50,132 bases of DNA from contig JAFGDY010000113.1 of NCBI GenBank assembly GCA_016931895.1, forward strand, positions 1-50,132, in the 5' to 3' direction. Both the position numbers and the translations under genes were made by a program. Origin of the DNA: Anaerolineae bacterium. Its GTDB lineage: Bacteria > Chloroflexota > Anaerolineae > 4572-78 > J111. The notes beneath the pieces were generated by a model, which was given only the letters and a program-made list of their open reading frames with translations, did not search any database and was not told where the DNA came from. Of this stretch, positions 1-50,132 are shown one piece after another (positions within the stretch are counted from its first letter, which is position 1; the number at the start of each line of letters is the position of its first letter).

Positions 1-843
1 CAGCGCCTCTTCCCGCGAATATTCCGAGAGGCGGCAAAAACCCTCGTTGACTTCAATGAGCTGCCCATCGCCGGCGCGGGTTATCAGGATGGCGTCGGGG
101 CTGGCATAAAAGGCTTTGGCGAATTTTTCTTCGCTCAACCTCAGCGCCTCTTCCACCTGCCGGCGACCGGCAATATCGTCCTCCAGGTCAACAAACAAGC
201 AGCGATTGACCATCAGGGTCAGGCCGAAGGTAAGGAGGATGAAAAGCATCTGGTAGGTTAGAATTAGCAGCGTTTCGAAGGTGTTGGAATGAAAGAAATC
301 GTTACCTGGCGGCACAGCCAAATCCACCATAATGCGGATAATGCTGACCAAACAAAAAGCGGCCAAGACCAGGCCAATCCCGCGCGTGATCGGGCGCATG
401 TCAACATTCACCCTATACAACATAAGCCACGCGCCCTGGAAACATATCACCAGAAAACCCAGCGAGAAATTGACATTACGCGCCGCCAGGCTGGGTTGCA
501 TCACCGTGAAATAGGTGTGCACCAGAATAAAAACCGCCAGCAGGGTATAATTGTGAAGTTGCGGGCCGCGTTTTCCGATAAAATGTGCCAGACCCATATA
601 CAGGAAGATGGCGCCCAAAATCAACAAGGCATTGCCGACCACCATAGACACGAAGTCCGGCGCGAGGCCGCGCAGGATAACCAGCACTGTCGCCGCAAAT
701 TGCAGCCCAAAACCAGCCAGCCAAAAGCCAAGCCCCGCAAAACGCCGGCGGTTTTGCAACCACAAGAGGGTTATCACCACGGCGCAGATGGCATTGCTGA
801 TGATAAAACTAAAAATAACGGTTTTCATGTCAAAAAGGTTCAT
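1..843 (-). CDS. 7TM-type membrane sensor with PAS domain, 3' part outside window
   Basis: The reading frame is open from an ATG at 843 to the window edge (281 codons), so the C-terminus is missing. The N-terminal ~190 residues form about seven hydrophobic segments, like the membrane region found in front of many histidine kinases. A linker and a PAS-like domain follow, with the motif ASPDAILITR and the typical NEGFCRLSEYSREE stretch. The missing part is probably a histidine kinase or a GGDEF module; which one cannot be told. The start has a good ribosome site (GAGGTG) 7 nt upstream and lies 15 nt after the stop of the receiver-kinase gene, so the two are probably co-transcribed and may form one signalling unit. 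The family assignment is by pattern only. Confidence 0.75.
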   Translation of the reverse strand, partial: MNLFDMKTVIFSFIISNAICAVVITLLWLQNRRRFAGLGFWLAGFGLQFAATVLVILRGLAPDFVSMVVGNALLILGAIFLYMGLAHFIGKRGPQLHNYTLLAVFILVHTYFTVMQPSLAARNVNFSLGFLVICFQGAWLMLYRVNVDMRPITRGIGLVLAAFCLVSIIRIMVDLAVPPGNDFFHSNTFETLLILTYQMLFILLTFGLTLMVNRCLFVDLEDDIAGRRQVEEALRLSEEKFAKAFYASPDAILITRAGDGQLIEVNEGFCRLSEYSREEAL

Positions 844-858
844 ACAGCACCTCGTCTA

Positions 859-1962
859 CTACTCAACCCCCGGCAAGGTAAAGTAAAATTCGCTGCCCCG
901 GCCTGCCTGGCTTTCAACGCCAACCTGGCCCCCCAGTTTGTCTACAATCCGGCGCACAATGGATAGGCCCAAGCCGTGTCCTTCCACTTTTTTCACCTTG
1001 ACCTGGCTAAATTCGGTAAAAAGTGCTGCTTGAGCTTCCGGCGCCAGGCCCGGGCCATTATCCCGCATCCAAAAGCGAACCAACCCGTCGGGTTGGGCTG
1101 TCGCGCCCAGTTCCAGGCGCGGCGGCTGCCCGCCATATTTTAAGCCGTTGCTGAGATAATTGATCCAGACTTCTTCCAGCCAGGGGGCATAACCTTTGGC
1201 TTCAGGCCAGGCGTTGGGCAAAATAATTTCTCCCTGATATTTTTTTATCATTAACGCAAGCCGCTTTTGGGCGTACCTGACCACAAGGGCCATATCTACC
1301 GGCCCAATTGGCGCATCTTCTTTACGCACGCTGGCCAAAAGAAGCAGTTCGTCAATAATATTGACGGCTTTTTGCCCGGATTGCTCCAGATGCCGGAGGC
1401 TGGTCAATAATTCAGTTGGCGTCACCTCGGAGGCGTATTTAAGCAAATAATGGGCAAAGCCAATCATCACCGTCAGGGGGCTTTTGAGGTCGTGGGCCAC
1501 GGTATGGGCAAAGGCATCCAGTTCGGCTATTTGTTCTTGCAAATTCTGCTGTAACCGGCGAATGGTCAGGTGGGTGTTAACCCGGGCCAAAACTTCTTCA
1601 GCCTGAAATGGTTTGGTGATGTAGTCTACCCCGCCCACAGAAAAAGCCGTCGCTTTGTCTAAGGCTTCGCTGATGGCGCTGATAAAAATAACGGGGATGT
1701 CGCGGGTGCGGTCATCTGCCTTTAAGTGATGGCATACTTCAAAGCCATCCATTTCCGGCATCATGATGTCCAGCAAAATCAGATCGGGGGGTTCGGCTTG
1801 AGCCGCGGCCAACGCCATGCGGCCATTGGTGGCCGGCCGTACTTTGTAGCCTCGTTGGGCCAAGATACCGGCCAAAAGCTGGAGGTTGGCCCGGGTATCG
1901 TCAACTACCAGGATGTTGGCTCTGTTTTGTAAAGGGGCGGAACTTTGAGTGTGCTCATTCAT
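859..1962 (-). CDS. receiver-histidine kinase hybrid (REC-HisKA-HATPase)
   Basis: A soluble 367-residue protein. The N-terminal receiver has acidic pair D21/D22, phospho-acceptor D65 and K117 in DYITKPF. A short coiled coil follows, then a HisKA domain with the H-box AHDLKSPL (His157) and an ATPase domain with N box (YLSNGLKYGG), DNGPGL and GHGLGLSI motifs. A receiver placed before the kinase suggests it is controlled by phosphoryl input from another kinase or by a partner sensor. There is no transmembrane segment. The ATG at 1962 has AGGAG upstream. It precedes the 7TM-PAS gene in the same operon. A close paralogue of the same architecture lies at 46437-47546, sharing the unusual H-box context FAHTVAHDLKSPL. 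Confidence 0.9.
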   Translation of the reverse strand: MNEHTQSSAPLQNRANILVVDDTRANLQLLAGILAQRGYKVRPATNGRMALAAAQAEPPDLILLDIMMPEMDGFEVCHHLKADDRTRDIPVIFISAISEALDKATAFSVGGVDYITKPFQAEEVLARVNTHLTIRRLQQNLQEQIAELDAFAHTVAHDLKSPLTVMIGFAHYLLKYASEVTPTELLTSLRHLEQSGQKAVNIIDELLLLASVRKEDAPIGPVDMALVVRYAQKRLALMIKKYQGEIILPNAWPEAKGYAPWLEEVWINYLSNGLKYGGQPPRLELGATAQPDGLVRFWMRDNGPGLAPEAQAALFTEFSQVKVKKVEGHGLGLSIVRRIVDKLGGQVGVESQAGRGSEFYFTLPGVE

Positions 1963-2037
1963 TTTTTCTCCTGGCTTCCTGGATTAAGGTTTGGAATTTG
2001 GTTGTTACCAGTTGGGGTTCCCGACCAACGACCAATG

Positions 2038-2063
2038 ACGAACGACCAACGCTGGTCGTTCGT
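2038..2063. repeat. perfect 11-bp inverted repeat in a word-repeat intergenic patch
   Basis: ACGAACGACCA and its complement TGGTCGTTCGT are separated by ACGC. The surrounding 2020-2080 consists of variants of the words CGACCAACGA and TTCGTTCTTCG. It lies between two minus-strand genes and could act as a factor-independent stop or as a simple repeat; no clear T-tract follows on the minus strand. Confidence 0.6.
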
Positions 2064-2098
2064 TATTCGTTCTTCGTCTTAAGCATTATGCTCCTGTT

Positions 2099-3844
2099 TT
2101 ATTCCAAATATCCTAACTCGGTTAAAATTCGCCGCACCTCGGCCACATTGTCTGAGGGGATAAGAATAGTTGTTGGTCCAATTGCCTCGCCCAGCAGGGG
2201 CCGGAGGTTGGCATTTTGGCGTAGTTCTTCTACCAGACTTTTATGCTTGAGTCTTAACAGGGCAGCATGCTCAATTTTGGCGGTATCCTGGCGCGCGCCC
2301 CAGGTGCGCAGGGTTTCAACTACTTTCAAAGGGGTGCGATTGTTGGTGACGCGGGCCAAAAAAGCCACCATCTGGTCGGCGGTAACGCCATTGCGCAAGG
2401 CGCGGCCTACACTGGCCTGGGTTATACGGTAGATTACGCGGCCTGATTCATACCGTTCCAACCAAGCAAAACGAGCCAGTTGAAAACGATCCAATAGGTT
2501 GGTGGGGTCAGGCAGGTGCGCTTGAAAATTATCATCCACGCGCCAGAAATGGGCCTTTGGGGGCAGAGGCGGGGCAGCCGGCTGTTCTAAAAGAAAATTA
2601 TAACCCTGAGCCGTGAGACGGAAACCGACCGGCTCGCCGGCGTCGGCGGGCAAACCCAAATCCAACACGCCTAAGGCGGGCAGAAGATGGGTCAACGTGT
2701 GCCGGATCAGCGCCCCTTCCACCCTGTCCCAATGCTCAAACCCCATCAACAACTGGCCAGCCGGGTCCTGGATGTACCAACTGTCGTAATCACCGGTGGG
2801 TCGCTGGAAATCGGGGTCAACCCGTTTTATGGCGGCCACAAAATCGTCAAGCGAATACCAGGTTTCCGGCGCGGCGGCCAATTGTGACAGACACGCCAAA
2901 ATTTTAGAACGGGCCAGCAGCGGGCTATTTTCCCACCCCGTCGGCTGGGGAATCAAACCGGGTGTGTGCCACAGATCGTTCCAGGTGGGGTCGGCGCGCC
3001 AGGTATTTTGCAGAAATTGGGTCTGTTCAGGCGCAGATTTTTGCAGCCAGGCGCGAGTGGGGTCGCGGTCGGGTTTGAGCCGGTTGTGGGCGACCATCAA
3101 CAAACCGGCGCGTTGGCCCAGATGAAGCAAAAACTCCAATTCTGTTTTCAGAGCAAAGGTGGGATGCAGCGCCGGCAGCAAACAAGCCAGCAGCACGTTC
3201 AGGTCTTTGTCGTTCAGTTTAAGTTTATCGTCCACGCGGACGGGGTTGGTTTGGAGATGAACCAACAAATTAAACATGTTCTCCCGCCCCCGCCCTTCGC
3301 CGCTCACCATCACCGCCGGTATTGGCAGTTGAGAAACCGAGAAGGATTTGCCATTTGCCGTTTGTAAATTGTGATTTGTTTCCTGCGCTTCGCCGGCCGC
3401 TTTGGCCGATCCGGCCATTTCCAACAAAGGCAGCATGTCATCAGGAATGTAAACCACTTCCACACTGCCCAGGGTGGTGATTTGAAAGGTTTTGAAAATG
3501 AGACCCCGATACCACAATCCTTCAGCCGGGTTGGCCGGGTTTTGCCAGGGTTGTTCCCGTTCCAGCCGGGCGGCCCCCATGGGGCGAATAGCGCCATATT
3601 GCCGGGTAAAGCGAGGAGTTTCCACCCGGCCACCCTGGCCGGCCACAAATTGGAGCGCCTCTTTTTCCGGCCCGGATAAATCGGCCAGGGCAATCGCGAT
3701 GACGCCGGGGGAAAGCAGAGTTTCGGCCAGCAAGGCCACGGCCTCGTGTTTGCTGGGGGTAGTTAGCGGCACGCCCCGGCAATGGGCAATGGCCTGAAGC
3801 AGGGCCATTTCGTAATCAAGCAGTGATTGGTACAGGGTTTTCAT
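2099..3844 (-). CDS. helicase-associated (XPB/Ssl2-like C-terminal) domain protein
   Basis: Encodes 581 residues from ATG 3844. The frame is open further upstream, but the upstream part carries the promoter, so the internal ATG is preferred. The protein lacks Walker A and other helicase motifs. Its C-terminal ~110 residues (GRALRNGVTADQMVAFLARV, LKVVETLRTWG, then the LIPSDNVAEVRRIL strand-helix) resemble the helicase-associated domain (Helicase_C_3) found in actinobacterial and Chloroflexota proteins near XPB-type helicases. The N-terminal part (LSGPEKEALQFV) looks like stacked winged helices. A role in DNA repair or transcription is inferred from this domain only. Residues around 156-170 (ETNHNLQTANGKSF) are encoded by a low-complexity word repeat seen elsewhere in the window between genes. 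Confidence 0.65.
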   Translation of the reverse strand: MKTLYQSLLDYEMALLQAIAHCRGVPLTTPSKHEAVALLAETLLSPGVIAIALADLSGPEKEALQFVAGQGGRVETPRFTRQYGAIRPMGAARLEREQPWQNPANPAEGLWYRGLIFKTFQITTLGSVEVVYIPDDMLPLLEMAGSAKAAGEAQETNHNLQTANGKSFSVSQLPIPAVMVSGEGRGRENMFNLLVHLQTNPVRVDDKLKLNDKDLNVLLACLLPALHPTFALKTELEFLLHLGQRAGLLMVAHNRLKPDRDPTRAWLQKSAPEQTQFLQNTWRADPTWNDLWHTPGLIPQPTGWENSPLLARSKILACLSQLAAAPETWYSLDDFVAAIKRVDPDFQRPTGDYDSWYIQDPAGQLLMGFEHWDRVEGALIRHTLTHLLPALGVLDLGLPADAGEPVGFRLTAQGYNFLLEQPAAPPLPPKAHFWRVDDNFQAHLPDPTNLLDRFQLARFAWLERYESGRVIYRITQASVGRALRNGVTADQMVAFLARVTNNRTPLKVVETLRTWGARQDTAKIEHAALLRLKHKSLVEELRQNANLRPLLGEAIGPTTILIPSDNVAEVRRILTELGYLE

Positions 3845-3850
3845 ACTTCT

Positions 3851-3880
3851 ATTATAATCGCAGGTGGTTGTATCTGTCCA
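3851..3880 (-). promoter_or_regulatory. sigma-70 promoter, predicted leaderless
   Basis: -35 TGGACA (3875-3880) and a perfect -10 TATAAT (3851-3856) are separated by 18 nt. Only 6 nt separate the -10 from the ATG at 3844, so transcription should start at or very near the A of the start codon. No ribosome site is present. Confidence 0.65.
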
Positions 3881-4063
3881 GAGGGATTTTGGGTAAGAGA
3901 GAGTGAGAGCATTTTGAAACCAAATACCATACCTCTCGTAATACAATAAAAACAGGTCTGGTCTGGCTCAAACGCTCACCATTTGCTGAACGATAGGTTG
4001 GAACACGTAGGGAAAACGTATCTTAAACGCTCATAAAATCGCTCATTTAATAAACAAATTCAA

Positions 4064-4092
4064 TTGCCTGATTCACGAGTCGCGTCTATAAT
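4064..4092 (+). promoter_or_regulatory. sigma-70 promoter for the DUF1232 gene
   Basis: TTGCCT (4064-4069), 17-nt spacer, perfect TATAAT (4087-4092). The predicted start is near 4099, giving a leader of about 85 nt. The rest of 3881-4063 holds no gene; the word AACGCTCA recurs there without clear meaning. Confidence 0.7.
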
Positions 4093-4182
4093 TTCGGTAG
4101 TTGAGCGCCGTCACCTCCAGGTGAGGTCATAAAACAAAAGTTTAGGGATGGCGTGAATTTTCAGAGAAAGAAGGAGATAACA

Positions 4183-4623
4183 ATGTCGGATCAAAAGCCG
4201 GTGCCGTATGACTCAACCAAAAGCCTGGCCTTTTTGGCCGGTTTAATCAAACGGATCAGATTGGTGTGGAATCTTTTTTGGGATAGCCGCGTGCCAATGT
4301 GGACAAAATTGGTGGTGCCCGGATCGTTGCTTTATTTGATTTCGCCCGTTGATTTTGTGCCCGATGTGGTGTTGGGATTGGGCCAATTGGATGATCTGAG
4401 CGTTATCTTGTTGGGGCTGGCTTTGTTTGTAAAATTGTGCCCGCCGGAAGTGGTGCAGGCTTATCTTGATCGGTTTGAGTACGGCCATCTTGATGATGAT
4501 GAGTTTGTGGTTGAAACAGATTATGCGGAGATTGCCCCAGATTACCCCAACCAATTAGAGGCCAGGAACACGGATGACGACGACGGAGATGGCCCAACGC
4601 CCCAAAGCATGGATGAAGATTAA
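4183..4623 (+). CDS. DUF1232 (YkvA-type) small membrane protein
   Basis: Encodes 146 residues from ATG 4183, which has an excellent ribosome site (GAAGGAGAT). A GTG 30 nt upstream in frame lacks one. The core, residues ~20-85, has the DUF1232 signature: WDSRVPMWTKLVVPG, then YLISPVDFVPDVV and the LGQLDDLSVI turn, with two hydrophobic segments. The C-terminal ~45 residues are very acidic (DDDDGDG). The function of DUF1232 is not established. It is followed 17 nt later by the MerR-like gene, so the two likely form an operon. Confidence 0.85.
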   Translation: MSDQKPVPYDSTKSLAFLAGLIKRIRLVWNLFWDSRVPMWTKLVVPGSLLYLISPVDFVPDVVLGLGQLDDLSVILLGLALFVKLCPPEVVQAYLDRFEYGHLDDDEFVVETDYAEIAPDYPNQLEARNTDDDDGDGPTPQSMDED

Positions 4624-4640
4624 CAAAAGGTGTATGTTTT

Positions 4641-5492
4641 ATGAGCGAACAAACTACTTATCACGCGCCGCAAGCCGTAACCGGAGCGTTAGATATATCT
4701 TCAGCCACGCTCCGGCGTTGGTCCCAAAGATTTGGCGATTATCTGTCTCCAGAAGCCTCCGGTTCTGATGCGGAGCGAAGTCATCGCCGTTATACGGATG
4801 ATGATTTGGCCACGCTGCGGGTGGTCAAAGAATTAATGAATAACGGGCTAACCTACGAACAGGTGCTCCGGCAGTTGGCCCTTAACTTTACCGGGACGCA
4901 GGAACAGATGAGGGGCATATCGCCGGAGCCGGTTGAGGATGATGCACCGGGCGAGGGGTTAGCAGAAGAAAGAAGCCTGATTGCCTCTAATGGCAACGAG
5001 TCTGCCGCGGTGGCCTTTTTAACCAATACCCTGGCCACCCTGTCGGACAATCAGAAAAGTATTCTCAATAGCCAGGCGGCCAACCGCGAGTTAATGGGGG
5101 TGCTTATTCAGGATAACTTCAACCTGAAAGAGGAAAACAACCGCCTGCGCGAGCGCATTTTAGAAGTGGAACGCAGCCTGGCCCAATCTCGCCAGGAAGG
5201 GGAATGGCAGCGTGAGGCTTTGCGACAGGAGCTTGATGCCAAAATTGCTACTACCCAACAACTGGCTACAGAAGCAATGGTTACGGCTCAAGCAACACCC
5301 GCGCCAGATATTAAAGCCGTAAAATCCAAACCCGGCTGTTTGGGATCGTTATTGGGACTCGGCGGCGATGTGCAGATTGTTTCTGTGCCTCGCCCGCGCG
5401 ACAGGCGAGCCGATGGACGCCCGGCTGCCCCGGCCCCTGCGCTGCAACAGCCATCACGCCCCCATCCCAAACCAACCGCCCCCCCCGAATAA
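4641..5492 (+). CDS. MerR-like HTH protein with long coiled coil and Pro-rich tail
   Basis: Encodes 283 residues. Residues ~10-80 are a MerR-type winged helix: ISSATLRRWSQRFG recognition region, HRRYTDDDLATLRVVKELMNNGLTYEQV. Residues ~130-215 are a heptad-rich coiled coil (LKEENNRLRERILEVERSLAQ). The last ~60 residues are basic and Pro/Ala-rich and end with a CLGSLLGLGGD hydrophobic patch. It has no effector-binding domain of the metal or drug type. A DNA-binding head with a long coiled coil could be a structural or chromosome-associated factor rather than a classic regulator; this is inference. The ATG at 4641 follows an AAAGG-like site. Confidence 0.75.
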   Translation: MSEQTTYHAPQAVTGALDISSATLRRWSQRFGDYLSPEASGSDAERSHRRYTDDDLATLRVVKELMNNGLTYEQVLRQLALNFTGTQEQMRGISPEPVEDDAPGEGLAEERSLIASNGNESAAVAFLTNTLATLSDNQKSILNSQAANRELMGVLIQDNFNLKEENNRLRERILEVERSLAQSRQEGEWQREALRQELDAKIATTQQLATEAMVTAQATPAPDIKAVKSKPGCLGSLLGLGGDVQIVSVPRPRDRRADGRPAAPAPALQQPSRPHPKPTAPPE

Positions 5493-5500
5493 AATAAAAC

Positions 5501-5528
5501 AGGCGTGCAGATTTTCATCTGCACGCCT
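5501..5528 (-). terminator. intrinsic terminator of the DUF368 gene (probably bidirectional)
   Basis: A perfect 12-bp stem (AGGCGTGCAGAT with its complement) and a 4-nt loop. On the minus strand it is followed by GTTTTATTTTATT. It lies between the convergent MerR-like and DUF368 genes and can serve both. Confidence 0.85.
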
Positions 5529-5544
5529 CGTTGATCACTAACGG

Positions 5545-6516
5545 CTAATTGCTCACTACTTCGGCCACTTCCGGCAACGGCTCTTTTTTTCGTGAAGCCA
5601 GGTAATCCAAAACAATAACCAGGGCAAACCCCACCATCGCCAATAGAATAGCCAGCGCCACTTCGCCGTTAAAGGCCTCCGGCAGCACGTTGATTTGGCG
5701 GATGGGAATCTGTTGGCCGTGCCGTTCAATAAATTCAACAGTTTCTTTCCACGGCCAAATTTTGCGCAGCGAACCCAGAATAAAGCCCATTAGCACCGCC
5801 ACTGTCGTATCGTGGTATCGCTTGAAGAACCAGCCCAAAATCTGGGCAAAAGTAGCCAGTCCAATAACGGCTCCGGCAGCCACCAGCGCCAGGGTCATAA
5901 TCTCACGGTTGTTTACCGCCGCCAGCACGTATTCATATTTGCCCAACAAAACTAAAATGAACGCGCCGGAAATGCCGGGCAAAATCATGGCGCAAATGGC
6001 CAGGGCGCCGCTCAAAAACAAAAACCAGGCGTCGTTGGGGGTTTCCAGCGGCACCAGCCCCACAATCACCCAGGCGGCTACCGCGCCCAGGGCCAGGCCG
6101 ACAAATATGGTCCAGCGCCACTGCCTGATCCGTTTGCTGACCGTCAGAATTGAGGCCAGCACCAGGCCAAAAAAGAAAGACCAGATAAATACCGGCTGAT
6201 TCTGGAGCATGTATTCCAAAAAGCGGGCCAGCGAGAGAATGGCTGCAAAAATGCCAATGCCCAGGGCTAATAGAAACCGCCAGGGCAGCTCGTCATACAT
6301 CTGTTTGAACTTAAAACCCAGCAGCAGCCGGGCAGTTTTGGGGCTGGCCAGGTTGCGAATAGAGTTAATTAGCTCTTCATAAATGCCCAAAATAAAGGCC
6401 ATTGTGCCCCCGGAAACGCCGGGCACCACATCGGCGGAGCCCATGGCAAAACCGCGAGCGGCCAGGCCCAGGTAATCTTTGAGGGTGCGAGTTTGGGAAT
6501 GTGTTTCAATGGTCAT
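5545..6516 (-). CDS. DUF368 polytopic membrane protein (polyprenyl-phosphate transporter family)
   Basis: Encodes 323 residues with eight or more hydrophobic segments. The DUF368 signature is clear: GFAMGSADVVPGVSGGTMAFILGIYEE near the N-terminus and the internal second copy GALAICAMILPGISGAFILVLLGKYE. This gives the inverted-repeat topology typical of the family. Members of DUF368 (PopT type) have been shown to recycle undecaprenyl phosphate across the inner membrane, so this protein probably returns the C55 lipid carrier for wall synthesis. uppS, which makes the precursor, is also in this window (44444). The start ATG 6516 has no strong ribosome site. A strong terminator follows. Confidence 0.9.
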   Translation of the reverse strand: MTIETHSQTRTLKDYLGLAARGFAMGSADVVPGVSGGTMAFILGIYEELINSIRNLASPKTARLLLGFKFKQMYDELPWRFLLALGIGIFAAILSLARFLEYMLQNQPVFIWSFFFGLVLASILTVSKRIRQWRWTIFVGLALGAVAAWVIVGLVPLETPNDAWFLFLSGALAICAMILPGISGAFILVLLGKYEYVLAAVNNREIMTLALVAAGAVIGLATFAQILGWFFKRYHDTTVAVLMGFILGSLRKIWPWKETVEFIERHGQQIPIRQINVLPEAFNGEVALAILLAMVGFALVIVLDYLASRKKEPLPEVAEVVSN

Positions 6517-6616
6517 AGGTATATTTCAAATCCAATCTAAAGGCAAAGTTAAAACCAAAGAGCCAATTTTACCATGTGTGAAGAATATCTCGCAAATAAA
6601 TTAGGACCACATCATC

Positions 6617-7765
6617 CTACCACCACCATAACCCCTGCCGCAGTTGGTTGCTGAGTTGTTGCAAGTAAAGGCCAAAGGGCGTTTTATCCAAAGCGATGTC
6701 AATGGGAACGTCCATCTGTACCGGCACTTCCAGGGCAATAGGTAGAGTCAAATTAATGGGCACTGTTAGCTCGGTTTCAACAGGCAAGTTGACCGGCACT
6801 TCCATGTGAATGGGCATGGCCTGATCCAGGGCAATGGGGATGGTATCACTGAAGGGCAGGTTGACGGGCACTTCCAACTGCACCGGAATATTCTGGCTTA
6901 CCTCAATGGGCACTTCTATTTGTACCGAACGCTGCGCCGGCGGCACGTTGGCTATCACCTCTTCCATCGAGGGCAGGGGAATAATCAGGCCGGTTTCGGT
7001 GGTGCGGGCGCCGGCGGTCTCCAGCCCAGATACGGCTTCGGGCGGCAAGATTTCTTTGACCGTCAGATTGGCCGTAAAGTCAAGCGGGGGGCCGGGCGGC
7101 AGCGCGGCGCTGGCCGATACCACCCTGGAAACTTCCAGCGTTACCGGCACGGTAATGGTTTGACCAAACAGCGTGGTGGTGGCCGCAAATTCCTGGTCAA
7201 TTTCCAGGTTAATTGGAACCTGCACATTTTGTTCCAACAAGAGCGAAGCGTCAACCGGCAGCACCTCGTTGAGGCCAATATTTAGCGGCACCACAATATC
7301 CTGGCCCAGCGGCGTGGCCCGGGCGGCTACGGGCAGCAGGGTTTCCAGGTCAAGCGTCACCGGCACGGTAAACACGCCCTGAAAGGGAATTACGGTATCA
7401 ACGGGAAAGGTCTGGTCAATGGTCAGGTCAATGGGCGCCAGCAACTCGTCTTGAAAAGAGACGACGGTGCTGATGGGGAGGGTGTGGTTGACCTCCATGC
7501 TGACCGGCACCTGGATTTCCTGGTTGATGGTCAGGCTGGTTTCCACCGGCACGGTCCGATCAATTTTTACGGTATATTGAATATGGTCGTGGGCCAGCGT
7601 GTCCAGGTCGTTGGCGGTTTGGTTCAAGATATTGTTGGCCGTAAGCCAACCCACAAAAAGGCCCAAATAGAGGAGGCCGTGCAGAGCCAGGGAAATAACA
7701 ACCAATATTGTCACCCAAACCAGGGTAGAATGTTTGGCCGGTTTGTACTTAATTATTTGTGTCAT
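6617..7765 (-). CDS. membrane-anchored protein of repeated beta-like units, unknown function
   Basis: Encodes 382 residues. Residues ~14-42 are one transmembrane segment after a basic start (KYKPAKH). The rest is a chain of degenerate units of 23-25 residues with the pattern VPV-x-L-x-(I/V)-(D/N)-x-x-LPV, seen at least five times before residue ~230. A denser VPVNLP / VPINL / VPIDI run fills residues ~270-360. Proline and hydrophobic residues alternate, suggesting an extended beta solenoid or fibre outside the membrane. There are no cysteines and no enzymatic motif. The ATG 7765 has AAGGAG. It is 31 nt downstream of the HhH protein gene, so the two probably work together. No named family was recognised. 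Confidence 0.75.
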   Translation of the reverse strand: MTQIIKYKPAKHSTLVWVTILVVISLALHGLLYLGLFVGWLTANNILNQTANDLDTLAHDHIQYTVKIDRTVPVETSLTINQEIQVPVSMEVNHTLPISTVVSFQDELLAPIDLTIDQTFPVDTVIPFQGVFTVPVTLDLETLLPVAARATPLGQDIVVPLNIGLNEVLPVDASLLLEQNVQVPINLEIDQEFAATTTLFGQTITVPVTLEVSRVVSASAALPPGPPLDFTANLTVKEILPPEAVSGLETAGARTTETGLIIPLPSMEEVIANVPPAQRSVQIEVPIEVSQNIPVQLEVPVNLPFSDTIPIALDQAMPIHMEVPVNLPVETELTVPINLTLPIALEVPVQMDVPIDIALDKTPFGLYLQQLSNQLRQGLWWW

Positions 7766-7796
7766 TTTATTTTCTCCTTGTATTCATTGTGTGGCC

Positions 7797-8831
7797 TCAT
7801 TCCTGGGGGGTGGGAGTAGTTGCAATGGCGGGGGTGGGAGTTGCTTCTCTGGTTAAAATTGAGTCTGTATCCGTTTCACCTTCCACAGAAATCAGTAGCG
7901 TGCGCAGGCCGGTTAGAAAGCTATTAAAACGGCCGGCGTCATTTTCAAGCCGGGTAATAATTTTTTGCATTTTCACCGACTCCTCGGCCAACGAGATAAC
8001 GTTTCCTTCCAAAATATCGGCCCGCCCGGCCAATGTTTCGGTTTGATTCTCCAGTTTGTCTCTGGCCTGTTTCAGCAACAGAATATCGGCCCGGTTTGTT
8101 TGCATCTCTTGGCTTAAATCGGCGTACTGATTGATTGTGGCCTGTAGTTCCTCGACCTGCTGGGTGAGCAGTTTGTTTTCTTGTTCCAGGGCGTTTACCT
8201 GGCGATTGAGTGCCACAATTTGGGGATGGCGGCCAAAGATAAGAGTGCCGTTGAGAACTTGCATTACCAGCAAGGCCAGCACCGCCCCGCCGAATAGAGC
8301 AATCATCATTAACACCCAGAGCCGCCAGATAGACTGGCCGGCGGGTTTGACCGGCGGTGTGGCGACCACCGGCGCAGCCTCTCCCTTGGCCACCAGCGCG
8401 GTTTCGGGCTGCGCTGCGGCGGCCTCACTTTCTTCATCTTCCCACATGATCATGTAGCCCTCTTCCTCTTCTACCGCCGGTTCTTCTTCTGCCGGTGGAG
8501 GCGCTTCTTCTGCCAGTTGTTCAGCGCCTGTCACTTTGTCTGGCTTTGTTTGCGTTACCGGTTCTTCAGGCGGTTCAACTACGGCAACTGGTTCGGCTTG
8601 AACCTCTTCCTCAACAACAGGCGCGGAAACAGTCACCTGGTCGGCAAAGCGGAGAAAAAGTTCGCTGGAAATACCCAACACGGCGGTAATGTCGGCCGGG
8701 TACTCAAAGGGGCCGTTCTGTTCCCGGTATGCCACAATACGGGCGGCCAGTTTTGGCCCCAGGCCAGGCAGAGTGGTAAGGGCAGCCACATCGGCCTGGT
8801 TCAGGTCAATAAGATCAAGTTTTTCGTTCAT
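7797..8831 (-). CDS. HhH (ComEA-like) - transmembrane - coiled-coil protein
   Basis: Encodes 344 residues. Residues 7-66 are two helix-hairpin-helix motifs of the ComEA/HHH_3 type (DLNQADVAALTTLPGLGPKL, then FEYPADITAVLGIS). Residues ~70-165 are an acidic, Pro-rich linker. Residues ~170-192 are a transmembrane helix and ~205-290 a coiled coil. In classical ComEA the DNA-binding HhH is at the C-terminus outside the membrane; here it is N-terminal, with no signal before it, so it should face the cytoplasm and the coiled coil the outside. That would let it tether DNA or another HhH ligand to the membrane. It is the first gene of an operon with the repeat protein; AAGGA precedes ATG 8831. Confidence 0.8.
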   Translation of the reverse strand: MNEKLDLIDLNQADVAALTTLPGLGPKLAARIVAYREQNGPFEYPADITAVLGISSELFLRFADQVTVSAPVVEEEVQAEPVAVVEPPEEPVTQTKPDKVTGAEQLAEEAPPPAEEEPAVEEEEGYMIMWEDEESEAAAAQPETALVAKGEAAPVVATPPVKPAGQSIWRLWVLMMIALFGGAVLALLVMQVLNGTLIFGRHPQIVALNRQVNALEQENKLLTQQVEELQATINQYADLSQEMQTNRADILLLKQARDKLENQTETLAGRADILEGNVISLAEESVKMQKIITRLENDAGRFNSFLTGLRTLLISVEGETDTDSILTREATPTPAIATTPTPQE

Positions 8832-8966
8832 TGGTTTATCCTTTTCTACAGGCCGGGCGCTGCCGGCGTCAATCTTTTATCTGTCTATAAGTTGATAACC
8901 TGCCCCGCTTTGCCGGGGAACTACCTCCATCTTTCATCTTAAATGAAATGATGAATAATGTCTATT

Positions 8967-8995
8967 TTGACTCTGACTATTGCGCGTGGTATAGT
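8967..8995 (+). promoter_or_regulatory. promoter of ftsH
   Basis: TTGACT (8967-8972), 17-nt spacer, TATAGT (8990-8995), preceded by TGG (extended -10). The predicted start is near 9002, with a leader of about 33 nt. Confidence 0.8.
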
Positions 8996-9034
8996 TTGAG
9001 GGGTTTAGTATTTTTTGTTTGAGGTAAACAGAAC

Positions 9035-10834
9035 ATGAGATTGTCTCGGGCCTTATTGGTGATGTTGGTTTTGCTGGTATTTGTTTTTGTTTATGGCGCA
9101 TTTATGCTAAGAACCGACTCGCCGCAAGTTGTTGACCTGTCCACTGTGGTAGATTTGGCTAATGAAGGCAAGATTGAGTCTATCAAGGTTGATCAGGATG
9201 AACTGATTATTACCCGCACCAGCGGCGCAGAGATTACCGCTCATAAAGAACAAGGGGTCAGCGTTACCGAAACATTGACCCTGTTAGGCGTAAACCAGGA
9301 ACAGTTGGCCAACATCAAAATCATTGTTGCGCCCCGCAGCGCCTGGGATGGCTGGCTGACGATTTTGGCTACGCTATTTCCCCTCATCCTTATTGGCGGT
9401 TTTTTCTTTTTTATTCTGCGCCAGGCCCAGGGCGCGGGCAATCAGGCGCTCAGTTTTGGCAAAAGCCGGGCCAGAATGTTTACGGGCGACAAACCCACGG
9501 TTACGTTTGAAGATGTGGCCGGGGTTGAAGAAGCCAAACAAGAGCTGGCCGAAATTGTTGAATTTTTACGCGAGCCGGAAAAATTCATCTCCCTGGGCGC
9601 GCGCATCCCCAAGGGCGTGTTGATGGTTGGCCCTCCCGGCTGTGGCAAAACGCTTACAGCCAAGGCCATTTCCGGCGAAGCCGGCGTGCCGTTCTTTAGT
9701 ATCTCCGGCTCCGAGTTTGTGGAGATGTTTGTGGGCGTGGGGGCCAGCCGGGTGCGAGACCTGTTTGACCAGGCCAAACGCAACAGCCCCTGCATCATCT
9801 TTATGGACGAAATTGACGCCGTGGGCCGCCATCGGGGGGCCGGCCTGGGCGGCAGCCACGACGAGCGCGAGCAAACCTTGAATCAGATTTTGGTGGAAAT
9901 GGACGGCTTTGATACCGACACCAATGTGATAGTAGTAGCCGCCACCAACCGCCCGGATATTTTGGACCCGGCCCTGTTGCGTCCGGGCCGGTTTGACCGC
10001 CGGGTGGTGTTAGATCGGCCCGACCGGCAGGGGCGGGAACAGATTCTAAATATCCACGTTAAAGGCAAACCCCTGGCCAACGACGTTAACCTGGAAGTGA
10101 TTGCCAAACAAATTCCCGGTTTTGTAGGCGCCGATATTGAGAGCCTGGTGAACGAAGCAGCCATTTTGGCGGCGCGGCACAACAAAAAACAAATCTCTAT
10201 GGCCAACATGCAAGAAGCCATAGAAAAAGTAATTGCCGGGCCAGAACGCAAAAGCCGGGTGATTCCCCCCAAAGAGCGAAAAATCATTGCTCATCACGAG
10301 GCCGGTCACGCCCTGGTCAGAAAAATGACCCCCGGCTGCGACCCCGTGCATAAGGTGAGCATTATTGCCCGCGGTATGGCCGGGGGGTATGTCATTTCAT
10401 TGCCGGTTGAAGACAGATACCTGGAAAATCAAAGCAAATTTGAAGCCGAGTTAGCCGCCATCCTGGGGGGTCGGGCTGCCGAGGAAGTGGTTTTTAATGA
10501 AGTTACCACCGGGGCCAGCGATGACCTGAACAAGGCTACCAAGCTGGCCAGGGCCATGGTGACCCAATACGGTATGAGCAAAAAACTTGGCCCACTCACC
10601 TTTGGCGAAAAAGATGAACTGGTATTTTTGGGCAAAGAAATTGGCGAGCAGCGTAACTATAGCGATGAGATTGCCCGCCAGATTGACCATGAAGTGCGCC
10701 GCATTGTGGGCAATGCCTACGACAAAGCCAAACAAACCATTTTAGAAAATAAAGCCAAGCTGGAAGAAATTGCCGAACGATTATTAAAAGAAGAAACCCT
10801 GGACGGGCAGAGTTTTGAAGCCATTTTTGCCTGA
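9035..10834 (+). CDS. ftsH: ATP-dependent zinc metalloprotease FtsH
   Basis: Encodes 599 residues, slightly shorter than E. coli FtsH. There are two N-terminal transmembrane helices (~5-25 and ~107-128) flanking a small periplasmic domain. The AAA+ domain has Walker A GPPGCGKT (199-206), Walker B IIFMDEID and the SRH region [20 protein letters not shown]. The peptidase has the zinc motif HEAGH (421-425) and the downstream aspartate of TTGASDDL. It degrades membrane and short-lived regulatory proteins as a hexamer at the inner membrane. The usual Walker A threonine is a cysteine here (GPPGCGKT instead of GPPGTGKT), a conservative variant. It is expressed from its own promoter, divergent from the HhH operon. 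Confidence 0.97.
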
Positions 10835-10880
10835 TCGGGCCAGTAAAGCGGCGACCCGCCTTAAGACACAGTCCTGCCAG

Positions 10881-10910
10881 TTGACATTTTGCGGTAGCTT
10901 GGGGTATACT
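10881..10910 (+). promoter_or_regulatory. promoter of the V4R-1/receiver operon
   Basis: Perfect -35 TTGACA (10881-10886), 18-nt spacer, TATACT (10905-10910). The predicted start is near 10917, giving a structured leader of about 125 nt. Confidence 0.8.
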
Positions 10911-10913
10911 TAA

Positions 10914-11000
10914 TCGTCGTTGGCGATACGACGAAAGTATTTGCCTTGAATTGATATGGAAAGGCCAAATCCAAGTTTGGCCTTTTGGGCCAAATACTTT
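10914..11000 (+). ncRNA. structured 5' leader, candidate cis-regulatory RNA
   Basis: Three stems can be drawn. The first is a 7-bp hairpin (TCGTCGT 10914-10920 with 10928-10934). The second is an outer perfect 10-bp stem (AAAGTATTTG 10934-10943 with CAAATACTTT 10991-11000). The third is an inner perfect 10-bp stem (AAAGGCCAAA 10960-10969 with 10976-10985, 6-nt loop). The inner hairpin is followed by TTTTGGG only, a weak terminator. The ribosome site of the V4R gene lies about 30 nt downstream. No known riboswitch class was recognised. Confidence 0.55.
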
Positions 11001-11041
11001 TATGATTTTACATCCGAAAACAGCCCTTGGAGGTGGACAGA

Positions 11042-11671
11042 GTGGCAGTAGAAAAAAGCGGCCTTTACTACCCCAATAAGATGGGACGTATATACCTGAT
11101 GGCAATGGAAGAGGTTATGGGCACGAACGGAATTAAAGCCGTTCTTAACCTGGCCAAAGTTCCTGAACTGATTGACAATTTCCCACCCAACAATCTGGCC
11201 CGTGAGTTTGACTTTGCCGATTTTGGCGCTCTTGGCCAGGCCATTGAAGAAATGTATGGGCCACGTGGTGGCCGTGGATTGGCTTTGCGGGCCGGCCGAG
11301 CCGCTTTTGCCCAGGGGCTGAGTGAATTTGGCTCAGTGGTGGGGGCCAGTGAACTGGCTTTTAAAGTTATTCCCCTGGCCACCAAACTAAAAGTTGGCCT
11401 CAAGGCTATGGCCGAAACTTTTAGCAAATTTAGCGATCAAACCAGCGATGTAGAGGAAGCCGACGATTATTTCATCTATACCATTTATCAATGTCCGGTC
11501 TGTTATGGCAGAACCAGCGACCGTAATATCTGTTACGGCGCCGTAGGCATCTTGCAAGAAGGTCTGCGGTGGGTTAGTGGCGGAAAAGACTTTAAAGTTG
11601 AAGAGATAGAGTGTAAAGCCAACGGCGCAGCAAACTGCGTTTTTTATATTTACAAAGAACCTCTCAACTAA
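11042..11671 (+). CDS. V4R-domain protein 1 (hydrophobic-ligand sensor type)
   Basis: Encodes 209 residues from GTG 11042, chosen because GGAGGTGG lies 6-8 nt upstream; an in-frame TTG 15 nt earlier lacks such a site. The C-terminal ~90 residues match the V4R (4-vinyl reductase) fold: a CPVC-type pair (Cys151, Cys154), Cys164, then GILQEGLRWVSG and the closing VEEIECKANGAANCVF (Cys191, Cys199). The N-terminal ~70 residues (AMEEVMGTNGIKAVLN, MYGPRGGRGL) are conserved in its paralogue at 32715. V4R relates to TRAPP/Bet3 and to ligand domains of aromatic-compound regulators, so binding of a small hydrophobic ligand is the likely role. It is followed 50 nt later by a receiver protein, suggesting a sensor-responder pair. 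Confidence 0.85.
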   Translation: MAVEKSGLYYPNKMGRIYLMAMEEVMGTNGIKAVLNLAKVPELIDNFPPNNLAREFDFADFGALGQAIEEMYGPRGGRGLALRAGRAAFAQGLSEFGSVVGASELAFKVIPLATKLKVGLKAMAETFSKFSDQTSDVEEADDYFIYTIYQCPVCYGRTSDRNICYGAVGILQEGLRWVSGGKDFKVEEIECKANGAANCVFYIYKEPLN

Positions 11672-11721
11672 CTAACAGATAACTTAACAATGATTAATTA
11701 CCCAACAGGGGCAGACAACGA

Positions 11722-12597
11722 ATGAAACATACCCTGTTGATCGTTGAGGACGACCTGGACACCTCGGAGATGCTCCGGGTCTATTTTGAAGCACAAGGGT
11801 ATCGAATTGTTACCGCAGGAGGCGGACAGGAGGCATTGGAGAAATGTCGGGGTGAACTTCCCGACCTGATCCTGCTAGATGTCCGCCTTCCTGATATTGA
11901 CGGTTTTGAAGTAGGCCGGCACCTGCAAGACGATGTGCGGACCAGCCGCCTGCCGGTTATTTTTGTTACCGAGCGCCGCGAACGGGACGACCGCATTGTT
12001 GGCCTTAAACTGGGCGCTATTGACTACATCACCAAACCGTTTGACGTGCAAGAACTGCGCTTGCGCGTGCGCAATGCCCTCCGCCGGGCCGGCAGCCAGA
12101 ACAATCCTATCACCGGCCTGCCCGGCGAAAAGCTCACCAGCGACCGGCTTGGCTTAATGTTGGAACGTGAAACCTGGTCGGTTCTGGCGGTCAATATTCG
12201 CGGCCTGGATAAATTTAATGAGATTTACGGCTTTGTGGCCCGAGACGACGTATTGCGGGCTATTGCCCTCACCCTGACCAGCGCCGTTGACGAATTGGGC
12301 AGTATTGACGACTTTGTGGGCCATCCGGCAGAAGAGCAGTTTATCATCATTACCGTGCCCAACAAAGGCGCGCAGTTGAGCCGTCAAATTGAAGAGCGGC
12401 TTAAACAGGCCATGACCTACTTTTACCCCATTCACGACCGCGAAACAGGCTACGTGCAGCGCGGCGGTGAGGATGGGGAAAAAGTGGAAGTGCCGTTTAT
12501 GGATGTCTCCACGGTTATTCTCTCGCAAAAACACGAAAATTTCTCCAGCGTTGCCAGTTTGCGCAAGGCGTTGAGTCAGCCGCTCAAAACTCAGTAG
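11722..12597 (+). CDS. response regulator, REC plus degenerate GGDEF-like domain
   Basis: Encodes 291 residues. The receiver (1-120) is complete: E9/D10/D11, phospho-acceptor D53, T83, K106 in DYITKPF. The rest starts with NPITGLPGEKL, the lead-in of GGDEF domains, but the catalytic GG(D/E)EF is replaced by GHPAEEQF, so it should not make cyclic-di-GMP. It may bind a nucleotide or act through protein contacts. It is in an operon with V4R-1. A close paralogue with the same degenerate layout is at 23821. A strong terminator follows. Confidence 0.85.
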   Translation: MKHTLLIVEDDLDTSEMLRVYFEAQGYRIVTAGGGQEALEKCRGELPDLILLDVRLPDIDGFEVGRHLQDDVRTSRLPVIFVTERRERDDRIVGLKLGAIDYITKPFDVQELRLRVRNALRRAGSQNNPITGLPGEKLTSDRLGLMLERETWSVLAVNIRGLDKFNEIYGFVARDDVLRAIALTLTSAVDELGSIDDFVGHPAEEQFIIITVPNKGAQLSRQIEERLKQAMTYFYPIHDRETGYVQRGGEDGEKVEVPFMDVSTVILSQKHENFSSVASLRKALSQPLKTQ

Positions 12598-12673
12598 AGC
12601 TAAACCCAATTGCCAGCCTGCTTGTATTCTGAAAAATATGGCAGTTAATTAATCCTTAGCCCTTAAACTGTTA

Positions 12674-12706
12674 AGCAGTGTTGCCCGGCTGGGTACACTG
12701 CTTTTT
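12674..12706 (+). terminator. intrinsic terminator after the V4R-1/receiver operon
   Basis: An 8-bp stem (AGCAGTGT 12674-12681 with ACACTGCT 12695-12702), with a short GC-rich inner stem, followed by TTTTATAT. Confidence 0.75.
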
Positions 12707-12727
12707 ATATCTAAAACGAGAGCAAAA

Positions 12728-13954
12728 ATGTCCATTCCCCTGGAAAACATACGGGCTATAGCCCGGGAGCGACACGCAGCCACCATTGCTTTTGCCCAAC
12801 AAATCATCCAAATTCCCAGCCTGCCGGGCCGCGAAAAAGAGGTGGCAGCGGCCATTACCTACGAGATGCAAAACCTGGGCTACGATGAAGTATGGACTGA
12901 TGAAGTGGGCAACGTTATTGGCAAAATCAACGGCGGTGCGGGGCCGGTGGTATTATTGAACGGCCACATGGACCACGTTGACCCCGGACCGGCCCAGGGT
13001 TGGCCCTATCCCCCTTTTAGCGGTCAAATTATTGAGGGCGAGTTGTGGGGCCGGGGCGCAGTGGATATGAAAGGCCCGCTGGCCTGTATGATTTATGCCG
13101 CCAGCCTCTTCAAACAGATGGATTTTAGCCCGCCCGGCGACATCTTGATGACCGTGCCGGTAATGGAAGAAGTGGGTGGCGTAGGCACGCATTACCTTAC
13201 CTCTCACTTGCAGGCCGATGTAGCCATCTGCGGCGAACCAAGCCGTAATATTCTCCGGCGGGGACATCGCGGCCGGGTGGGGCTGCAAGTTACCTTTAAA
13301 GGACGTTCCGCCCATGCCAGCACCCCGCAGTTGGGCCTGAATCCCCACTATAGGGCGGCGGCATTTTTAAGCAAGCTGCCGGACTTGGCGATGGCGGAAC
13401 AGGCAGGGATCGGCGTTTCAAGCGTAGTGCCCACTCTCTACACCACCGACCAGACCAGCTCCAACGTTATTCCCGGTGAAGTATACCTTACCCTGGATTG
13501 GCGCAACGTGCCGGCCGAGTCGCCCGAAGCCATTTTGCAGAAAGTGCGCACTCTACTGGCCGGCTGCCTGGCTGAAACCGGCGCAGGGGGTGAGGGCGAA
13601 GCCGTTGTAGAAATCACCGGCTTTGAACTTATGTCTTACACCGGCAAGGCCATGTCTTTGCCCGACATCTTTCCATCCTTTCTTTTGGCCGAGGACAACC
13701 CTTTGTTGCAGGCGGCTCACGCGATGCTGGTCAAAGTGTTAGGCCGGGATGAGGGGGTAGATATTTGGCGTTTTGCTACCGACGGCGGTCACCTGATGGC
13801 CGCCGGTATCCCCACCGTTGGCTTTGGCCCCGGCGACGAGCGTTTGGCCCACACCAACCAGGAACGAATCAGCCTGGCTCAAATGGAAGAAGCCGTAGTG
13901 GCCTACGCGGCCCTGATTCTGGCCCTGGGTGAACAGGCCATCTTGAGGAAATGA
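12728..13954 (+). CDS. M20-family metallopeptidase/amidohydrolase (YgeY/ArgE/DapE type)
   Basis: Encodes 408 residues. The M20 dinuclear zinc motifs are all present: GHMDHVDPG (His80, Asp82), GRGAVDMKG (bridging Asp113), MEEVGG (catalytic Glu147, metal Glu148), CGEPS, a dimer-domain GRSAHAS and the final TDGGH region. The closest family by eye is the YgeY selenium-metabolism-linked hydrolase group, which removes acyl or carbamoyl groups from amino-acid derivatives. The substrate cannot be read from sequence. It has its own transcription unit, downstream of a terminator; the start is ATG 12728 with a GAGAGCAAAA leader that is only weakly ribosome-site-like. Confidence 0.9.
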   Translation: MSIPLENIRAIARERHAATIAFAQQIIQIPSLPGREKEVAAAITYEMQNLGYDEVWTDEVGNVIGKINGGAGPVVLLNGHMDHVDPGPAQGWPYPPFSGQIIEGELWGRGAVDMKGPLACMIYAASLFKQMDFSPPGDILMTVPVMEEVGGVGTHYLTSHLQADVAICGEPSRNILRRGHRGRVGLQVTFKGRSAHASTPQLGLNPHYRAAAFLSKLPDLAMAEQAGIGVSSVVPTLYTTDQTSSNVIPGEVYLTLDWRNVPAESPEAILQKVRTLLAGCLAETGAGGEGEAVVEITGFELMSYTGKAMSLPDIFPSFLLAEDNPLLQAAHAMLVKVLGRDEGVDIWRFATDGGHLMAAGIPTVGFGPGDERLAHTNQERISLAQMEEAVVAYAALILALGEQAILRK

Positions 13955-14029
13955 TTGACTTCTCGCTTGACCGAGAATTGAAATGTATCTGAGGACTCTT
14001 CTTAATCCTTCTCTCAAGGAGCGGAACAC

Positions 14030-15307
14030 TTGAATAACAAAAGAGACGAAGTAGTTGATTACACTTTGCCCAACGGCCTCAAAGTGCTGCTCAAGCCTCT
14101 TCACACCGCGCCGGTGGTGAGCAATTGGCTTTGGTATCGCGTTGGCAGCCGCAACGAACTGCCCGGTAAAACCGGCATCTCCCACTGGGTTGAACACATG
14201 ATGTTCAAGGGCACCCCCACCTTTCCCAAGGGCAGCATTATGTTGGAAGTCAACCGCAACGGCGGCGTGCTCAACGGTTTTACCAGCCACGATTATACCG
14301 CCTATTTTGAAACCCTGCCGTCCGACCGGCTGGACCTGGGGTTGCGCATTGAGAGTGACCGCATGGCCAACTCGGTTATTGACCTGGCCGAGGTAGAGAG
14401 CGAGCGCACCGTGATTATCGCGGAACGGGAAGGCGGCGAAAATGAGCCGGAATGGGTGCTTTACGAGGAGGTAATGGCCACAGCTTTCCGGGTACATCCC
14501 TACGGCCACATGGTCATTGGCTGGAAGGATGACCTGCTCAATATCACCCGCAACGACCTCTACCAACATTACAAAATGTACTATGGCCCGCACAATGCGG
14601 TGCTGGTTGTTGTGGGCGACATCCAGATAGACCGGGTTCAGGCCCGCATTGACGAGTTATTTGGCCCTATCCCGGCCGGCCCGCCGCCGCCGCCGGTGCA
14701 GCTTAAAGAGCCGCCCCAACAAAGTGAACGGCGCGTAATTGTGCGCCAGCCCGGCAACGCGGCCTATTTCCAATCGGTTTATCACACCTGCGCCGCCGCC
14801 CATGAAGATGCATTTCCCCTGATGATGCTGGAAGCCATCCTATCGGGGGTCAGCTTTGGCGGAGGCGCGCCCACGCATCGCAGCGCCCGGCTGTACCGCG
14901 CCCTGGTAGAAACCGAAATTGCGGCTTACGTGGGCGCTCATTACCAAACCAGCCTTGATCCTGATCCTTTCCGTTTTTACGGCACGGTCCGCGACGGCCG
15001 CTCACCGGCAGAATTTGAAGCTGTTCTGGATACTGAAATAGAGCGCCTGCGCCGGGAGCCGGTTACGGAAGAAGAGCTGGCCAGAGCGCGCAAACAGGTG
15101 CGGGCGCAATTTGCCTACACCCTGGAGCGAGTGAGCAGCCAGGCGCAGTGGCTGGGTCTGATGGAAATGCTGGGCGATTGGCGCCAATTTGATACCTTTG
15201 TTGACAATCTTTCGGCCGTAACGGCCGTGGAGGTGCAGCGGGTGGCCCAACAATACTTTACCCCTTCCAATCGCACCGTCGGTTGGTTTGAACCTATCCG
15301 GGGTTAG
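14030..15307 (+). CDS. M16 zinc peptidase, catalytic subunit type
   Basis: Encodes 425 residues, starting at TTG 14030 with AAGGAG-like sequence 10-14 nt upstream. The inverted zinc motif HWVEH (His52, Glu55, His56) and the distal acidic region (AEVESERTVIIAEREGGENE) identify an active M16 processing-type peptidase. The second half is the usual M16 C-like domain. It is followed 52 nt later by a partner lacking the zinc motif, the arrangement of two-subunit bacterial M16B peptidases. It has no signal peptide, so it probably acts in the cytoplasm on peptides. Confidence 0.92.
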   Translation: MNNKRDEVVDYTLPNGLKVLLKPLHTAPVVSNWLWYRVGSRNELPGKTGISHWVEHMMFKGTPTFPKGSIMLEVNRNGGVLNGFTSHDYTAYFETLPSDRLDLGLRIESDRMANSVIDLAEVESERTVIIAEREGGENEPEWVLYEEVMATAFRVHPYGHMVIGWKDDLLNITRNDLYQHYKMYYGPHNAVLVVVGDIQIDRVQARIDELFGPIPAGPPPPPVQLKEPPQQSERRVIVRQPGNAAYFQSVYHTCAAAHEDAFPLMMLEAILSGVSFGGGAPTHRSARLYRALVETEIAAYVGAHYQTSLDPDPFRFYGTVRDGRSPAEFEAVLDTEIERLRREPVTEEELARARKQVRAQFAYTLERVSSQAQWLGLMEMLGDWRQFDTFVDNLSAVTAVEVQRVAQQYFTPSNRTVGWFEPIRG

Positions 15308-15359
15308 AGGTTAAGCGGAACCCCGTTTAATGCCTACTTCCCGCCAAAAGGAGACAATA

Positions 15360-16604
15360 TTGAACCTGACCTTTGCCAAATACACGTTAAGCAACGGCAT
15401 CACCTTAATTGTTAAAGAAAATCACCATGCCCACAGCGTGGTGGTGCGAGGTTATTTGCCGGGCGGGGCCAATTTAGATACGGCCGAGCAAGTTGGTTTG
15501 GCCTCTTTTACCTCCGGCATGATGCGCCGGGGAACGGAAAAACACAGCTATGCCGAAATCAACGAGATTGTAGAGTCGGTGGCCGCCAGCGTGTACGTTA
15601 ACACCGGCCGCCACCTGACCGGCTTTGGCGGAAAAAGCCTGGCCGAAGATTTTAAACTACTGGTTGAGTTGATGGCCGATAATCTGCTCTGCCCCACTTT
15701 TCCCTCTGCTGAAATAGAAAAATTGCGCGGCCAAATTATCACCGACCTCAAGGAAGACGAAGATGACACCCGCACCATGTCCGGGCGCTATTTCCGGGAA
15801 CTGCTTTACACAATTGACCATCCTTATGGCCGCCCTGTGGACGGCACGCTCAAAAGCATCCCTTTATTGACCCGCGCCGATTTGCTTGACTTCTACCACC
15901 GGCTTCATCCCCAAGATGGCGCAGTAGTGGTGGTGGGTGATGTGACCGGCGAGGAAGTCTACCAAATTCTGGAAGCGGCGTTGGGTCAGTGGCAACCTGT
16001 CCATGCCCCGCCCGATACGGTGCTGCCGCCGCCGCGGCCGCTCACCGAAAAAGCGGTCTATCTTCACCGGATGCCGGGTAAATTTCAGGCCGATCTGGTT
16101 TTGGGCTGGCTGGGGCCTGAACGGCGGGCTGATGACTTCTATGCAGCATACATCGGCAATACTATCCTGGGACAATTGGGCTTGGGCGGGCGCATTGGGC
16201 AAATTGTGCGCGACACCGAAGGGATGGCCTATTATGCCAACGCCAGCGTGCAAGGTGGTGGCGGGCCTGGCCCCTGGTATGCCTTTGCCGGGGTCAATCC
16301 CCAGGTGGTGGACAAGACCGTTGAGTTGATTCTGGCCGAGATACGCCGCTTCCAGGCCGAGCCGGTTAGCAACGAGGAGCTGGCCGACACCCAAGCCTAC
16401 CTGACCGGCGTGTTGCCTCTGCAAATGGAAACCAACGAGGGGGTAGGGACCATGTTACTGGACATGTATTTTTACCAATTGGGAGACGATTATATCGCCC
16501 GCTACCCGGATCTGATTAAGGCCGTGACCAGAGAGGAAATTCAGGCTGCTGCCCAGAAATATTTGAGCGACGAGGTGTACGCCCTGGCTGTGGCGGGGCC
16601 GTAA
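15360..16604 (+). CDS. M16 peptidase homologue without zinc motif (partner subunit)
   Basis: Encodes 414 residues if started at TTG 15360, which has AAAAGGAG 7-8 nt upstream. An in-frame ATG at 15330 would add ten residues but has no ribosome site. At the position of HxxEH it has VGLASFTSGMM, so it cannot bind zinc. The late glycine-rich loop YANASVQGGGGPGPW and LGGRIGQIVRDTEGMAYY are kept. In the family such subunits bind substrate and pair with the active subunit, here the preceding gene. Confidence 0.88.
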   Translation: MNLTFAKYTLSNGITLIVKENHHAHSVVVRGYLPGGANLDTAEQVGLASFTSGMMRRGTEKHSYAEINEIVESVAASVYVNTGRHLTGFGGKSLAEDFKLLVELMADNLLCPTFPSAEIEKLRGQIITDLKEDEDDTRTMSGRYFRELLYTIDHPYGRPVDGTLKSIPLLTRADLLDFYHRLHPQDGAVVVVGDVTGEEVYQILEAALGQWQPVHAPPDTVLPPPRPLTEKAVYLHRMPGKFQADLVLGWLGPERRADDFYAAYIGNTILGQLGLGGRIGQIVRDTEGMAYYANASVQGGGGPGPWYAFAGVNPQVVDKTVELILAEIRRFQAEPVSNEELADTQAYLTGVLPLQMETNEGVGTMLLDMYFYQLGDDYIARYPDLIKAVTREEIQAAAQKYLSDEVYALAVAGP

Positions 16605-16623
16605 CGGATAAAGGACCGGATAA

Positions 16624-16788
16624 ATGGTAATGAGTCTTTCATTGATCGTGGTGTGTTTGGTAGGGCTGGTGGTGCTGGCCGGGCTGATTGGGGGGATCAT
16701 TTTGGTAATCCGAAGCAGCCAACGGGATACGGTTTCCACGGCTCGGGCGGATTGGATGAAGCAGGGCAGCGAGCCGGATGAGGAGTAG
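16624..16788 (+). CDS. 54-residue single-pass membrane protein
   Basis: ATG 16624 to TAG 16788. One hydrophobic helix (residues 4-29, LIVVCLVGLVVLAGLIGGII) is followed by a polar tail ending SEPDEE. AAGGACC lies about 10 nt upstream. It starts 19 nt after the M16 pair, so it is probably the third gene of that operon. It resembles no family I know; it could be a membrane tether for the peptidase pair. Confidence 0.6.
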   Translation: MVMSLSLIVVCLVGLVVLAGLIGGIILVIRSSQRDTVSTARADWMKQGSEPDEE

Positions 16789-16794
16789 CCGGGT

Positions 16795-17976
16795 TCAGGC
16801 CCTTTTCTTCAATATCCTCAATAGCGTCTGGCCGTAGGTTTCGCCTTGCCACTGGCCCAGGCTTTCCAGTTGGGTCAATGCTTTTAAGGTTTGGGGGTTG
16901 TGGCGGGCAATGTCCATCAGGGTGTCGTTGCTGAGGATCACATCAGGCTCCACGCCGCGTTCGGCGGCCAGATTGTTGCGCCAGTGGCGCAGGGTTTCGT
17001 AGCGGGCCAGTGTTTCGTCGTCTGGGCGATGATTGTTATTGGCATGAGAATAGTGCGGTGGGGGGGCCGTTTGCCCTTTTTCAATAGCCTGGAGAATATC
17101 GTGAGTATTGTAGCGCAGCAGTTTGTCGCTTAAGCCTTTCATTTGTTTAAGGGCCTGGCCGGTTTGGGGCTGTTGTTCGGCCAACCGGATCAGGGTGGCA
17201 TCGTTCATCACTTTAAAAGGCGGGCGGTCAATTTTGCGGGCAATTTTATCGCGGGCGATAAACAATTCGCGCAAAATGGCCTGCTGCTGGGGGAGTAAAT
17301 CTCTACAGCCTTTAATGCGCCAGAAGTCGTCGGGGTCAAATACTTTGGGGGTCGGTTCAACCTGCGTTTGGCGGGCAAAGGCTTCGGTGGCCTCGCGCAG
17401 CCGATTTTGCCGGGTCAGTTCTTTGAGCTGGATTTCACGCAGCGGCAAGAGATAATGGGTATCCAGCCGGGCGTAATCCAGCGCTTTTTTGTTTAGGGGG
17501 CGATTGCCCCAATTATAACGCTGAAATCGTTTATCCAGCTTAACGTTAAAATGCGCCTGTAAAATTGTGCCCAGGCCATAACGCGGCCAGCCCAAAATTC
17601 TGGCGGCCAGCATGGTGTCAAATAAATTGGCAAACACAAAATCGTAGTCCCGCTTCAGGCTCAAAATATCGTATTCTGCCGCGTGAAACACTTTTTGAAT
17701 AGACGAATTGGCAAAAAAAGCGGCCAGCCCGGAGATGTCTACATTGAGCGGATCTACTAAATAGTCCGCATGGGGTAAAGAAAATTGCACCAGGCAGACC
17801 TTTTCAAAATAACTGTAAAGGCTGTCGCTCTCGGTATCAACTGCCACCACCGGCTGATGAGAAAGATTTTCTACCAGTTGCCCTAACCGGCGAGGCGTAT
17901 CTATCCAGACAGGTTGTTTTAGTAGTGTTGAAGCGATGTAGGTTGACGATTGACTCATATTATTTATACGTGGCAT
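16795..17976 (-). CDS. rnd: ribonuclease D-like 3'-5' exonuclease with two HRDC domains
   Basis: Encodes 393 residues, close to the ~375 of E. coli RNase D. The DEDDy exonuclease domain has VAVDTES (Asp47, Glu49), the FHAAEYDIL region and the closing YARLDTHYL with the Tyr and Asp of DEDDy. Two HRDC-type helical domains follow (around 215-290 and 315-390). The role is 3'-end trimming of tRNA and other stable RNA. ATG 17976 is used; a second ATG is six codons downstream, and neither has a close ribosome site (AGGAG lies 15 nt before the first). It ends only 6 nt from the 54-residue membrane gene, with no visible terminator between. Confidence 0.9.
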   Translation of the reverse strand: MPRINNMSQSSTYIASTLLKQPVWIDTPRRLGQLVENLSHQPVVAVDTESDSLYSYFEKVCLVQFSLPHADYLVDPLNVDISGLAAFFANSSIQKVFHAAEYDILSLKRDYDFVFANLFDTMLAARILGWPRYGLGTILQAHFNVKLDKRFQRYNWGNRPLNKKALDYARLDTHYLLPLREIQLKELTRQNRLREATEAFARQTQVEPTPKVFDPDDFWRIKGCRDLLPQQQAILRELFIARDKIARKIDRPPFKVMNDATLIRLAEQQPQTGQALKQMKGLSDKLLRYNTHDILQAIEKGQTAPPPHYSHANNNHRPDDETLARYETLRHWRNNLAAERGVEPDVILSNDTLMDIARHNPQTLKALTQLESLGQWQGETYGQTLLRILKKRA

Positions 17977-18485
17977 TGGTTGAATTTTTAGACTCCTATC
18001 ATAGCAGAATTTGGGACATTGCCAAGTTCAAATTTGTGACGTGGAGAAATTTTTAGAAACACAAATCTGCCAAAACAGAAACATTTCCCCAAAAATTTTC
18101 TTGTGCTTAAGCTCAGTTTGGGCCCAAAAGACCCCGGCACACATTTGCGCAACGGCGGTTACAACTTCATTACAAATTAGTAAAATTGGGGCCTTGAGCG
18201 GGATTGTGGGACTATCGCTCTATGGACTCTTAACTTACGCATGTTATATTATGGATATTAAAGGCCTTGTTTTTGATGGCAGACATTTAGCCAAAAGTTT
18301 GATTTAATTTAATGGACAGAGGAGGTGATGCGGAAAATACGGGGAAAATTGTAAAAAATTGTAAATTTTGTTTTCCACGGTTGATCGTTGTGGGGCCTGA
18401 TGATACCTTAAGGTGACAATTTTGGATACAGGCGCACTAACCTGGTATGACAACTTAAATCATGTTAAGGGTTATTTGCCAGAGG
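17977..18485. other. long intergenic region without a supported gene
   Basis: About 500 nt of A+T-richer DNA before the DUF4388 promoter. It contains short AAAATT/TTGTAAA repeats at 18331-18378 and a perfect 10-bp palindrome ACCTTAAGGT at 18405-18414, which might be an operator. A 98-codon open frame at 18011-18307 has no ribosome site and no recognisable protein character. Confidence 0.5.
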
Positions 18486-18514
18486 TTGACTTAATGCACG
18501 CGAACATGTATAAT
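18486..18514 (+). promoter_or_regulatory. promoter of the DUF4388/GTPase genes
   Basis: TTGACT (18486-18491), 17-nt spacer, perfect TATAAT (18509-18514). A second extended -10, TGGTATAAT, follows at 18523-18531. Confidence 0.85.
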
Positions 18515-18565
18515 AGGCCATCTGGTATAATCTACAAAGTAACCCTCTGGTTGCGGTAGGTAGGA

Positions 18566-19396
18566 ATGGCGTTAAAAGGAAATCTGCGAGATTTTAGTAC
18601 CACGCAGCTTCTCAATTTAGTTAATCTGGCTCGGAAAACGGGCAAGCTAACTGTTAATGGTCAAGAACAAAAAGCCGTTCTGCATTTTCGAGAGGGCAGA
18701 TTGATTCATGCCTGCACCAACGCCGACGAAGGCCATTTAACGGCGATGTTGTTGAGAACGGGCAAGTTAACTGAAGAGCAGGCTTCAACAGTTAGCAGTA
18801 AGTCCGGCGGTTCATCCTCAGACAAAGTGATGGGCAAGTATTTAATGGATGCCCGCCTGGTATCCAGAGACGATATTGTCCAGGGTGTTAAGGATTACAT
18901 GTTAGAAATTGTGTATAATCTTTTCACCTGGGACGAAGGGGAATTCTTTTTTGAGCAGGATATGTTGCCCTCCAGCGATAGAATTACGGTGCCCCTGAAT
19001 CTGGACAATGTAATTCTGGAAGGCAGCCGGCGCATCCAGGAATTTGATAAACTGCAAGATGAACTGCCCGACCTGGCCAAGATAGCGCTTAAAATTACGG
19101 ATAAACCCTTGCGTGATGTTAAACTTACCCAGGATGATTGGCGCGTTATCTCCCATATCCACCCCCGTAACACGGTTAAACAAATTGCCCAAAACAACAA
19201 CATGGACGAATTTCAGATTAGAAAAATCGTTTATGGCATGTTGCAGGCCGGGTTAGTAGAAACAATTATCCCTGAAGGCATGGAGCCTAAAGAAAGAACG
19301 CCGGTTACGCGCGCCGGCCGGCGGGCGGCCAGCCAATCACCTGCGGAAAAACGCAGCGTTGTCACCAAACTGATTGATCGCATTAAACGGATCTAA
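18566..19396 (+). CDS. DUF4388 (PATAN) protein with C-terminal winged-helix-like region
   Basis: Encodes 276 residues. The N-terminal ~105 residues show the DUF4388/PATAN pattern: LKGNLRDFSTTQLLNLVNLARKTGKL, VLHFREGRLIHA, then YLMDARLVSRDDIVQGVKDY with EGEFFFEQD. Residues ~190-240 (WRVISHIHPRNTVKQIAQ, MDEFQIRKIVYGMLQAGLVE) look like a winged helix, and the tail is basic. PATAN domains are signalling adaptors often found with receivers and small GTPases. The gene for a CvnD-like GTPase follows 120 nt later, supporting a shared pathway. ATG 18566 has TAGGTAGGA. Confidence 0.85.
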   Translation: MALKGNLRDFSTTQLLNLVNLARKTGKLTVNGQEQKAVLHFREGRLIHACTNADEGHLTAMLLRTGKLTEEQASTVSSKSGGSSSDKVMGKYLMDARLVSRDDIVQGVKDYMLEIVYNLFTWDEGEFFFEQDMLPSSDRITVPLNLDNVILEGSRRIQEFDKLQDELPDLAKIALKITDKPLRDVKLTQDDWRVISHIHPRNTVKQIAQNNNMDEFQIRKIVYGMLQAGLVETIIPEGMEPKERTPVTRAGRRAASQSPAEKRSVVTKLIDRIKRI

Positions 19397-19516
19397 GTGA
19401 TTTGTTTTTAATAGTGGTTTCAAACGGGTATTTGCCGTTGCCGGTAGCACTAATTTGTCACCACTTGATTTATAAAACGATAATTTCAAAGTCTTTATTT
19501 GAGGTGGGTCAATTCG

Positions 19517-20059
19517 ATGCAAACCGTAAAAATGGTCGTCACGGGCCCCTTTAGTGCCGGGAAAACAGAATTTATCAGCAGTGTCAGCGAGATTGACGTT
19601 GTGACCACGGAACGGAAAATCTCCAGCGATGCCGAACGGGTTAAAGAAGAAACGACTGTGGCCATGGATTTTGGTCGGATTACGGTGGATGATGACCTGG
19701 TACTTTATCTGTTCGGCACGCCCGGACAAAGACGTTTTGACTTTATGTGGGAAATTTTGTCGGAGGGCATGCTTGGTTTTGTGGTGCTGGTAGATAGTGT
19801 CAGGCCTGAAACGTTTCGGGAGGCCAAGCATATCCTGGAGGTTTTCCGGGGATATGCTACCACGCCTTATGTTGTGGCGGCCAACAAACAGGATATGCCT
19901 GACGCCTGGACCCCCGAAGACCTGAGGATTGCTTTAAAGATAGATAAAGAAATCAAAGTGCTCAGTTGCGTGGCCCTGGACAAGGAAAGCGTTAAAAACG
20001 TGTTGCTTGAATTGCTTTACTCTATCTTAGAGAAGATGCAGGTGGAGGAAGAGGGATAA
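19517..20059 (+). CDS. small Ras-like GTPase of the CvnD/conservon type
   Basis: Encodes 180 residues from ATG 19517 (GAGGTG 10 nt upstream; an in-frame TTG six codons earlier is less likely). The G motifs are P-loop GPFSAGKT (10-17), the conserved VAMDFGRI strand, G3 as FGTPGQ (67-71) in place of DTAGQ, and G4 NKQD (123-126). This set, including the FGTPGQxRF motif, matches the CvnD GTPases of Streptomyces conservons and relatives. There they act with a histidine-kinase-like protein, a roadblock protein and DUF742. Here the roadblock and DUF742 partners are absent and a DUF4388 protein sits upstream instead. Confidence 0.9.
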   Translation: MQTVKMVVTGPFSAGKTEFISSVSEIDVVTTERKISSDAERVKEETTVAMDFGRITVDDDLVLYLFGTPGQRRFDFMWEILSEGMLGFVVLVDSVRPETFREAKHILEVFRGYATTPYVVAANKQDMPDAWTPEDLRIALKIDKEIKVLSCVALDKESVKNVLLELLYSILEKMQVEEEG

Positions 20060-20303
20060 ACAGTTTTTTTAACAAAAGTCATACCCAGGCGACAATCACC
20101 CAAAACCGCCTGGAATTGAGCGCAGGTTTAGATTAGGTAAGGGTCAAGGATTGTTTGGGTGTAACAAAACACTTTACAATCCCCTTTTCCACGAGCGAAT
20201 TATTAGGCGCATTTTAACAATTATTGGCTATTGAAGGTAATTTTGGGGCAGGATGATGATTTAGCTTCTGAACGTGGCGCTCCGGTGGTATTGAGGCTAA
20301 CCC
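20060..20303. other. intergenic region, nothing recognised
   Basis: 244 nt between the GTPase and hydrolase 1. I saw no convincing promoter, terminator or RNA structure. Confidence 0.4.
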
Positions 20304-21107
20304 GTGAGTTCTATAGTAACTGACCAGGGAATTGTTCATTATGAGGTCTATGGTCGTGGTCAGCCGGTTATCCTGCTCCATGGATGGTTAGGCTCTTGGG
20401 GATATTGGCTCAGGACCATGGAGTCCCTCAAAAATCAATATCGGTGTTATGCTTTAGATTTTTGGGGCTTTGGCGATTCTGGCAAGCGCCGGAGCAGTTA
20501 TCAGGTAAGTGATTTTGTAAACCTGGTTGAGCAGTTTATGGAAAGACTGGGTATTGAATCTGCCCCGGTGGTGGGCCACTCCATGGGTGGCACCGTAGCT
20601 ATCTCTCTGGCCTTAACTAAACCTGAATGTGTGCAAAAAGTGGTTGCTGTTGGTTCCCCCATTGTGGGAGACTCGCTGAACATTTTTCTTCGCCTGGCGG
20701 GTAAGCCCTGGATTGCCTCACTGGTGTGGCATATGCCTACCGCTTTACAGTTGGGAATCAAAGTTTTTTCCCCTTACGTTGTCAAAGATTGGCCCGAGTG
20801 GTACAAGATGATTACGCGTGACCTGTCGCGCACGACGCTGGAAGCTTTTTTTTTAAGCATCAACTCGTTGCACAAAACTGATCTCAGGCCCCATTTGCCG
20901 GGCATAACCCGGCCTATTATGGGTATTTATGGTGTAGGCGACAATGTAGTTCAACCAAGCCAGGCTTATCTTATTGATAAAAGCGTGCCTGTTTCTCGGA
21001 TAAAAATGATGGCCGGTTCCGGGCACTTTCCAATGTTAGACGAGCCACAAGCTTTTAATGAAAACCTGGCCGAGTTCCTTGCTTTTGGATTTTCGTCGGC
21101 AAATTAA
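20304..21107 (+). CDS. alpha/beta hydrolase 1 (intact catalytic triad)
   Basis: Encodes 267 residues, GTG start at 20304 with TTGAGG upstream. It has the oxyanion motif HGWLGS, the nucleophile elbow GHSMGG (Ser93), the acid in YGVGDNVVQP and the base in GSGHFPMLDE. The helical cap region (LRLAGKPWIASLVWHMPTAL) is hydrophobic, as in enzymes acting on lipid-like or aromatic substrates. No signal peptide. It is a paralogue of 31845-32642, which has lost the serine. It lies in the block with the acyl-reductase-like gene, so an acyl ester or thioester substrate is plausible but unproven. Confidence 0.9.
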   Translation: MSSIVTDQGIVHYEVYGRGQPVILLHGWLGSWGYWLRTMESLKNQYRCYALDFWGFGDSGKRRSSYQVSDFVNLVEQFMERLGIESAPVVGHSMGGTVAISLALTKPECVQKVVAVGSPIVGDSLNIFLRLAGKPWIASLVWHMPTALQLGIKVFSPYVVKDWPEWYKMITRDLSRTTLEAFFLSINSLHKTDLRPHLPGITRPIMGIYGVGDNVVQPSQAYLIDKSVPVSRIKMMAGSGHFPMLDEPQAFNENLAEFLAFGFSSAN

Positions 21108-21218
21108 CATATACGTGCCCCTCGTTCCAAAGCGCAGCCCAACTGCTGGGTTCATCAAAACCGGGTAGGGAATGAGCAGAGGCAATAGTTACGCTGTAAC
21201 TTAAAAAGGATTATATTG

Positions 21219-21247
21219 TTGACTCTTTCTGTTATCCTGTCTATGCT
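21219..21247 (+). promoter_or_regulatory. probable promoter of the LbH/acyl-reductase genes
   Basis: TTGACT (21219-21224), 17-nt spacer, TATGCT (21242-21247) with TATGAT overlapping just downstream. The leader would be about 75 nt. Confidence 0.6.
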
Positions 21248-21327
21248 TATGATTGCGGGATATTTGGGCATATTTGGGGCAAGGGGATCGAACAGATTCA
21301 TTGCAGTTTTATGTTGCACGCTAACTC

Positions 21328-22656
21328 ATGAAGAAGATTATCATTCGGGATCAAACCCTAATTTCACCGTTCAATGAACCTGCGCGTGATTTGCGCATTA
21401 TGAATAAGCCCCTCTGGCTCTACCAGCGAGATGTGCTTAGCCCTTACTGCCGGGAAGAGTTGGAATGTGAATCTTTTAGAAAAATTTTTGCTTTGCCCCC
21501 CCAGTTCCTGTCCGGTGAACTGGTTGTTTACCGGGATAATCTCTTTTTTGACGACTTCCTCTTTGCGGCCTTTATTACCGCCGCCCGCCAATTGAACCGA
21601 CCGGCCCAAATTGCCTTTGCCAAAAACGATGCGGCTATTGTTGCCCACGCCCTGCCCGTTCAAGATGGAATTCGCCCGGCAGGCGAGGTATACGTGGCCG
21701 ATCTTTTTTATTACCCAAACGGCCTCTCCGCCGCCACCGAATCTCCGCAGCCCCTGGTTATTGACACCCAATCCAGAGAAATGGGCTATTACCGCGTGCC
21801 CACTTACATGGCCAACGAACGGGGAGAACTGGGCTTCAAAGTTCCCCTGCGGGCTTTTTTATCCATAGAAAATTGGGTGCATGTGTTTATGGCCAATTGC
21901 CCCTTTGGCGTTTTTGCCCACGGCGCGCGGATTGAAAAATCGCTGGATAATTTTGGCACCATGCTTAAAGTGCTGTGGCACTCTTTGCTGGAGCGCAAGC
22001 AGTTTTTATCCTCTTCGGCGCTGGTAGTGGTGGGTAAAAACACCCAAATTGACCCGGCCGCCGTTATTCAGGGCCCGGCCATTATTGGCGATAACGTGAC
22101 CATTGGCCCCGGCTCGGTGATTAATGCCTGCGTAATTGGCGATAACGTTAACGTGATGCAAGGCACTCAATTGCTGCTCAGTGTGGTGGGCGATGGTTCT
22201 TACCTGGGGTTTCGGGCGGCCCTGTTTATGACCACCTTGATGGAAAATTCGCTGGTGGCCCAAAATACTTGTCTGCAACTCAGCGTAGTAGGCCGCAACA
22301 CCTTTATTGGCGCCGGCAATACGTTTACCGACTTTAACCTGATGGCCAAACCCTTAAAGGTTTTACACCGAGGCGAGTTGTGCCAGGTGGGCATGCCGGT
22401 GTTGGGCGGCTGTGTGGGGCATAATTGTCGCATTGGCTCCGGGCACACCTTTTTCCCGGCGCGCTCGGTAGAATCGGATGTGGTGTTGTTTGCCAGGGAA
22501 GGCCGGACCATAATTACCAAAAATATAGCCTATCAAGATAGCGACCATCACGATTATCCTGATTCCGGCCACGTGGTCCGGTATCACGATGACCCTTTGC
22601 CCGAAGAACCAGAATTCACTTCAACGCCTGAGCCGGTGACTCAATCGGTCACCTGA
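21328..22656 (+). CDS. left-handed beta-helix (hexapeptide repeat) protein with N-terminal extension
   Basis: Encodes 442 residues. Residues ~235-400 are hexapeptide repeats of the LbH fold: IDPAAVIQGPAIIGDNVTIG, then VIGDNVNVMQGTQLL, SVVGDGSYLGF and VVGRNTFIGAGN, as in GlmU-like and acyl/acetyltransferases. The N-terminal ~215 residues (ARDLRIMNKPLWLYQRDVLSPYC, LFFDDFLFAAFITAAR) occupy the position of a nucleotidyltransferase domain but lack an LxxGxGxRM signature, so sugar-nucleotide synthesis is doubtful. An acyltransferase or a lost-activity scaffold are both possible. It is followed 27 nt later by the acyl-reductase-like gene, so the two are probably co-expressed. Confidence 0.75.
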   Translation: MKKIIIRDQTLISPFNEPARDLRIMNKPLWLYQRDVLSPYCREELECESFRKIFALPPQFLSGELVVYRDNLFFDDFLFAAFITAARQLNRPAQIAFAKNDAAIVAHALPVQDGIRPAGEVYVADLFYYPNGLSAATESPQPLVIDTQSREMGYYRVPTYMANERGELGFKVPLRAFLSIENWVHVFMANCPFGVFAHGARIEKSLDNFGTMLKVLWHSLLERKQFLSSSALVVVGKNTQIDPAAVIQGPAIIGDNVTIGPGSVINACVIGDNVNVMQGTQLLLSVVGDGSYLGFRAALFMTTLMENSLVAQNTCLQLSVVGRNTFIGAGNTFTDFNLMAKPLKVLHRGELCQVGMPVLGGCVGHNCRIGSGHTFFPARSVESDVVLFAREGRTIITKNIAYQDSDHHDYPDSGHVVRYHDDPLPEEPEFTSTPEPVTQSVT

Positions 22657-22683
22657 ACTTGCCTGCGCCAGAGAAGATAAGCT

Positions 22684-23787
22684 ATGGACAATTTTGCCTT
22701 TATCATTCATCCGGTTCACCCCAAACGAGACGTGCAGCGTAAGTACCCGTTGTTGGGCAAACTACTGCCGGAACCGGCCATTCACTACTTTTCCCAATTC
22801 TTTCCCCCGGTTTATATTTCTCACATTACCGGCATCACCTCCGCAGCCACCGGCAAAGAAATAGAAGGCTGGTTTATTGCCTGTCCCTTTACCCCCAAAC
22901 AAATGATCTCGCTGCCCCCGGAAACCGTTTACAAAAAGGTGATTGCCACCGGAAAATTGGCCCAAAAACTGGGAGCCAAAATATTGGGGCTGGGCGGGTT
23001 CACCTCGGTGGTGGGTGACGCCGGAATAACCATTGCCCAACACCTTGAAATTCCCGTAACCACGGGCGATAGTTACACCATTGCTACCGCCGTGGAAGCC
23101 ACCCTCAAAGCGGCCCGGCGCATGAACATTGATCCCGCCGGGGCCACGGCGGCGGTGGTGGGCGCCACGGGTTCCATTGGCCGGGTGTGCGCGCAATTGT
23201 TGGCCCGCCGGGTGCCGGAAGTGATCCTCATTGGCCGCCGGCTAGATGCCTTAAAGCAGGTGCAAACCCTGGTCGCGGCCCAGAGCCAGGCCCGCGTTAA
23301 AGTGAGCACCAACATGCAAGATCTTCAACAAGCCGAGATGGTGCTGACCGTAACCAACGCCATTAAAACCGTTATTGAACCGCACCATCTCAAAAGTGGG
23401 GCCGTAGTGTGTGATGTGGCCCGGCCCAGGGATGTGTCGCGCCGGGTGATTGAAGAACGCAACGATGTGCTGGTGGTAGAAGGGGGCATGGTGAGAGTGC
23501 CGGGGCCGGTTAATTTTAATTTTGATTTTGGCTTTCCGCCCGGTATGGCCTATGCCTGCATGGCCGAAACCATAACCCTGGCCCTGGCCGGTTGTTATCA
23601 AAGTTACACGCTGGGCAAGAATATAAAATTAGAACAGGTAGAAACCATGGCCGCAATGGCCGGTCAACATGGGTTTGAAGTAAGCGGCTTTCGCAGTTTT
23701 GAATTGCCGGTAACAGACGAGCAAATTGCCCAGATCAGGCAAAATACGGTGCAAAAACAGGCTCGTTTAAAGTGGGCCAGCTCGTAA
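22684..23787 (+). CDS. long-chain acyl-[ACP] reductase (AAR)-like oxidoreductase
   Basis: Encodes 367 residues. It aligns by eye along its length with cyanobacterial acyl-ACP reductase AAR: ITSAATGKEIEGWFI near the start, LGLGGFTSVV, Rossmann motif VVGATGSIGRVCAQLL, and the C-terminal block YACMAETITLALAG followed by TLGKNIKLEQVETMAAMAGQHGF. The catalytic acyl-thioester cysteine of AAR (Cys294 in Synechococcus) corresponds to Cys292 here, and the NADPH-binding GATGxIG is intact. The expected reaction is NADPH-dependent reduction of a fatty acyl thioester to a fatty aldehyde. No aldehyde-deformylating oxygenase gene is present in the window, so the fate of the aldehyde is open. Automatic annotation would probably call this a shikimate dehydrogenase-like protein. 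Confidence 0.8.
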   Translation: MDNFAFIIHPVHPKRDVQRKYPLLGKLLPEPAIHYFSQFFPPVYISHITGITSAATGKEIEGWFIACPFTPKQMISLPPETVYKKVIATGKLAQKLGAKILGLGGFTSVVGDAGITIAQHLEIPVTTGDSYTIATAVEATLKAARRMNIDPAGATAAVVGATGSIGRVCAQLLARRVPEVILIGRRLDALKQVQTLVAAQSQARVKVSTNMQDLQQAEMVLTVTNAIKTVIEPHHLKSGAVVCDVARPRDVSRRVIEERNDVLVVEGGMVRVPGPVNFNFDFGFPPGMAYACMAETITLALAGCYQSYTLGKNIKLEQVETMAAMAGQHGFEVSGFRSFELPVTDEQIAQIRQNTVQKQARLKWASS

Positions 23788-23820
23788 ATCAATTTTAAAT
23801 ATTTTAGAAAGAGGTAAACA

Positions 23821-24723
23821 ATGGGTAAAGGCCGTATCCTGGTGGTAGAAGACGACATTGATATTTCCAAAATGTTGCGCATCTATTTCGACTCGCAAGG
23901 GTATGAGGTGTTGGTGGCCAACCGGGGTAACGATGCCCTGGAGATGTGTCAAACCAAATTGCCCAACGTGGTGGTGTTGGATATCCAGTTGCCGGATATT
24001 GACGGTTATGAAATATGTCGCATCTTGCGCAGTAATACCCGCACCAGCTACGTGCCCATTATCTTTCTTACCCAGAAAGATGAGCGTAGCGATAAAATTG
24101 CCGGGCTGGAACTGGGCGCCGATGATTACATCACCAAACCGTTTGACATTGAGGAACTCAAATTGCGGGTTGAGGGCGCCATTCGCCGCTCGCAGCGTGA
24201 AGCGCTTACCCACCCGGTCACCAATTTGCCGGCCGGCAAACTCATCGAGGAGCAACTCAAAAGAGTAAAAGACTCAACCGAACCCTGGCTTTTCCTTTAC
24301 TTTGGCATCCGCTATATCAACGCTTTTAAAGAAATAGCCGGCCCTCTCCAGGTTAATGAAGTTTTGGTTTTCCTGGCTGATATTATGCGGGAAGTGGTCA
24401 ACGAACAAGGCTCCTTAAACGATTTTATCGGCCAGGCGTCTGATAATGATTTTATTGTCATTACCACGCCTGCAAAAGCCTCAACCATTTGTCACATGGT
24501 CACCCAACGGTTTAACAAAGAAAGCGATGTCTTTTATCCCTTCCCCATCCGGGAAGCCGGGAAAGTGACCTACGAGGATATTGACGGCCAGGCCCACGAA
24601 TCACCTTTAATGGAGTTGGCCGTTGGCGCGGTCTCAAGCCAAGATGGCCCATTTGCCGATATTGTGCAAATTACCGAAGACGCGGCAGAAAACCGGCGGC
24701 GTAATTCTGGTTGTCCAAAATAG
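23821..24723 (+). CDS. response regulator, REC plus degenerate GGDEF-like domain (paralogue)
   Basis: Encodes 300 residues. The receiver is intact (E10/D11/D12, phospho-acceptor D54, T84, K107 in DYITKPF). The C-terminal domain starts HPVTNLPAGKL and has IGQASDNDFIVIT where GG(D/E)EF should be, so it is non-catalytic. The same layout is found in 11722-12597, next to V4R-1. It lies 33 nt after the acyl-reductase gene, with GAAAGAGGT before the ATG. It is the likely output or relay for the giant kinase immediately downstream. Confidence 0.87.
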   Translation: MGKGRILVVEDDIDISKMLRIYFDSQGYEVLVANRGNDALEMCQTKLPNVVVLDIQLPDIDGYEICRILRSNTRTSYVPIIFLTQKDERSDKIAGLELGADDYITKPFDIEELKLRVEGAIRRSQREALTHPVTNLPAGKLIEEQLKRVKDSTEPWLFLYFGIRYINAFKEIAGPLQVNEVLVFLADIMREVVNEQGSLNDFIGQASDNDFIVITTPAKASTICHMVTQRFNKESDVFYPFPIREAGKVTYEDIDGQAHESPLMELAVGAVSSQDGPFADIVQITEDAAENRRRNSGCPK

Positions 24724-24908
24724 TCTGGTTGGCAGAACCGTTATGGGGGTAGGGTTTTTGACTTAACCGGCAGGCCGCTTTTTTTTGCCCGCTTTATCTC
24801 TTTAAATGTAGACAAAGCCCAAGTCTTCAATTGTTCGAACTTTATCAACTTAACCAGTAGGTTTGAAATTGCCACAAGGCTTGTTTTGAATTTGCCGAGG
24901 GGGCAATT

Positions 24909-27900
24909 GTGAGTAGTAATGAATTATCAGCCCGGGTTGATCAATTGAGTCATTTGCCAGGCGATACCAAAAAAACTTTATCAAATTTGGGCGACTCGCC
25001 TGAACAGAATACGTCTGCGCCCCCTTCCCCAAAGGCAGATTTAAACCAGGCATTAATCATTGTCAACCAAATTGGCCAAGCCCTGACCACCTCTCTTCAC
25101 CTGTTAGATACTTCCTCTATTTGCCACGCCGTGCTTGACAGTCCGCAGTTAAAGGAACTATTTCCGTTTGACGCGGCGGAAATATGCCTGTGGGACGATC
25201 AAACGGATACGTTGACCGCCAAATTGCGCGTGCCGGAAGACCAGCCCGACCTTCAAGCTTACGACCGCACCTATCAGCCGCACGAAGGTTACACCGGCTG
25301 GCTGGCCACCCACCAAGCTCCCCTGCTGATTAACGATACCCGGCAGAACTCTAAAGTTACGCCCAAGATGGGCCTGGATAATTTCCCCTATCGTTCCTTA
25401 ATGGGCATGCCGCTGAAGGCGGGCCTGAAGTTTTTGGGAACCTTGGAATTGGCCGCTGCGCCGGTTGGGGCTTACAGCCAACAACACTTGATTCTGCTGG
25501 AGGTTGTGGCCAATCAAATGGCCATTGCCCTGGACCATGCTCGCCTGTTTTATGCCACCCAGCATAAAGTCTCCGAGTTATCCCTGCTGTTTGATGCCAG
25601 CCGCGAGTTGTCGGCCACCCTGTCTTATGATGAACTGCTGCACAGTTTAACCCGGCAAATGATTAAAGCCTTTCCCGCCGACGACTGCGCCATTTTTGAG
25701 TTTGACGAAGCAACCAGCGCCTTGAATTTAGTGCATCAATATCGCGATACTGCCCCCGCTACAGCCGCTGTGTTCCCCGGCCTTAGTAAAGAAACCTTTG
25801 CCCGCGCCCTGGCCACCATCCCGCTTTGGGAAAATTTGTTAAAAAAACAGGTGCCCCTCATCATTCGCACCGATGACCCCCTGGCTAATTTGGCCGAGGT
25901 AGATTTGCTTAAAGAATGTCAATGTGGCACGATGGTGGGCATCCCCTTAACCAGCCGCGATAAAATGACCGGCTTGTTGGCCCTCTTTTCGGTTGATGCC
26001 CAGGCTTTCACCGACGATCAAATTCTCCTGGCGCAATCGCTGGCCGGCCAGGCCAACATAATGATGGAAAATGCCCGTCTCTTTAGCCTGACCGACCAGC
26101 GGTTACAACGGCGCATTGACGAACTGGCCGGCTTGCAGCGGGTTAGCCGCGAGTTAAACAGCACCCTTGATCTGGACATAATTTTAGATCTGGTTTTGGC
26201 CGAGGCCTTGCGGGTGACCCGGGCCGATTTGGGGCAAGTCAATCTATACGACCCCCGGACCGGTAAACTGACGGCGCACAAAGAACAAGGTGGAACTGGC
26301 GGCTCTATCCCGCCGGCAAACGAAGCATCACCCGTTGGCCAAAAAATTATGGAACGCGCCCTGGATACGGGGCAGTCAATTTTAATTTCTGATGTACGGG
26401 AGAATGAGGATACCCAGGGTTTTGGCGCCCATACCCATTCCCGGGTGGTGGTGCCCATTTACTATGGCAGCGAGCCGGCCGGCGTGATCAACCTGGAAAG
26501 CAACCGGCGGCATGGCTTTACCCAAAACCAACTCCGTTACCTGGAGGCGCTATCTAACCAGGCGGCGGTGGCCATTGGCAATGCCCAGGCGTATGAGGAA
26601 CAGCGGCTTGAACGCGAGCAGGCCGGCCGGCGCATTGACCAACTCTCCCGCCTGGCCGAAATTAGCCATATCTTCCGCACCAACCGGCCCCTGTACGAAG
26701 TGCTGGAAGACATTGCCTATGCCATTATTGAGTCCGTAGGCTACCGGGTGGTGCTCATTAGCTTGGTGGCGGACGAGCCGCCCGCGCTTTCTCTTGAGGT
26801 GGGAGCCGGTATTCCGATTGCCGAATTTCGGGCGTTTCGCCAGGCAATAGGCCCACAGCCTTTGGCCCATTTGCCAAAAATTATGCTGGCCGACTTTTGC
26901 TTGAGCCGGTCTTACTTTATCCCCGTTGAGCGCAAAGAAGTGTGGCAGGGCAAATTGGATATTTCCTACCTGGCCCGGCAAGCCTCCCCTGAAAATATGG
27001 TTAAACCGGACAATGGCCTGGCCTGGCAGGCCGGCGATGTTTTATTTGTGCCTTTGACCGATGTGGAAAACAACATCATTGGTTTGCTTACCGTTGAGGA
27101 CCCCGACTCCGGGTTGCGGCCCGGTATTTCGTCGGTGGAAACGCTGGAAATTTTTGCCAATCATGCGGCCACGGCTATTGAGAATGCCCGCCTGTTTGAG
27201 CGCGAGCAGCAGCGCCGCCGGTTGGCCGATACGCTGCGCGGCGTGGCCGAAGCAATTAGTTCCAAGCTTGAGTTTGATGAATTATTGAATATTGTATTGC
27301 GCGAACTGGCCAATGTTTTGGCCTACGATATCGCCTCAGTGTATCGGCTGGAAGAGGACCAATTGGTGGCGGTTGGCGGGCGAGCCTGGGAGCACAGCCG
27401 GCAGATGTTGGAGATTTCTTTTTCAATGATGGACGTCAACCCCCATCGGCTGGTTATTGAAACGCAAGAGCCGGTGTTGGTTAAGGATGCTCGCCGGCAA
27501 TATCCCCAGGTTTTTGCCAAACCGCCTTATAATCGGGTAAAAAGTTGGTTGGGCGTTCCCCTCACTTATGGAGCCAATATCTTGGGGTTGATGTCGCTGG
27601 GCAGCGCCAAGGCAGACGTTTTTAGCCAGGAAGATGCGGGGGTAGTGTTGGCCTTTGCCAACCAGGTGGCGGTGGCTATGCAAAACGCGCGCCTGTTTGA
27701 CGAGGCCCGCCAGCAGGTGCGCCAACTGGCGGCGCTGACGGAAGTGGCCCAATCACTGAACCGGGCCTTGGACCTGAACGAAGTATTGAACCTGGTGCTT
27801 GACGCCGTTTTTGACCTGGCAGGCTGCGAGCAGGGCACCATTTGGTTGGTGGATAATTATACCAATACGGTTAAAATTGCCAATACCAAAAACATCTCAG

Positions 27901-30900
27901 ATTTTATGGTTGAGCTGGTCAACGAAAGCGCCATCTCGGTCAATTCCGAACCCTTTGCCCCAGTCATCCAGTCCGGCGACGTGCGGGTGGTTGAACGCAG
28001 CGTAACCAAAAAAGACGATATTGCTCATTATGGCCTGCCTTTCCCGGATGATGTTACCTACGTGCCCTTAAAAACGGAGCAAGGCGTGATTGGTATTTTG
28101 GCCCTGGAAACCGTTATTCACCATAAAAACATGCTCCAGTTGGTCACTACCCTGGCCGACCTGGCCGCCATTGCCATTGACAATACCCGCCTGCTGGAAA
28201 ACACCCGCCAGCGGGCCAATGAGATGCAACGCCTTTACAATTTGGGGGTTGAAGTAAGCGGCATGCTGGAAGTGCAGCAAGTGATGCATTCCGTGATAGA
28301 AACTACTATCACCCTCACCGATACCCAGCTTGGCGTAATTTTGTATTGGGAAGAAGAAACGCAGCAATACCTGGTTGATAGCGCCACCACGGCTGAAAAA
28401 TTGCGTTCCAAACTCACCTTTGACCGTCTGGAAGCCGCCGCCAACAACAGTGGCACGTCCTTGTGGTATGAGGTCACCCAACAGGTGATGGCCGACGAAG
28501 CGCCGGTCAATGTGAATCTGTCGCCCCAGTTAAGCGAGCCATCTGCCTTGAACCATCTGGAGGCGCAACCGCCCCCGGACCTGCCGGCCGAACACGCTCG
28601 GGCGTTGGGGGTAAGGGCCATGTTGGGCGTGCCCATCAAGGTGCAAAACCAGGCCAATGGCGCTATTTTTGTGGGCAGCCTTGAAGCGCGAAACTTTAAT
28701 GATTACGACCTCCAATTGTTGTCGTTTGTGGCCAACCAGGCAGCCGTGGCCATTCGCAACGCTCAACTGGTGCAACGTTTGAATCGGTTTACCGAGGAGT
28801 TGGAGCAGCGGGTGGCCCAACGCACCGAAGAACTGGCCCAAACTCTGTTAGACTTAACCGAGGAGCGCGACCGGGTGGAAGCCCTGTACCAGATTACGCG
28901 CGAGATTTCGGCCAGCCTGGACCTGGACAGAATATTGACCCAGGCGCTCAGCCTGATCAACCGGGCCGTAGGCATTTCGCACGGTTCCATCCTGCTTACC
29001 AGTCAAGAGACAGGCGGCCTGGTTTACCGGGCTGCCCTGGGCCGGGACACGCCCTTACCCAAAGGCGCTGAAGCCCAAACCGAGCTGGATTATATCTTGG
29101 CCCAGCAAGTGGTTGGAATGCACCAGCCCCAAATTATTGCCGATTTATCCGCAGAGTTGGAAGCTGAAATCCAACCGAAACCCCTTGAACACGGTTCGGC
29201 TATGGCCGTGCCGTTGATTACGGGCGAAGAGGTGGTGGGGGCGTTGTTGCTCTTCCACCCCGACGTTGATTACTTTACCGAGGACCATCTTAAATTGGTT
29301 ATGGCGGCCACTTCGCAAGTGGCCACCGCCATAAATAATGCAGAGTTGTATCGGCTGATCACGGACCAGGCCGACCGTTTGGGCGTGATGCTCCGGCTGC
29401 AAGCGTCGGAAGCGGCTAAAAACGAGGCTATTTTGCGGGGTATTACCGACGGCGTGCTGGTGCTGGATGCCAGCCGCAACATTGTGCTACTCAATCCCAA
29501 AGCGGCTGAAATCTTGGAGATTGACCCTACCGTCGCCGAAAATCAACCACTCGGCCAGATTTTAGGGCAGTCCGCCTCGGCGGCAGCCCTGGAATTGACG
29601 CAGCGTTTTTATGACAACCTGCTCAAAGCGCTGGACGAACTACAAGCCGGCCGGCCCTCGGCCGAGTTTCGCCTGGATGTTGAGCAAAAAGCAGTGGTTG
29701 TCACCCTGGCCCCGGTAGCCCTGGGCGGCGAAGAACGGCCCAGTATTGTTACCGTATTGCGCGACATCAGCAAAGAAGCAGAAATTGAGCGCATGAAAAA
29801 CGAATTTATCTCTACCGTTTCCCATGAATTGCGCACTCCGCTCACTTCAATTAAGGGCTATGCTGATTTGCTGGTTTCCTCTAACGCTGCCGCCCGGCTG
29901 GGCGAACTCAATCCGATGCAGCGCCGTTTTGTAGAGGTTATTCAATCCAATACCAATCGCCTGGCTCACCTGGTGAATGATATTCTGGAAATTTCTCGCA
30001 TTGAAACCGGCCGGGTTAAGCTGGACCTGGAGGCCCTGGACCTGGTCAGTCTTATCCAGGAGGTCGCTATTTCCTTTGAAGGACAACTCGTGCAAAAACC
30101 GATGAACTTTTCTTTGGATGTGCCCGATTCCTTGCCCCCGGTGTATGCCGATAAAGCCAGGGTGGTGCAGATATTGGTCAACCTGATTGGTAACGCCTGG
30201 CGTTATACTCCCGCAGGCAAAGACATTATTGTGCGCGCCCAGGTTAAAGACGACCGGTTTGTGCAGATAGATGTGGAAGACACCGGCATTGGCATTGTGG
30301 AAAAAGACCTGGCGTACATTTTTGAGCGGTTTTATCGTTCTGAGCGGGGAGAAGTGGAGATGGTGGATGGCACCGGCCTGGGCCTGTCCATTACCAAAAG
30401 TTTTGTGGAGATGTTGGGCGGCAAAATTTGGGTGGAAAGCCAGGTGGATGTTGGTTCTACCTTCAGCTTTACCTTGCCCCTGGAAGCGGCCAGGGATATT
30501 TTGGCCGCAGAGGCCGCCCAACCTGACCAGGCGCAGGTATTGCTAATTGAAGACGACCCGGCGGTGGTACAGATGTTGAAGCCCCGTTTGGAAGAAAAAG
30601 GTTACTGGGTAGTGGTCAAAAGCAAAGGACCGGCTGCTTTAGAATTTGCCCGTAACTCAAGCCAAACCTTGAGGGTGATAATGTTAGATATTCTTTTGCC
30701 GGAAACCAATGGGTTTGAGTTACTAACGCAGTTCAAAAAAAACAAAGCCACCGCCGATATTCCTATTTTTTTAACGGCCTTGTTTGTAAATCAAGAGGAT
30801 CAGGCTTTGGGTTTGGAGATTATTGATTACATTTCAACCTCTTATGCCGAAACCCAAATATCGGAAATTGTGGGGCTGGCCCTCAACCACTCCAAAACCT

Positions 30901-31295
30901 TACAGGCCGACAACGGCCAGGAAGTTTTACCCCAGGACCACGTGTTGATTGTGAACGATAACACCGAAACGGCCAGTTGGCTCAAAGAAACACTCCATAA
31001 TTGCGGCTGTTTTGTGCAGCGAGCCTTTAACAGCCAGCAGGCCATAGATATAGCCGCCAGTAAACCCGATTTGATTTTGGCCGATGCCAACATGCCCGGC
31101 ATTGAGGGCGGAACACTTATTGCCCAACTTCGCCGTACGCCCGAAACAAAAGAGATACCCATTATTGCCATTACCGAGAGCGCGGCGCCGGACGATACGC
31201 TGAAAATATGGCCCATCGGGGGCCGGTTTTTTACGGCAGATACTTTGGTTGCAGAAATTATGCAAATTGAGCATAATTCTAAGCGTGATAAGTAG
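24909..31295 (+). CDS. giant hybrid histidine kinase: ~8 GAF, PAS, HisKA, HATPase, two REC
   Basis: Encodes 2128 residues from GTG 24909 (GAGGGGG upstream). About eight GAF-type modules follow each other (roughly 40-215, 225-395, 410-560, 580-760, 775-935, 945-1100, 1110-1290, 1320-1480), most ending in an A-(I/V)-A-(I/L/M)-x-N/D-A-x-L helix. A coiled coil (EELEQRVAQRTEELAQ) precedes the last GAF. PAS is at ~1500-1615. The HisKA H-box is SHELRTPL with His1639. HATPase is at ~1740-1860 (NLIGNAWRYTP, DTGIGI, GTGLGLSI). REC1 (~1875-1990) has Asp1927 but Thr1977 in place of the conserved Lys. REC2 (from ~2011) has VNDN instead of the acidic pair and no KP motif. There is no transmembrane segment, so it senses cytoplasmic ligands. 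It sits between two receiver genes. Confidence 0.92.
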   Translation: MSSNELSARVDQLSHLPGDTKKTLSNLGDSPEQNTSAPPSPKADLNQALIIVNQIGQALTTSLHLLDTSSICHAVLDSPQLKELFPFDAAEICLWDDQTDTLTAKLRVPEDQPDLQAYDRTYQPHEGYTGWLATHQAPLLINDTRQNSKVTPKMGLDNFPYRSLMGMPLKAGLKFLGTLELAAAPVGAYSQQHLILLEVVANQMAIALDHARLFYATQHKVSELSLLFDASRELSATLSYDELLHSLTRQMIKAFPADDCAIFEFDEATSALNLVHQYRDTAPATAAVFPGLSKETFARALATIPLWENLLKKQVPLIIRTDDPLANLAEVDLLKECQCGTMVGIPLTSRDKMTGLLALFSVDAQAFTDDQILLAQSLAGQANIMMENARLFSLTDQRLQRRIDELAGLQRVSRELNSTLDLDIILDLVLAEALRVTRADLGQVNLYDPRTGKLTAHKEQGGTGGSIPPANEASPVGQKIMERALDTGQSILISDVRENEDTQGFGAHTHSRVVVPIYYGSEPAGVINLESNRRHGFTQNQLRYLEALSNQAAVAIGNAQAYEEQRLEREQAGRRIDQLSRLAEISHIFRTNRPLYEVLEDIAYAIIESVGYRVVLISLVADEPPALSLEVGAGIPIAEFRAFRQAIGPQPLAHLPKIMLADFCLSRSYFIPVERKEVWQGKLDISYLARQASPENMVKPDNGLAWQAGDVLFVPLTDVENNIIGLLTVEDPDSGLRPGISSVETLEIFANHAATAIENARLFEREQQRRRLADTLRGVAEAISSKLEFDELLNIVLRELANVLAYDIASVYRLEEDQLVAVGGRAWEHSRQMLEISFSMMDVNPHRLVIETQEPVLVKDARRQYPQVFAKPPYNRVKSWLGVPLTYGANILGLMSLGSAKADVFSQEDAGVVLAFANQVAVAMQNARLFDEARQQVRQLAALTEVAQSLNRALDLNEVLNLVLDAVFDLAGCEQGTIWLVDNYTNTVKIANTKNISDFMVELVNESAISVNSEPFAPVIQSGDVRVVERSVTKKDDIAHYGLPFPDDVTYVPLKTEQGVIGILALETVIHHKNMLQLVTTLADLAAIAIDNTRLLENTRQRANEMQRLYNLGVEVSGMLEVQQVMHSVIETTITLTDTQLGVILYWEEETQQYLVDSATTAEKLRSKLTFDRLEAAANNSGTSLWYEVTQQVMADEAPVNVNLSPQLSEPSALNHLEAQPPPDLPAEHARALGVRAMLGVPIKVQNQANGAIFVGSLEARNFNDYDLQLLSFVANQAAVAIRNAQLVQRLNRFTEELEQRVAQRTEELAQTLLDLTEERDRVEALYQITREISASLDLDRILTQALSLINRAVGISHGSILLTSQETGGLVYRAALGRDTPLPKGAEAQTELDYILAQQVVGMHQPQIIADLSAELEAEIQPKPLEHGSAMAVPLITGEEVVGALLLFHPDVDYFTEDHLKLVMAATSQVATAINNAELYRLITDQADRLGVMLRLQASEAAKNEAILRGITDGVLVLDASRNIVLLNPKAAEILEIDPTVAENQPLGQILGQSASAAALELTQRFYDNLLKALDELQAGRPSAEFRLDVEQKAVVVTLAPVALGGEERPSIVTVLRDISKEAEIERMKNEFISTVSHELRTPLTSIKGYADLLVSSNAAARLGELNPMQRRFVEVIQSNTNRLAHLVNDILEISRIETGRVKLDLEALDLVSLIQEVAISFEGQLVQKPMNFSLDVPDSLPPVYADKARVVQILVNLIGNAWRYTPAGKDIIVRAQVKDDRFVQIDVEDTGIGIVEKDLAYIFERFYRSERGEVEMVDGTGLGLSITKSFVEMLGGKIWVESQVDVGSTFSFTLPLEAARDILAAEAAQPDQAQVLLIEDDPAVVQMLKPRLEEKGYWVVVKSKGPAALEFARNSSQTLRVIMLDILLPETNGFELLTQFKKNKATADIPIFLTALFVNQEDQALGLEIIDYISTSYAETQISEIVGLALNHSKTLQADNGQEVLPQDHVLIVNDNTETASWLKETLHNCGCFVQRAFNSQQAIDIAASKPDLILADANMPGIEGGTLIAQLRRTPETKEIPIIAITESAAPDDTLKIWPIGGRFFTADTLVAEIMQIEHNSKRDK

Positions 31296-31370
31296 TTTGT
31301 TTGGGGGTCAGCATGAACCTTCGCTTGGCGCTGATGATATAGGATGCAGCGAATAAATGATTCAGGGGAT

Positions 31371-31420
31371 GATAATTGATTAACCATTGGCAATTAATCA
31401 TTCACCATTCACAATTTTTT
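31371..31420. repeat. ATTAATCATT/CACCATTCAC short-word repeat patch
   Basis: Overlapping variants of AATTGATTAACCATT, CAATTAATCATT and CACCATTCACAATT. TGATTAA pairs with TTAATCA around CCATTGGCAA. It resembles the patches at 2020-2080 and 42411-42515. Confidence 0.5.
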
Positions 31421-31438
31421 GGGGAGTAAACGTGCCGT

Positions 31439-31822
31439 ATGAGCAGTCCCTTAATCCTGGTAGCTGAAGATGAAAAGGATATAAGAGAATTAGTTGTTTT
31501 TTCTTTGCAAATCAGCGGTTTTAATGTGGTTGAAGCGCCCAACGGCGAGGAAGCCGTTAAAAAGGCGGTTGAAGTAGAACCGGATCTAATTTTGATGGAC
31601 GTGCGCATGCCCAAAATGACCGGGTATGAAGCCTGCAAGGCCTTGAAAGAACATGAAAGTACCAGCGATATTCCCGTTGTGTTTTTATCGGCCAAGGGGC
31701 AAGAAGCGGAAATCAACGCCGGCCTGGAATTGGGCGCGGTGGAGTATTTGCTCAAACCCTTTGCCCCGGATGAGTTATCGGCCAAAGTCAACCAGATTTT
31801 AACCAAACATGGCAAAATGTAA
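31439..31822 (+). CDS. single-domain response regulator
   Basis: Encodes 127 residues, a CheY-like receiver only: E10/D11 acidic pair, phospho-acceptor D54, S84 in VFLSAKG and K106 in YLLKPF. With no output domain it is probably a phosphate shuttle or a protein-interaction switch. It follows the giant kinase by 143 nt and precedes hydrolase 2 by 22 nt. GGGGAG lies about 13 nt before ATG 31439, a rather long spacing. Confidence 0.9.
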   Translation: MSSPLILVAEDEKDIRELVVFSLQISGFNVVEAPNGEEAVKKAVEVEPDLILMDVRMPKMTGYEACKALKEHESTSDIPVVFLSAKGQEAEINAGLELGAVEYLLKPFAPDELSAKVNQILTKHGKM

Positions 31823-31844
31823 CTGACCCGTTATATTGTTAAAG

Positions 31845-32642
31845 ATGAGCGCCGTTGTAATTGATGGTAGAATTGTACATTATGAAGCCTTTGGGCGGGG
31901 CTGGCCCCTGTTGTTTTTGCATGGCTGGCTAGGCTCGTGGCGTTACTGGATGTCTACCATGGAAGCAATGTCGGACAAACATCGCACTTACGCCCTGGAT
32001 TTGTGGGGTTTTGGCGATTCCGATAAAACCGGTTCCCGTTATAGTGTGCCGGATTACGTGGCTTTGATTGATAATTTTGTAGAAAATATGGGTATCCGCG
32101 AAGCCCCCATTATTGGCCATGCCCTGGGGGCCACCGTGGCCCTGGAATATGCGGTGCGCTATCCAGACCGGGTCAAAAAGATTATGGCCGTTAGCCTGCC
32201 CATAGGGGCCGAAAGTATCAATCGCAATTTGGTTGATTTTGCCAACAATTCGGTGATGGCCAAAATGCGCTGGTGGCGACAGATTACCTACAAGGAAGTG
32301 CAAACCGAAGCCGAAAAAGCCGGCCAGGAAGCCGTGAGCGTTAGCCTTCAGTCGGCGGCCCAAACCGATATTCCCAGCCGAATTCAGAGCATTGGCCAAT
32401 TCAAAGATTCAATGCTGCTGGTTGTTTACGGCGAAAAAGATGATCTGATTGATCCGGCTCCCAGCCGGGAACTGGACGGCCAATGGGACAACGTGCGGCC
32501 CATCGGCCTATCAGAATCAAAACATTTTCCCATGCTGGATGAAGCGGCCAAATTCACCCGCCTGCTCAAAGATTTTCTTGACGTGCAAGACGATTTATCT
32601 GTTTTGGAATTAAAAGAGGAGTGGCGTCGCCGCACGCGCTGA
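31845..32642 (+). CDS. alpha/beta hydrolase 2, nucleophile serine replaced by alanine (pseudoenzyme)
   Basis: Encodes 265 residues from ATG 31845 (no clear ribosome site; coupling to the upstream receiver is likely). The fold motifs match hydrolase 1 closely: LHGWLGSWRYW, LDLWGFGDSD, acid region YGEKDDLIDP and base region SKHFPMLDE. The nucleophile elbow, however, reads GHALGA: codon 93 is GCC (Ala, 32121-32123), where hydrolase 1 has Ser93. The serine-hydrolase mechanism should therefore be lost. The rest is well conserved and the frame is intact, so selection has kept the protein, perhaps as a ligand-binding sensor or a partner of the adjacent V4R protein. Confidence 0.88.
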   Translation: MSAVVIDGRIVHYEAFGRGWPLLFLHGWLGSWRYWMSTMEAMSDKHRTYALDLWGFGDSDKTGSRYSVPDYVALIDNFVENMGIREAPIIGHALGATVALEYAVRYPDRVKKIMAVSLPIGAESINRNLVDFANNSVMAKMRWWRQITYKEVQTEAEKAGQEAVSVSLQSAAQTDIPSRIQSIGQFKDSMLLVVYGEKDDLIDPAPSRELDGQWDNVRPIGLSESKHFPMLDEAAKFTRLLKDFLDVQDDLSVLELKEEWRRRTR

Positions 32643-32675
32643 TTTTTAGCCTGACTCAGCGAATTGACCAAATTA

Positions 32676-32684
32676 TGGTATAAT
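32676..32684 (+). promoter_or_regulatory. extended -10 promoter of V4R-2
   Basis: TGGTATAAT with no good -35 at the right distance, typical of an extended -10 promoter. The predicted start is near 32691. The ribosome site GGGAGGT follows at 32702-32708. Confidence 0.6.
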
Positions 32685-32714
32685 CAACTTACTACAATAT
32701 TGGGAGGTTATCTG

Positions 32715-33338
32715 ATGCCAGCAGATCGTCCAATGTCTAATGCAACCGTTCGGGTGTTATTGGATGCAGTAGAGGAAGTAATGGGAGAAAACGGCACCAA
32801 AGCGGTGTTAAATGCCGGAGGCTTAAAGGACCTGATTGACAATTATCCCCCCAAAGACCTGGAAATGGCTCGCCAATTTTCTGAGTATGGGGCCATCCAA
32901 CAAGCGGTGGAAGATTTTTATGGGCCGCGAGGCGCGCGCGCAATGCTGCTGCGCATTGGCCGGGCCACCTTTCGTTTTGGCTTAAAAGACCAGCCCGCCA
33001 TTTTGGGACTGGCCGGCATTGCCTTAAAAGCTATCCCCGAACAGAAACGAATGAAACTGATCCTGGAAAGAATGGCCTCCGCCGCCACCGACCGGATCAA
33101 TCAACCCAGCCACGTGCGCGAGGAAGACGACGCCTTTTATTACATCCAGGATGAATGTCCCTGCCGCTGGCGGCCCCAACACGATAGGCCCTGTTGTTAC
33201 GTGAGTGTGGGGGCCATTATGGAAGCTATGGCCTGGACCACGGGCAAGGTCTACAAGGTAGAAGAAGTAGCTTGTATTGCTAACGGAGCTTCTAACTGTG
33301 TTTACCGCATTCCCAAAGAATCTGCTGAAGAGGAGTAG
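32715..33338 (+). CDS. V4R-domain protein 2
   Basis: Encodes 207 residues from ATG 32715 (GGGAGGT 6 nt upstream; an upstream in-frame ATG overlaps the promoter). It is a paralogue of V4R-1 along its whole length: VEEVMGENGTKAVLN, DFYGPRGARAMLLRIGRATF, then the V4R cysteine region. Here the cysteines are CPC (148, 150), a CC pair (160, 161), and VEEVACIANGASNCVY (187, 195). The cysteine pattern is shifted relative to V4R-1 (CPVC at 151/154). If a metal is bound, the coordination differs between the two. It is the last gene of the signalling block, closed by a strong terminator. Confidence 0.87.
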   Translation: MPADRPMSNATVRVLLDAVEEVMGENGTKAVLNAGGLKDLIDNYPPKDLEMARQFSEYGAIQQAVEDFYGPRGARAMLLRIGRATFRFGLKDQPAILGLAGIALKAIPEQKRMKLILERMASAATDRINQPSHVREEDDAFYYIQDECPCRWRPQHDRPCCYVSVGAIMEAMAWTTGKVYKVEEVACIANGASNCVYRIPKESAEEE

Positions 33339-33360
33339 ACTTTTTGGTCGGAGATCACAA

Positions 33361-33392
33361 CAGGCCCCGGCAACCGCCGGGGCCTGTTTTTT
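33361..33392 (+). terminator. strong intrinsic terminator after V4R-2
   Basis: An 11-bp GC-rich stem (CAGGCCCCGGC with its complement), AACC loop, followed by six T (33387-33392). It lies between convergent V4R-2 and the M50 protease gene. Confidence 0.95.
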
Positions 33393-33408
33393 GTTGAAGG
33401 TATTTGGT

Positions 33409-34674
33409 CTACATTGGCTGCAAGGGGTTAGGCATAAACAAGAGAAAGAACAAAATAATGGTTAGATAAGCCACTAATTTCCGGGTAGGCCCCAACTCTA
33501 CCAAATCATTGAGCGGGGGAGGATGGCCCGTGCCGATGATAAAGAAAATCAGCATAGCCCACACAAACCAGCCCGACCACCAAAAAATCCCGGCCACAAA
33601 CATGGCCGTCACCAAAATCATACCCAACCAGCGAGCCTTTTCCCCTAACAGACAGTAGATGAGGTGGCCTCCATCTAATTGACCCACCGGCATGAGGTTC
33701 ATGGCGGTCACAAATAACCCAAACCAGGCGGCAAAAGCAATTGAGTTGAGAATAATATCGTTTCCGCCGCCGGCCGGGATCAGGCCGGTTAGCAACAGCG
33801 CAAATTCTTGCCAGAAGGGTAGATGGGCATACTGCTCAAAATTTGGCAATAATTGGCCGTGCAGCAAGTATTTGACCAACAGATAAAAAACAGAATTTCC
33901 CTCCAGGAGAGACATTTCCCCCCGGGTTATTTCCCTTAGCGGTGAAGTAGCCACGCCCCAGAAAATCAGGGGAATGGCAAAAATCAGGCCGCCCAACGGG
34001 CCGGCCAGGCCAATGTCAAACAACTCTTTTTTGGTTTTGAACGGGCTGCGCAGTTGAATAAACGCCCCCAAGGTGCCCACCGGTGAAATAATCGGCAGCG
34101 GAATAAAATAGGGCAGGGTCACCGCTACCCGGTGATGGCGGGCCGCAAAGTAATGGCCAAATTCGTGGGCCAACAAAATAACCATCATGGTCAACATCAT
34201 GGGCAAGCCGCTTAACCATTGGGGTAGGGTGGTGGGGAAGCATTGGCATTCATAACTGGCCCCGGTGAGCAGCACCGACAGGATGGTGGCAATGGCCAGG
34301 GCCAGGTTAACCCACGGATTACTTGGTTGGGGGGTGACAACGCCAGGCCGGGCGATGAGGGCAATTTGGCCCTTGTAGCGTCGCAGCAGGGGGGTGTAGT
34401 CGTGCGCTAACCAGCGTTCGGCCACCAGGTCATAAACCGCTTCGCTGTCTTGCCGCAGCAGGCTGCCCATAAAAAAGATGACGCCCGTTGGCCGGGCCGG
34501 CGCAGCCTCACGCGAGCCATGGACTGGGCGTCGCCAGGGCCATAGGCCCATTTCTTGGGGAAGTTGGGGGGGGATTTCAACCCGGTCAACTTGAAAAACG
34601 TCTTCAATCTCGGCCCTTAATTTGCTCACTAAAGCGCCGTCTAACATAATATTTTGGTGGGAGTGGTTGGTCAT
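33409..34674 (-). CDS. site-2 protease family (M50) membrane metalloprotease
   Basis: Encodes 421 residues with six or more membrane segments. Zinc motif HEFGH is at residues 170-174 and the second metal motif NLMPVGQLDGGH lies towards the C-terminus. The N-terminal ~95 residues are soluble (EIEDVFQVDRVEIPPQLPQE), as in the plant EGY and cyanobacterial-type group of M50 proteins. It probably cleaves a membrane-embedded regulator. ATG 34674 is preceded by AGGA. It follows the 78-residue protein gene by 21 nt in the same operon. Confidence 0.9.
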   Translation of the reverse strand: MTNHSHQNIMLDGALVSKLRAEIEDVFQVDRVEIPPQLPQEMGLWPWRRPVHGSREAAPARPTGVIFFMGSLLRQDSEAVYDLVAERWLAHDYTPLLRRYKGQIALIARPGVVTPQPSNPWVNLALAIATILSVLLTGASYECQCFPTTLPQWLSGLPMMLTMMVILLAHEFGHYFAARHHRVAVTLPYFIPLPIISPVGTLGAFIQLRSPFKTKKELFDIGLAGPLGGLIFAIPLIFWGVATSPLREITRGEMSLLEGNSVFYLLVKYLLHGQLLPNFEQYAHLPFWQEFALLLTGLIPAGGGNDIILNSIAFAAWFGLFVTAMNLMPVGQLDGGHLIYCLLGEKARWLGMILVTAMFVAGIFWWSGWFVWAMLIFFIIGTGHPPPLNDLVELGPTRKLVAYLTIILFFLLFMPNPLQPM

Positions 34675-34695
34675 GCTTTGTCCTGTGGGTGAGGG

Positions 34696-34932
34696 TTATA
34701 AATTCTCCGCCCGATTTTGCCGGACCACGGCAATGGCCCGGGCAATAGCGGTCAGGCGGTCCGCGGTGGCCGCATCGTTTTGGGCCAGGTAACGTTGGGT
34801 TTCACTGTCCATCGTTTCAAAAAATTCGCCGTCAAACTCGGCGGCGCTTTCGTTGATAATGGCCATCATCTCAGAGTTGTCCAGGGAATCTAAAATCAGA
34901 TCAATCCAGGCCAGGGTTTCTGCTCTGTTCAC
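34696..34932 (-). CDS. 78-residue acidic protein, unknown function
   Basis: GTG start at 34932, with AAGGA 9-13 nt upstream. The protein is all-helical by appearance and acidic (LDNSEMMAIINESAAEFDGEFFETMDSE), ending in AIARAIAVVRQNRAENL. No family was recognised. It has its own promoter and is the first gene of the M50 operon. Confidence 0.65.
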   Translation of the reverse strand: MNRAETLAWIDLILDSLDNSEMMAIINESAAEFDGEFFETMDSETQRYLAQNDAATADRLTAIARAIAVVRQNRAENL

Positions 34933-34963
34933 GGTTCATTTCCTTGCAGGTTTTGATGTATGT

Positions 34964-34992
34964 ATTGTAGCACGTCTTCTAACCTGACCCAA
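34964..34992 (-). promoter_or_regulatory. promoter of the small protein/M50 operon
   Basis: -35 TTGGGT (34987-34992), 17-nt spacer ending in TGC, -10 TACAAT (34964-34969). Confidence 0.6.
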
Positions 34993-35026
34993 AAAGCTGA
35001 AAGGTAACTGCCGGCTGTCCGGTTAA

Positions 35027-35046
35027 CCACCGGCTTTGTCCGGTGG
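35027..35046. repeat. 7-bp inverted repeat (CCACCGG/CCGGTGG)
   Basis: A hairpin in the gap after the DUF493 gene, with no T-tract. It is possibly a weak or factor-dependent stop. Confidence 0.35.
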
Positions 35047-35120
35047 GGGCGGGGTAAACCGGCTGGCCCTGGCTCATCCGGCGGCCTGGAATGTCAATAA
35101 GTTGAGGGTGGCTTGGAAGT

Positions 35121-35387
35121 TTAAAGCAACATCAAAACGCGCTCGGAGGCGCTGATTTCTCGGTACAGGGCGTCCAGTTGGGCCTGGCTGGTAGCCGTAA
35201 AGGTAATGGTGACGGCCAGGTATTTGTCCCTTTGGCTGGGCCGGCTTTTGATGGTAGCCTGTTCAAAGTTGGGGATGTGCTTGCGGGCAATAGCCACGAT
35301 GAATGATTCAAAGTTGTCTACGTTCCGGCCAAACGCCTTGAGGGGAAAAGAACAGGGAAATTCAAATGAGGTTGTAGAATGGGTCAT
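35121..35387 (-). CDS. DUF493 (YbeD-like) protein
   Basis: Encodes 88 residues with the YbeD ferredoxin-like pattern: FEFPCSFPLKAFG at the start, then the SRPSQRDKYLAVTITFTATS strand pair and QLDALYREISASERVLMLL at the end. YbeD homologues have an ACT-like fold and unknown regulatory roles. It has its own promoter. Confidence 0.85.
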   Translation of the reverse strand: MTHSTTSFEFPCSFPLKAFGRNVDNFESFIVAIARKHIPNFEQATIKSRPSQRDKYLAVTITFTATSQAQLDALYREISASERVLMLL

Positions 35388-35415
35388 TATGCTTCCGTTT
35401 GGTGTGCTAACCTAC

Positions 35416-35444
35416 ATTGTACCGGCTGCGGCCCGAAATGGCAA
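35416..35444 (-). promoter_or_regulatory. promoter of the DUF493 gene
   Basis: -35 TTGCCA (35439-35444), 17-nt spacer, -10 TACAAT (35416-35421). Confidence 0.7.
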
Positions 35445-35462
35445 AGGCCGGGTGTACTCAAT

Positions 35463-35491
35463 AAAAAAACGGCTCACGCCATAGTGAGCCG
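35463..35491 (-). terminator. intrinsic terminator of the tRNA-Asn gene
   Basis: An 8-bp stem (CGGCTCAC with its complement), 6-nt loop. On the minus strand it is followed by seven T (35463-35469). It starts about 10 nt after the mature tRNA 3' end. A T-run on the other side makes it bidirectional. Confidence 0.92.
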
Positions 35492-35501
35492 CTTTTTTTT
35501 G

Positions 35502-35832
35502 CTCCTCGGGTAGGACTCGAACCTACAACCAACCGGTTACATCTACCCCTGCGTTTCCACAAGGAATGGACTATCTCACCACCCCAGAGGGGTGCGGGGC
35601 GCTCAAGAGTGGTTTATTGGTTGGGGTCCTCACCACTTAAGTCTCTGCACCTTCCTGGCTACTTCTCACGAGTAATTCTCGTTTTTCTTCCCATTCACCA
35701 GGCTTGGCTCAAGGTTACCACCACCCGCAGTGCTGCGGTTTCCCTGAATTCACCCCGTTTTTCCACTAGCCATTGCTGACTAGGGCTGCAACAATATACA
35801 GCCGGCCGCTCTACCGATTGAGCTACCGAGGA
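35502..35832 (-). tRNA. trnN: tRNA-Asn (GUU) interrupted by a group I intron
   Basis: The exons are 35832-35798 (35 nt) and 35539-35502 (38 nt). Joined they give a complete cloverleaf: acceptor TCCTCGG/CCGAGGA, D arm GCTC/GAGC, anticodon stem GCCGG/CCGGT with loop CTGTTAA (anticodon GTT), T arm GTAGG-TTCGAGT-CCTAC, discriminator G. CCA is not encoded. Mature length without CCA is 73 nt. The intron splits the anticodon between U35 and U36. Neither half alone is functional, so splicing is required. It is transcribed from a good promoter overlapping the end of rpoD and closed by a strong terminator. Confidence 0.93.
35540..35797 (-). other. group I (IC3-like) self-splicing intron in tRNA-Asn
   Basis: 258 nt with no open reading frame. 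The 5' exon ends in U and the intron ends in G, as group I splicing requires. The internal guide GCAGCC (35789-35784) pairs with exon GGCTGT (35803-35798) in six pairs ending in the diagnostic U-G. Core segments read on the minus strand are AATTCAGGGAAACC (35750-35737), AACCTTGAGCCAAGCC (35716-35701), GAAGGTGCAGAGAC (35654-35641) and GAGATAGTCC (35577-35568). They appear in the same order and nearly the same sequence as in the cyanobacterial tRNA-Leu(UAA) intron. Confidence 0.93.
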
Positions 35833-35873
35833 TTATTTTTTTGTGTGCCAGATAAAACTGGCAGCAGCTATAA

Positions 35874-35901
35874 ATTATATGCAAGAGTGGCGGTTCGTCA
35901 A
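35874..35901 (-). promoter_or_regulatory. promoter of tRNA-Asn
   Basis: -35 TTGACG (35896-35901), 16-nt spacer, perfect -10 TATAAT (35874-35879). It lies immediately downstream of the rpoD stop codon. Confidence 0.75.
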
Positions 35902-35908
35902 ATTGGGT

Positions 35909-37285
35909 TTAGCCCAAGTAATCCCGCAGTTTGCGGCTGCGGATGGGATGGCGCAATTTGCGCAGGGCTTTGGCCTCTATTTGCCGGATTCTTTCCCGGG
36001 TTACGCCAAAGGCCAGGCCAACCTCTTCCAGGGTGCGGCCCTGGCCGTCGGACAGGCCAAAGCGCATCTCCAATACCTTACGCTCGCGGTCGCTCAGGGA
36101 GTCCAAAATCTCGTGCAATTGTTCTTTGAGCAGTTGTTTGGAGGCCGCGTCTACCGGGCCAACCACGCTTTCATCTTCAATAAAGTCGCCCAGGTAACTG
36201 TTTTCCTCTGAGCCTATGGGCGTGTCCAACGACATCGGCTCCTGGGCAATGCGCATAATGCGGCGCACTTTGCCGGCTGCGCGGCGCCAACTGCGTTCTA
36301 CCATCGAATCGAGCGTTTGGCTGTTACCTTGCGCCTCAACAATGGCTTGCAGTTCTTCATCGGTGAGTAAGTCCATTTCCAGGGCAATTTCTTTGGCCGT
36401 TGGCTCCCGGCCATACTCTTGCAGCAGGCGGCGCTGAACACGCAGCAGGCGGTTGATGGTTTCCACCATGTGCACCGGAATGCGAATGGTGCGGGCCTGG
36501 TCGGCAATGGCCCGGCTAATGGCCTGGCGAATCCACCAGGTGGCATAGGTGGAGAATTTGTAGCCACGTTTATAATCAAACTTTTCCACAGCCCGGAGCA
36601 GGCCAATGTTGCCTTCCTGGATCAAGTCTAAAAAGTTCATGCCCCGGCCAATGTAACGTTTGGCTACGCTGACCACCAGCCGCAGGTTGGCTTCGGCCAG
36701 GTAGCGTTTGGCCAGCAGGCCGTCAATGGCCTGGGTTTTATGCCTGATATACTCCGGTTCGGTCAGTTCTTCTTTCTTTTCCAATCTCTTTTGGGCCTTG
36801 AGGCCACGCTGGATGCGTTTGGCCAGGGATACTTCATCGGCGGCGGTCAGCAAATTAACCTGGCCGATTTCGCGCAGATACATGCGCACCGGATCATTGG
36901 TTAATTCCACGCTCAATTCACTATCCAAGCCAATGATGTTATTGGTGGCGCCGCTTTCTTCTAATTCTTCTTCAACTTCTTGCAACGCCGCATCGTCAGG
37001 TTCATCCACGTCGGCCAGGGCCTGGGTATCGCTTTCGTCATCCTCAATCACTTCAATGCCGTGTTCAACCAGTTGCGCAATAAGCGCATCGGTGGCTTCC
37101 ACGTCCAGCCCGCCATCAGGCAACACATTTAAAATCTCTTTTTGGGTGAGAACCTTTTGTTTTTTGCCTTTATTTACCAAAACTTCCAGGGGATCACCGA
37201 CTTCCGCTTCCGGCGTCTGGGCGGGTTTGGTTTTCTTTTTGGCTGTTTTGAGAATTTTTTGGTTAGCAACTTGCTTTTTGGCCAT
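35909..37285 (-). CDS. rpoD: primary RNA polymerase sigma factor (sigma-70/SigA)
   Basis: Encodes 458 residues. There is a Lys-rich start, region 1.1-like and acidic stretch (~50-120), region 1.2 ([17 protein letters not shown]), region 2 ([47 protein letters not shown]), region 3 and region 4 ([35 protein letters not shown]). All core- and promoter-contact motifs are present. Region 3 carries extra sequence of roughly 25 residues ([21 protein letters not shown]) between the [13 protein letters not shown] helix and [16 protein letters not shown], which primary sigmas of most phyla lack. It lies 55 nt downstream of dnaG, the classic macromolecular-synthesis pair without rpsU. Confidence 0.96.
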
Positions 37286-37340
37286 TCACGGTCTCCACAA
37301 TGCAGGGAGTTGTTTGTGGACAACTCCATAGAAATTGGTT

Positions 37341-39305
37341 CTAAATTGGTTCTCCATATTGATTGGCCTCTAGCCGACGTTTGCCCATTAATGAGAGCGC
37401 ATCTTGGGTATATTCCAATTTTTTACGTTCTTGTCTGTATTGTTCTACCATTTCGGTGTAATAGCGATTGTCCTGCTTATCGCCGGTGTGGTGTTGCAAT
37501 GTTGTCAATTCATTAATTTGTTCAACAATGTTTTTCAGCCTTAGCCGCAAAACGGCGCTGCTCAAGTCTTTATCTATATCTTCCAACGGCGCCGGCGGGC
37601 GGCGATGCCAGTGACTGGTCAGCGTCGCCAGGTTTTGGCCCAGGGATTCGCCCACCATTTCTGTCAGAATTTCTATTTTAGGCGTTTCCGACGCCGTCCA
37701 GATGTTCAACGATTTGAAGATTTCTCGATGATCGCCTTGTTTAAAATCGTTAACAACCAACCCCGGCACGCCCTGTTTTTCCAAAATATCATTGGCCAGG
37801 GCCAGGGCCGAGGGATTGGCCAAAATCAGGGCCAGACAGTACCGTTCTAAGGCCGGGCCTGGTTTTTCTGCGCTGGCCGGCAGCGGCGGGAGGTCGGCCA
37901 ACGACAGGTCCGGTTCGGGCGGCGGCGGTTCTTGTTTTCGCCGCGCCGGACGGGGTTGGTACTGTTTACTTTTTAACTCGGCCAGCAGGGTGCGCTCGTC
38001 AAGGCCCAGTTGGCGGGCCAGTCGCTGCACGCGGGCTTCTCGCTCTACGCTATCCTTGATCTCCCGGTAAATGGGGATGAGTTCCCGCACGGCTACGGAT
38101 TTGCCTTGCGGGGTGTTCAAATCGGCCTGGCCCAAAATCAGGCCTTCGTAAAAATCCAGGGTAGGAATAGCGTTGTCAATGAGCGCCTGCCAAACATCCA
38201 GCCCCTCCCGCAAAACATCGTCCGGGTCTTGGCCCTGGGGCAGGGCCGCAATATAAAGTTCTTGCACCAGGTGCGCCTCAAGCTCAATGCCCCGCGACGT
38301 TGGCGCAGCCTGGGTTCTTTTAGGCAGTAACTGCCGGGCCAGGCTAAGGCCGCGCATGGTGGCGGCGTTGCCGGCGGTATCGGCATCCAGGGCCAGCACA
38401 ATTCTGTTGGCCAGGCCGCCAATCCGTTTCAACTGGGCTTCGGTCAGGGCCGTGCCCATTTGGGCCACCACGTTTGTGGCCCCGCGCTGGTGAGCCTGGA
38501 TCACGTCCATATAACCTTCAACCACCACTACCTCGTCGGCCTCGCGGATGTGCTTGCGGGCCAGGTCCAGGCCATACAGGGTGGCGCTTTTGTCAAAGAG
38601 CGCGGTTTGAGGCGAGTTGAGATATTTGGGCGCCTGGTCCTCGGCCAGGGCGCGCGCGCCAAACCCAATTACCCGCCCCCGCAGGTCCCGGATGGGAATG
38701 ATCAGCCGGTGGCGAAAGCGGTCGTATCCCGGCGAGCCGTCATCCCGTTCCACAATGAGTCCGGCGGCTAACAAATCTGCGGGCTGATAGCCCCGTTCTA
38801 AAAAGTGTTTCTTCAGGGTTTCCCATTCGTCCAGGGCGTAGCCTAACTGGAAAGTGGCAATGGTTTCGGCGGTAAAGTCTCGCCGGGCCAAATATACTCT
38901 TGTTTCATGCGCAGCCGGGGAGGTAGTCAGCAAATGATGAAAATAGGTGGCTGCGGCTGCGTTTAAATCCAGCAGTTTTTGACGTTGTTCGTCTTGTTGG
39001 GCCGCCTGAGGGGAGGGCGGTTCCAGGGGCACACCGGCTTTTTGGGCCAACAGCCGGAGGGCCTCTTTAAAATCATAGCCTTCCCGCTTCATGACAAAGC
39101 TAAATAAATCGCCGCCATCTGCGCAGGCCCCAAAACAGCGCCAGGTTTGAGAATCGGGAAAAACAACAAAGGCAGGGGTTTTGGTATTTGAGTGGAAAGG
39201 ACAAAAGCCGATATAGTTTCGGCCGGTCTTTTTTAGGGTGACGGTTTCCGAAACTACTTCGACAATATCAAGTCGAGTTTTAATCTCGTCGATGGCGCTG
39301 CTCAT
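37341..39305 (-). CDS. dnaG: DNA primase DnaG
   Basis: Encodes 654 residues. The N-terminal zinc ribbon has CPFH and, instead of the usual C-x2-C, CFGAC (C-x3-C) followed by ADGGD. The TOPRIM/RNA polymerase core has FRHRLIIPIRDLRGRVIGFGAR, KYLNSPQT, VVVEGYMDVI and VLALDADTAGNAA. A DnaB-interaction region is at the C-terminus. It makes RNA primers at the fork. It is the first gene of the dnaG-rpoD operon, with its own promoter. Confidence 0.96.
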   Translation of the reverse strand: MSSAIDEIKTRLDIVEVVSETVTLKKTGRNYIGFCPFHSNTKTPAFVVFPDSQTWRCFGACADGGDLFSFVMKREGYDFKEALRLLAQKAGVPLEPPSPQAAQQDEQRQKLLDLNAAAATYFHHLLTTSPAAHETRVYLARRDFTAETIATFQLGYALDEWETLKKHFLERGYQPADLLAAGLIVERDDGSPGYDRFRHRLIIPIRDLRGRVIGFGARALAEDQAPKYLNSPQTALFDKSATLYGLDLARKHIREADEVVVVEGYMDVIQAHQRGATNVVAQMGTALTEAQLKRIGGLANRIVLALDADTAGNAATMRGLSLARQLLPKRTQAAPTSRGIELEAHLVQELYIAALPQGQDPDDVLREGLDVWQALIDNAIPTLDFYEGLILGQADLNTPQGKSVAVRELIPIYREIKDSVEREARVQRLARQLGLDERTLLAELKSKQYQPRPARRKQEPPPPEPDLSLADLPPLPASAEKPGPALERYCLALILANPSALALANDILEKQGVPGLVVNDFKQGDHREIFKSLNIWTASETPKIEILTEMVGESLGQNLATLTSHWHRRPPAPLEDIDKDLSSAVLRLRLKNIVEQINELTTLQHHTGDKQDNRYYTEMVEQYRQERKKLEYTQDALSLMGKRRLEANQYGEPI

Positions 39306-39353
39306 GCCCTTAAAGCCTCACTCCTTCGGCCTCGACTTTAACAACTGCCTGTT

Positions 39354-39382
39354 ATTATACATCTGAACGGGGGGTTTGCCAA
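39354..39382 (-). promoter_or_regulatory. promoter of dnaG-rpoD
   Basis: -35 TTGGCA (39377-39382), 17-nt spacer, perfect -10 TATAAT (39354-39359). The leader is about 45 nt. Confidence 0.75.
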
Positions 39383-39427
39383 ACCTTTTGCCGGTTGGCC
39401 CAATGAGTTTTATTTCCCGGCTCTTTC

Positions 39428-39456
39428 TTGCTTATTCTTGGCCAACGTGCTATACT
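39428..39456 (+). promoter_or_regulatory. promoter of rpsB-tsf
   Basis: TTGCTT (39428-39433), 17-nt spacer ending in TGC, TATACT (39451-39456). The leader is about 125 nt. Confidence 0.6.
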
Positions 39457-39487
39457 GCCCGCTTGGAAATTTTTAGGCAAATTCACA

Positions 39488-39552
39488 CGTTCTCCGACAA
39501 ACGGGTCGTGCCCTTTCCTGGCGAGGGGGTTCCCGGACGGTTGACGAGAACG
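39488..39552 (+). ncRNA. candidate structured leader of rpsB
   Basis: CGTTCTC (39488-39494) can pair with GAGAACG (39546-39552), closing about 50 nt of GC-rich sequence with smaller hairpins (CGAC/GTCG). Ribosomal protein S2 operons are autoregulated through leaders in several phyla. The match to a known S2 leader was not tested. Confidence 0.4.
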
Positions 39553-39587
39553 GACGAGTAGCAGTAGAAAAACGGAGGAAACAAAAT

Positions 39588-40685
39588 ATGTCAGTTGCAC
39601 CTATGAAAGCCCTGCTTGAGGCAGGCGTCCATTTTGGTCATCGCACCCGGCGCTGGAATCCCAAGATGAAGCCCTTCATCTTTACCGAGCGCAACGGCAT
39701 CCACATCATTGACCTACAACAAACCATTACCCGGTTAAACCAAGCTTACGAATTAGTTAAAGATAACGTTGCTTCCGGCGGCATTATTCTGTTTGTTGGC
39801 ACCAAACGGCAGGCCCAAGAAGCGGTGGCGCAGGAAGCGCAACGCTGTGGCATGCCTTATGTTGAAAATCGTTGGTTGGGCGGCACCCTTACCAATTGGC
39901 GCACTATTCGGCAGCGGATTGATTATTTATTGGAAGCCGAAAAAAAACAGGCCCGGGGTGAATTTGAGCGCCTGATCAAAAAAGAGGCCCTGCTGCGCAC
40001 GCGTGAAATTGAGCGTTTAAATCAACGGTTGGGCGGCTTAAAAGATATGCGCCGTTTGCCCAACTACCTTTTTGTGGTAGATGTGCGTCGAGATGATCTG
40101 GCCGTTAAAGAGGCTAACGTTTTGGGCATTCCGGTGATTGCTATGGTTGACACAAATTGCGATCCCGATCCCATTGATTACGCCATTCCCTGCAATGATG
40201 ACGCTATTCGGGCCATCCGGTTGATTTTATCAACCATGGCCAATGCCGTGTTAGACGGCCAAGCTATTTACAGCAGTCTCCAGGCCGAGGAAGAAGAAGT
40301 TGAGCTGGAAGGCGAAGAACTGCCCGATGAGCGCTATCTTGGCCCCAGCACCCTGGCCAAAATTCAGGCGGCGGTTGAAGCCGAGGCCGAAGCAGGCGAA
40401 GAAGCTTTTGCCGTGGAGGAACCTGAGTTAGAGGAACCGGAAGCTGAGGTCGAGGCCATTGTTGAGGCTGAGGAGCTGGCGGCAGTCATTTCCGAAGCAG
40501 AAGTAGTGGCCGCCGAGGAACCAGAGGTTGAGGCTGACGAGCCAGAGGCGGAACCCCAAGTTGAAGAGCCGGAAGTTGAGGTTGAAGAACCTGTTGCTGA
40601 AGAAGTCGGCGACGAGCAGGTAGAGGCTGCCGGAGAAGTCGAAGGGGAAGAAGAGGCAGAACCTGCTGAGGCGGAAAAGGATTAG
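39588..40685 (+). CDS. rpsB: 30S ribosomal protein S2 with long acidic C-terminal tail
   Basis: Encodes 365 residues. Residues 1-~228 are canonical S2: [65 protein letters not shown]. The remaining ~135 residues are almost entirely Glu, Ala, Val and Pro in irregular EVEEPEAE-type units, against a usual S2 length of 230-260. The tail is highly acidic and probably disordered. GGAGGAAAC lies before the ATG. It is in an operon with tsf, as in most bacteria. Confidence 0.95.
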
Positions 40686-40754
40686 CCGTTATCTGAAAGA
40701 AGTAGGCTAAGATGTAAAATTAGAAGTTTTCAAAAAATAGATTTTGGAGGAATT

Positions 40755-41615
40755 GTGTCAATTTCAACCGCAGATATTAAACTGCTTCGGGAATTAACCG
40801 GAGCCGGGGTATTAGATTGTAAAAAAGCCTTGCAAGAAACCAACGGCGACATTGATAAAGCCAGTGAGTTGTTGCGCAAAAAAGGGCTGGCCGCCGCCGC
40901 TAAAAAAGCCAACCGCGAAGCCAATGATGGTTTGATTAGCGCGCAGATGAGCGATGATGGCCAAACCGCCGTAATGGTTGAGGTTAATTGTGAAACCGAC
41001 TTTGTGGCCCGCACCGAGGATTTTCAAAAATTTGTGGACGCTATGGTTCAGCAGGTGTTGGAGCAACCCGGCCTTGACCGCGTTGAAGCTTTGTTAGCGG
41101 CTCCTTACCTTGATGATCCCGGCAAAACCGTGCAGGAACAACTCACCGAGATCATTGCCAGACTGGGTGAAAATATGATCGTCCGCCGGGTGGCCCGCTT
41201 TGACCTGCCCGGTGAAGGAATGCTTGAAAGCTACGTTCACCCTGGCGCGCGGGTGGGCGTGTTGGTAGAGGTGGCCGGCGGCGACCCCAGGGACAGTCAA
41301 TTTGCCGAACTGGTGCACGACCTGGCCCTGCAAATTGCCGCGGCTGCCCCACATTACGTCTCTGAAGCAGATATTCCGGCTGAAGCGATTGCCGCCGAAA
41401 AGGAGTTTTTCCAGACCCAATTGGTTGAGGATAAAAAACCCGACAACATCAAAGAACGAATAGTCGAAGGCAAACTCAAAAAGTGGTATAGCGAAGTGGT
41501 GTTGCTCAACCAGGAGTTTATTAAAGACCCCGATCTGACCATTGCTAAATTGTTGCAGAAATCGGGCAATAATATTACGGTGAGACGCTTTGCCCGCTTT
41601 GAGCGAGGCGTTTAG
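40755..41615 (+). CDS. tsf: elongation factor Ts
   Basis: Encodes 286 residues from GTG 40755 with GGAGG 5 nt upstream. The N-terminal UBA-like domain reads IKLLRELTGAGVLDCKKALQETNGD. The core has VNCETDFVART (the TDFV motif that displaces Mg2+ from EF-Tu), IVRRVARF and SYVHPGARVGVLVEV. Its role is nucleotide exchange on EF-Tu. A terminator-like hairpin follows. Confidence 0.96.
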   Translation: MSISTADIKLLRELTGAGVLDCKKALQETNGDIDKASELLRKKGLAAAAKKANREANDGLISAQMSDDGQTAVMVEVNCETDFVARTEDFQKFVDAMVQQVLEQPGLDRVEALLAAPYLDDPGKTVQEQLTEIIARLGENMIVRRVARFDLPGEGMLESYVHPGARVGVLVEVAGGDPRDSQFAELVHDLALQIAAAAPHYVSEADIPAEAIAAEKEFFQTQLVEDKKPDNIKERIVEGKLKKWYSEVVLLNQEFIKDPDLTIAKLLQKSGNNITVRRFARFERGV

Positions 41616-41628
41616 TGAGCCTGTCAAC

Positions 41629-41660
41629 AAGGCCGGAACAAGCAAATTGTTCCGGCCTTT
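41629..41660 (+). terminator. terminator-like hairpin after tsf
   Basis: A perfect 13-bp stem (AAGGCCGGAACAA with its complement), 5-nt loop, but only TTTCTGTG after it. It may attenuate rather than stop transcription into pyrH. Confidence 0.7.
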
Positions 41661-41695
41661 CTGTGTAAAGTCAATAAAATTTTGAGGAATATTTT

Positions 41696-42412
41696 ATGAC
41701 CTTGCCAAAATATCATCGTATCTTGTTAAAAATGGGGGGCGAATCGCTGGCCGGCGAGAATAATTTTGGCATTAACCCTGATTTGGCCGACTCTGTGGCC
41801 ACCACCGTCAAAGATATTCATCAGTTAGGCATTGAGATTGCCATGGTTATTGGCGCGGGTAATTTGTGGCGGGGCAAGGATGGCCTGGACCACGGCATGG
41901 ATCGGGCCACGGCCGACCACATGGGCATGTTGGCTACCGTGATGAATGCGCTGGCCCTGGCCGACGCCCTGAGCCGGATTGGCATAGAAACCCGCGTCCA
42001 AACCGCCATTGAAATGCGCGCCGTGGCCGAACCCTATATCCGGGGACGGGCGATCCGCCATCTGGAGAAGGGACGGGTGGTGATTTTGGGCGCGGGCACG
42101 GGCAACCCCTACTTTACCACCGACACCGCTGCCGCTCTGCGGGCCATGGAAATTGACGCCGAACTTTTGGTAAAAGCTACCAAAGTGGACGGCGTTTACA
42201 ACTCGGACCCCAAAGTTGACGCCCAGGCCAAAAAATTTGAGCGATTAACGTATATTGAGGCCATTAACCTGGGATTAAAAGTTTTAGACGGCACGGCCCT
42301 GACCCTGTGCATGGATAACCAAATGCCCATTATTGTGCTGGACCTGTGGCAACCCGATAGTTTAAAAAAGGCGGTGTTGGGCAAAACCGTGGGCACACTG
42401 ATTAGCTATTGA
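41696..42412 (+). CDS. pyrH: UMP kinase
   Basis: Encodes 238 residues, full length for the bacterial hexameric UMP kinase. It has [12 protein letters not shown] (phosphate loop), [30 protein letters not shown] (UMP site), [17 protein letters not shown] and the [10 protein letters not shown] motif. It makes UDP from UMP. Gene order rpsB-tsf-pyrH-frr is the conserved bacterial one. GAGGAATATTTT precedes the ATG. Confidence 0.97.
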
Positions 42413-42515
42413 ATTGACAAGTAGCCAGGTAGCAAGTAGCATGCAAGTTGCAAGTGGCAAATAGCAACCGTCAATCATTTTTTTAGTTGTAATTTGCTAT
42501 TTGTAATTCTATCCA
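42411..42515. repeat. AAGTAGC/CAAGT short-word repeat patch with inverted arms
   Basis: Variants of GTAGCAAGTAGC and GCAAGTTGCAAGTGGCAAAT run to 42470. CAAATAGCAA (42458-42467) is the complement of TTGCTATTTG (42494-42503). It fills the pyrH-frr gap. Confidence 0.6.
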
Positions 42516-42528
42516 GTGGAGGTAAAAA

Positions 42529-43086
42529 ATGATCAATGATGTTCTGGCCGAAGCCAAAGACGGCATGGAAAAATCCATTGAGAGTTTGCAACATGATTTG
42601 GCCAGCTTGCGCACCGGCCGGGCCTCGGCCGGGTTGGTGAACAAATTGGTGGTTGATTATTACGGCACGCCAACGTCGTTGCAAGAAGTCGCCTCAATTA
42701 GCGTGCCCGAAGCGCAATTAATTGCCATTCGTCCCTATGACCCCACCGCCCTTAAGGCCATTGAGCGAGCCATTCTGCAATCGGATCTGGGCCTGACCCC
42801 CAACAACGATGGCAAATTAATCCGGTTGCAGATTCCTACCCTCACCGAGGAACGCCGCCGGGAGTTGAGCAAATCTGTGTCTAAGCGGGTAGAAGAGGCC
42901 AAAGTTTCCATTCGTAATATTCGGCGCGGGGGGCTGGAAGACTTGCGCAGTTTTGAAAAAGAAAGCCTGATTACCGAAGATGATTTTTACCACGGTAAAG
43001 ACGAATTGCAAGAACTCACCGACGATTACATCAAAAGAGCCGATGAAATTGGTGAGGCCAAAGAGAAAGAAATTATGGAGGTTTAG
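42529..43086 (+). CDS. frr: ribosome recycling factor
   Basis: Encodes 185 residues, the normal length. It has [34 protein letters not shown], the domain II hinge, and [29 protein letters not shown] towards the end. It splits post-termination ribosomes with EF-G. GGAGGTAAAAA precedes ATG 42529. Confidence 0.97.
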
Positions 43087-43130
43087 CTCTTGGTTTGCTC
43101 AACTATTAAAACCTAAAGGGCTGGACCAGA

Positions 43131-43174
43131 AAAAACTCGGATGTACGTACATACGTCTGAGTTTTTTGTCTTTT
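43131..43174 (+). terminator. intrinsic terminator after frr
   Basis: A 15-bp stem (43131-43145 with 43152-43166, two G-U pairs) with 6-nt loop, then a run of T ending TTTTTTGTCTTTT. Confidence 0.9.
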
Positions 43175-43294
43175 AACCCTTGCTTAAACCAAATCCCTCA
43201 TTTTGCCTATTTCCCCTGTTTTGCTGATAATGACGTTTAGCCTTAAAGACTACCTTGTTTGATAAAGCGGTAGGTGAAGTTTCAGCTAAAAAAA

Positions 43295-44326
43295 ATGTCT
43301 ACCATTAATCAAATTGTGGCCAAATACGCCGCAGATATTGACAATACCATCAAACGCCTGGTCAATGAAACCCCACCTTTTATGCGGGGCATTATTGGCT
43401 ATCATTTTGGCTGGATGGATGAAAATTTTCAGCCAACAACTTCTAAGCGGGGCAAAATGCTGCGGCCCGTCATCAGCCTCTTGGTTTATGAGGCCATTAC
43501 CGGCAATTATCAAGACGCCCTGCCGGTGGCGGCGTCTATTGAAATCATCCACAACTTCAGTTTGTTGCACGATGACATTGAAGATAATGATGTGGAGCGC
43601 CGCGGACGCCCCACCGCCTGGACAATCTGGGGCCAGCCCGCCGTAATTAATGCCGGTGACCATCTCTATTCGTTAGCTTACAAAGCCCTGTATCAGCTTG
43701 ATCCGGCCAAAATTGCCCCCGAAAGAATTTTTGCGGTTTTGCGCGTTGTCAACGAAGCCTGTTTGCGGCTCACCGAAGGACAGGATTTGGACCTGAAATT
43801 TGAAACGATTCAAAACGTGTCAACCGGCATGTACTTGGACATGGTGTATAAAAAAACCGGGGCCTTGATTGAGGCTGCTATTCTGGCCGGGGCCAGGCTG
43901 GCCACCGCGGACGAAGACATCATCCAGAATTATAGCGACTTTGCGCACAATATTGGCCTGGCCTTTCAAATTCGTGATGACGTATTGGGAATATGGGGCG
44001 ATAGTAAGCAAACCGGCAAATCCGCCGTTAACGATCTGCGCCGCAAAAAGAAAACCCTGCCCGTGATTTATATGCTTGATCAGATAGATGGGGCGCGCCA
44101 AAAAAAACTGGAGGCTTATTACGCCACCCCAGAGCCTTTATCCGCCCCGGAAATTGAGTTTGTGCGCGAATGTTTGGCCCTGGTGGAGGCGCAACATTAT
44201 GCTCAGGGGGTGGCCGATAATTACAAACAGAAATCGTTTGCCGCCCTGGCTAAAATTGGGGCCTCAAACCAGGCGCAGTCTGATTTGAGGACGATGACAG
44301 AGTTTTTGATAAATCGTTTGTATTAG
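43295..44326 (+). CDS. polyprenyl (trans-isoprenyl) diphosphate synthase
   Basis: Encodes 343 residues from ATG 43295; a GTG seven codons upstream (43274) is an alternative start. The first aspartate-rich motif HDDIEDND is at 92-99, GKMLRP near residue 54, the second as QIRDDVLGIWGD (Asp228/229), and GKSAVNDLRRKKKTLP. It condenses isopentenyl diphosphate with an allylic diphosphate. The chain length is not certain from sequence; a geranylgeranyl or quinone side-chain product is possible. The residues just before the first motif are FSLL, with no bulky aromatic at the fifth position. It sits between frr and uppS. Confidence 0.9.
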   Translation: MSTINQIVAKYAADIDNTIKRLVNETPPFMRGIIGYHFGWMDENFQPTTSKRGKMLRPVISLLVYEAITGNYQDALPVAASIEIIHNFSLLHDDIEDNDVERRGRPTAWTIWGQPAVINAGDHLYSLAYKALYQLDPAKIAPERIFAVLRVVNEACLRLTEGQDLDLKFETIQNVSTGMYLDMVYKKTGALIEAAILAGARLATADEDIIQNYSDFAHNIGLAFQIRDDVLGIWGDSKQTGKSAVNDLRRKKKTLPVIYMLDQIDGARQKKLEAYYATPEPLSAPEIEFVRECLALVEAQHYAQGVADNYKQKSFAALAKIGASNQAQSDLRTMTEFLINRLY

Positions 44327-44443
44327 CAGTCAGGCAGTTCCCAGAATCACGTTTACCCCAGTGATGGCGGAGGCGGCTGTGGAAATCATCCTTGCCATAC
44401 GCAATCCGTATTTTGAGAGCTGCCTTAAAACAGGAGTGGAAAA

Positions 44444-45202
44444 ATGATGGATATGGTGATGATACAAAACCAGGAAGAAGTAACAGGCCAGAAAAAATTT
44501 CCCCCACTGCCCAATCCCCCTTCCCACGTGGGCATTATTATGGACGGCAACGGGCGTTGGGCGCAGGAACGGGGCAAGTCCCGACTGGAAGGACACCGGG
44601 CCGGCACCGAGAATCTACGGCGTATTTTGGAGGCGTCGGTGGAATTTGGCGTAAAAATGCTCACCATTTACGCTTTTTCTACTGAAAATTGGAAACGCCC
44701 GCCCCTGGAAGTGAAAGGCTTGATGAGTATTCTGGAAAATGTAATTGACCGGGAATTGAATGAGTTGCACAAAAACGGCGTGCAGTTGCGGCATATCGGC
44801 CAGTTAGAACGACTGAATCCGGCCATTCGCAAAAAAGTGATTCACGCGATTGACCTGACCAAAAACAACAACCGGCTTGTGCTCAACGTGGCCTTTAATT
44901 ATGGGGGCCGGGATGAAATTGTCCACGCTGTCCAAAGCCTGATGCGCGATAATGTGAAACCCGAGGACGTAACCGAAGAATTGTTGAGCCGCTACATGTA
45001 TACCGGCACGTCGCCGGACCCCGATTTGATCATCCGCACCAGCGGCGAGTTCCGCACCAGCAACTTTCTCATCTGGCAGGCCGCCTACGCCGAGTATTAC
45101 ATCACCCCCACCTACTGGCCCGCTTTTGGCAAAGAGGAGTATTACCAGGCCCTATGCGAGTTTAGCCGGCGAGATCGTCGTTACGGCGGGCGAACCGAGT
45201 AA
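44444..45202 (+). CDS. uppS: undecaprenyl (cis-polyprenyl) diphosphate synthase
   Basis: Encodes 252 residues. It has the catalytic Asp34 in [30 protein letters not shown] and the C-terminal [22 protein letters not shown] with TYWPAF. It makes the C55 lipid carrier precursor for wall synthesis. It is functionally linked to the DUF368 gene at 5545, which probably recycles the carrier. AGGAG precedes ATG 44444. The N-terminus is about 15 residues longer than the shortest homologues. Confidence 0.96.
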
Positions 45203-45329
45203 AAAATATTTGCCGTTGACGCGGCCTGGCGCCTATTAATGTCTTCCCCCCAAACTCCTATTTTCAATGCCCTCTCACCTATGATAAAATATTGGCAATA
45301 GTTTTTTAGATGGGGGTGGCAGGAAATAA

Positions 45330-46421
45330 ATGGCGCGTAAAAAACGGCGCGGGCGCTGGGATTGGCTCAATACCTCGCTCGCGCTCCGGCAGGAGTCGCA
45401 GCAGTGGGTAAAGAGCCAGCTACACAGCCTTACCCATGCCACGGCTACAGAAACTATCTCCTCTCGCGTATTACCCCAATTTCAACGGGAAACCGGCCTG
45501 GCCGATTTTACCTGGCGCGTATACTACCACCGCCGGCCTGCCGGGCGAGTCCAGCCCGCCCCTGAGCTGGCGGCTAATGCTCAAGGATATGTTATCTTTT
45601 TGCACGGCTGGGATGGCAGCCACGCTATCTGGGAAGATTTGCCCGCCGCCGTGTGTGAGGCCAACCCACGCCTGATCTGTTTTTCCTTGGATGTCAATGG
45701 CTTTGGCGGGTCGCCCTTCATCGAGGCTGAGAGTCCGCTTTTGGAGTTGTGCGGGCCGCGTGGCAATATGCAGGCGGTGGAGCTATGGCTCAATTTGCTC
45801 AAGCTGCATCGCCCCGGCGGTCAGCGACAGGTTTTTACTTTTGTGGGACATTCGATGAGTGGGGCATCTATTTTTCACAAGGTCAAACGAGGTTGGGAGG
45901 AAACCCCCTACAGCTTGCTGGCCCTGGCTCCGGCCATGCTGCATAAGGATACGGTGAAAAAAGCCCTCTATAAAACCCTGGGTTTGGGCATTGGAGCCGG
46001 TGTGCAATATGGCTTTTTGGATACGTTCAAAGGCCGCCTGGCCGTGCCAATTATGGACCTGTTAGCGGCCAACGCCAGCCAGGCTGTTAAAGATGAGCAC
46101 GTGCGTATTTTTCAACAAACCGACAAGGGTACGATTGCCCAGGTTTTTTTTGCCCTCGGTTTGTCTGAAGAAACCGCGCCCCCCCGCGATTGGAGCAATG
46201 TGTTTGTGATGTTGGGCCACAAAGACCGGCTGGTGGCCCTGGGGCCAACCCTGGACTTGCTGGAAAGCATGGGGCTGCACAGTTGGAATATCCAGGTAGT
46301 GCTGGGCGATCATTACTTCTTCTCTGTTGGCCAGCGCTCGCGGCGGCTCCACGCTTTTAATCGGGCCGAAGTGCTGCGCCATATCCTGCGTTTGCACGAT
46401 GAGCGGCGCCAGCAGGCGTGA
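45330..46421 (+). CDS. alpha/beta hydrolase 3
   Basis: Encodes 363 residues. It has the oxyanion loop FLHGWDGS, the nucleophile elbow GHSMSG (Ser175), the acid in MLGHKDRLV and the base in LGDHYFF. The N-terminal ~80 residues are basic and precede the fold (ARKKRRGRWDW); there is no signal peptide. The cap region has GIGAGVQYGFLDTFKG. The triad is intact but the substrate is unknown. It differs clearly from the 20304/31845 pair. An A+T-rich TATGATAAAAT element lies about 40 nt upstream and may be its -10. Confidence 0.85.
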   Translation: MARKKRRGRWDWLNTSLALRQESQQWVKSQLHSLTHATATETISSRVLPQFQRETGLADFTWRVYYHRRPAGRVQPAPELAANAQGYVIFLHGWDGSHAIWEDLPAAVCEANPRLICFSLDVNGFGGSPFIEAESPLLELCGPRGNMQAVELWLNLLKLHRPGGQRQVFTFVGHSMSGASIFHKVKRGWEETPYSLLALAPAMLHKDTVKKALYKTLGLGIGAGVQYGFLDTFKGRLAVPIMDLLAANASQAVKDEHVRIFQQTDKGTIAQVFFALGLSEETAPPRDWSNVFVMLGHKDRLVALGPTLDLLESMGLHSWNIQVVLGDHYFFSVGQRSRRLHAFNRAEVLRHILRLHDERRQQA

Positions 46422-46436
46422 GCTTAGGAGCCTAAG

Positions 46437-47546
46437 TTATCCCTTCTGATAAATTGCCGCCGGCAAGGTAAAAGAAAAAATACTGCCATGTCCTTCTTTA
46501 CTGTTCACCCCTACTTCCCCGCCGAGTTTTTCCACAATGTACTGCACAATAGACAAGCCCAGGCCGTATCCTTTGGCCCGGGTTTGGTCCAGGCGGGTGA
46601 AACGGGTGAATAATTGCGCTTGCTCTTCTGGGGTTAACCCCGGACCGTTATCCCGGATCCAAAAGCAAATAGAGCCGTTTTCGTAAGGCACGGCTCCCAG
46701 TTCCAGGCGCGGAGGCTGGCCGCCATACTTCAGGCCATTACTAACATAATTAACCCACACTTCCTCAACCCATTGCCGATGGCCCACTGCCACCGGCCAA
46801 TTATCGGAAACAATAACTTCAGCCTGGTATTTTTCAACCAGGTAATCCAGGCGCAACAAGGCCTCGGCCACAATCTGGCCCATGTCTAGCGGCTTTACCT
46901 TAACCTCGCTCTGGCGGATGCTGGCCAGCAGCAACAATTCCTCAATGATATTGCTCATTTTGTAGCCGGTTTGGGCAATAGTTTGCAGGTATTCCTGTCT
47001 TTGTTCGGCCGGGATGGTCATCCAATTATCTTGTAAAAAACCAATGTAGCCCGTGATCAGGCCCAGCGGACTCTTGAGGTCGTGGGCTACGGTGTGAGCA
47101 AACGCATCCAATTGGGCAATCAAATTATCGCGCTCGCTGATTTGTTCTTGGAGATTTTTTTGCAGCTTTTTAATGGTCAGGTGGGTGGTGATGCGAGCCA
47201 ACACCTCCTCCGGCTGGAGGGGTTTGGTGATGTGATCCACTGCGCCCAGGGCAAAACCTTTTACTTTGTCCGCGGTGTTGGCCAGGGCCGTCATAAAAAT
47301 AATGGGGATGTCCCGGGTAGCTTCGTTTTCCTGCAAACGCTGGCACGTTTCAAAGCCGTCCATCACCGGCATCACTACGTCCAGGAGAATCAAGTCGGGC
47401 CGGACCTCATTGACCTTTTGTAGCGCTTCCTCACCGTTTTCAGCCACCAATACGCTGAAGCCGCAACCCTGTAAATAAACGCACAGCAAATCTAAATTTT
47501 CGGGACTGTCGTCAACTATGAGCAGGGTGTCTTTATCTTTGGTCAT
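46437..47546 (-). CDS. receiver-histidine kinase hybrid (paralogue of 859-1962)
   Basis: Encodes 369 residues. The receiver has D12/D13, phospho-acceptor D56 and K108 in DHITKPL. A coiled coil follows, then an H-box AHDLKSPL with His155, and an ATPase domain with NYVSNGLKYGG, DNGPGL and GYGLGLSI. It has the same domain order and nearly the same H-box context as the protein at 859-1962, so a duplication is likely. There is no membrane segment. AAGGACC lies before ATG 47546. It is convergent with hydrolase 3, only 15 nt apart. Confidence 0.92.
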   Translation of the reverse strand: MTKDKDTLLIVDDSPENLDLLCVYLQGCGFSVLVAENGEEALQKVNEVRPDLILLDVVMPVMDGFETCQRLQENEATRDIPIIFMTALANTADKVKGFALGAVDHITKPLQPEEVLARITTHLTIKKLQKNLQEQISERDNLIAQLDAFAHTVAHDLKSPLGLITGYIGFLQDNWMTIPAEQRQEYLQTIAQTGYKMSNIIEELLLLASIRQSEVKVKPLDMGQIVAEALLRLDYLVEKYQAEVIVSDNWPVAVGHRQWVEEVWVNYVSNGLKYGGQPPRLELGAVPYENGSICFWIRDNGPGLTPEEQAQLFTRFTRLDQTRAKGYGLGLSIVQYIVEKLGGEVGVNSKEGHGSIFSFTLPAAIYQKG

Positions 47547-47653
47547 GGTTGGTCCTTAATGAGGTTGTTCTTGGGGCAAAAGGGTTTAATCACCGCTCCG
47601 GTTAATTTGATGACCCAGCAGGTCAATGTTGCTGGCATGTTCAAACAAGTTCC

Positions 47654-47662
47654 ATTATACCA
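47654..47662 (-). promoter_or_regulatory. extended -10 promoter of the receiver-kinase
   Basis: TGGTATAAT read on the minus strand, no clear -35. The leader is about 100 nt. Confidence 0.5.
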
Positions 47663-47715
47663 TAAAATTTATCAGGGGATGAGGGTACTGTGGTCATCTT
47701 CACCGGAAAACCCAT

Positions 47716-47744
47716 TTGTTTTGGCGTTGGTCAGGTGGTAAAAT
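47716..47744 (+). promoter_or_regulatory. possible promoter of uvrC
   Basis: TTGTTT (47716-47721), 17-nt spacer, TAAAAT (47739-47744). The leader is about 55 nt. Confidence 0.5.
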
Positions 47745-47806
47745 ATGTTCTTAAGAAACTGGAAGGTCTGATCGGTTTTCAAAATCCGTCAGGCCGGATC
47801 ACTCTC

Positions 47807-49660
47807 ATGACAGCCAAGATCGAGCAAATTCTAAAAAATTTACCGGCCCGGCCGGGCATTTATATGCATAAAAACGCCCAGGGCAAAGTGATTTATGTGG
47901 GCAAGGCCGTTAACCTGAAGAACCGGGTGCGTTCTTACTTTCATAAATCCGCCCAAACCGGCAGCCCCAAAACCCGCCGCCTGGTGGAAGAAATTGCCGA
48001 CATCGAATTCATTGTGGCCGATAGCGAACTGGAAGCCCTGCTGCTGGAAAACACGCTCATCAAAAAGTATCAACCCTACTATAATGTGCGGTTGAAAGAC
48101 GATAAACGTTACCCCTACATCAAGGTGCATTGGCAAGACCCCTTTCCCCGCGTCACCACCACCCGCCGTTTGCAAAACGATGGCGCGCGCTATTTTGGCC
48201 CTTACACCGCCGCCTGGGCCGCCTACCAAACCCTGGACCTGGTGCGCAAGATTTTTCCTTATTTAACCTGCACCCGCGTAATTAACGGCCAGGACGAGCG
48301 AGCCTGCCTCTACTATCACCTGGGCCGCTGCGCCGCGCCCTGTATTGGCGCGGTCAACCAGGCCGAGTATCGCCAAATAATTGATAATTTATGCGACTTT
48401 TTGAACGGCAACATTGAGCCGGTAGTGGCCGATATTCACCGCCAGATGGAAACCGCCGCCGAAAACCTTGATTTTGAACGCGCCGCCCAACTGCGCGACC
48501 AGATCAAGGCCATAGATCAGGTGGTGGAAAAACAAAAAGTGGTCAGCGCCACCACCATGGACGAAGATGTAGTGGCTTTTGCCCGCGCCGACGGCGACGC
48601 TTGTGTGCAGGTCTTTTTTATTCGCGGCGGCAAACTGGTGGGCCGGGACTATTTTGTTTTAGAAGGAACGGCGGAAGAGGAAGACGCCGAAATCATGACC
48701 TCGTTCTTGAAACAATTTTACGACCAATCCACCCAGATCCCCCCCCAGATTTTACTGCCCAAAGATGTGGACGAACTGATGATCATCCGCGATTGGTTGC
48801 AGGGCAAACGCGGCGACAAGGTGACCTTAAAGGTGCCCCGCCGGGGTAAACAAAAGGAACTGTTGGAACTGGCCGCCGAAAACGCGCTGGAAACCCTGAA
48901 CCATCTCCGCGCCCAATGGGCCGCCGACGAGAGCAAACAAACCGAGGGCCTGGCTGAATTGCAGCAAGCGCTCGACCTGCCGGAGCCGCCGCTGCGCATT
49001 GAGTGTTACGACATCAGCACCTTGCAGGGCGCGCATACTATTGGCTCCATGGTGGTGTTTGCCAAAGGCGTGCCTCGTAAAAACGACTACCGGCGTTTTA
49101 AAATCAAGTCGGTGGCGGGGCAGGATGATTACGCCAGCATGCAAGAGATGCTGCGCCGCCGCTTCAAACGCATGACCGACGAGGGCTACCGGGACAAATC
49201 AAAAGTGGACAAAAGCGAAGACGCCTGGGCCCTCATTCCCAACCTGGTGATCATTGACGGCGGCAAGGGCCAATTGAACGCCGCCCTGGCCGTGTTGGAC
49301 GAGTTTGACTTGCGCGACGCGATTCCCATGGTGGGGCTGGCCAAACGCGAGGAAGAAATCTTCAGACCGGGCGAGTCGGAATCCATCATGCTGCCCCGCA
49401 ATTCCCAGGCCCTGTTCCTGGTGCAGCGCATCCGCGACGAAGCGCACCGTTTTGGCGTAACCTACCATCGCCAATTGCGCGGCAAAAGCGCGGTCCGTTC
49501 CAGCCTCGACGACATTGACGGCATTGGCCCCAAACGCCGCCGCGCCCTGCTGCAAAAGTTTGGCTCCATCCGGGCCATTCGTGAAGCCAGTGTGGAAGAA
49601 CTGGCCGCCGTGCCGGGCATGACCAAAAAGTCGGCGCAGGTGTTAAAAGATACCTTATAG
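47807..49660 (+). CDS. uvrC: UvrABC excinuclease subunit C
   Basis: Encodes 617 residues from ATG 47807. The frame is open 39 codons further up, but that part holds the promoter and is not conserved. The GIY-YIG nuclease (PGIYMHKNAQGKVIYVGKA, then RVRSYFHKS) makes the 3' incision. A UVR motif is at ~205-240 (DFERAAQLRDQIKAI). The RNase H-like C-nuclease (ECYDISTLQGAHTIGSMVVF) makes the 5' incision. Tandem HhH is at the end (IDGIGPKRRRALLQKFGS, VPGMTKKSAQVL). It acts in nucleotide excision repair with UvrA and UvrB, which are not in the window. Confidence 0.96.
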   Translation: MTAKIEQILKNLPARPGIYMHKNAQGKVIYVGKAVNLKNRVRSYFHKSAQTGSPKTRRLVEEIADIEFIVADSELEALLLENTLIKKYQPYYNVRLKDDKRYPYIKVHWQDPFPRVTTTRRLQNDGARYFGPYTAAWAAYQTLDLVRKIFPYLTCTRVINGQDERACLYYHLGRCAAPCIGAVNQAEYRQIIDNLCDFLNGNIEPVVADIHRQMETAAENLDFERAAQLRDQIKAIDQVVEKQKVVSATTMDEDVVAFARADGDACVQVFFIRGGKLVGRDYFVLEGTAEEEDAEIMTSFLKQFYDQSTQIPPQILLPKDVDELMIIRDWLQGKRGDKVTLKVPRRGKQKELLELAAENALETLNHLRAQWAADESKQTEGLAELQQALDLPEPPLRIECYDISTLQGAHTIGSMVVFAKGVPRKNDYRRFKIKSVAGQDDYASMQEMLRRRFKRMTDEGYRDKSKVDKSEDAWALIPNLVIIDGGKGQLNAALAVLDEFDLRDAIPMVGLAKREEEIFRPGESESIMLPRNSQALFLVQRIRDEAHRFGVTYHRQLRGKSAVRSSLDDIDGIGPKRRRALLQKFGSIRAIREASVEELAAVPGMTKKSAQVLKDTL

Positions 49661-49680
49661 AACCCCCTACCGAGCATTAT

Positions 49681-49734
49681 CGTGACGAATATCACACAGA
49701 TGACATGTATCGCCTAGAAAGATGACATGTGTCA
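49681..49734 (+). promoter_or_regulatory. cluster of CRP/FNR-like palindrome and direct repeats
   Basis: CGTGA-N6-TCACA (49681-49696) differs from the CRP-type TGTGA-N6-TCACA by one base. GATGACATGT occurs twice, 22 nt apart (49699-49708 and 49721-49730), the second within a perfect palindrome TGACATGTGTCA (49723-49734). This suggests binding of a dimeric regulator in front of the oxidoreductase gene. Confidence 0.5.
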
Positions 49735-49824
49735 CTGTTGCCAGCCGCCCAAAGAGAGTAAGATAAAAAGGTGCTATTCAGGCCAAAACTCCACCAGTGG
49801 CGGCTGAGCCAGAACGCAATGATA

Positions 49825-49869
49825 CGCTCCGATGTCCGGGTTCAATGCTGTCGCCGGGACACCGGAGCG
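49825..49869 (+). other. long hairpin in the leader of the oxidoreductase gene
   Basis: CGCTCCG pairs with CGGAGCG and, after one mismatch, TGTCC with GGACA. No T-run follows, so it is probably not a terminator; it may stabilise the leader or control translation. Confidence 0.45.
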
Positions 49870-49921
49870 TTTGGCTGCATTAATGAAAAACATCTAGTTT
49901 TCGATCAAAGGAGACATTATT

Positions 49922-50132
49922 ATGACTCGAACGCAAGTTACGATTGACGGCAACGAGGCGGCAGCCTACGTTGCCCACAAAACCAACGAGGTAATTGCTA
50001 TTTACCCCATTACCCCGTCCTCTGGAATGGGCGAACACGCCGATGCCTTTAGCGCCAGGGGCGATACCAATATCTGGGGCACCATCCCCACGGTGGTGGA
50101 AATGCAATCCGAAGGCGGCGCGGCCGGGGCGG
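49922..50132 (+). CDS. nifJ: pyruvate:ferredoxin/flavodoxin oxidoreductase, N-terminal part
   Basis: ATG 49922 with AAGGAGA 8-13 nt upstream; it runs off the window after 70 codons. The visible part is the start of domain I of the large single-chain enzyme: DGNEAAAYVAHKTNEVIAIYPITPSSGMGE with the pyruvate-binding YPITPSS motif, then WGTIPTVVEMQSEGGAAGA. The enzyme oxidises pyruvate to acetyl-CoA with thiamine diphosphate and iron-sulphur clusters, an oxygen-sensitive reaction that fits an anaerobic or facultative lifestyle. Confidence 0.85.
   Translation, partial: MTRTQVTIDGNEAAAYVAHKTNEVIAIYPITPSSGMGEHADAFSARGDTNIWGTIPTVVEMQSEGGAAGA

Follow-up and report, generated by a model that had tools for sequence, protein, structure and literature searches.

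What kind of system would join acyl-handling enzymes, a Ras-like GTPase, a V4R protein and a very large histidine kinase in one run of genes? The question is raised by a locus in a 50,132-nucleotide stretch of DNA from an Anaerolineae bacterium (contig JAFGDY010000113.1; hereafter the window), for which an earlier note had proposed the production and sensing of a fatty-acyl-derived or other hydrophobic signal. There is good support for a signalling unit that includes a putative hydrophobic-ligand sensor and acyl chemistry, but the emphasis on acyl enzymes does not stand. What is shared most widely is instead a set of four proteins: DUF4388/PATAN, an MglA-family GTPase, roadblock and V4R. The cluster, which is conserved across Chloroflexota, looks like a so far undescribed signalling system with a link to lipids. 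We lean, with some reserve, towards reading it as a lipid-linked switch built on a Ras-like GTPase and connected to a GAF kinase and to acyl chemistry. As the earlier note had supposed, no description of this gene combination was found in the open-access literature searched.

Organization of the cluster

The cluster comprises ten genes, all on the plus strand between 18566 and 33338, whose order and families are those listed in the earlier note (Table 1). The strong promoter and strong terminator that it placed at the two ends are also found. Both promoter hexamers are the same, letter for letter, in the window and in nine relatives of its family, although the DNA around them is unalignable, and terminator-like hairpins occur at the equivalent place in loci L184, L034 and L040. 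The kinase is indeed giant and apparently cytoplasmic, as no transmembrane-like stretch was found in its 2128 residues. Its supposed eight GAF domains agree with eight C-terminal motifs counted by eye, whereas each of three GAF models gives seven stretches above threshold. The GGDEF-like domain of RRG is degenerate, as had been stated.

Table 1. Features of the cluster and of the upstream pair in the window
Feature	Position	Strand	Evidence
V4Rb, V4R paralogue in a displaced upstream block	11027..11671	+	PF02830 38 bits
RRb, receiver + GGDEF-like domain, V4Rb partner	11722..12597	+	PF00072 94 bits, PF00990 30 bits
Promoter TTGACT-17-TATAAT	18486..18514	+	11/12 match, tied best in region
DUF4388 (PATAN-type) protein	18566..19396	+	PF14332 95 bits
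MglA-family Ras-like GTPase (groups 2-5 type)	19517..20059	+	G2 TT, G3 GTPGQ, G4 NKQD
ABH1, alpha/beta hydrolase	20304..21107	+	PF00561 107 bits; intact Ser93-Asp213-His241
LbH, putative pseudo-nucleotidyltransferase + left-handed beta-helix	21328..22656	+	hexapeptide repeats; model pLDDT 85
AAR, acyl-ACP-reductase/PigE-N-type enzyme	22684..23787	+	208 bits PigE, 115 bits TIGR04058
RRG, receiver + degenerate GGDEF-like domain	23821..24723	+	receiver Asp54 invariant; GGDEF signature SDNDF
HK, GAF-rich PAS hybrid histidine kinase, two receivers	24909..31295	+	HisKA, HATPase; 2128 aa
RR, single-domain receiver	31439..31822	+	PF00072 107 bits; Asp54 invariant
ABH2, putative pseudo-hydrolase (GHALG)	31848..32642	+	Ala at nucleophile Ser position
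V4R protein (Bet3/H-NOX superfamily fold)	32715..33338	+	PF02830 33 bits, above cut-off; model pLDDT 91
Intrinsic terminator	33359..33388	+	13-pair hairpin + T run

Acyl enzymes and the LbH protein

The triad residues of ABH1 are each invariant among 31 sequences. Cys292 of AAR, invariant in 36/36 sequences, aligns with the catalytic cysteine (Cys294) of the Synechococcus elongatus acyl-ACP reductase (PMC7089970), and its dinucleotide loop, GATGSIG, lies at the aligned position of the NAD(P)H loop GATGxIG. In a PDB search, matches to this enzyme type scored 90-106 bits. The score of AAR on TIGR04058 falls well below the equivalog cut-off of 450, making it a relative of the cyanobacterial equivalog and not the equivalog itself. 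AAR resembles cyanobacterial AAR and the PigE N-terminal domain in its catalytic cysteine and dinucleotide loop, but differs in lacking an aminotransferase domain and in its signalling-locus setting. The cyanobacterial AAR-ADO alkane pathway was rejected because ADO (PF11266) was not found in the source genome, under a search that detected the S. elongatus positive control.

ABH2 had been described as a pseudo-hydrolase, and the alignment agrees: among 19 sequences the nucleophile position holds Ala in 11, Gly in 5, Ser in 2 and Asp in 1, with the triad His kept in all 19 and the Asp in 18. To judge from these residues, it is probably a mostly dead relative of hydrolase enzymes. LbH, whose gene is the signature gene of the large cluster, gives a model that matches ST0452 with Z 31.8 over 321 residues (span 1-408), in both the N-terminal domain and the LbH fold. 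No NTP_transferase or nucleotidyltransferase Pfam match was obtained for this protein. The first 40 columns of its alignment read MxKIILxDxxxIxPFNEPARDLRIxNKPLWLxQRDVL, and the glycine-rich nucleotide loop GxGxRLxPLT is missing from the N-terminal columns. An active sugar nucleotidyltransferase role was rejected on the absence of this loop; LbH is probably a dead enzyme of that type.

These genes could also form a lipid-biosynthesis operon, in which ABH1, LbH and AAR make the fatty aldehydes or alcohols of an unusual membrane lipid, while V4R, the GTPase and the kinase act only as regulators. The conserved AAR cysteine and nucleotide loop and the intact ABH1 triad agree with such a role, as does the finding that AAR is always accompanied by LbH (49/49). 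The ABH1-V4R-LbH-AAR gaps in relatives are tight, as measured from the start nearest the previous stop, a choice that favours small gaps. However, AAR is missing from about 15 of 80 LbH clusters and from the Chloroflexia clusters examined, where LbH-RRG-HK is nevertheless retained. The seemingly dead state of LbH, the mostly dead ABH2 and the lack of an aldehyde-deformylating oxygenase in the genome also weigh against this operon, which we consider rather unlikely. Because AAR is dispensable in these clusters, acyl-signal production, on which the earlier note had laid its emphasis, is rejected as the core of the system.

The GTPase and its partners

The DUF4388 gene lies directly 5' of the GTPase gene in 95 of 99 distinct loci, and the remaining four begin close to a contig end. 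The start of the GTPase at 19517 is set by the conserved GAGGT...ATGCAAACC, and its G1 motif is GPFSAGKT. G3, G4 and the two G2 threonines (T46 and T47) are all invariant in the alignment. Threonine replaces the intrinsic arginine of group 1, as in MglA groups 2-5, which have a GTPGQ G3 together with the G2 Thr (PMC4316618). While a PDB search with the single GTPase sequence gave no match at 1e-8, a profile search returned Arf, MglA and Rab chains.

The earlier note had called this GTPase CvnD-type, a label that proves inexact, since GTPGQ with NKQD matches MglA groups 3-5 and not group 2. Actinobacterial conservons (CvnA-D) do share with the cluster the logic of kinase, roadblock and GTPase and the same broad GTPase class. 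Conservon membership was nevertheless rejected: the G4 motif of CvnD is NxFD, and no DUF742 (CvnC) match was found among the cluster proteins scanned. Further differences are the soluble GAF hybrid kinase with its receivers, the presence of V4R and acyl enzymes, and the roadblock gene, which is absent from the window's locus and encoded elsewhere in the genome, at C199. In loci L169, L176, L181 and L195 the roadblock gene adjoins the GTPase gene.

Many Chloroflexota are filamentous or gliding, which favours a polarity or motility module like Myxococcus MglA-MglB, where GTPase, roadblock and PATAN proteins would position pili or a gliding machinery and V4R and the kinase would provide sensory input. 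An MglA-family GTPase and, encoded elsewhere in the genome, a putative roadblock partner are present, as in the MglA-MglB systems of Myxococcus and Thermus and in MglA groups 2-5, and PATAN proteins are encoded near MglA groups 1 and 5 (PMC4316618). Unlike these systems, the cluster adds V4R, the LbH protein, acyl enzymes and a GAF kinase, and the text of the MglA-group survey never mentions V4R (PMC4316618). Pilus or motility genes were not recognised in the loci examined, the GTPase has neither the group 1 G2 Arg nor TVPGQ, and many carriers are not known gliders. A polarity module is therefore unlikely, although it is compatible with a GTPase switch and bears on its output.

Conservation and co-distribution

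The order DUF4388-GTPase-ABH1-[V4R]-LbH-AAR-RRG-HK-RR-ABH2 is kept across many Anaerolineae families, at sequence identities of only 45-60%. It is found again in about 34 of 40 AAR loci and in most of 80 LbH loci, which rules out a chance arrangement. Relatives thus carry the genes clustered and co-occurring, not scattered, in line with the single system that the earlier note envisaged. Loci without LbH and AAR retain DUF4388-GTPase-V4R or DUF4388-GTPase-roadblock(-V4R).

In a set of 400 Chloroflexota genomes, 77 have at least one of GTPase, roadblock, V4R and LbH, and 69 of these have all four; roadblock accompanies the GTPase in 73/73 genomes, and V4R accompanies LbH in 70/70. This co-occurrence holds where the loci are unlinked, including Chloroflexia, in which V4R-LbH-RRG-HK is located far from DUF4388-GTPase. 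In 32 genomes the roadblock gene lies next to the V4R gene, with a gap mostly of 22-62 nt. Within one family (f46) the four are jointly present or jointly absent. Cultured carriers seem to include Herpetosiphon and Ornatilinea, and apparently also Chloroflexus and Roseiflexus.

Part of the co-distribution is due to shared ancestry and follows clades; Fisher p-values for these associations carry no correction for ancestry and serve as description. Together with gaps of 120-244 nt in the window and the dispersal of the pieces in Chloroflexia, the part that follows clades could suggest several independent transcription units, held together by descent without a common function. Such an account is very improbable in view of the single conserved promoter, the order retained at low identity, and the co-occurrence and joint absence of the genes described above. 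In alignable intergenic gaps of up to 244 nt no conserved internal promoter was found, just ribosome sites and starts.

The V4R protein

The V4R gene probably starts at the ATG at 32715, whereas the longest open reading frame opens at 32664. Its relation to Bet3, claimed earlier, is confirmed by the Pfam match and by fold comparison of the model, with Z scores of 13.0 for Thor TRAPPC3, 12.1 for Bet3 and 11.4 for MopR; the homology of V4R and Bet3 has been known since 2008 (PMC2253512). H-NOX chains rank above these in Foldseek (Z about 14), and so the V4R ligand is not fixed by fold alone. Cysteines of zinc-site type (Cys165, 178, 204 and 212) are kept in 39-41 of 44 sequences; their pattern is that of the V4R zinc site, the metal itself being predicted. 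A haem gas sensor for NO or O2, as the H-NOX ranking might suggest, is scarcely credible and was rejected, since among the 44 V4Rs no histidine is conserved above 50% (two columns reach 40-50%, with Asp and Tyr in the window), which leaves no proximal haem ligand, and the cysteines are of the zinc-site type.

In the V4R tree, the window's protein groups with GTPase-adjacent V4Rs at 97/89 to 100/100. Members of its clade also lie directly 3' of the GTPase at loci without acyl enzymes and LbH, and V4R is therefore tied primarily to the GTPase and roadblock. The aromatic sensors MopR, PoxR, DmpR and XylR share with it the V4R fold, the cysteine zinc site and, putatively, the hydrophobic pocket, but the cluster V4R is free-standing, with no AAA+/HTH fusion and other partners.

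The protein ends in a short acidic tail (EEE in the window), recalling the C-terminal glutamates of Bet3, which extend into Ypt1 (PMC11016934). Close relatives have the tail and some GTPase-adjacent V4Rs do not, for which reason it is not counted as evidence.

Proposed mechanism and relation to TRAPP

In the GTPase switch that we favour, V4R would bind a hydrophobic ligand in its predicted Bet3/V4R pocket and, jointly with the roadblock protein, control which nucleotide the GTPase carries; DUF4388 would be the direct partner or effector of the GTPase. In Anaerolineae, the switch would be coupled to the cytoplasmic GAF-rich hybrid kinase, with the receiver and receiver/GGDEF-like proteins as outputs. 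ABH1, a predicted active hydrolase, and the AAR-like enzyme may make or consume the ligand, and LbH and ABH2 may serve as ligand sensors or scaffolds. In this picture the gene content and order, the promoter, the co-distribution, the kept or lost catalytic residues and the predicted folds are observed, while we infer the ligand class, the effect of V4R and roadblock on the GTPase, the kinase coupling, the direction of signalling and the cellular output. Testable functions can now be predicted for V4R, for DUF4388 and for the unnamed LbH family.

In human cells, the TRAPP machinery activates Rab switches, and some of its parts have roadblock and V4R folds. Eukaryotic and Asgard TRAPP (Bet3/TRAPPC3 with roadblock/longin, a Rab GEF) resembles the cluster in bringing together a Bet3-superfamily fold, a roadblock-fold partner and a Ras-superfamily GTPase. 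In the cluster, however, the partner is a roadblock and not a longin protein, the GTPase is MglA-type, and a GEF role is putative; fold and Pfam matches do not indicate GEF or GAP activity. In Asgard genomes, GTPase genes are reported to lie generally outside the operons that hold TRAPPC3 or roadblock genes (PMC10933270). A tentative and rather doubtful extension is a TRAPP counterpart in bacteria, with V4R and roadblock forming an acyl-chain-switched exchange factor (or GAP) for the GTPase. If true, lipid-gated Bet3/roadblock control of small GTPases would exist as a dedicated bacterial gene cluster. No description of a role for bacterial V4R beside small GTPases was found in the open-access literature searched. 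The genetic link between V4R, roadblock and a Ras-like GTPase extends over a bacterial phylum, which makes Bet3-fold regulation of small GTPases directly testable outside eukaryotes.

A second V4R gene, V4Rb, is paired with a receiver/GGDEF gene upstream of the cluster, at 11027-12597, and the pair probably belongs to the same system. V4Rb groups at 98/98 with V4Rs from roadblock-V4R-RRG blocks, which in L126, L134 and L153 lie immediately 5' of DUF4388-GTPase. V4R-RRG pairs are found again in these three loci and in L076.

A probable GTPase switch at the core

The core of the cluster is probably a GTPase switch, judging by genomes that have the GTPase and lack the left-handed beta-helix protein (LbH). 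Seven such loci have DUF4388, GTPase and the Bet3-related protein V4R in that order (L174, L175, L178, L179, L180, L182, L198), followed in L198 by a receiver with a degenerate GGDEF-like domain (RRG) and a large open frame. The order is DUF4388-GTPase-roadblock-V4R in L176, DUF4388-GTPase-roadblock in L181 and L195, and DUF4388-GTPase-roadblock-V4R-LbH-ABH-roadblock in L169, from another class (ABH, alpha/beta hydrolase). DUF4388 lies directly 5' of the GTPase in 95 of 99 distinct loci, the remaining four beginning near a contig end. In four Chloroflexia loci (L191-L194) the pair is preceded by a conserved membrane-protein-like gene of 311-329 aa ('YGGQAVLEGVMMRG'), whose product is a possible further partner. 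Roseiflexus- and Herpetosiphon-type genomes (L200, L201) have a second GTPase, about 50% identical, next to which lie a DUF4388-like gene and a roadblock gene of its own.

Distribution and gene order

A panel of 400 Chloroflexota genomes includes 70 with LbH, 73 with the GTPase (E <= 1e-70), 74 with the V4R family and 74 with the specific roadblock; all four are present in 69 of the 77 genomes with any of them, a co-occurrence whose p-values ignore kinship among genomes. This co-distribution persists in Chloroflexia despite the four genes lying far apart on the chromosome (G232 in the table). In 32 genomes roadblock and V4R are adjacent on the same strand, and one family (f46) comprises two genera with all four genes and three with none.

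Orthologues of the acyl-ACP-reductase-like gene (AAR) were searched in 120 relatives, and about 34 of the 40 neighbourhoods retrieved carry the cluster; those without it hold a lone copy (L059) or a fused 720-770-aa paralogue. This second subfamily (L067-L070, L073) has an extra N-terminal domain and a C-terminal tail, is 38-42% identical in its AAR part and does not adjoin the cluster. When named genomes were searched with the LbH alignment, 80 loci emerged, Chloroflexota by title, most with the order DUF4388-GTPase-ABH1-[V4R]-LbH-AAR-RRG-kinase-RR-ABH2 (RR, single receiver) and about 15 without AAR. In the relatives panel, all 49 genomes with AAR orthologues have LbH, and five have LbH without AAR. 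The same-genus genome G001 has a cluster copy without AAR (L184) and, away from the cluster, another LbH gene. In Chloroflexia the locus is shortened to [V4R]-LbH-RRG-kinase, with ABH2 in some, as in Herpetosiphon giganteus (L118); the others are presumably Chloroflexus aurantiacus, C. aggregans, Roseiflexus RS-1 and Herpetosiphon aurantiacus. A uvrA-like gene lies directly upstream of the LbH-RRG-kinase locus in several Chloroflexia (L164, L165, L167, L168, L172).

Predicted protein properties

The GTPase has the motifs GTPGQ (G3), a Thr pair (G2) and NKQD (G4), matching MglA groups 2-5 with the exception of group 2 (PMC4316618); among solved structures, Arf, MglA and Rab chains come closest to it. 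The confident V4R model (pLDDT 91) matches H-NOX (Z 14), Thorarchaeal TRAPPC3 (13), Bet3 (12) and MopR (11). Since four cysteines and no haem histidine are conserved in the V4R alignment, a V4R-type zinc site is predicted, and not a haem sensor.

The LbH model (pLDDT 85) is closest to ST0452 (Z 31.8, 321 residues), followed by GMPP and eIF2B subunits; the glycine-rich nucleotide loop is missing from its alignment, which suggests a pseudo-enzyme. GMPPA and eIF2B subunits play regulatory roles. In AAR, Cys292 is invariant and lines up with the S. elongatus catalytic Cys; because the score falls far under the equivalog cut-off, AAR is classed by sequence as a relative and not as the equivalog itself. 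A genome scan found no aldehyde-deformylating oxygenase in the window's genome. ABH1 retains its catalytic triad, and the nucleophile of ABH2 is mostly lost.

Proposed mechanism

Hydrophobic molecules are the presumed ligands of V4R domains (PMC2253512). Which nucleotide an MglA-type GTPase carries is controlled by roadblock proteins (PMC11016934), and Rab GTPases are activated by TRAPP complexes, which have longins and Bet3-fold subunits as their framework (PMC10933270, PMC11016934). In the simplest reading of the genetics, roadblock and V4R would set the state of the GTPase, with DUF4388 as its constant partner and V4R reporting a hydrophobic ligand; we infer a path from ligand to GTPase to output. 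In Anaerolineae a soluble GAF kinase would be coupled to the switch, as would acyl chemistry able to make or remove the ligand, the two probably dead enzymes likely serving as sensors or scaffolds. A stronger and less probable claim would be that the cluster is a bacterial TRAPP-like regulator.

MglA-roadblock-PATAN associations (PMC4316618) and V4R-Bet3 homology (PMC2253512) are already known, and in Asgard archaea GTPase, roadblock and TRAPPC3 proteins are reported generally not to share operons (PMC10933270). In the open-access papers searched no description was found of V4R joined to an MglA-type GTPase and roadblock, or of a cluster combining LbH, AAR and GAF kinase with the switch.

Transcription signals and apparently displaced components

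The window's genome (G000; the window is on contig C113) is 6.06 Mb and of Anaerolineae type. All ten genes listed in the earlier note were found on one strand, and none of their products has a transmembrane-like stretch. The strong promoter proposed there holds up as one of the region's two best consensus matches; its hexamers, TTGACT and GTATAATAGG, are invariant in an upstream alignment including nine relatives whose flanks are otherwise unalignable, marking a phylogenetic footprint. Where gaps within the cluster could be aligned, conservation is limited to ribosome sites and starts and includes no promoter. The proposed terminator is a 13-pair hairpin 3' of V4R; L184, L034 and L040 have similar ones. 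Together, these signals make a single transcript likely.

Positions of the main features and of related genes elsewhere
Feature	Source	Position	Strand
Promoter	window	18486	
Ten-gene cluster	window	18566-33338	+
Second V4R and receiver/GGDEF-like pair	window	11027-12597	+
GTPase	G232	903 kb	
Roadblock	G232	358 kb	
V4R	G232	503 kb, 2314 kb	
LbH	G232	3535 kb	
Second AAR subfamily (example)	L067	11800-13989	-
Second LbH gene	L183 (G001:C29)	14491-15750	
Gene of 246-266 aa	L126	6091-6891	
Gene of 246-266 aa	L134	3731-4510	
Gene of 246-266 aa	L153	2230-2970	
Third V4R gene with kinase-like neighbour	L208 (G000:C270)	6693-9057	

In a tree of 90 V4Rs, with some long branches of unsure placement, the window's terminal V4R falls in one clade with GTPase-adjacent V4Rs (support 97/89 and 100/100), and the V4R at 11027 clusters (98/98) with those of roadblock-V4R-RRG blocks, which sit just 5' of DUF4388 in L126, L134 and L153. 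Given this grouping, the second pair appears to be a component of the same system that has been displaced. The genome's roadblock is a separate gene on another contig (C199). Between the roadblock-V4R-RRG block and DUF4388, L126, L134 and L153 each have a gene of 246-266 aa. The window genome's third V4R gene lies directly 5' of a serine/threonine protein kinase-like gene.

Follow-up and report, generated by a model that had tools for sequence, protein, structure and literature searches.

In RsbQ–PAS modules, according to the portions of PMC3183031 cited here, a hydrolase gene lies beside a PAS signalling gene, the output in Gram-negative bacteria can be a histidine kinase, and signalling by RsbQ requires the triad S96-D219-H247. 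The hydrolase fold is also used for perception by D14/DAD2 and KAI2. In the parts of PMC3531792 drawn on here, the petunia D14 protein DAD2 is described as requiring its triad for activity, and GID1, a hydrolase turned non-catalytic receptor, as having lost the His and contacting its hormone through Ser. A further precedent is provided by the cofactor-independent dioxygenases HOD and AqdC: the cited sections of PMC10548524 report that the nucleophile of HOD is non-essential, that some members naturally carry Ala instead of the Ser, and that a His–Asp pair serves as the base, and they mention no kinase partner for these enzymes.

The window examined here (the whole stretch of DNA that was analysed, 50,132 nucleotides, corresponding to C113, one of the 320 contigs that make up a 6.06-Mb genome) encodes a hydrolase, Hyd2, that resembles these systems in part. 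As in RsbQ–RsbP of Bacillus and others, the hydrolase gene adjoins a gene for a PAS-containing signalling protein. However, 114 of 139 Hyd2 orthologues lack the Ser of the triad, the residue following position 93 is Leu in 129 of the 139 where RsbQ has V97 after its Ser, the partner is a many-GAF kinase with a receiver, and Hyd2 has a C-terminal tail of its own. By analogy, the RsbQ–PAS module is the nearest precedent for Hyd2. Like D14/DAD2 and KAI2, Hyd2 is proposed to use the hydrolase fold for perception, but the window copy has A93 in place of the active-site Ser. As a proposed non-catalytic receptor it is also comparable to GID1, although it is the opposite case, having retained the His in 138 of 139 orthologues and lost the Ser in most of them. 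The parallel with hydrolase-derived hormone receptors drawn in the preliminary description is thus a loose one. Hyd2 agrees with HOD and AqdC in combining a dispensable elbow Ser, or Ala, with a retained dyad, but its acid lies 106 residues past position 93, whereas the acid in HOD is placed about 25 residues after the elbow (D126, 25 residues past S101). Overall, Hyd2 is best fitted by a hydrolase-derived sensor lying outside the RsbQ, D14/KAI2 and GID1 types.

The hyd2 frame is intact and encodes Ala (GHALGA) at residue 93 in place of the nucleophile, exactly where its paralogue Hyd1 has Ser, as the preliminary description had read from the sequence. Its statement that the acid, the base and the fold are kept was borne out as well. 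Hyd2 has the acid and His of a serine-hydrolase triad without the elbow nucleophile; D199 and H227 align with D224 and H252 of CumD, a meta-cleavage product hydrolase, and A93 falls in the column of CumD residue 103, an Ala in the crystallized S103A mutant. The Pfam Abhydrolase_1 profile scored Hyd2 at 94.5 bits and Hyd1 at 107.3 bits (gathering score 25.8), and among the NCBIfam matches listed none reached its cut-off for either protein. The predicted structure of Hyd2 (pLDDT 82.3, pTM 0.86) is confident except for stretches of the lid region and the tail, and matched solved alpha/beta-hydrolases with Z up to 26.7 among the matches listed; Hyd1 was also modelled. Among those matches the nearest structures were CumD-type hydrolases and esterases, with CumD leading the solved structures in the sequence-profile comparison (6.7e-28) and ranking among the top fold matches. 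CumD is an active enzyme, unlike the role proposed for Hyd2, and most of the matched CumD structures are engineered S103A mutants. RsbQ and HOD were not among the structure and profile matches listed for Hyd2.

Table 1. Features of the conserved locus in the window.
Feature	Coordinates	Strand	Remarks
DUF4388 protein	18566..19396	+	start of conserved locus
Small GTPase	19499..20059	+	upstream of Hyd1
Hyd1	20304..21107	+	267 aa, GTG start; Ser93 (GHSMGG), matching acid and His
Hexapeptide-repeat protein	21328..22656	+	downstream of Hyd1
Acyl-ACP-reductase-like protein	22684..23787	+	similar to TIGR04058 and PigE, scores below their cut-offs
Receiver and GGDEF-like protein	23821..24723	+	degenerate signature
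Giant hybrid histidine kinase	24909..31295	+	7 GAF stretches, PAS beside HisKA, HATPase, 2 receivers
REC1, stand-alone receiver	31439..31822	+	directly upstream of Hyd2
Hyd2, alpha/beta-hydrolase	31845..32642	+	265 aa; ATG start at 31845; ORF 31836..32642
Hyd2 nucleophile elbow, G-H-A93-L-G-A	32115..32132	+	sequence reading
Hyd2 C-terminal tail, K257 to R265, K-E-E-W-R-R-R-T-R	32613..32639	+	conservation among orthologues
V4R-domain protein	32664..33338	+	directly downstream of Hyd2; that position only in some lineages

The Hyd2 set comprised 139 orthologues from 137 genomes, 81 genera and 26 families, recognized by their match together with the tail, and the Hyd1 set comprised 41 sequences, fetched for part of the genomes, after removal of one unrelated row. 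Duplicate loci (L036, L038, L040 and L043), a near-copy of L194 (L200), truncated frames (L211 and L212, both Ala, and L215, Ser) and an unrelated hydrolase (L147 (7208)) were dropped before counting; the sampled genomes are mostly incomplete. L200 (G234:C39) is a near-copy of a locus of family f1 in a genome assigned to another family, and its contig is probably misbinned. Both paralogues were present in all 12 genomes searched of the family to which the window belongs. A search of the class at E 1e-40 matched 157 of 396 genomes, Hyd1 matches included, and a sample of the phylum at 1e-45 matched 53 of 301, some of them outside the class. Within its own genome the closest relative of Hyd2 is Hyd1 (154 bits, with the runner-up at 52). 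A quick LG+G4 tree, built with column 93 omitted, separated every Hyd1 from every Hyd2; the branch between them has an SH-aLRT of only 65, which is weak, and the grouping therefore leans also on the tail and the neighbouring genes. The best explanation is that Hyd2 is an anciently duplicated alpha/beta-hydrolase, with Hyd1 its triad-bearing paralogue.

Residue 93 of Hyd2 was Gly in 65 orthologues, Ala in 33, Ser in 25, Thr in 9, Asp in 6 and Asn in one. The idea that Ala93 is fixed, by selection or otherwise, fails against these six residue types. The rest of the active site behaved differently: His92 and Gly95 of the elbow were present in all 139 orthologues and the acid Asp199 in 132, with the catalytic His227 missing from a single one. 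By parsimony, column 93 changed at least 25 times (25 and 26 on two trees), compared with 0 changes for H92 and G95, 1 for H227 and 6 for D199, the median for the protein being 28. Scored as Ser or non-Ser, the position switched at least 13 times, and its root state by parsimony was ambiguous between G and S. Hyd1, by contrast, kept Ser-Asp-His in all 41 orthologues; the rate seen in Hyd2 predicts about 6.9 changes for its column 93, and 0 were observed (rough Poisson P 0.001). Variation at Hyd2 position 93 extends to close relatives, with mixed residues in 5 of the 26 genera that have more than one Hyd2. The congeneric proteins L165 and L166 differ at 3 of 261 residues (dN/dS 0.024), and one of the three is S93A. 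Among the 25 members with Ser93, 24 have both Asp and His and one has Tyr for His.

All residue types found at position 93 are small, and the sharp turn of a nucleophile elbow requires small residues. An Asp nucleophile at the elbow is the type found in dehalogenases and epoxide hydrolases; the window Hyd2 has Ala there, and the six Asp93 members all belong to one genus (g43), where the acid position 199 is occupied by Asn or Ser in five of them (L175, L176, L180, L206 and L208). The combination may have arisen in one or two events, and a swap of the charged residue between positions 93 and 199 is possible. We also considered a fixed replacement nucleophile and rejected it as far as invariant positions are concerned: no new Ser, Cys, Asp or Thr occurs among the invariants found only in Hyd2. 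It seems that no nucleophile is needed at residue 93.

Estimates of dN/dS were restricted to pairs at least 75% identical, saturated distant pairs having given a misleading Hyd2 median of 0.45. Among 89 close pairs of Hyd2 the median was 0.09 and the maximum 0.178, indicating strong purifying selection, the outcome of a check that the preliminary description had called for; Hyd1 gave 0.059 (17 pairs). Pairs sharing the same non-Ser residue (median 0.09, 67 pairs), Ser/Ser pairs (0.081, 10 pairs) and pairs differing at position 93 (0.097, 12 pairs) gave similar values, and loss of the Ser thus caused no visible relaxation of constraint on Hyd2. The ten loci of the set that come from outside the class all have Gly93, which again shows that the loss carries no visible cost. 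We conclude that the His–Asp site of Hyd2 is under strong selection. A sequencing error, which the preliminary description had named as what would undo its reading, and a recent pseudogene were both rejected: the frames are intact, dN/dS is about 0.09, and the 12 genomes of the family contain 14 Hyd2 copies, of which 13 have Ala and one (in G009) has Ser. The step from an intact, nucleophile-free frame to a non-catalytic role therefore holds in so far as the constraint points to a role independent of Ser93; the part that depended on a fixed Ala does not hold.

Hyd2 keeps constant company. Directly upstream of it, in the 133 loci tested, we found REC1 in 121, the kinase in 8 and the receiver–GGDEF gene in 4, so that the kinase or its receiver occupies that position in 129, and in the 10 out-of-class loci Hyd2 directly follows the kinase or REC1. 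In each of the six kinases scanned, GAF domains are accompanied by a PAS beside HisKA. Upstream of Hyd1 there was a GTPase in 29 of 36 loci and REC1 or the kinase in none, and the hexapeptide-repeat protein lay downstream of Hyd1 in 19 of 39. The order that recurs across the class, in part or whole, is DUF4388, GTPase, Hyd1, (V4R), hexapeptide protein, acyl-reductase-like protein, receiver–GGDEF, kinase, REC1, Hyd2. The V4R protein that the preliminary description had singled out does lie beside Hyd2 in the window, but it is directly downstream of Hyd2 in only 12 of the 125 loci whose flank is long enough (a V4R gene lies downstream of Hyd1 in 13 of 39), which makes it a weak candidate for the partner. 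Second Hyd2 copies in two genomes (L195 and L196, in G001 and G002) were accompanied by REC1, with neither the kinase nor V4R detected alongside.

Several positions are conserved in Hyd2 and absent or less conserved in Hyd1: G30, R33 (133/139), Y34, R239 (139/139), L240 (138/139), K257, W260 and R262 (both 139/139) and R263 (137/139). Invariants common to both paralogues include H12-Y13-E14, H26, W28, S31-W32, W35, H92, D199 and H227.

With the probability a little above even in our judgement, Hyd2 is a sensor subunit that binds a ligand without hydrolysing it, within a GAF–PAS kinase–receiver module present in two or more classes of the phylum. This reading fits best because His and Asp are kept without the nucleophile, the tail is absent from Hyd1 and the neighbour is a kinase. 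Behind it stand a nucleophile that has been lost and freely exchanged, the retention of His and Asp, purifying selection, gene linkage and the Hyd2-specific invariants. A small molecule would occupy the old pocket, held by His227/Asp199 and by the region of His26, Trp28 and His92 that is common to Hyd1, and would escape turnover, Hyd2 having no nucleophile. The bound state would then be relayed to the kinase or the receiver, probably through R239/L240 and the K-x-x-W-x-R-R tail; the role of the tail is a guess, since it is of low confidence in the predicted model. Hyd1, with its triad intact, would make or remove the same molecule. From these patterns we infer that Hyd2 binds a ligand, that it contacts the kinase or the receiver, and that the ligand is common to Hyd1. 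Some observations run against a sensor: Ser93 is retained in 25 of the 139 orthologues, the tree separates Hyd1 from Hyd2 weakly, and four loci (L017, L018, L019 and L082) have Hyd2 without an adjoining kinase or REC1, a close REC1 orthologue not having been found in those genomes (55–81% complete).

Conservation of H227 and D199 would be expected equally of an enzyme, and the main rival explanation is that Hyd2 catalyses a non-hydrolytic reaction with the His227–Asp199 dyad as general base, in the manner of cofactor-independent dioxygenases with the same fold, residue 93 merely having to be small. The nearly invariant His and Asp beside a nucleophile that alone varies, the restriction of position 93 to small residues and the dispensable nucleophile reported for HOD (the cited part of PMC10548524) all agree with such an enzyme. 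We nevertheless regard it as unlikely. A dyad would probably be disturbed by Asp or Asn at position 93, with five of the six Asp93 members also having Asn or Ser at 199, and a fixed kinase or receiver neighbour would be unusual for a metabolic enzyme. The distant placement of the acid also counts against this explanation, although it speaks against the HOD family itself and not against dyad chemistry generally.

The co-occurrence of the paralogues raises the question of whether Hyd2 instead serves Hyd1, as a regulatory or scaffolding pseudo-subunit (a heterodimer or allosteric partner) with no sensing of its own. The two lie in one conserved locus and share H12-Y13-E14, W28, S31-W32 and W35, and only 17 of the 157 matching genomes show a single match, in a count in which matches were not typed as Hyd1 or Hyd2. 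Hyd2, however, travels with REC1 and the kinase and does not adjoin Hyd1, and several genomes from other classes have the pair far apart on one contig or on separate contigs, which leaves this arrangement quite improbable. Slighter still is the chance that Hyd2 is conditionally active, with the Ser93 (or Asp93) lineages hydrolysing and the others having lost the nucleophile independently, with the protein retained for its fold or to bind a partner. The 24 complete Ser-Asp-His sets, the six Asp93 members and the repeated Ser/non-Ser switches would suit it, but selection is alike in Ser–Ser and non-Ser pairs, S93A separates L165 and L166, which are otherwise 99% identical, and Gly93 is uniform in the out-of-class loci.

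A more specific reading can be offered tentatively, although on balance we doubt it: one duplicated hydrolase would have given rise to an enzyme and receptor pair in at least two classes, with Hyd1 processing a small molecule made by the locus, probably lipid-derived, and Hyd2 reporting it to the kinase. The acyl-reductase-like and hexapeptide proteins of the same locus are candidate makers of that molecule. Such a pair would parallel, in bacteria, the perception of hormones by hydrolase-derived receptors, with His and Asp kept for binding while the nucleophile drifts. Hyd2 offers an unusually clear natural experiment, in which the residue that defines a serine hydrolase is swapped freely within one family while the His and Asp that accompany it remain in place, and it makes testable the question of what function such a site can serve in an alpha/beta-hydrolase once the nucleophile is gone. 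We found no description of the Hyd2 family among the open-licence PMC papers searched, and the results point to a widespread, apparently undescribed sensor module.

Three further features were observed in passing. The acyl-ACP-reductase-like gene sits inside a signalling locus. In one Hyd2 (L267:5016-6107) the lid region is enlarged by an insert of about 100 residues. Finally, two receiver–GGDEF proteins, one at 11722-12597 and the one of Table 1 at 23821-24723, have signatures that appear degenerate by eye (PAEEQF and SDNDF), so the locus may hold further pseudo-enzymes.

Follow-up and report, generated by a model that had tools for sequence, protein, structure and literature searches.

The window, by which we mean the whole 50,132-nt stretch of Anaerolineae DNA analysed here, carries on its minus strand a tRNA-Asn(GUU) gene (35502-35832) that is interrupted for 258 nt at 35540-35797. 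The 5' exon (35798-35832) holds tRNA positions 1-35 and ends in anticodon bases G34 and U35, and the 3' exon (35502-35539) runs from U36 to G73, with CCA not encoded; read along the minus strand, TCCTCGGTAGCTCAATCGGTAGAGCGGCCGGCTGT is followed by the 258 bases and then by TAACCGGTTGGTTGTAGGTTCGAGTCCTACCCGAGGAG. Just 5' of the gene lies a promoter-like site, TTGACG-16-TATAAT (35874-35901, minus strand), a consensus match only (11 of 12 bases), and just 3' of it a terminator-like stem of 8 pairs with a T run (35470-35491, minus strand). This stem was called on the plus strand with a T tail, and its minus-strand complement also leads into TTTTTTT. The locus adjoins a gene at 35909-37285 that Pfam identifies as a sigma-70 factor. 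Elsewhere in the window, a 2128-aa reading frame on the plus strand (24909-31295) resembles by eye a sensor kinase in which many GAF-like domains are repeated and the ends are of response-regulator type.

The initial annotation, made from the sequence alone, had described two halves 258 nt apart that join into tRNA-Asn(GUU), and had supposed that gene finders would miss them. The coordinates prove exact, and with default settings ARAGORN indeed finds no tRNA anywhere in the window; when run so as to allow introns it gives tRNA-Asn(gtt) at 35502-35832 with a 258-base intron, and the joined exons fold into a normal tRNA-Asn(gtt) cloverleaf. The locus is a tRNA-Asn gene, with a GUU anticodon once the intron is removed.

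Intron boundaries and group I structure

Nine members of the window's family, one of the same genus (G006) and eight others, carry an uninterrupted tRNA-Asn beside the orthologous sigma-70 gene (rpoD), and in these relatives the two flanking parts of the region query, 5-43 and 302-348, abut directly, with the 258-nt gap missing. The joined window exons match the intronless G006 gene base for base (75 of 75), and that tRNA-Asn scores 72.2 bits with RF00005. When shifted joins were examined none yielded the same product, leaving one possible join. Given the empty sites, the identity and the unique join, the intron is 35540-35797, between U35 and U36, and it splits the anticodon between positions 35 and 36, as had been proposed; disrupted exons in relatives were also looked for, and the exons there are intact.

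That the insertion is a group I intron was likewise borne out. RF00028 matches 35547-35807 on the minus strand at 74.2 bits (E 4.4e-17; cut-off 50), its single match in the whole window genome, and the window intron scores 238.9 bits against R1, the family's covariance model, built on 15 members of which one is the window sequence itself. The features that follow are all on the minus strand. Exactly as previously described, the internal guide GCAGCC (35784-35789) forms P1 with exon GGCUGU (35798-35803; GGCTGT in the DNA), with U-G at the splice site; P1 is 98.9% paired across the family, and the U-G is present in 15 of 15 introns. The P2 hairpin (35766-35783) covaries and carries a GNRA loop, GCAA in the window and GNRA in all 15, and P3 (5' strand 35751-35758, 3' strand 35595-35601) is 96.2% paired, with two-sided changes at 4 pairs. 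P4, P5 and the 5' side of P6 occupy 35698-35748. In the guanosine-binding helix P7, GCAGAGACU (35640-35648) pairs with AUAGUCC (35568-35574), and these pairs are invariant in 15 of 15 family introns. The P8 hairpin lies at 35580-35594 and the P9 hairpin at 35547-35564, the latter with two-sided changes at 5 pairs and a GAAA loop in 15 of 15. The intron's last base, at 35540, is the G noted earlier, and a terminal G ends all aligned introns.

In the 15-intron alignment P3, P8 and P9 covary; over its 53 pairs, 96.6% of cells are paired and 21 pairs have two-sided changes. The covariation score was reached by none of 500 shuffles and fell from 0.37 to 0.05-0.07 when the partners were slid. Folded alone, the window sequence gives much the same helices, including an extra hairpin that is considered below, at an energy that is ordinary for its composition (z -1.57). 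Judged from its sequence, the catalytic core P3-P8 with the guanosine site in P7 is intact, and this is apparently a known kind of intron in a new host gene and at a new site. An archaeal-type tRNA intron, cut by a protein endonuclease, would also be an insertion in the anticodon loop, but the site is not 37/38, the host genes are bacterial, and the full group I core together with the RF00028 match refutes this explanation, which we consider extremely improbable. In splicing by the group I route, free guanosine would attack after U35, and the freed U35 would then attack after the intron's terminal G. The GUU anticodon would form only at ligation, probably assisted by pairing of the exons in the anticodon stem.

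The extra hairpin and the intron subgroup

Between P7 and P3 lies an extra, P7.1-like hairpin of about 30 nt (35607-35638, minus strand), whose stems compensate from member to member (GUGG/CCAC, GGGG/CCCC, GCAG/CUGC, GAGG/CCUC) and whose internal motif, UGAGGA...CCAAUAA, is near-invariant. Among the loci compared it is confined to the main-clade tRNA-Asn introns; it is absent from L133 and L163. IC3 introns, the subgroup to which the initial annotation assigned the window copy, are small, have GNRA loops on P2 and P9, and are without P5abc, and the window family has all of these traits. IC3 introns are also not known to have an extra helix between P7 and P3, and in this trait the main clade departs from them. 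By architecture alone the intron is consistent with IC3, but because of the extra hairpin we do not file it there firmly.

Some group I introns need a host protein to splice, and it is conceivable that the conserved hairpin binds such a protein and that splicing is regulated, which would make the supply of tRNA-Asn conditional. Small tRNA introns like this one are, however, usually self-sufficient, and we think regulated splicing that depends on a host protein unlikely.

tRNA-Asn supply in the window genome

The window genome is a 320-contig draft, 97% complete with 4.7% contamination. The tRNA model marks 43 places in it, none of which is a tRNA-Asn, and a search of the genome with the joined tRNA returned only the two halves and weaker matches to other tRNAs. 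A one-mismatch tRNA-Asn pattern match at G000:C215 is absent from the tRNA-model list and was rejected. The check for a second tRNA-Asn that the initial annotation had recommended thus turned up none in the draft genome. More broadly, the intact tRNA-Asn anticodon arm AGAGCNNNNGGCTGTTAACC, sought with up to one mismatch, is absent from 18 of 18 intron-bearing genomes or records, two near-matches aside, which we rejected because they do not read as tRNA-Asn, and it is present in both intronless controls. The evidence that the split gene is the sole detectable tRNA-Asn of the draft genome is strong but not absolute, since in a draft assembly a missing second tRNA-Asn is no proof.

With no second tRNA-Asn found, the gene can serve only if the intron is spliced out in the cell, and with the anticodon of the sole detectable tRNA-Asn split, an essential gene is missed by ordinary tRNA finders. 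It might be argued that the intron is dead, the split gene being a pseudogene while another tRNA-Asn supplies the cell, as the assembly is a draft in which tRNAs such as tRNA-Ile(GAU) likewise go unseen. But no other tRNA-Asn was found here or in the 17 other intron-bearing genomes or records, and the exons and catalytic core are tightly constrained, with compensating changes, and we regard a dead intron as very unlikely. A functional intron may persist because its excision is complete enough to supply the sole tRNA-Asn.

Distribution, mobility and known tRNA introns

In a survey of 396 genomes of the window's class, RF00028 had matches in 79. A strict split-cloverleaf finder sorted the introns by host tRNA and site, a brute-force ARAGORN splice scan having been rejected as too permissive; L076 and L084 were missed by the strict finder because of their long P1 loops and were recovered by ARAGORN with introns allowed. 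At least nine tRNA-Asn introns, all RF00028-positive, came from scanning named genomes with a degenerate pattern, which otherwise matched mostly intact tRNA-Asn genes. Among the matches listed, these introns lie in Nitrospirota, including Nitrospira (L116, L132, L163, L176, L203, L204), and elsewhere in Omnitrophota (L133), Patescibacteria (L182) and a deltaproteobacterium (L159). With R1, main-clade tRNA-Asn introns were found in 8 of the 396 genomes of the class and, among 296 from Nitrospirota, in 19; across 692 genomes they score 160-260 bits and other tRNA introns at most 90, and each of the 19 Nitrospirota best matches was verified individually as tRNA-Asn 35/36. An assembly or binning artefact that joined a tRNA to foreign sequence might be suspected in a draft assembly, but recurrence refutes it: no fewer than 30 independent genomes have homologous introns at this position, and the join coincides exactly with the splice site. 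We consider its probability negligible.

The strict finder also recognised split tRNAs with the anticodons CAU, UCU (Arg), UAA (Leu), CUU and UUU (Lys), and GUA (Tyr). Class genomes carry group I introns in tRNA-Lys(CUU) at 35/36, tRNA-Lys(UUU) at 34/35 and tRNA-Tyr(GUA) at 35/36 (L216, L232, L234, L258), and we know of no reports of tRNA-Lys or tRNA-Tyr as bacterial group I intron hosts. Many genes for tRNA(CAU), of elongator-like as well as initiator-like kind, have their split between U33 and C34 (L077, L088, L095, L227, L244, L437, L445 and other loci), the copies at L218, L231 and L264 being split instead at 36/37.

A strict viral pattern led to one further tRNA-Asn split at 35/36, by a divergent 211-nt intron, at L416:3860-4147 (minus strand) in IMGVR_UViG_3300033233_000001; a looser pattern had returned 120 loci, none with a split tRNA. 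The L416 intron scores 91.4 bits with the tRNA-Asn intron model and 36.4 bits (E 2.3e-6) with RF00028, below the family cut-off. A single array in the record (297,749 bp) holds more than 20 tRNA genes, and the record is apparently viral, by its IMG/VR listing, its dense tRNA array and its few PHROG matches; terminase searches of it found none. The introns at tRNA-Asn 35/36 are a patchy family with members in several phyla of bacteria and in one apparent giant phage. According to a 2014 review, the phage introns known at that time were all in protein-coding genes (PMC3984707). In another record, a 595-kb uncultured phage (LR756511.1, L478), an apparent tRNA-Leu(UAA) is split at 34/35 by a 700-nt intervening sequence, and in Gordonia phage Daredevil a partial match of 40.7 bits to the tRNA-Asn intron model (L477:706-810) lies in an unannotated gap beside an integrase gene, with no split tRNA recognised at that place.

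In some members of the family the P1 loop contains a reading frame for an HNH endonuclease (L116, L203, L433, L434, and in part L435); the Pfam HNH matches of L116 (E 0.004) and L203 (E 0.0075) are both below the curated cut-off. L084, in a genome of the window's class, has a related, damaged-looking HNH frame in which HP and GANCH replace HH and CANCH, L076 has a short remnant resembling the start of the L084 frame, and the P4/P5 region of L239 contains a fragment, WLAGVLDGEGSL, that by eye resembles a LAGLIDADG remnant. The HNH genes make the family look mobile; no homing endonuclease gene was found in the window intron, and this copy may itself be immobile.

In the tree, whose deep branches are weak (about 200 columns), L076, L084 and L239, introns of three other families, form a group with the window intron (99%), and the other sampled members of the window's own family have no tRNA-Asn intron. 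Given this grouping and the intronless relatives, gain by homing would fit the window lineage better than vertical descent, the source perhaps being a relative with an HNH endonuclease in its P1 loop. The joint explanation that we favour, and that we hold to be highly probable, is that a split tRNA-Asn gene carries an intact group I intron, predicted to be excised in the cell and to have been acquired by homing. Monophyly of all tRNA-Asn introns is unsupported: the main clade leaves out L182, L133/L163 and the viral L416, so that introns may have settled at this site on more than one occasion. One may go further, and see in tRNA-Asn(GUU) a cross-phylum homing site at which introns with HNH genes in their P1 loops, carried by large tRNA-rich phages, would pass among Nitrospirota, the window's phylum and others, and at which the main clade would have gained a hairpin module (UGAGGA...CCAAUAA) that stabilises or regulates the ribozyme; this reading is possible but, on balance, doubtful.

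What these introns mean is several-fold. The short list of bacterial group I hosts gains an essential, usually single-copy tRNA and a site inside the anticodon, and a tRNA-Asn that is "missing" from an annotation can turn out to be an intron. The family is also a compact ribozyme that covaries naturally and whose extra hairpin is unexplained, and with it the movement of introns between phyla, and possibly phages, can be put to the test. Asn had seemed unfamiliar as a host when the locus was annotated, and our own search, which covered openly licensed literature only, found nothing relevant published on a bacterial tRNA-Asn group I intron; provisionally, then, the tRNA-Asn 35/36 site is previously unreported.

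The intron of Azoarcus tRNA-Ile(CAU) and those of proteobacterial tRNA-Arg/Ile have IC3 architecture. They resemble the window family in their group I core and in the GNRA loops on P2 and P9; the window family differs in its host, its site, its extra hairpin and, in some members, an HNH gene in the P1 loop. The Azoarcus intron is cited as a pre-tRNA-Ile intron (PMC3984707). Reported bacterial hosts include tRNA-Leu(UAA), fMet and Ile2 and, in large sulfur bacteria, Arg(UCU) and Leu(UAA) (PMC4033280, PMC8450103, PMC4853749), and the cyanobacterial fMet introns are thought to spread laterally (PMC4033280, PMC8450103). The tRNA-Leu(UAA) introns of cyanobacteria and plastids and the cyanobacterial fMet introns are, like ours, small, placed in the anticodon loop, preceded by a 5' exon U and ended by G, whereas the window family has a tRNA-Asn host, the 35/36 site and the hairpin between P7 and P3. 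In a further known bacterial case a tRNA split by a group I intron is missed by annotation, although the tRNAs there are other ones. The tRNAs of metagenome-assembled genomes are often invaded by group I introns, with the tRNAs left unnamed (PMC8172020); the general phenomenon is the same and is familiar to tRNA specialists, and that paper gives neither host tRNA nor site. That host and that site, tRNA-Asn at 35/36, match none of the Leu(UAA), fMet, Arg or Ile intron families.
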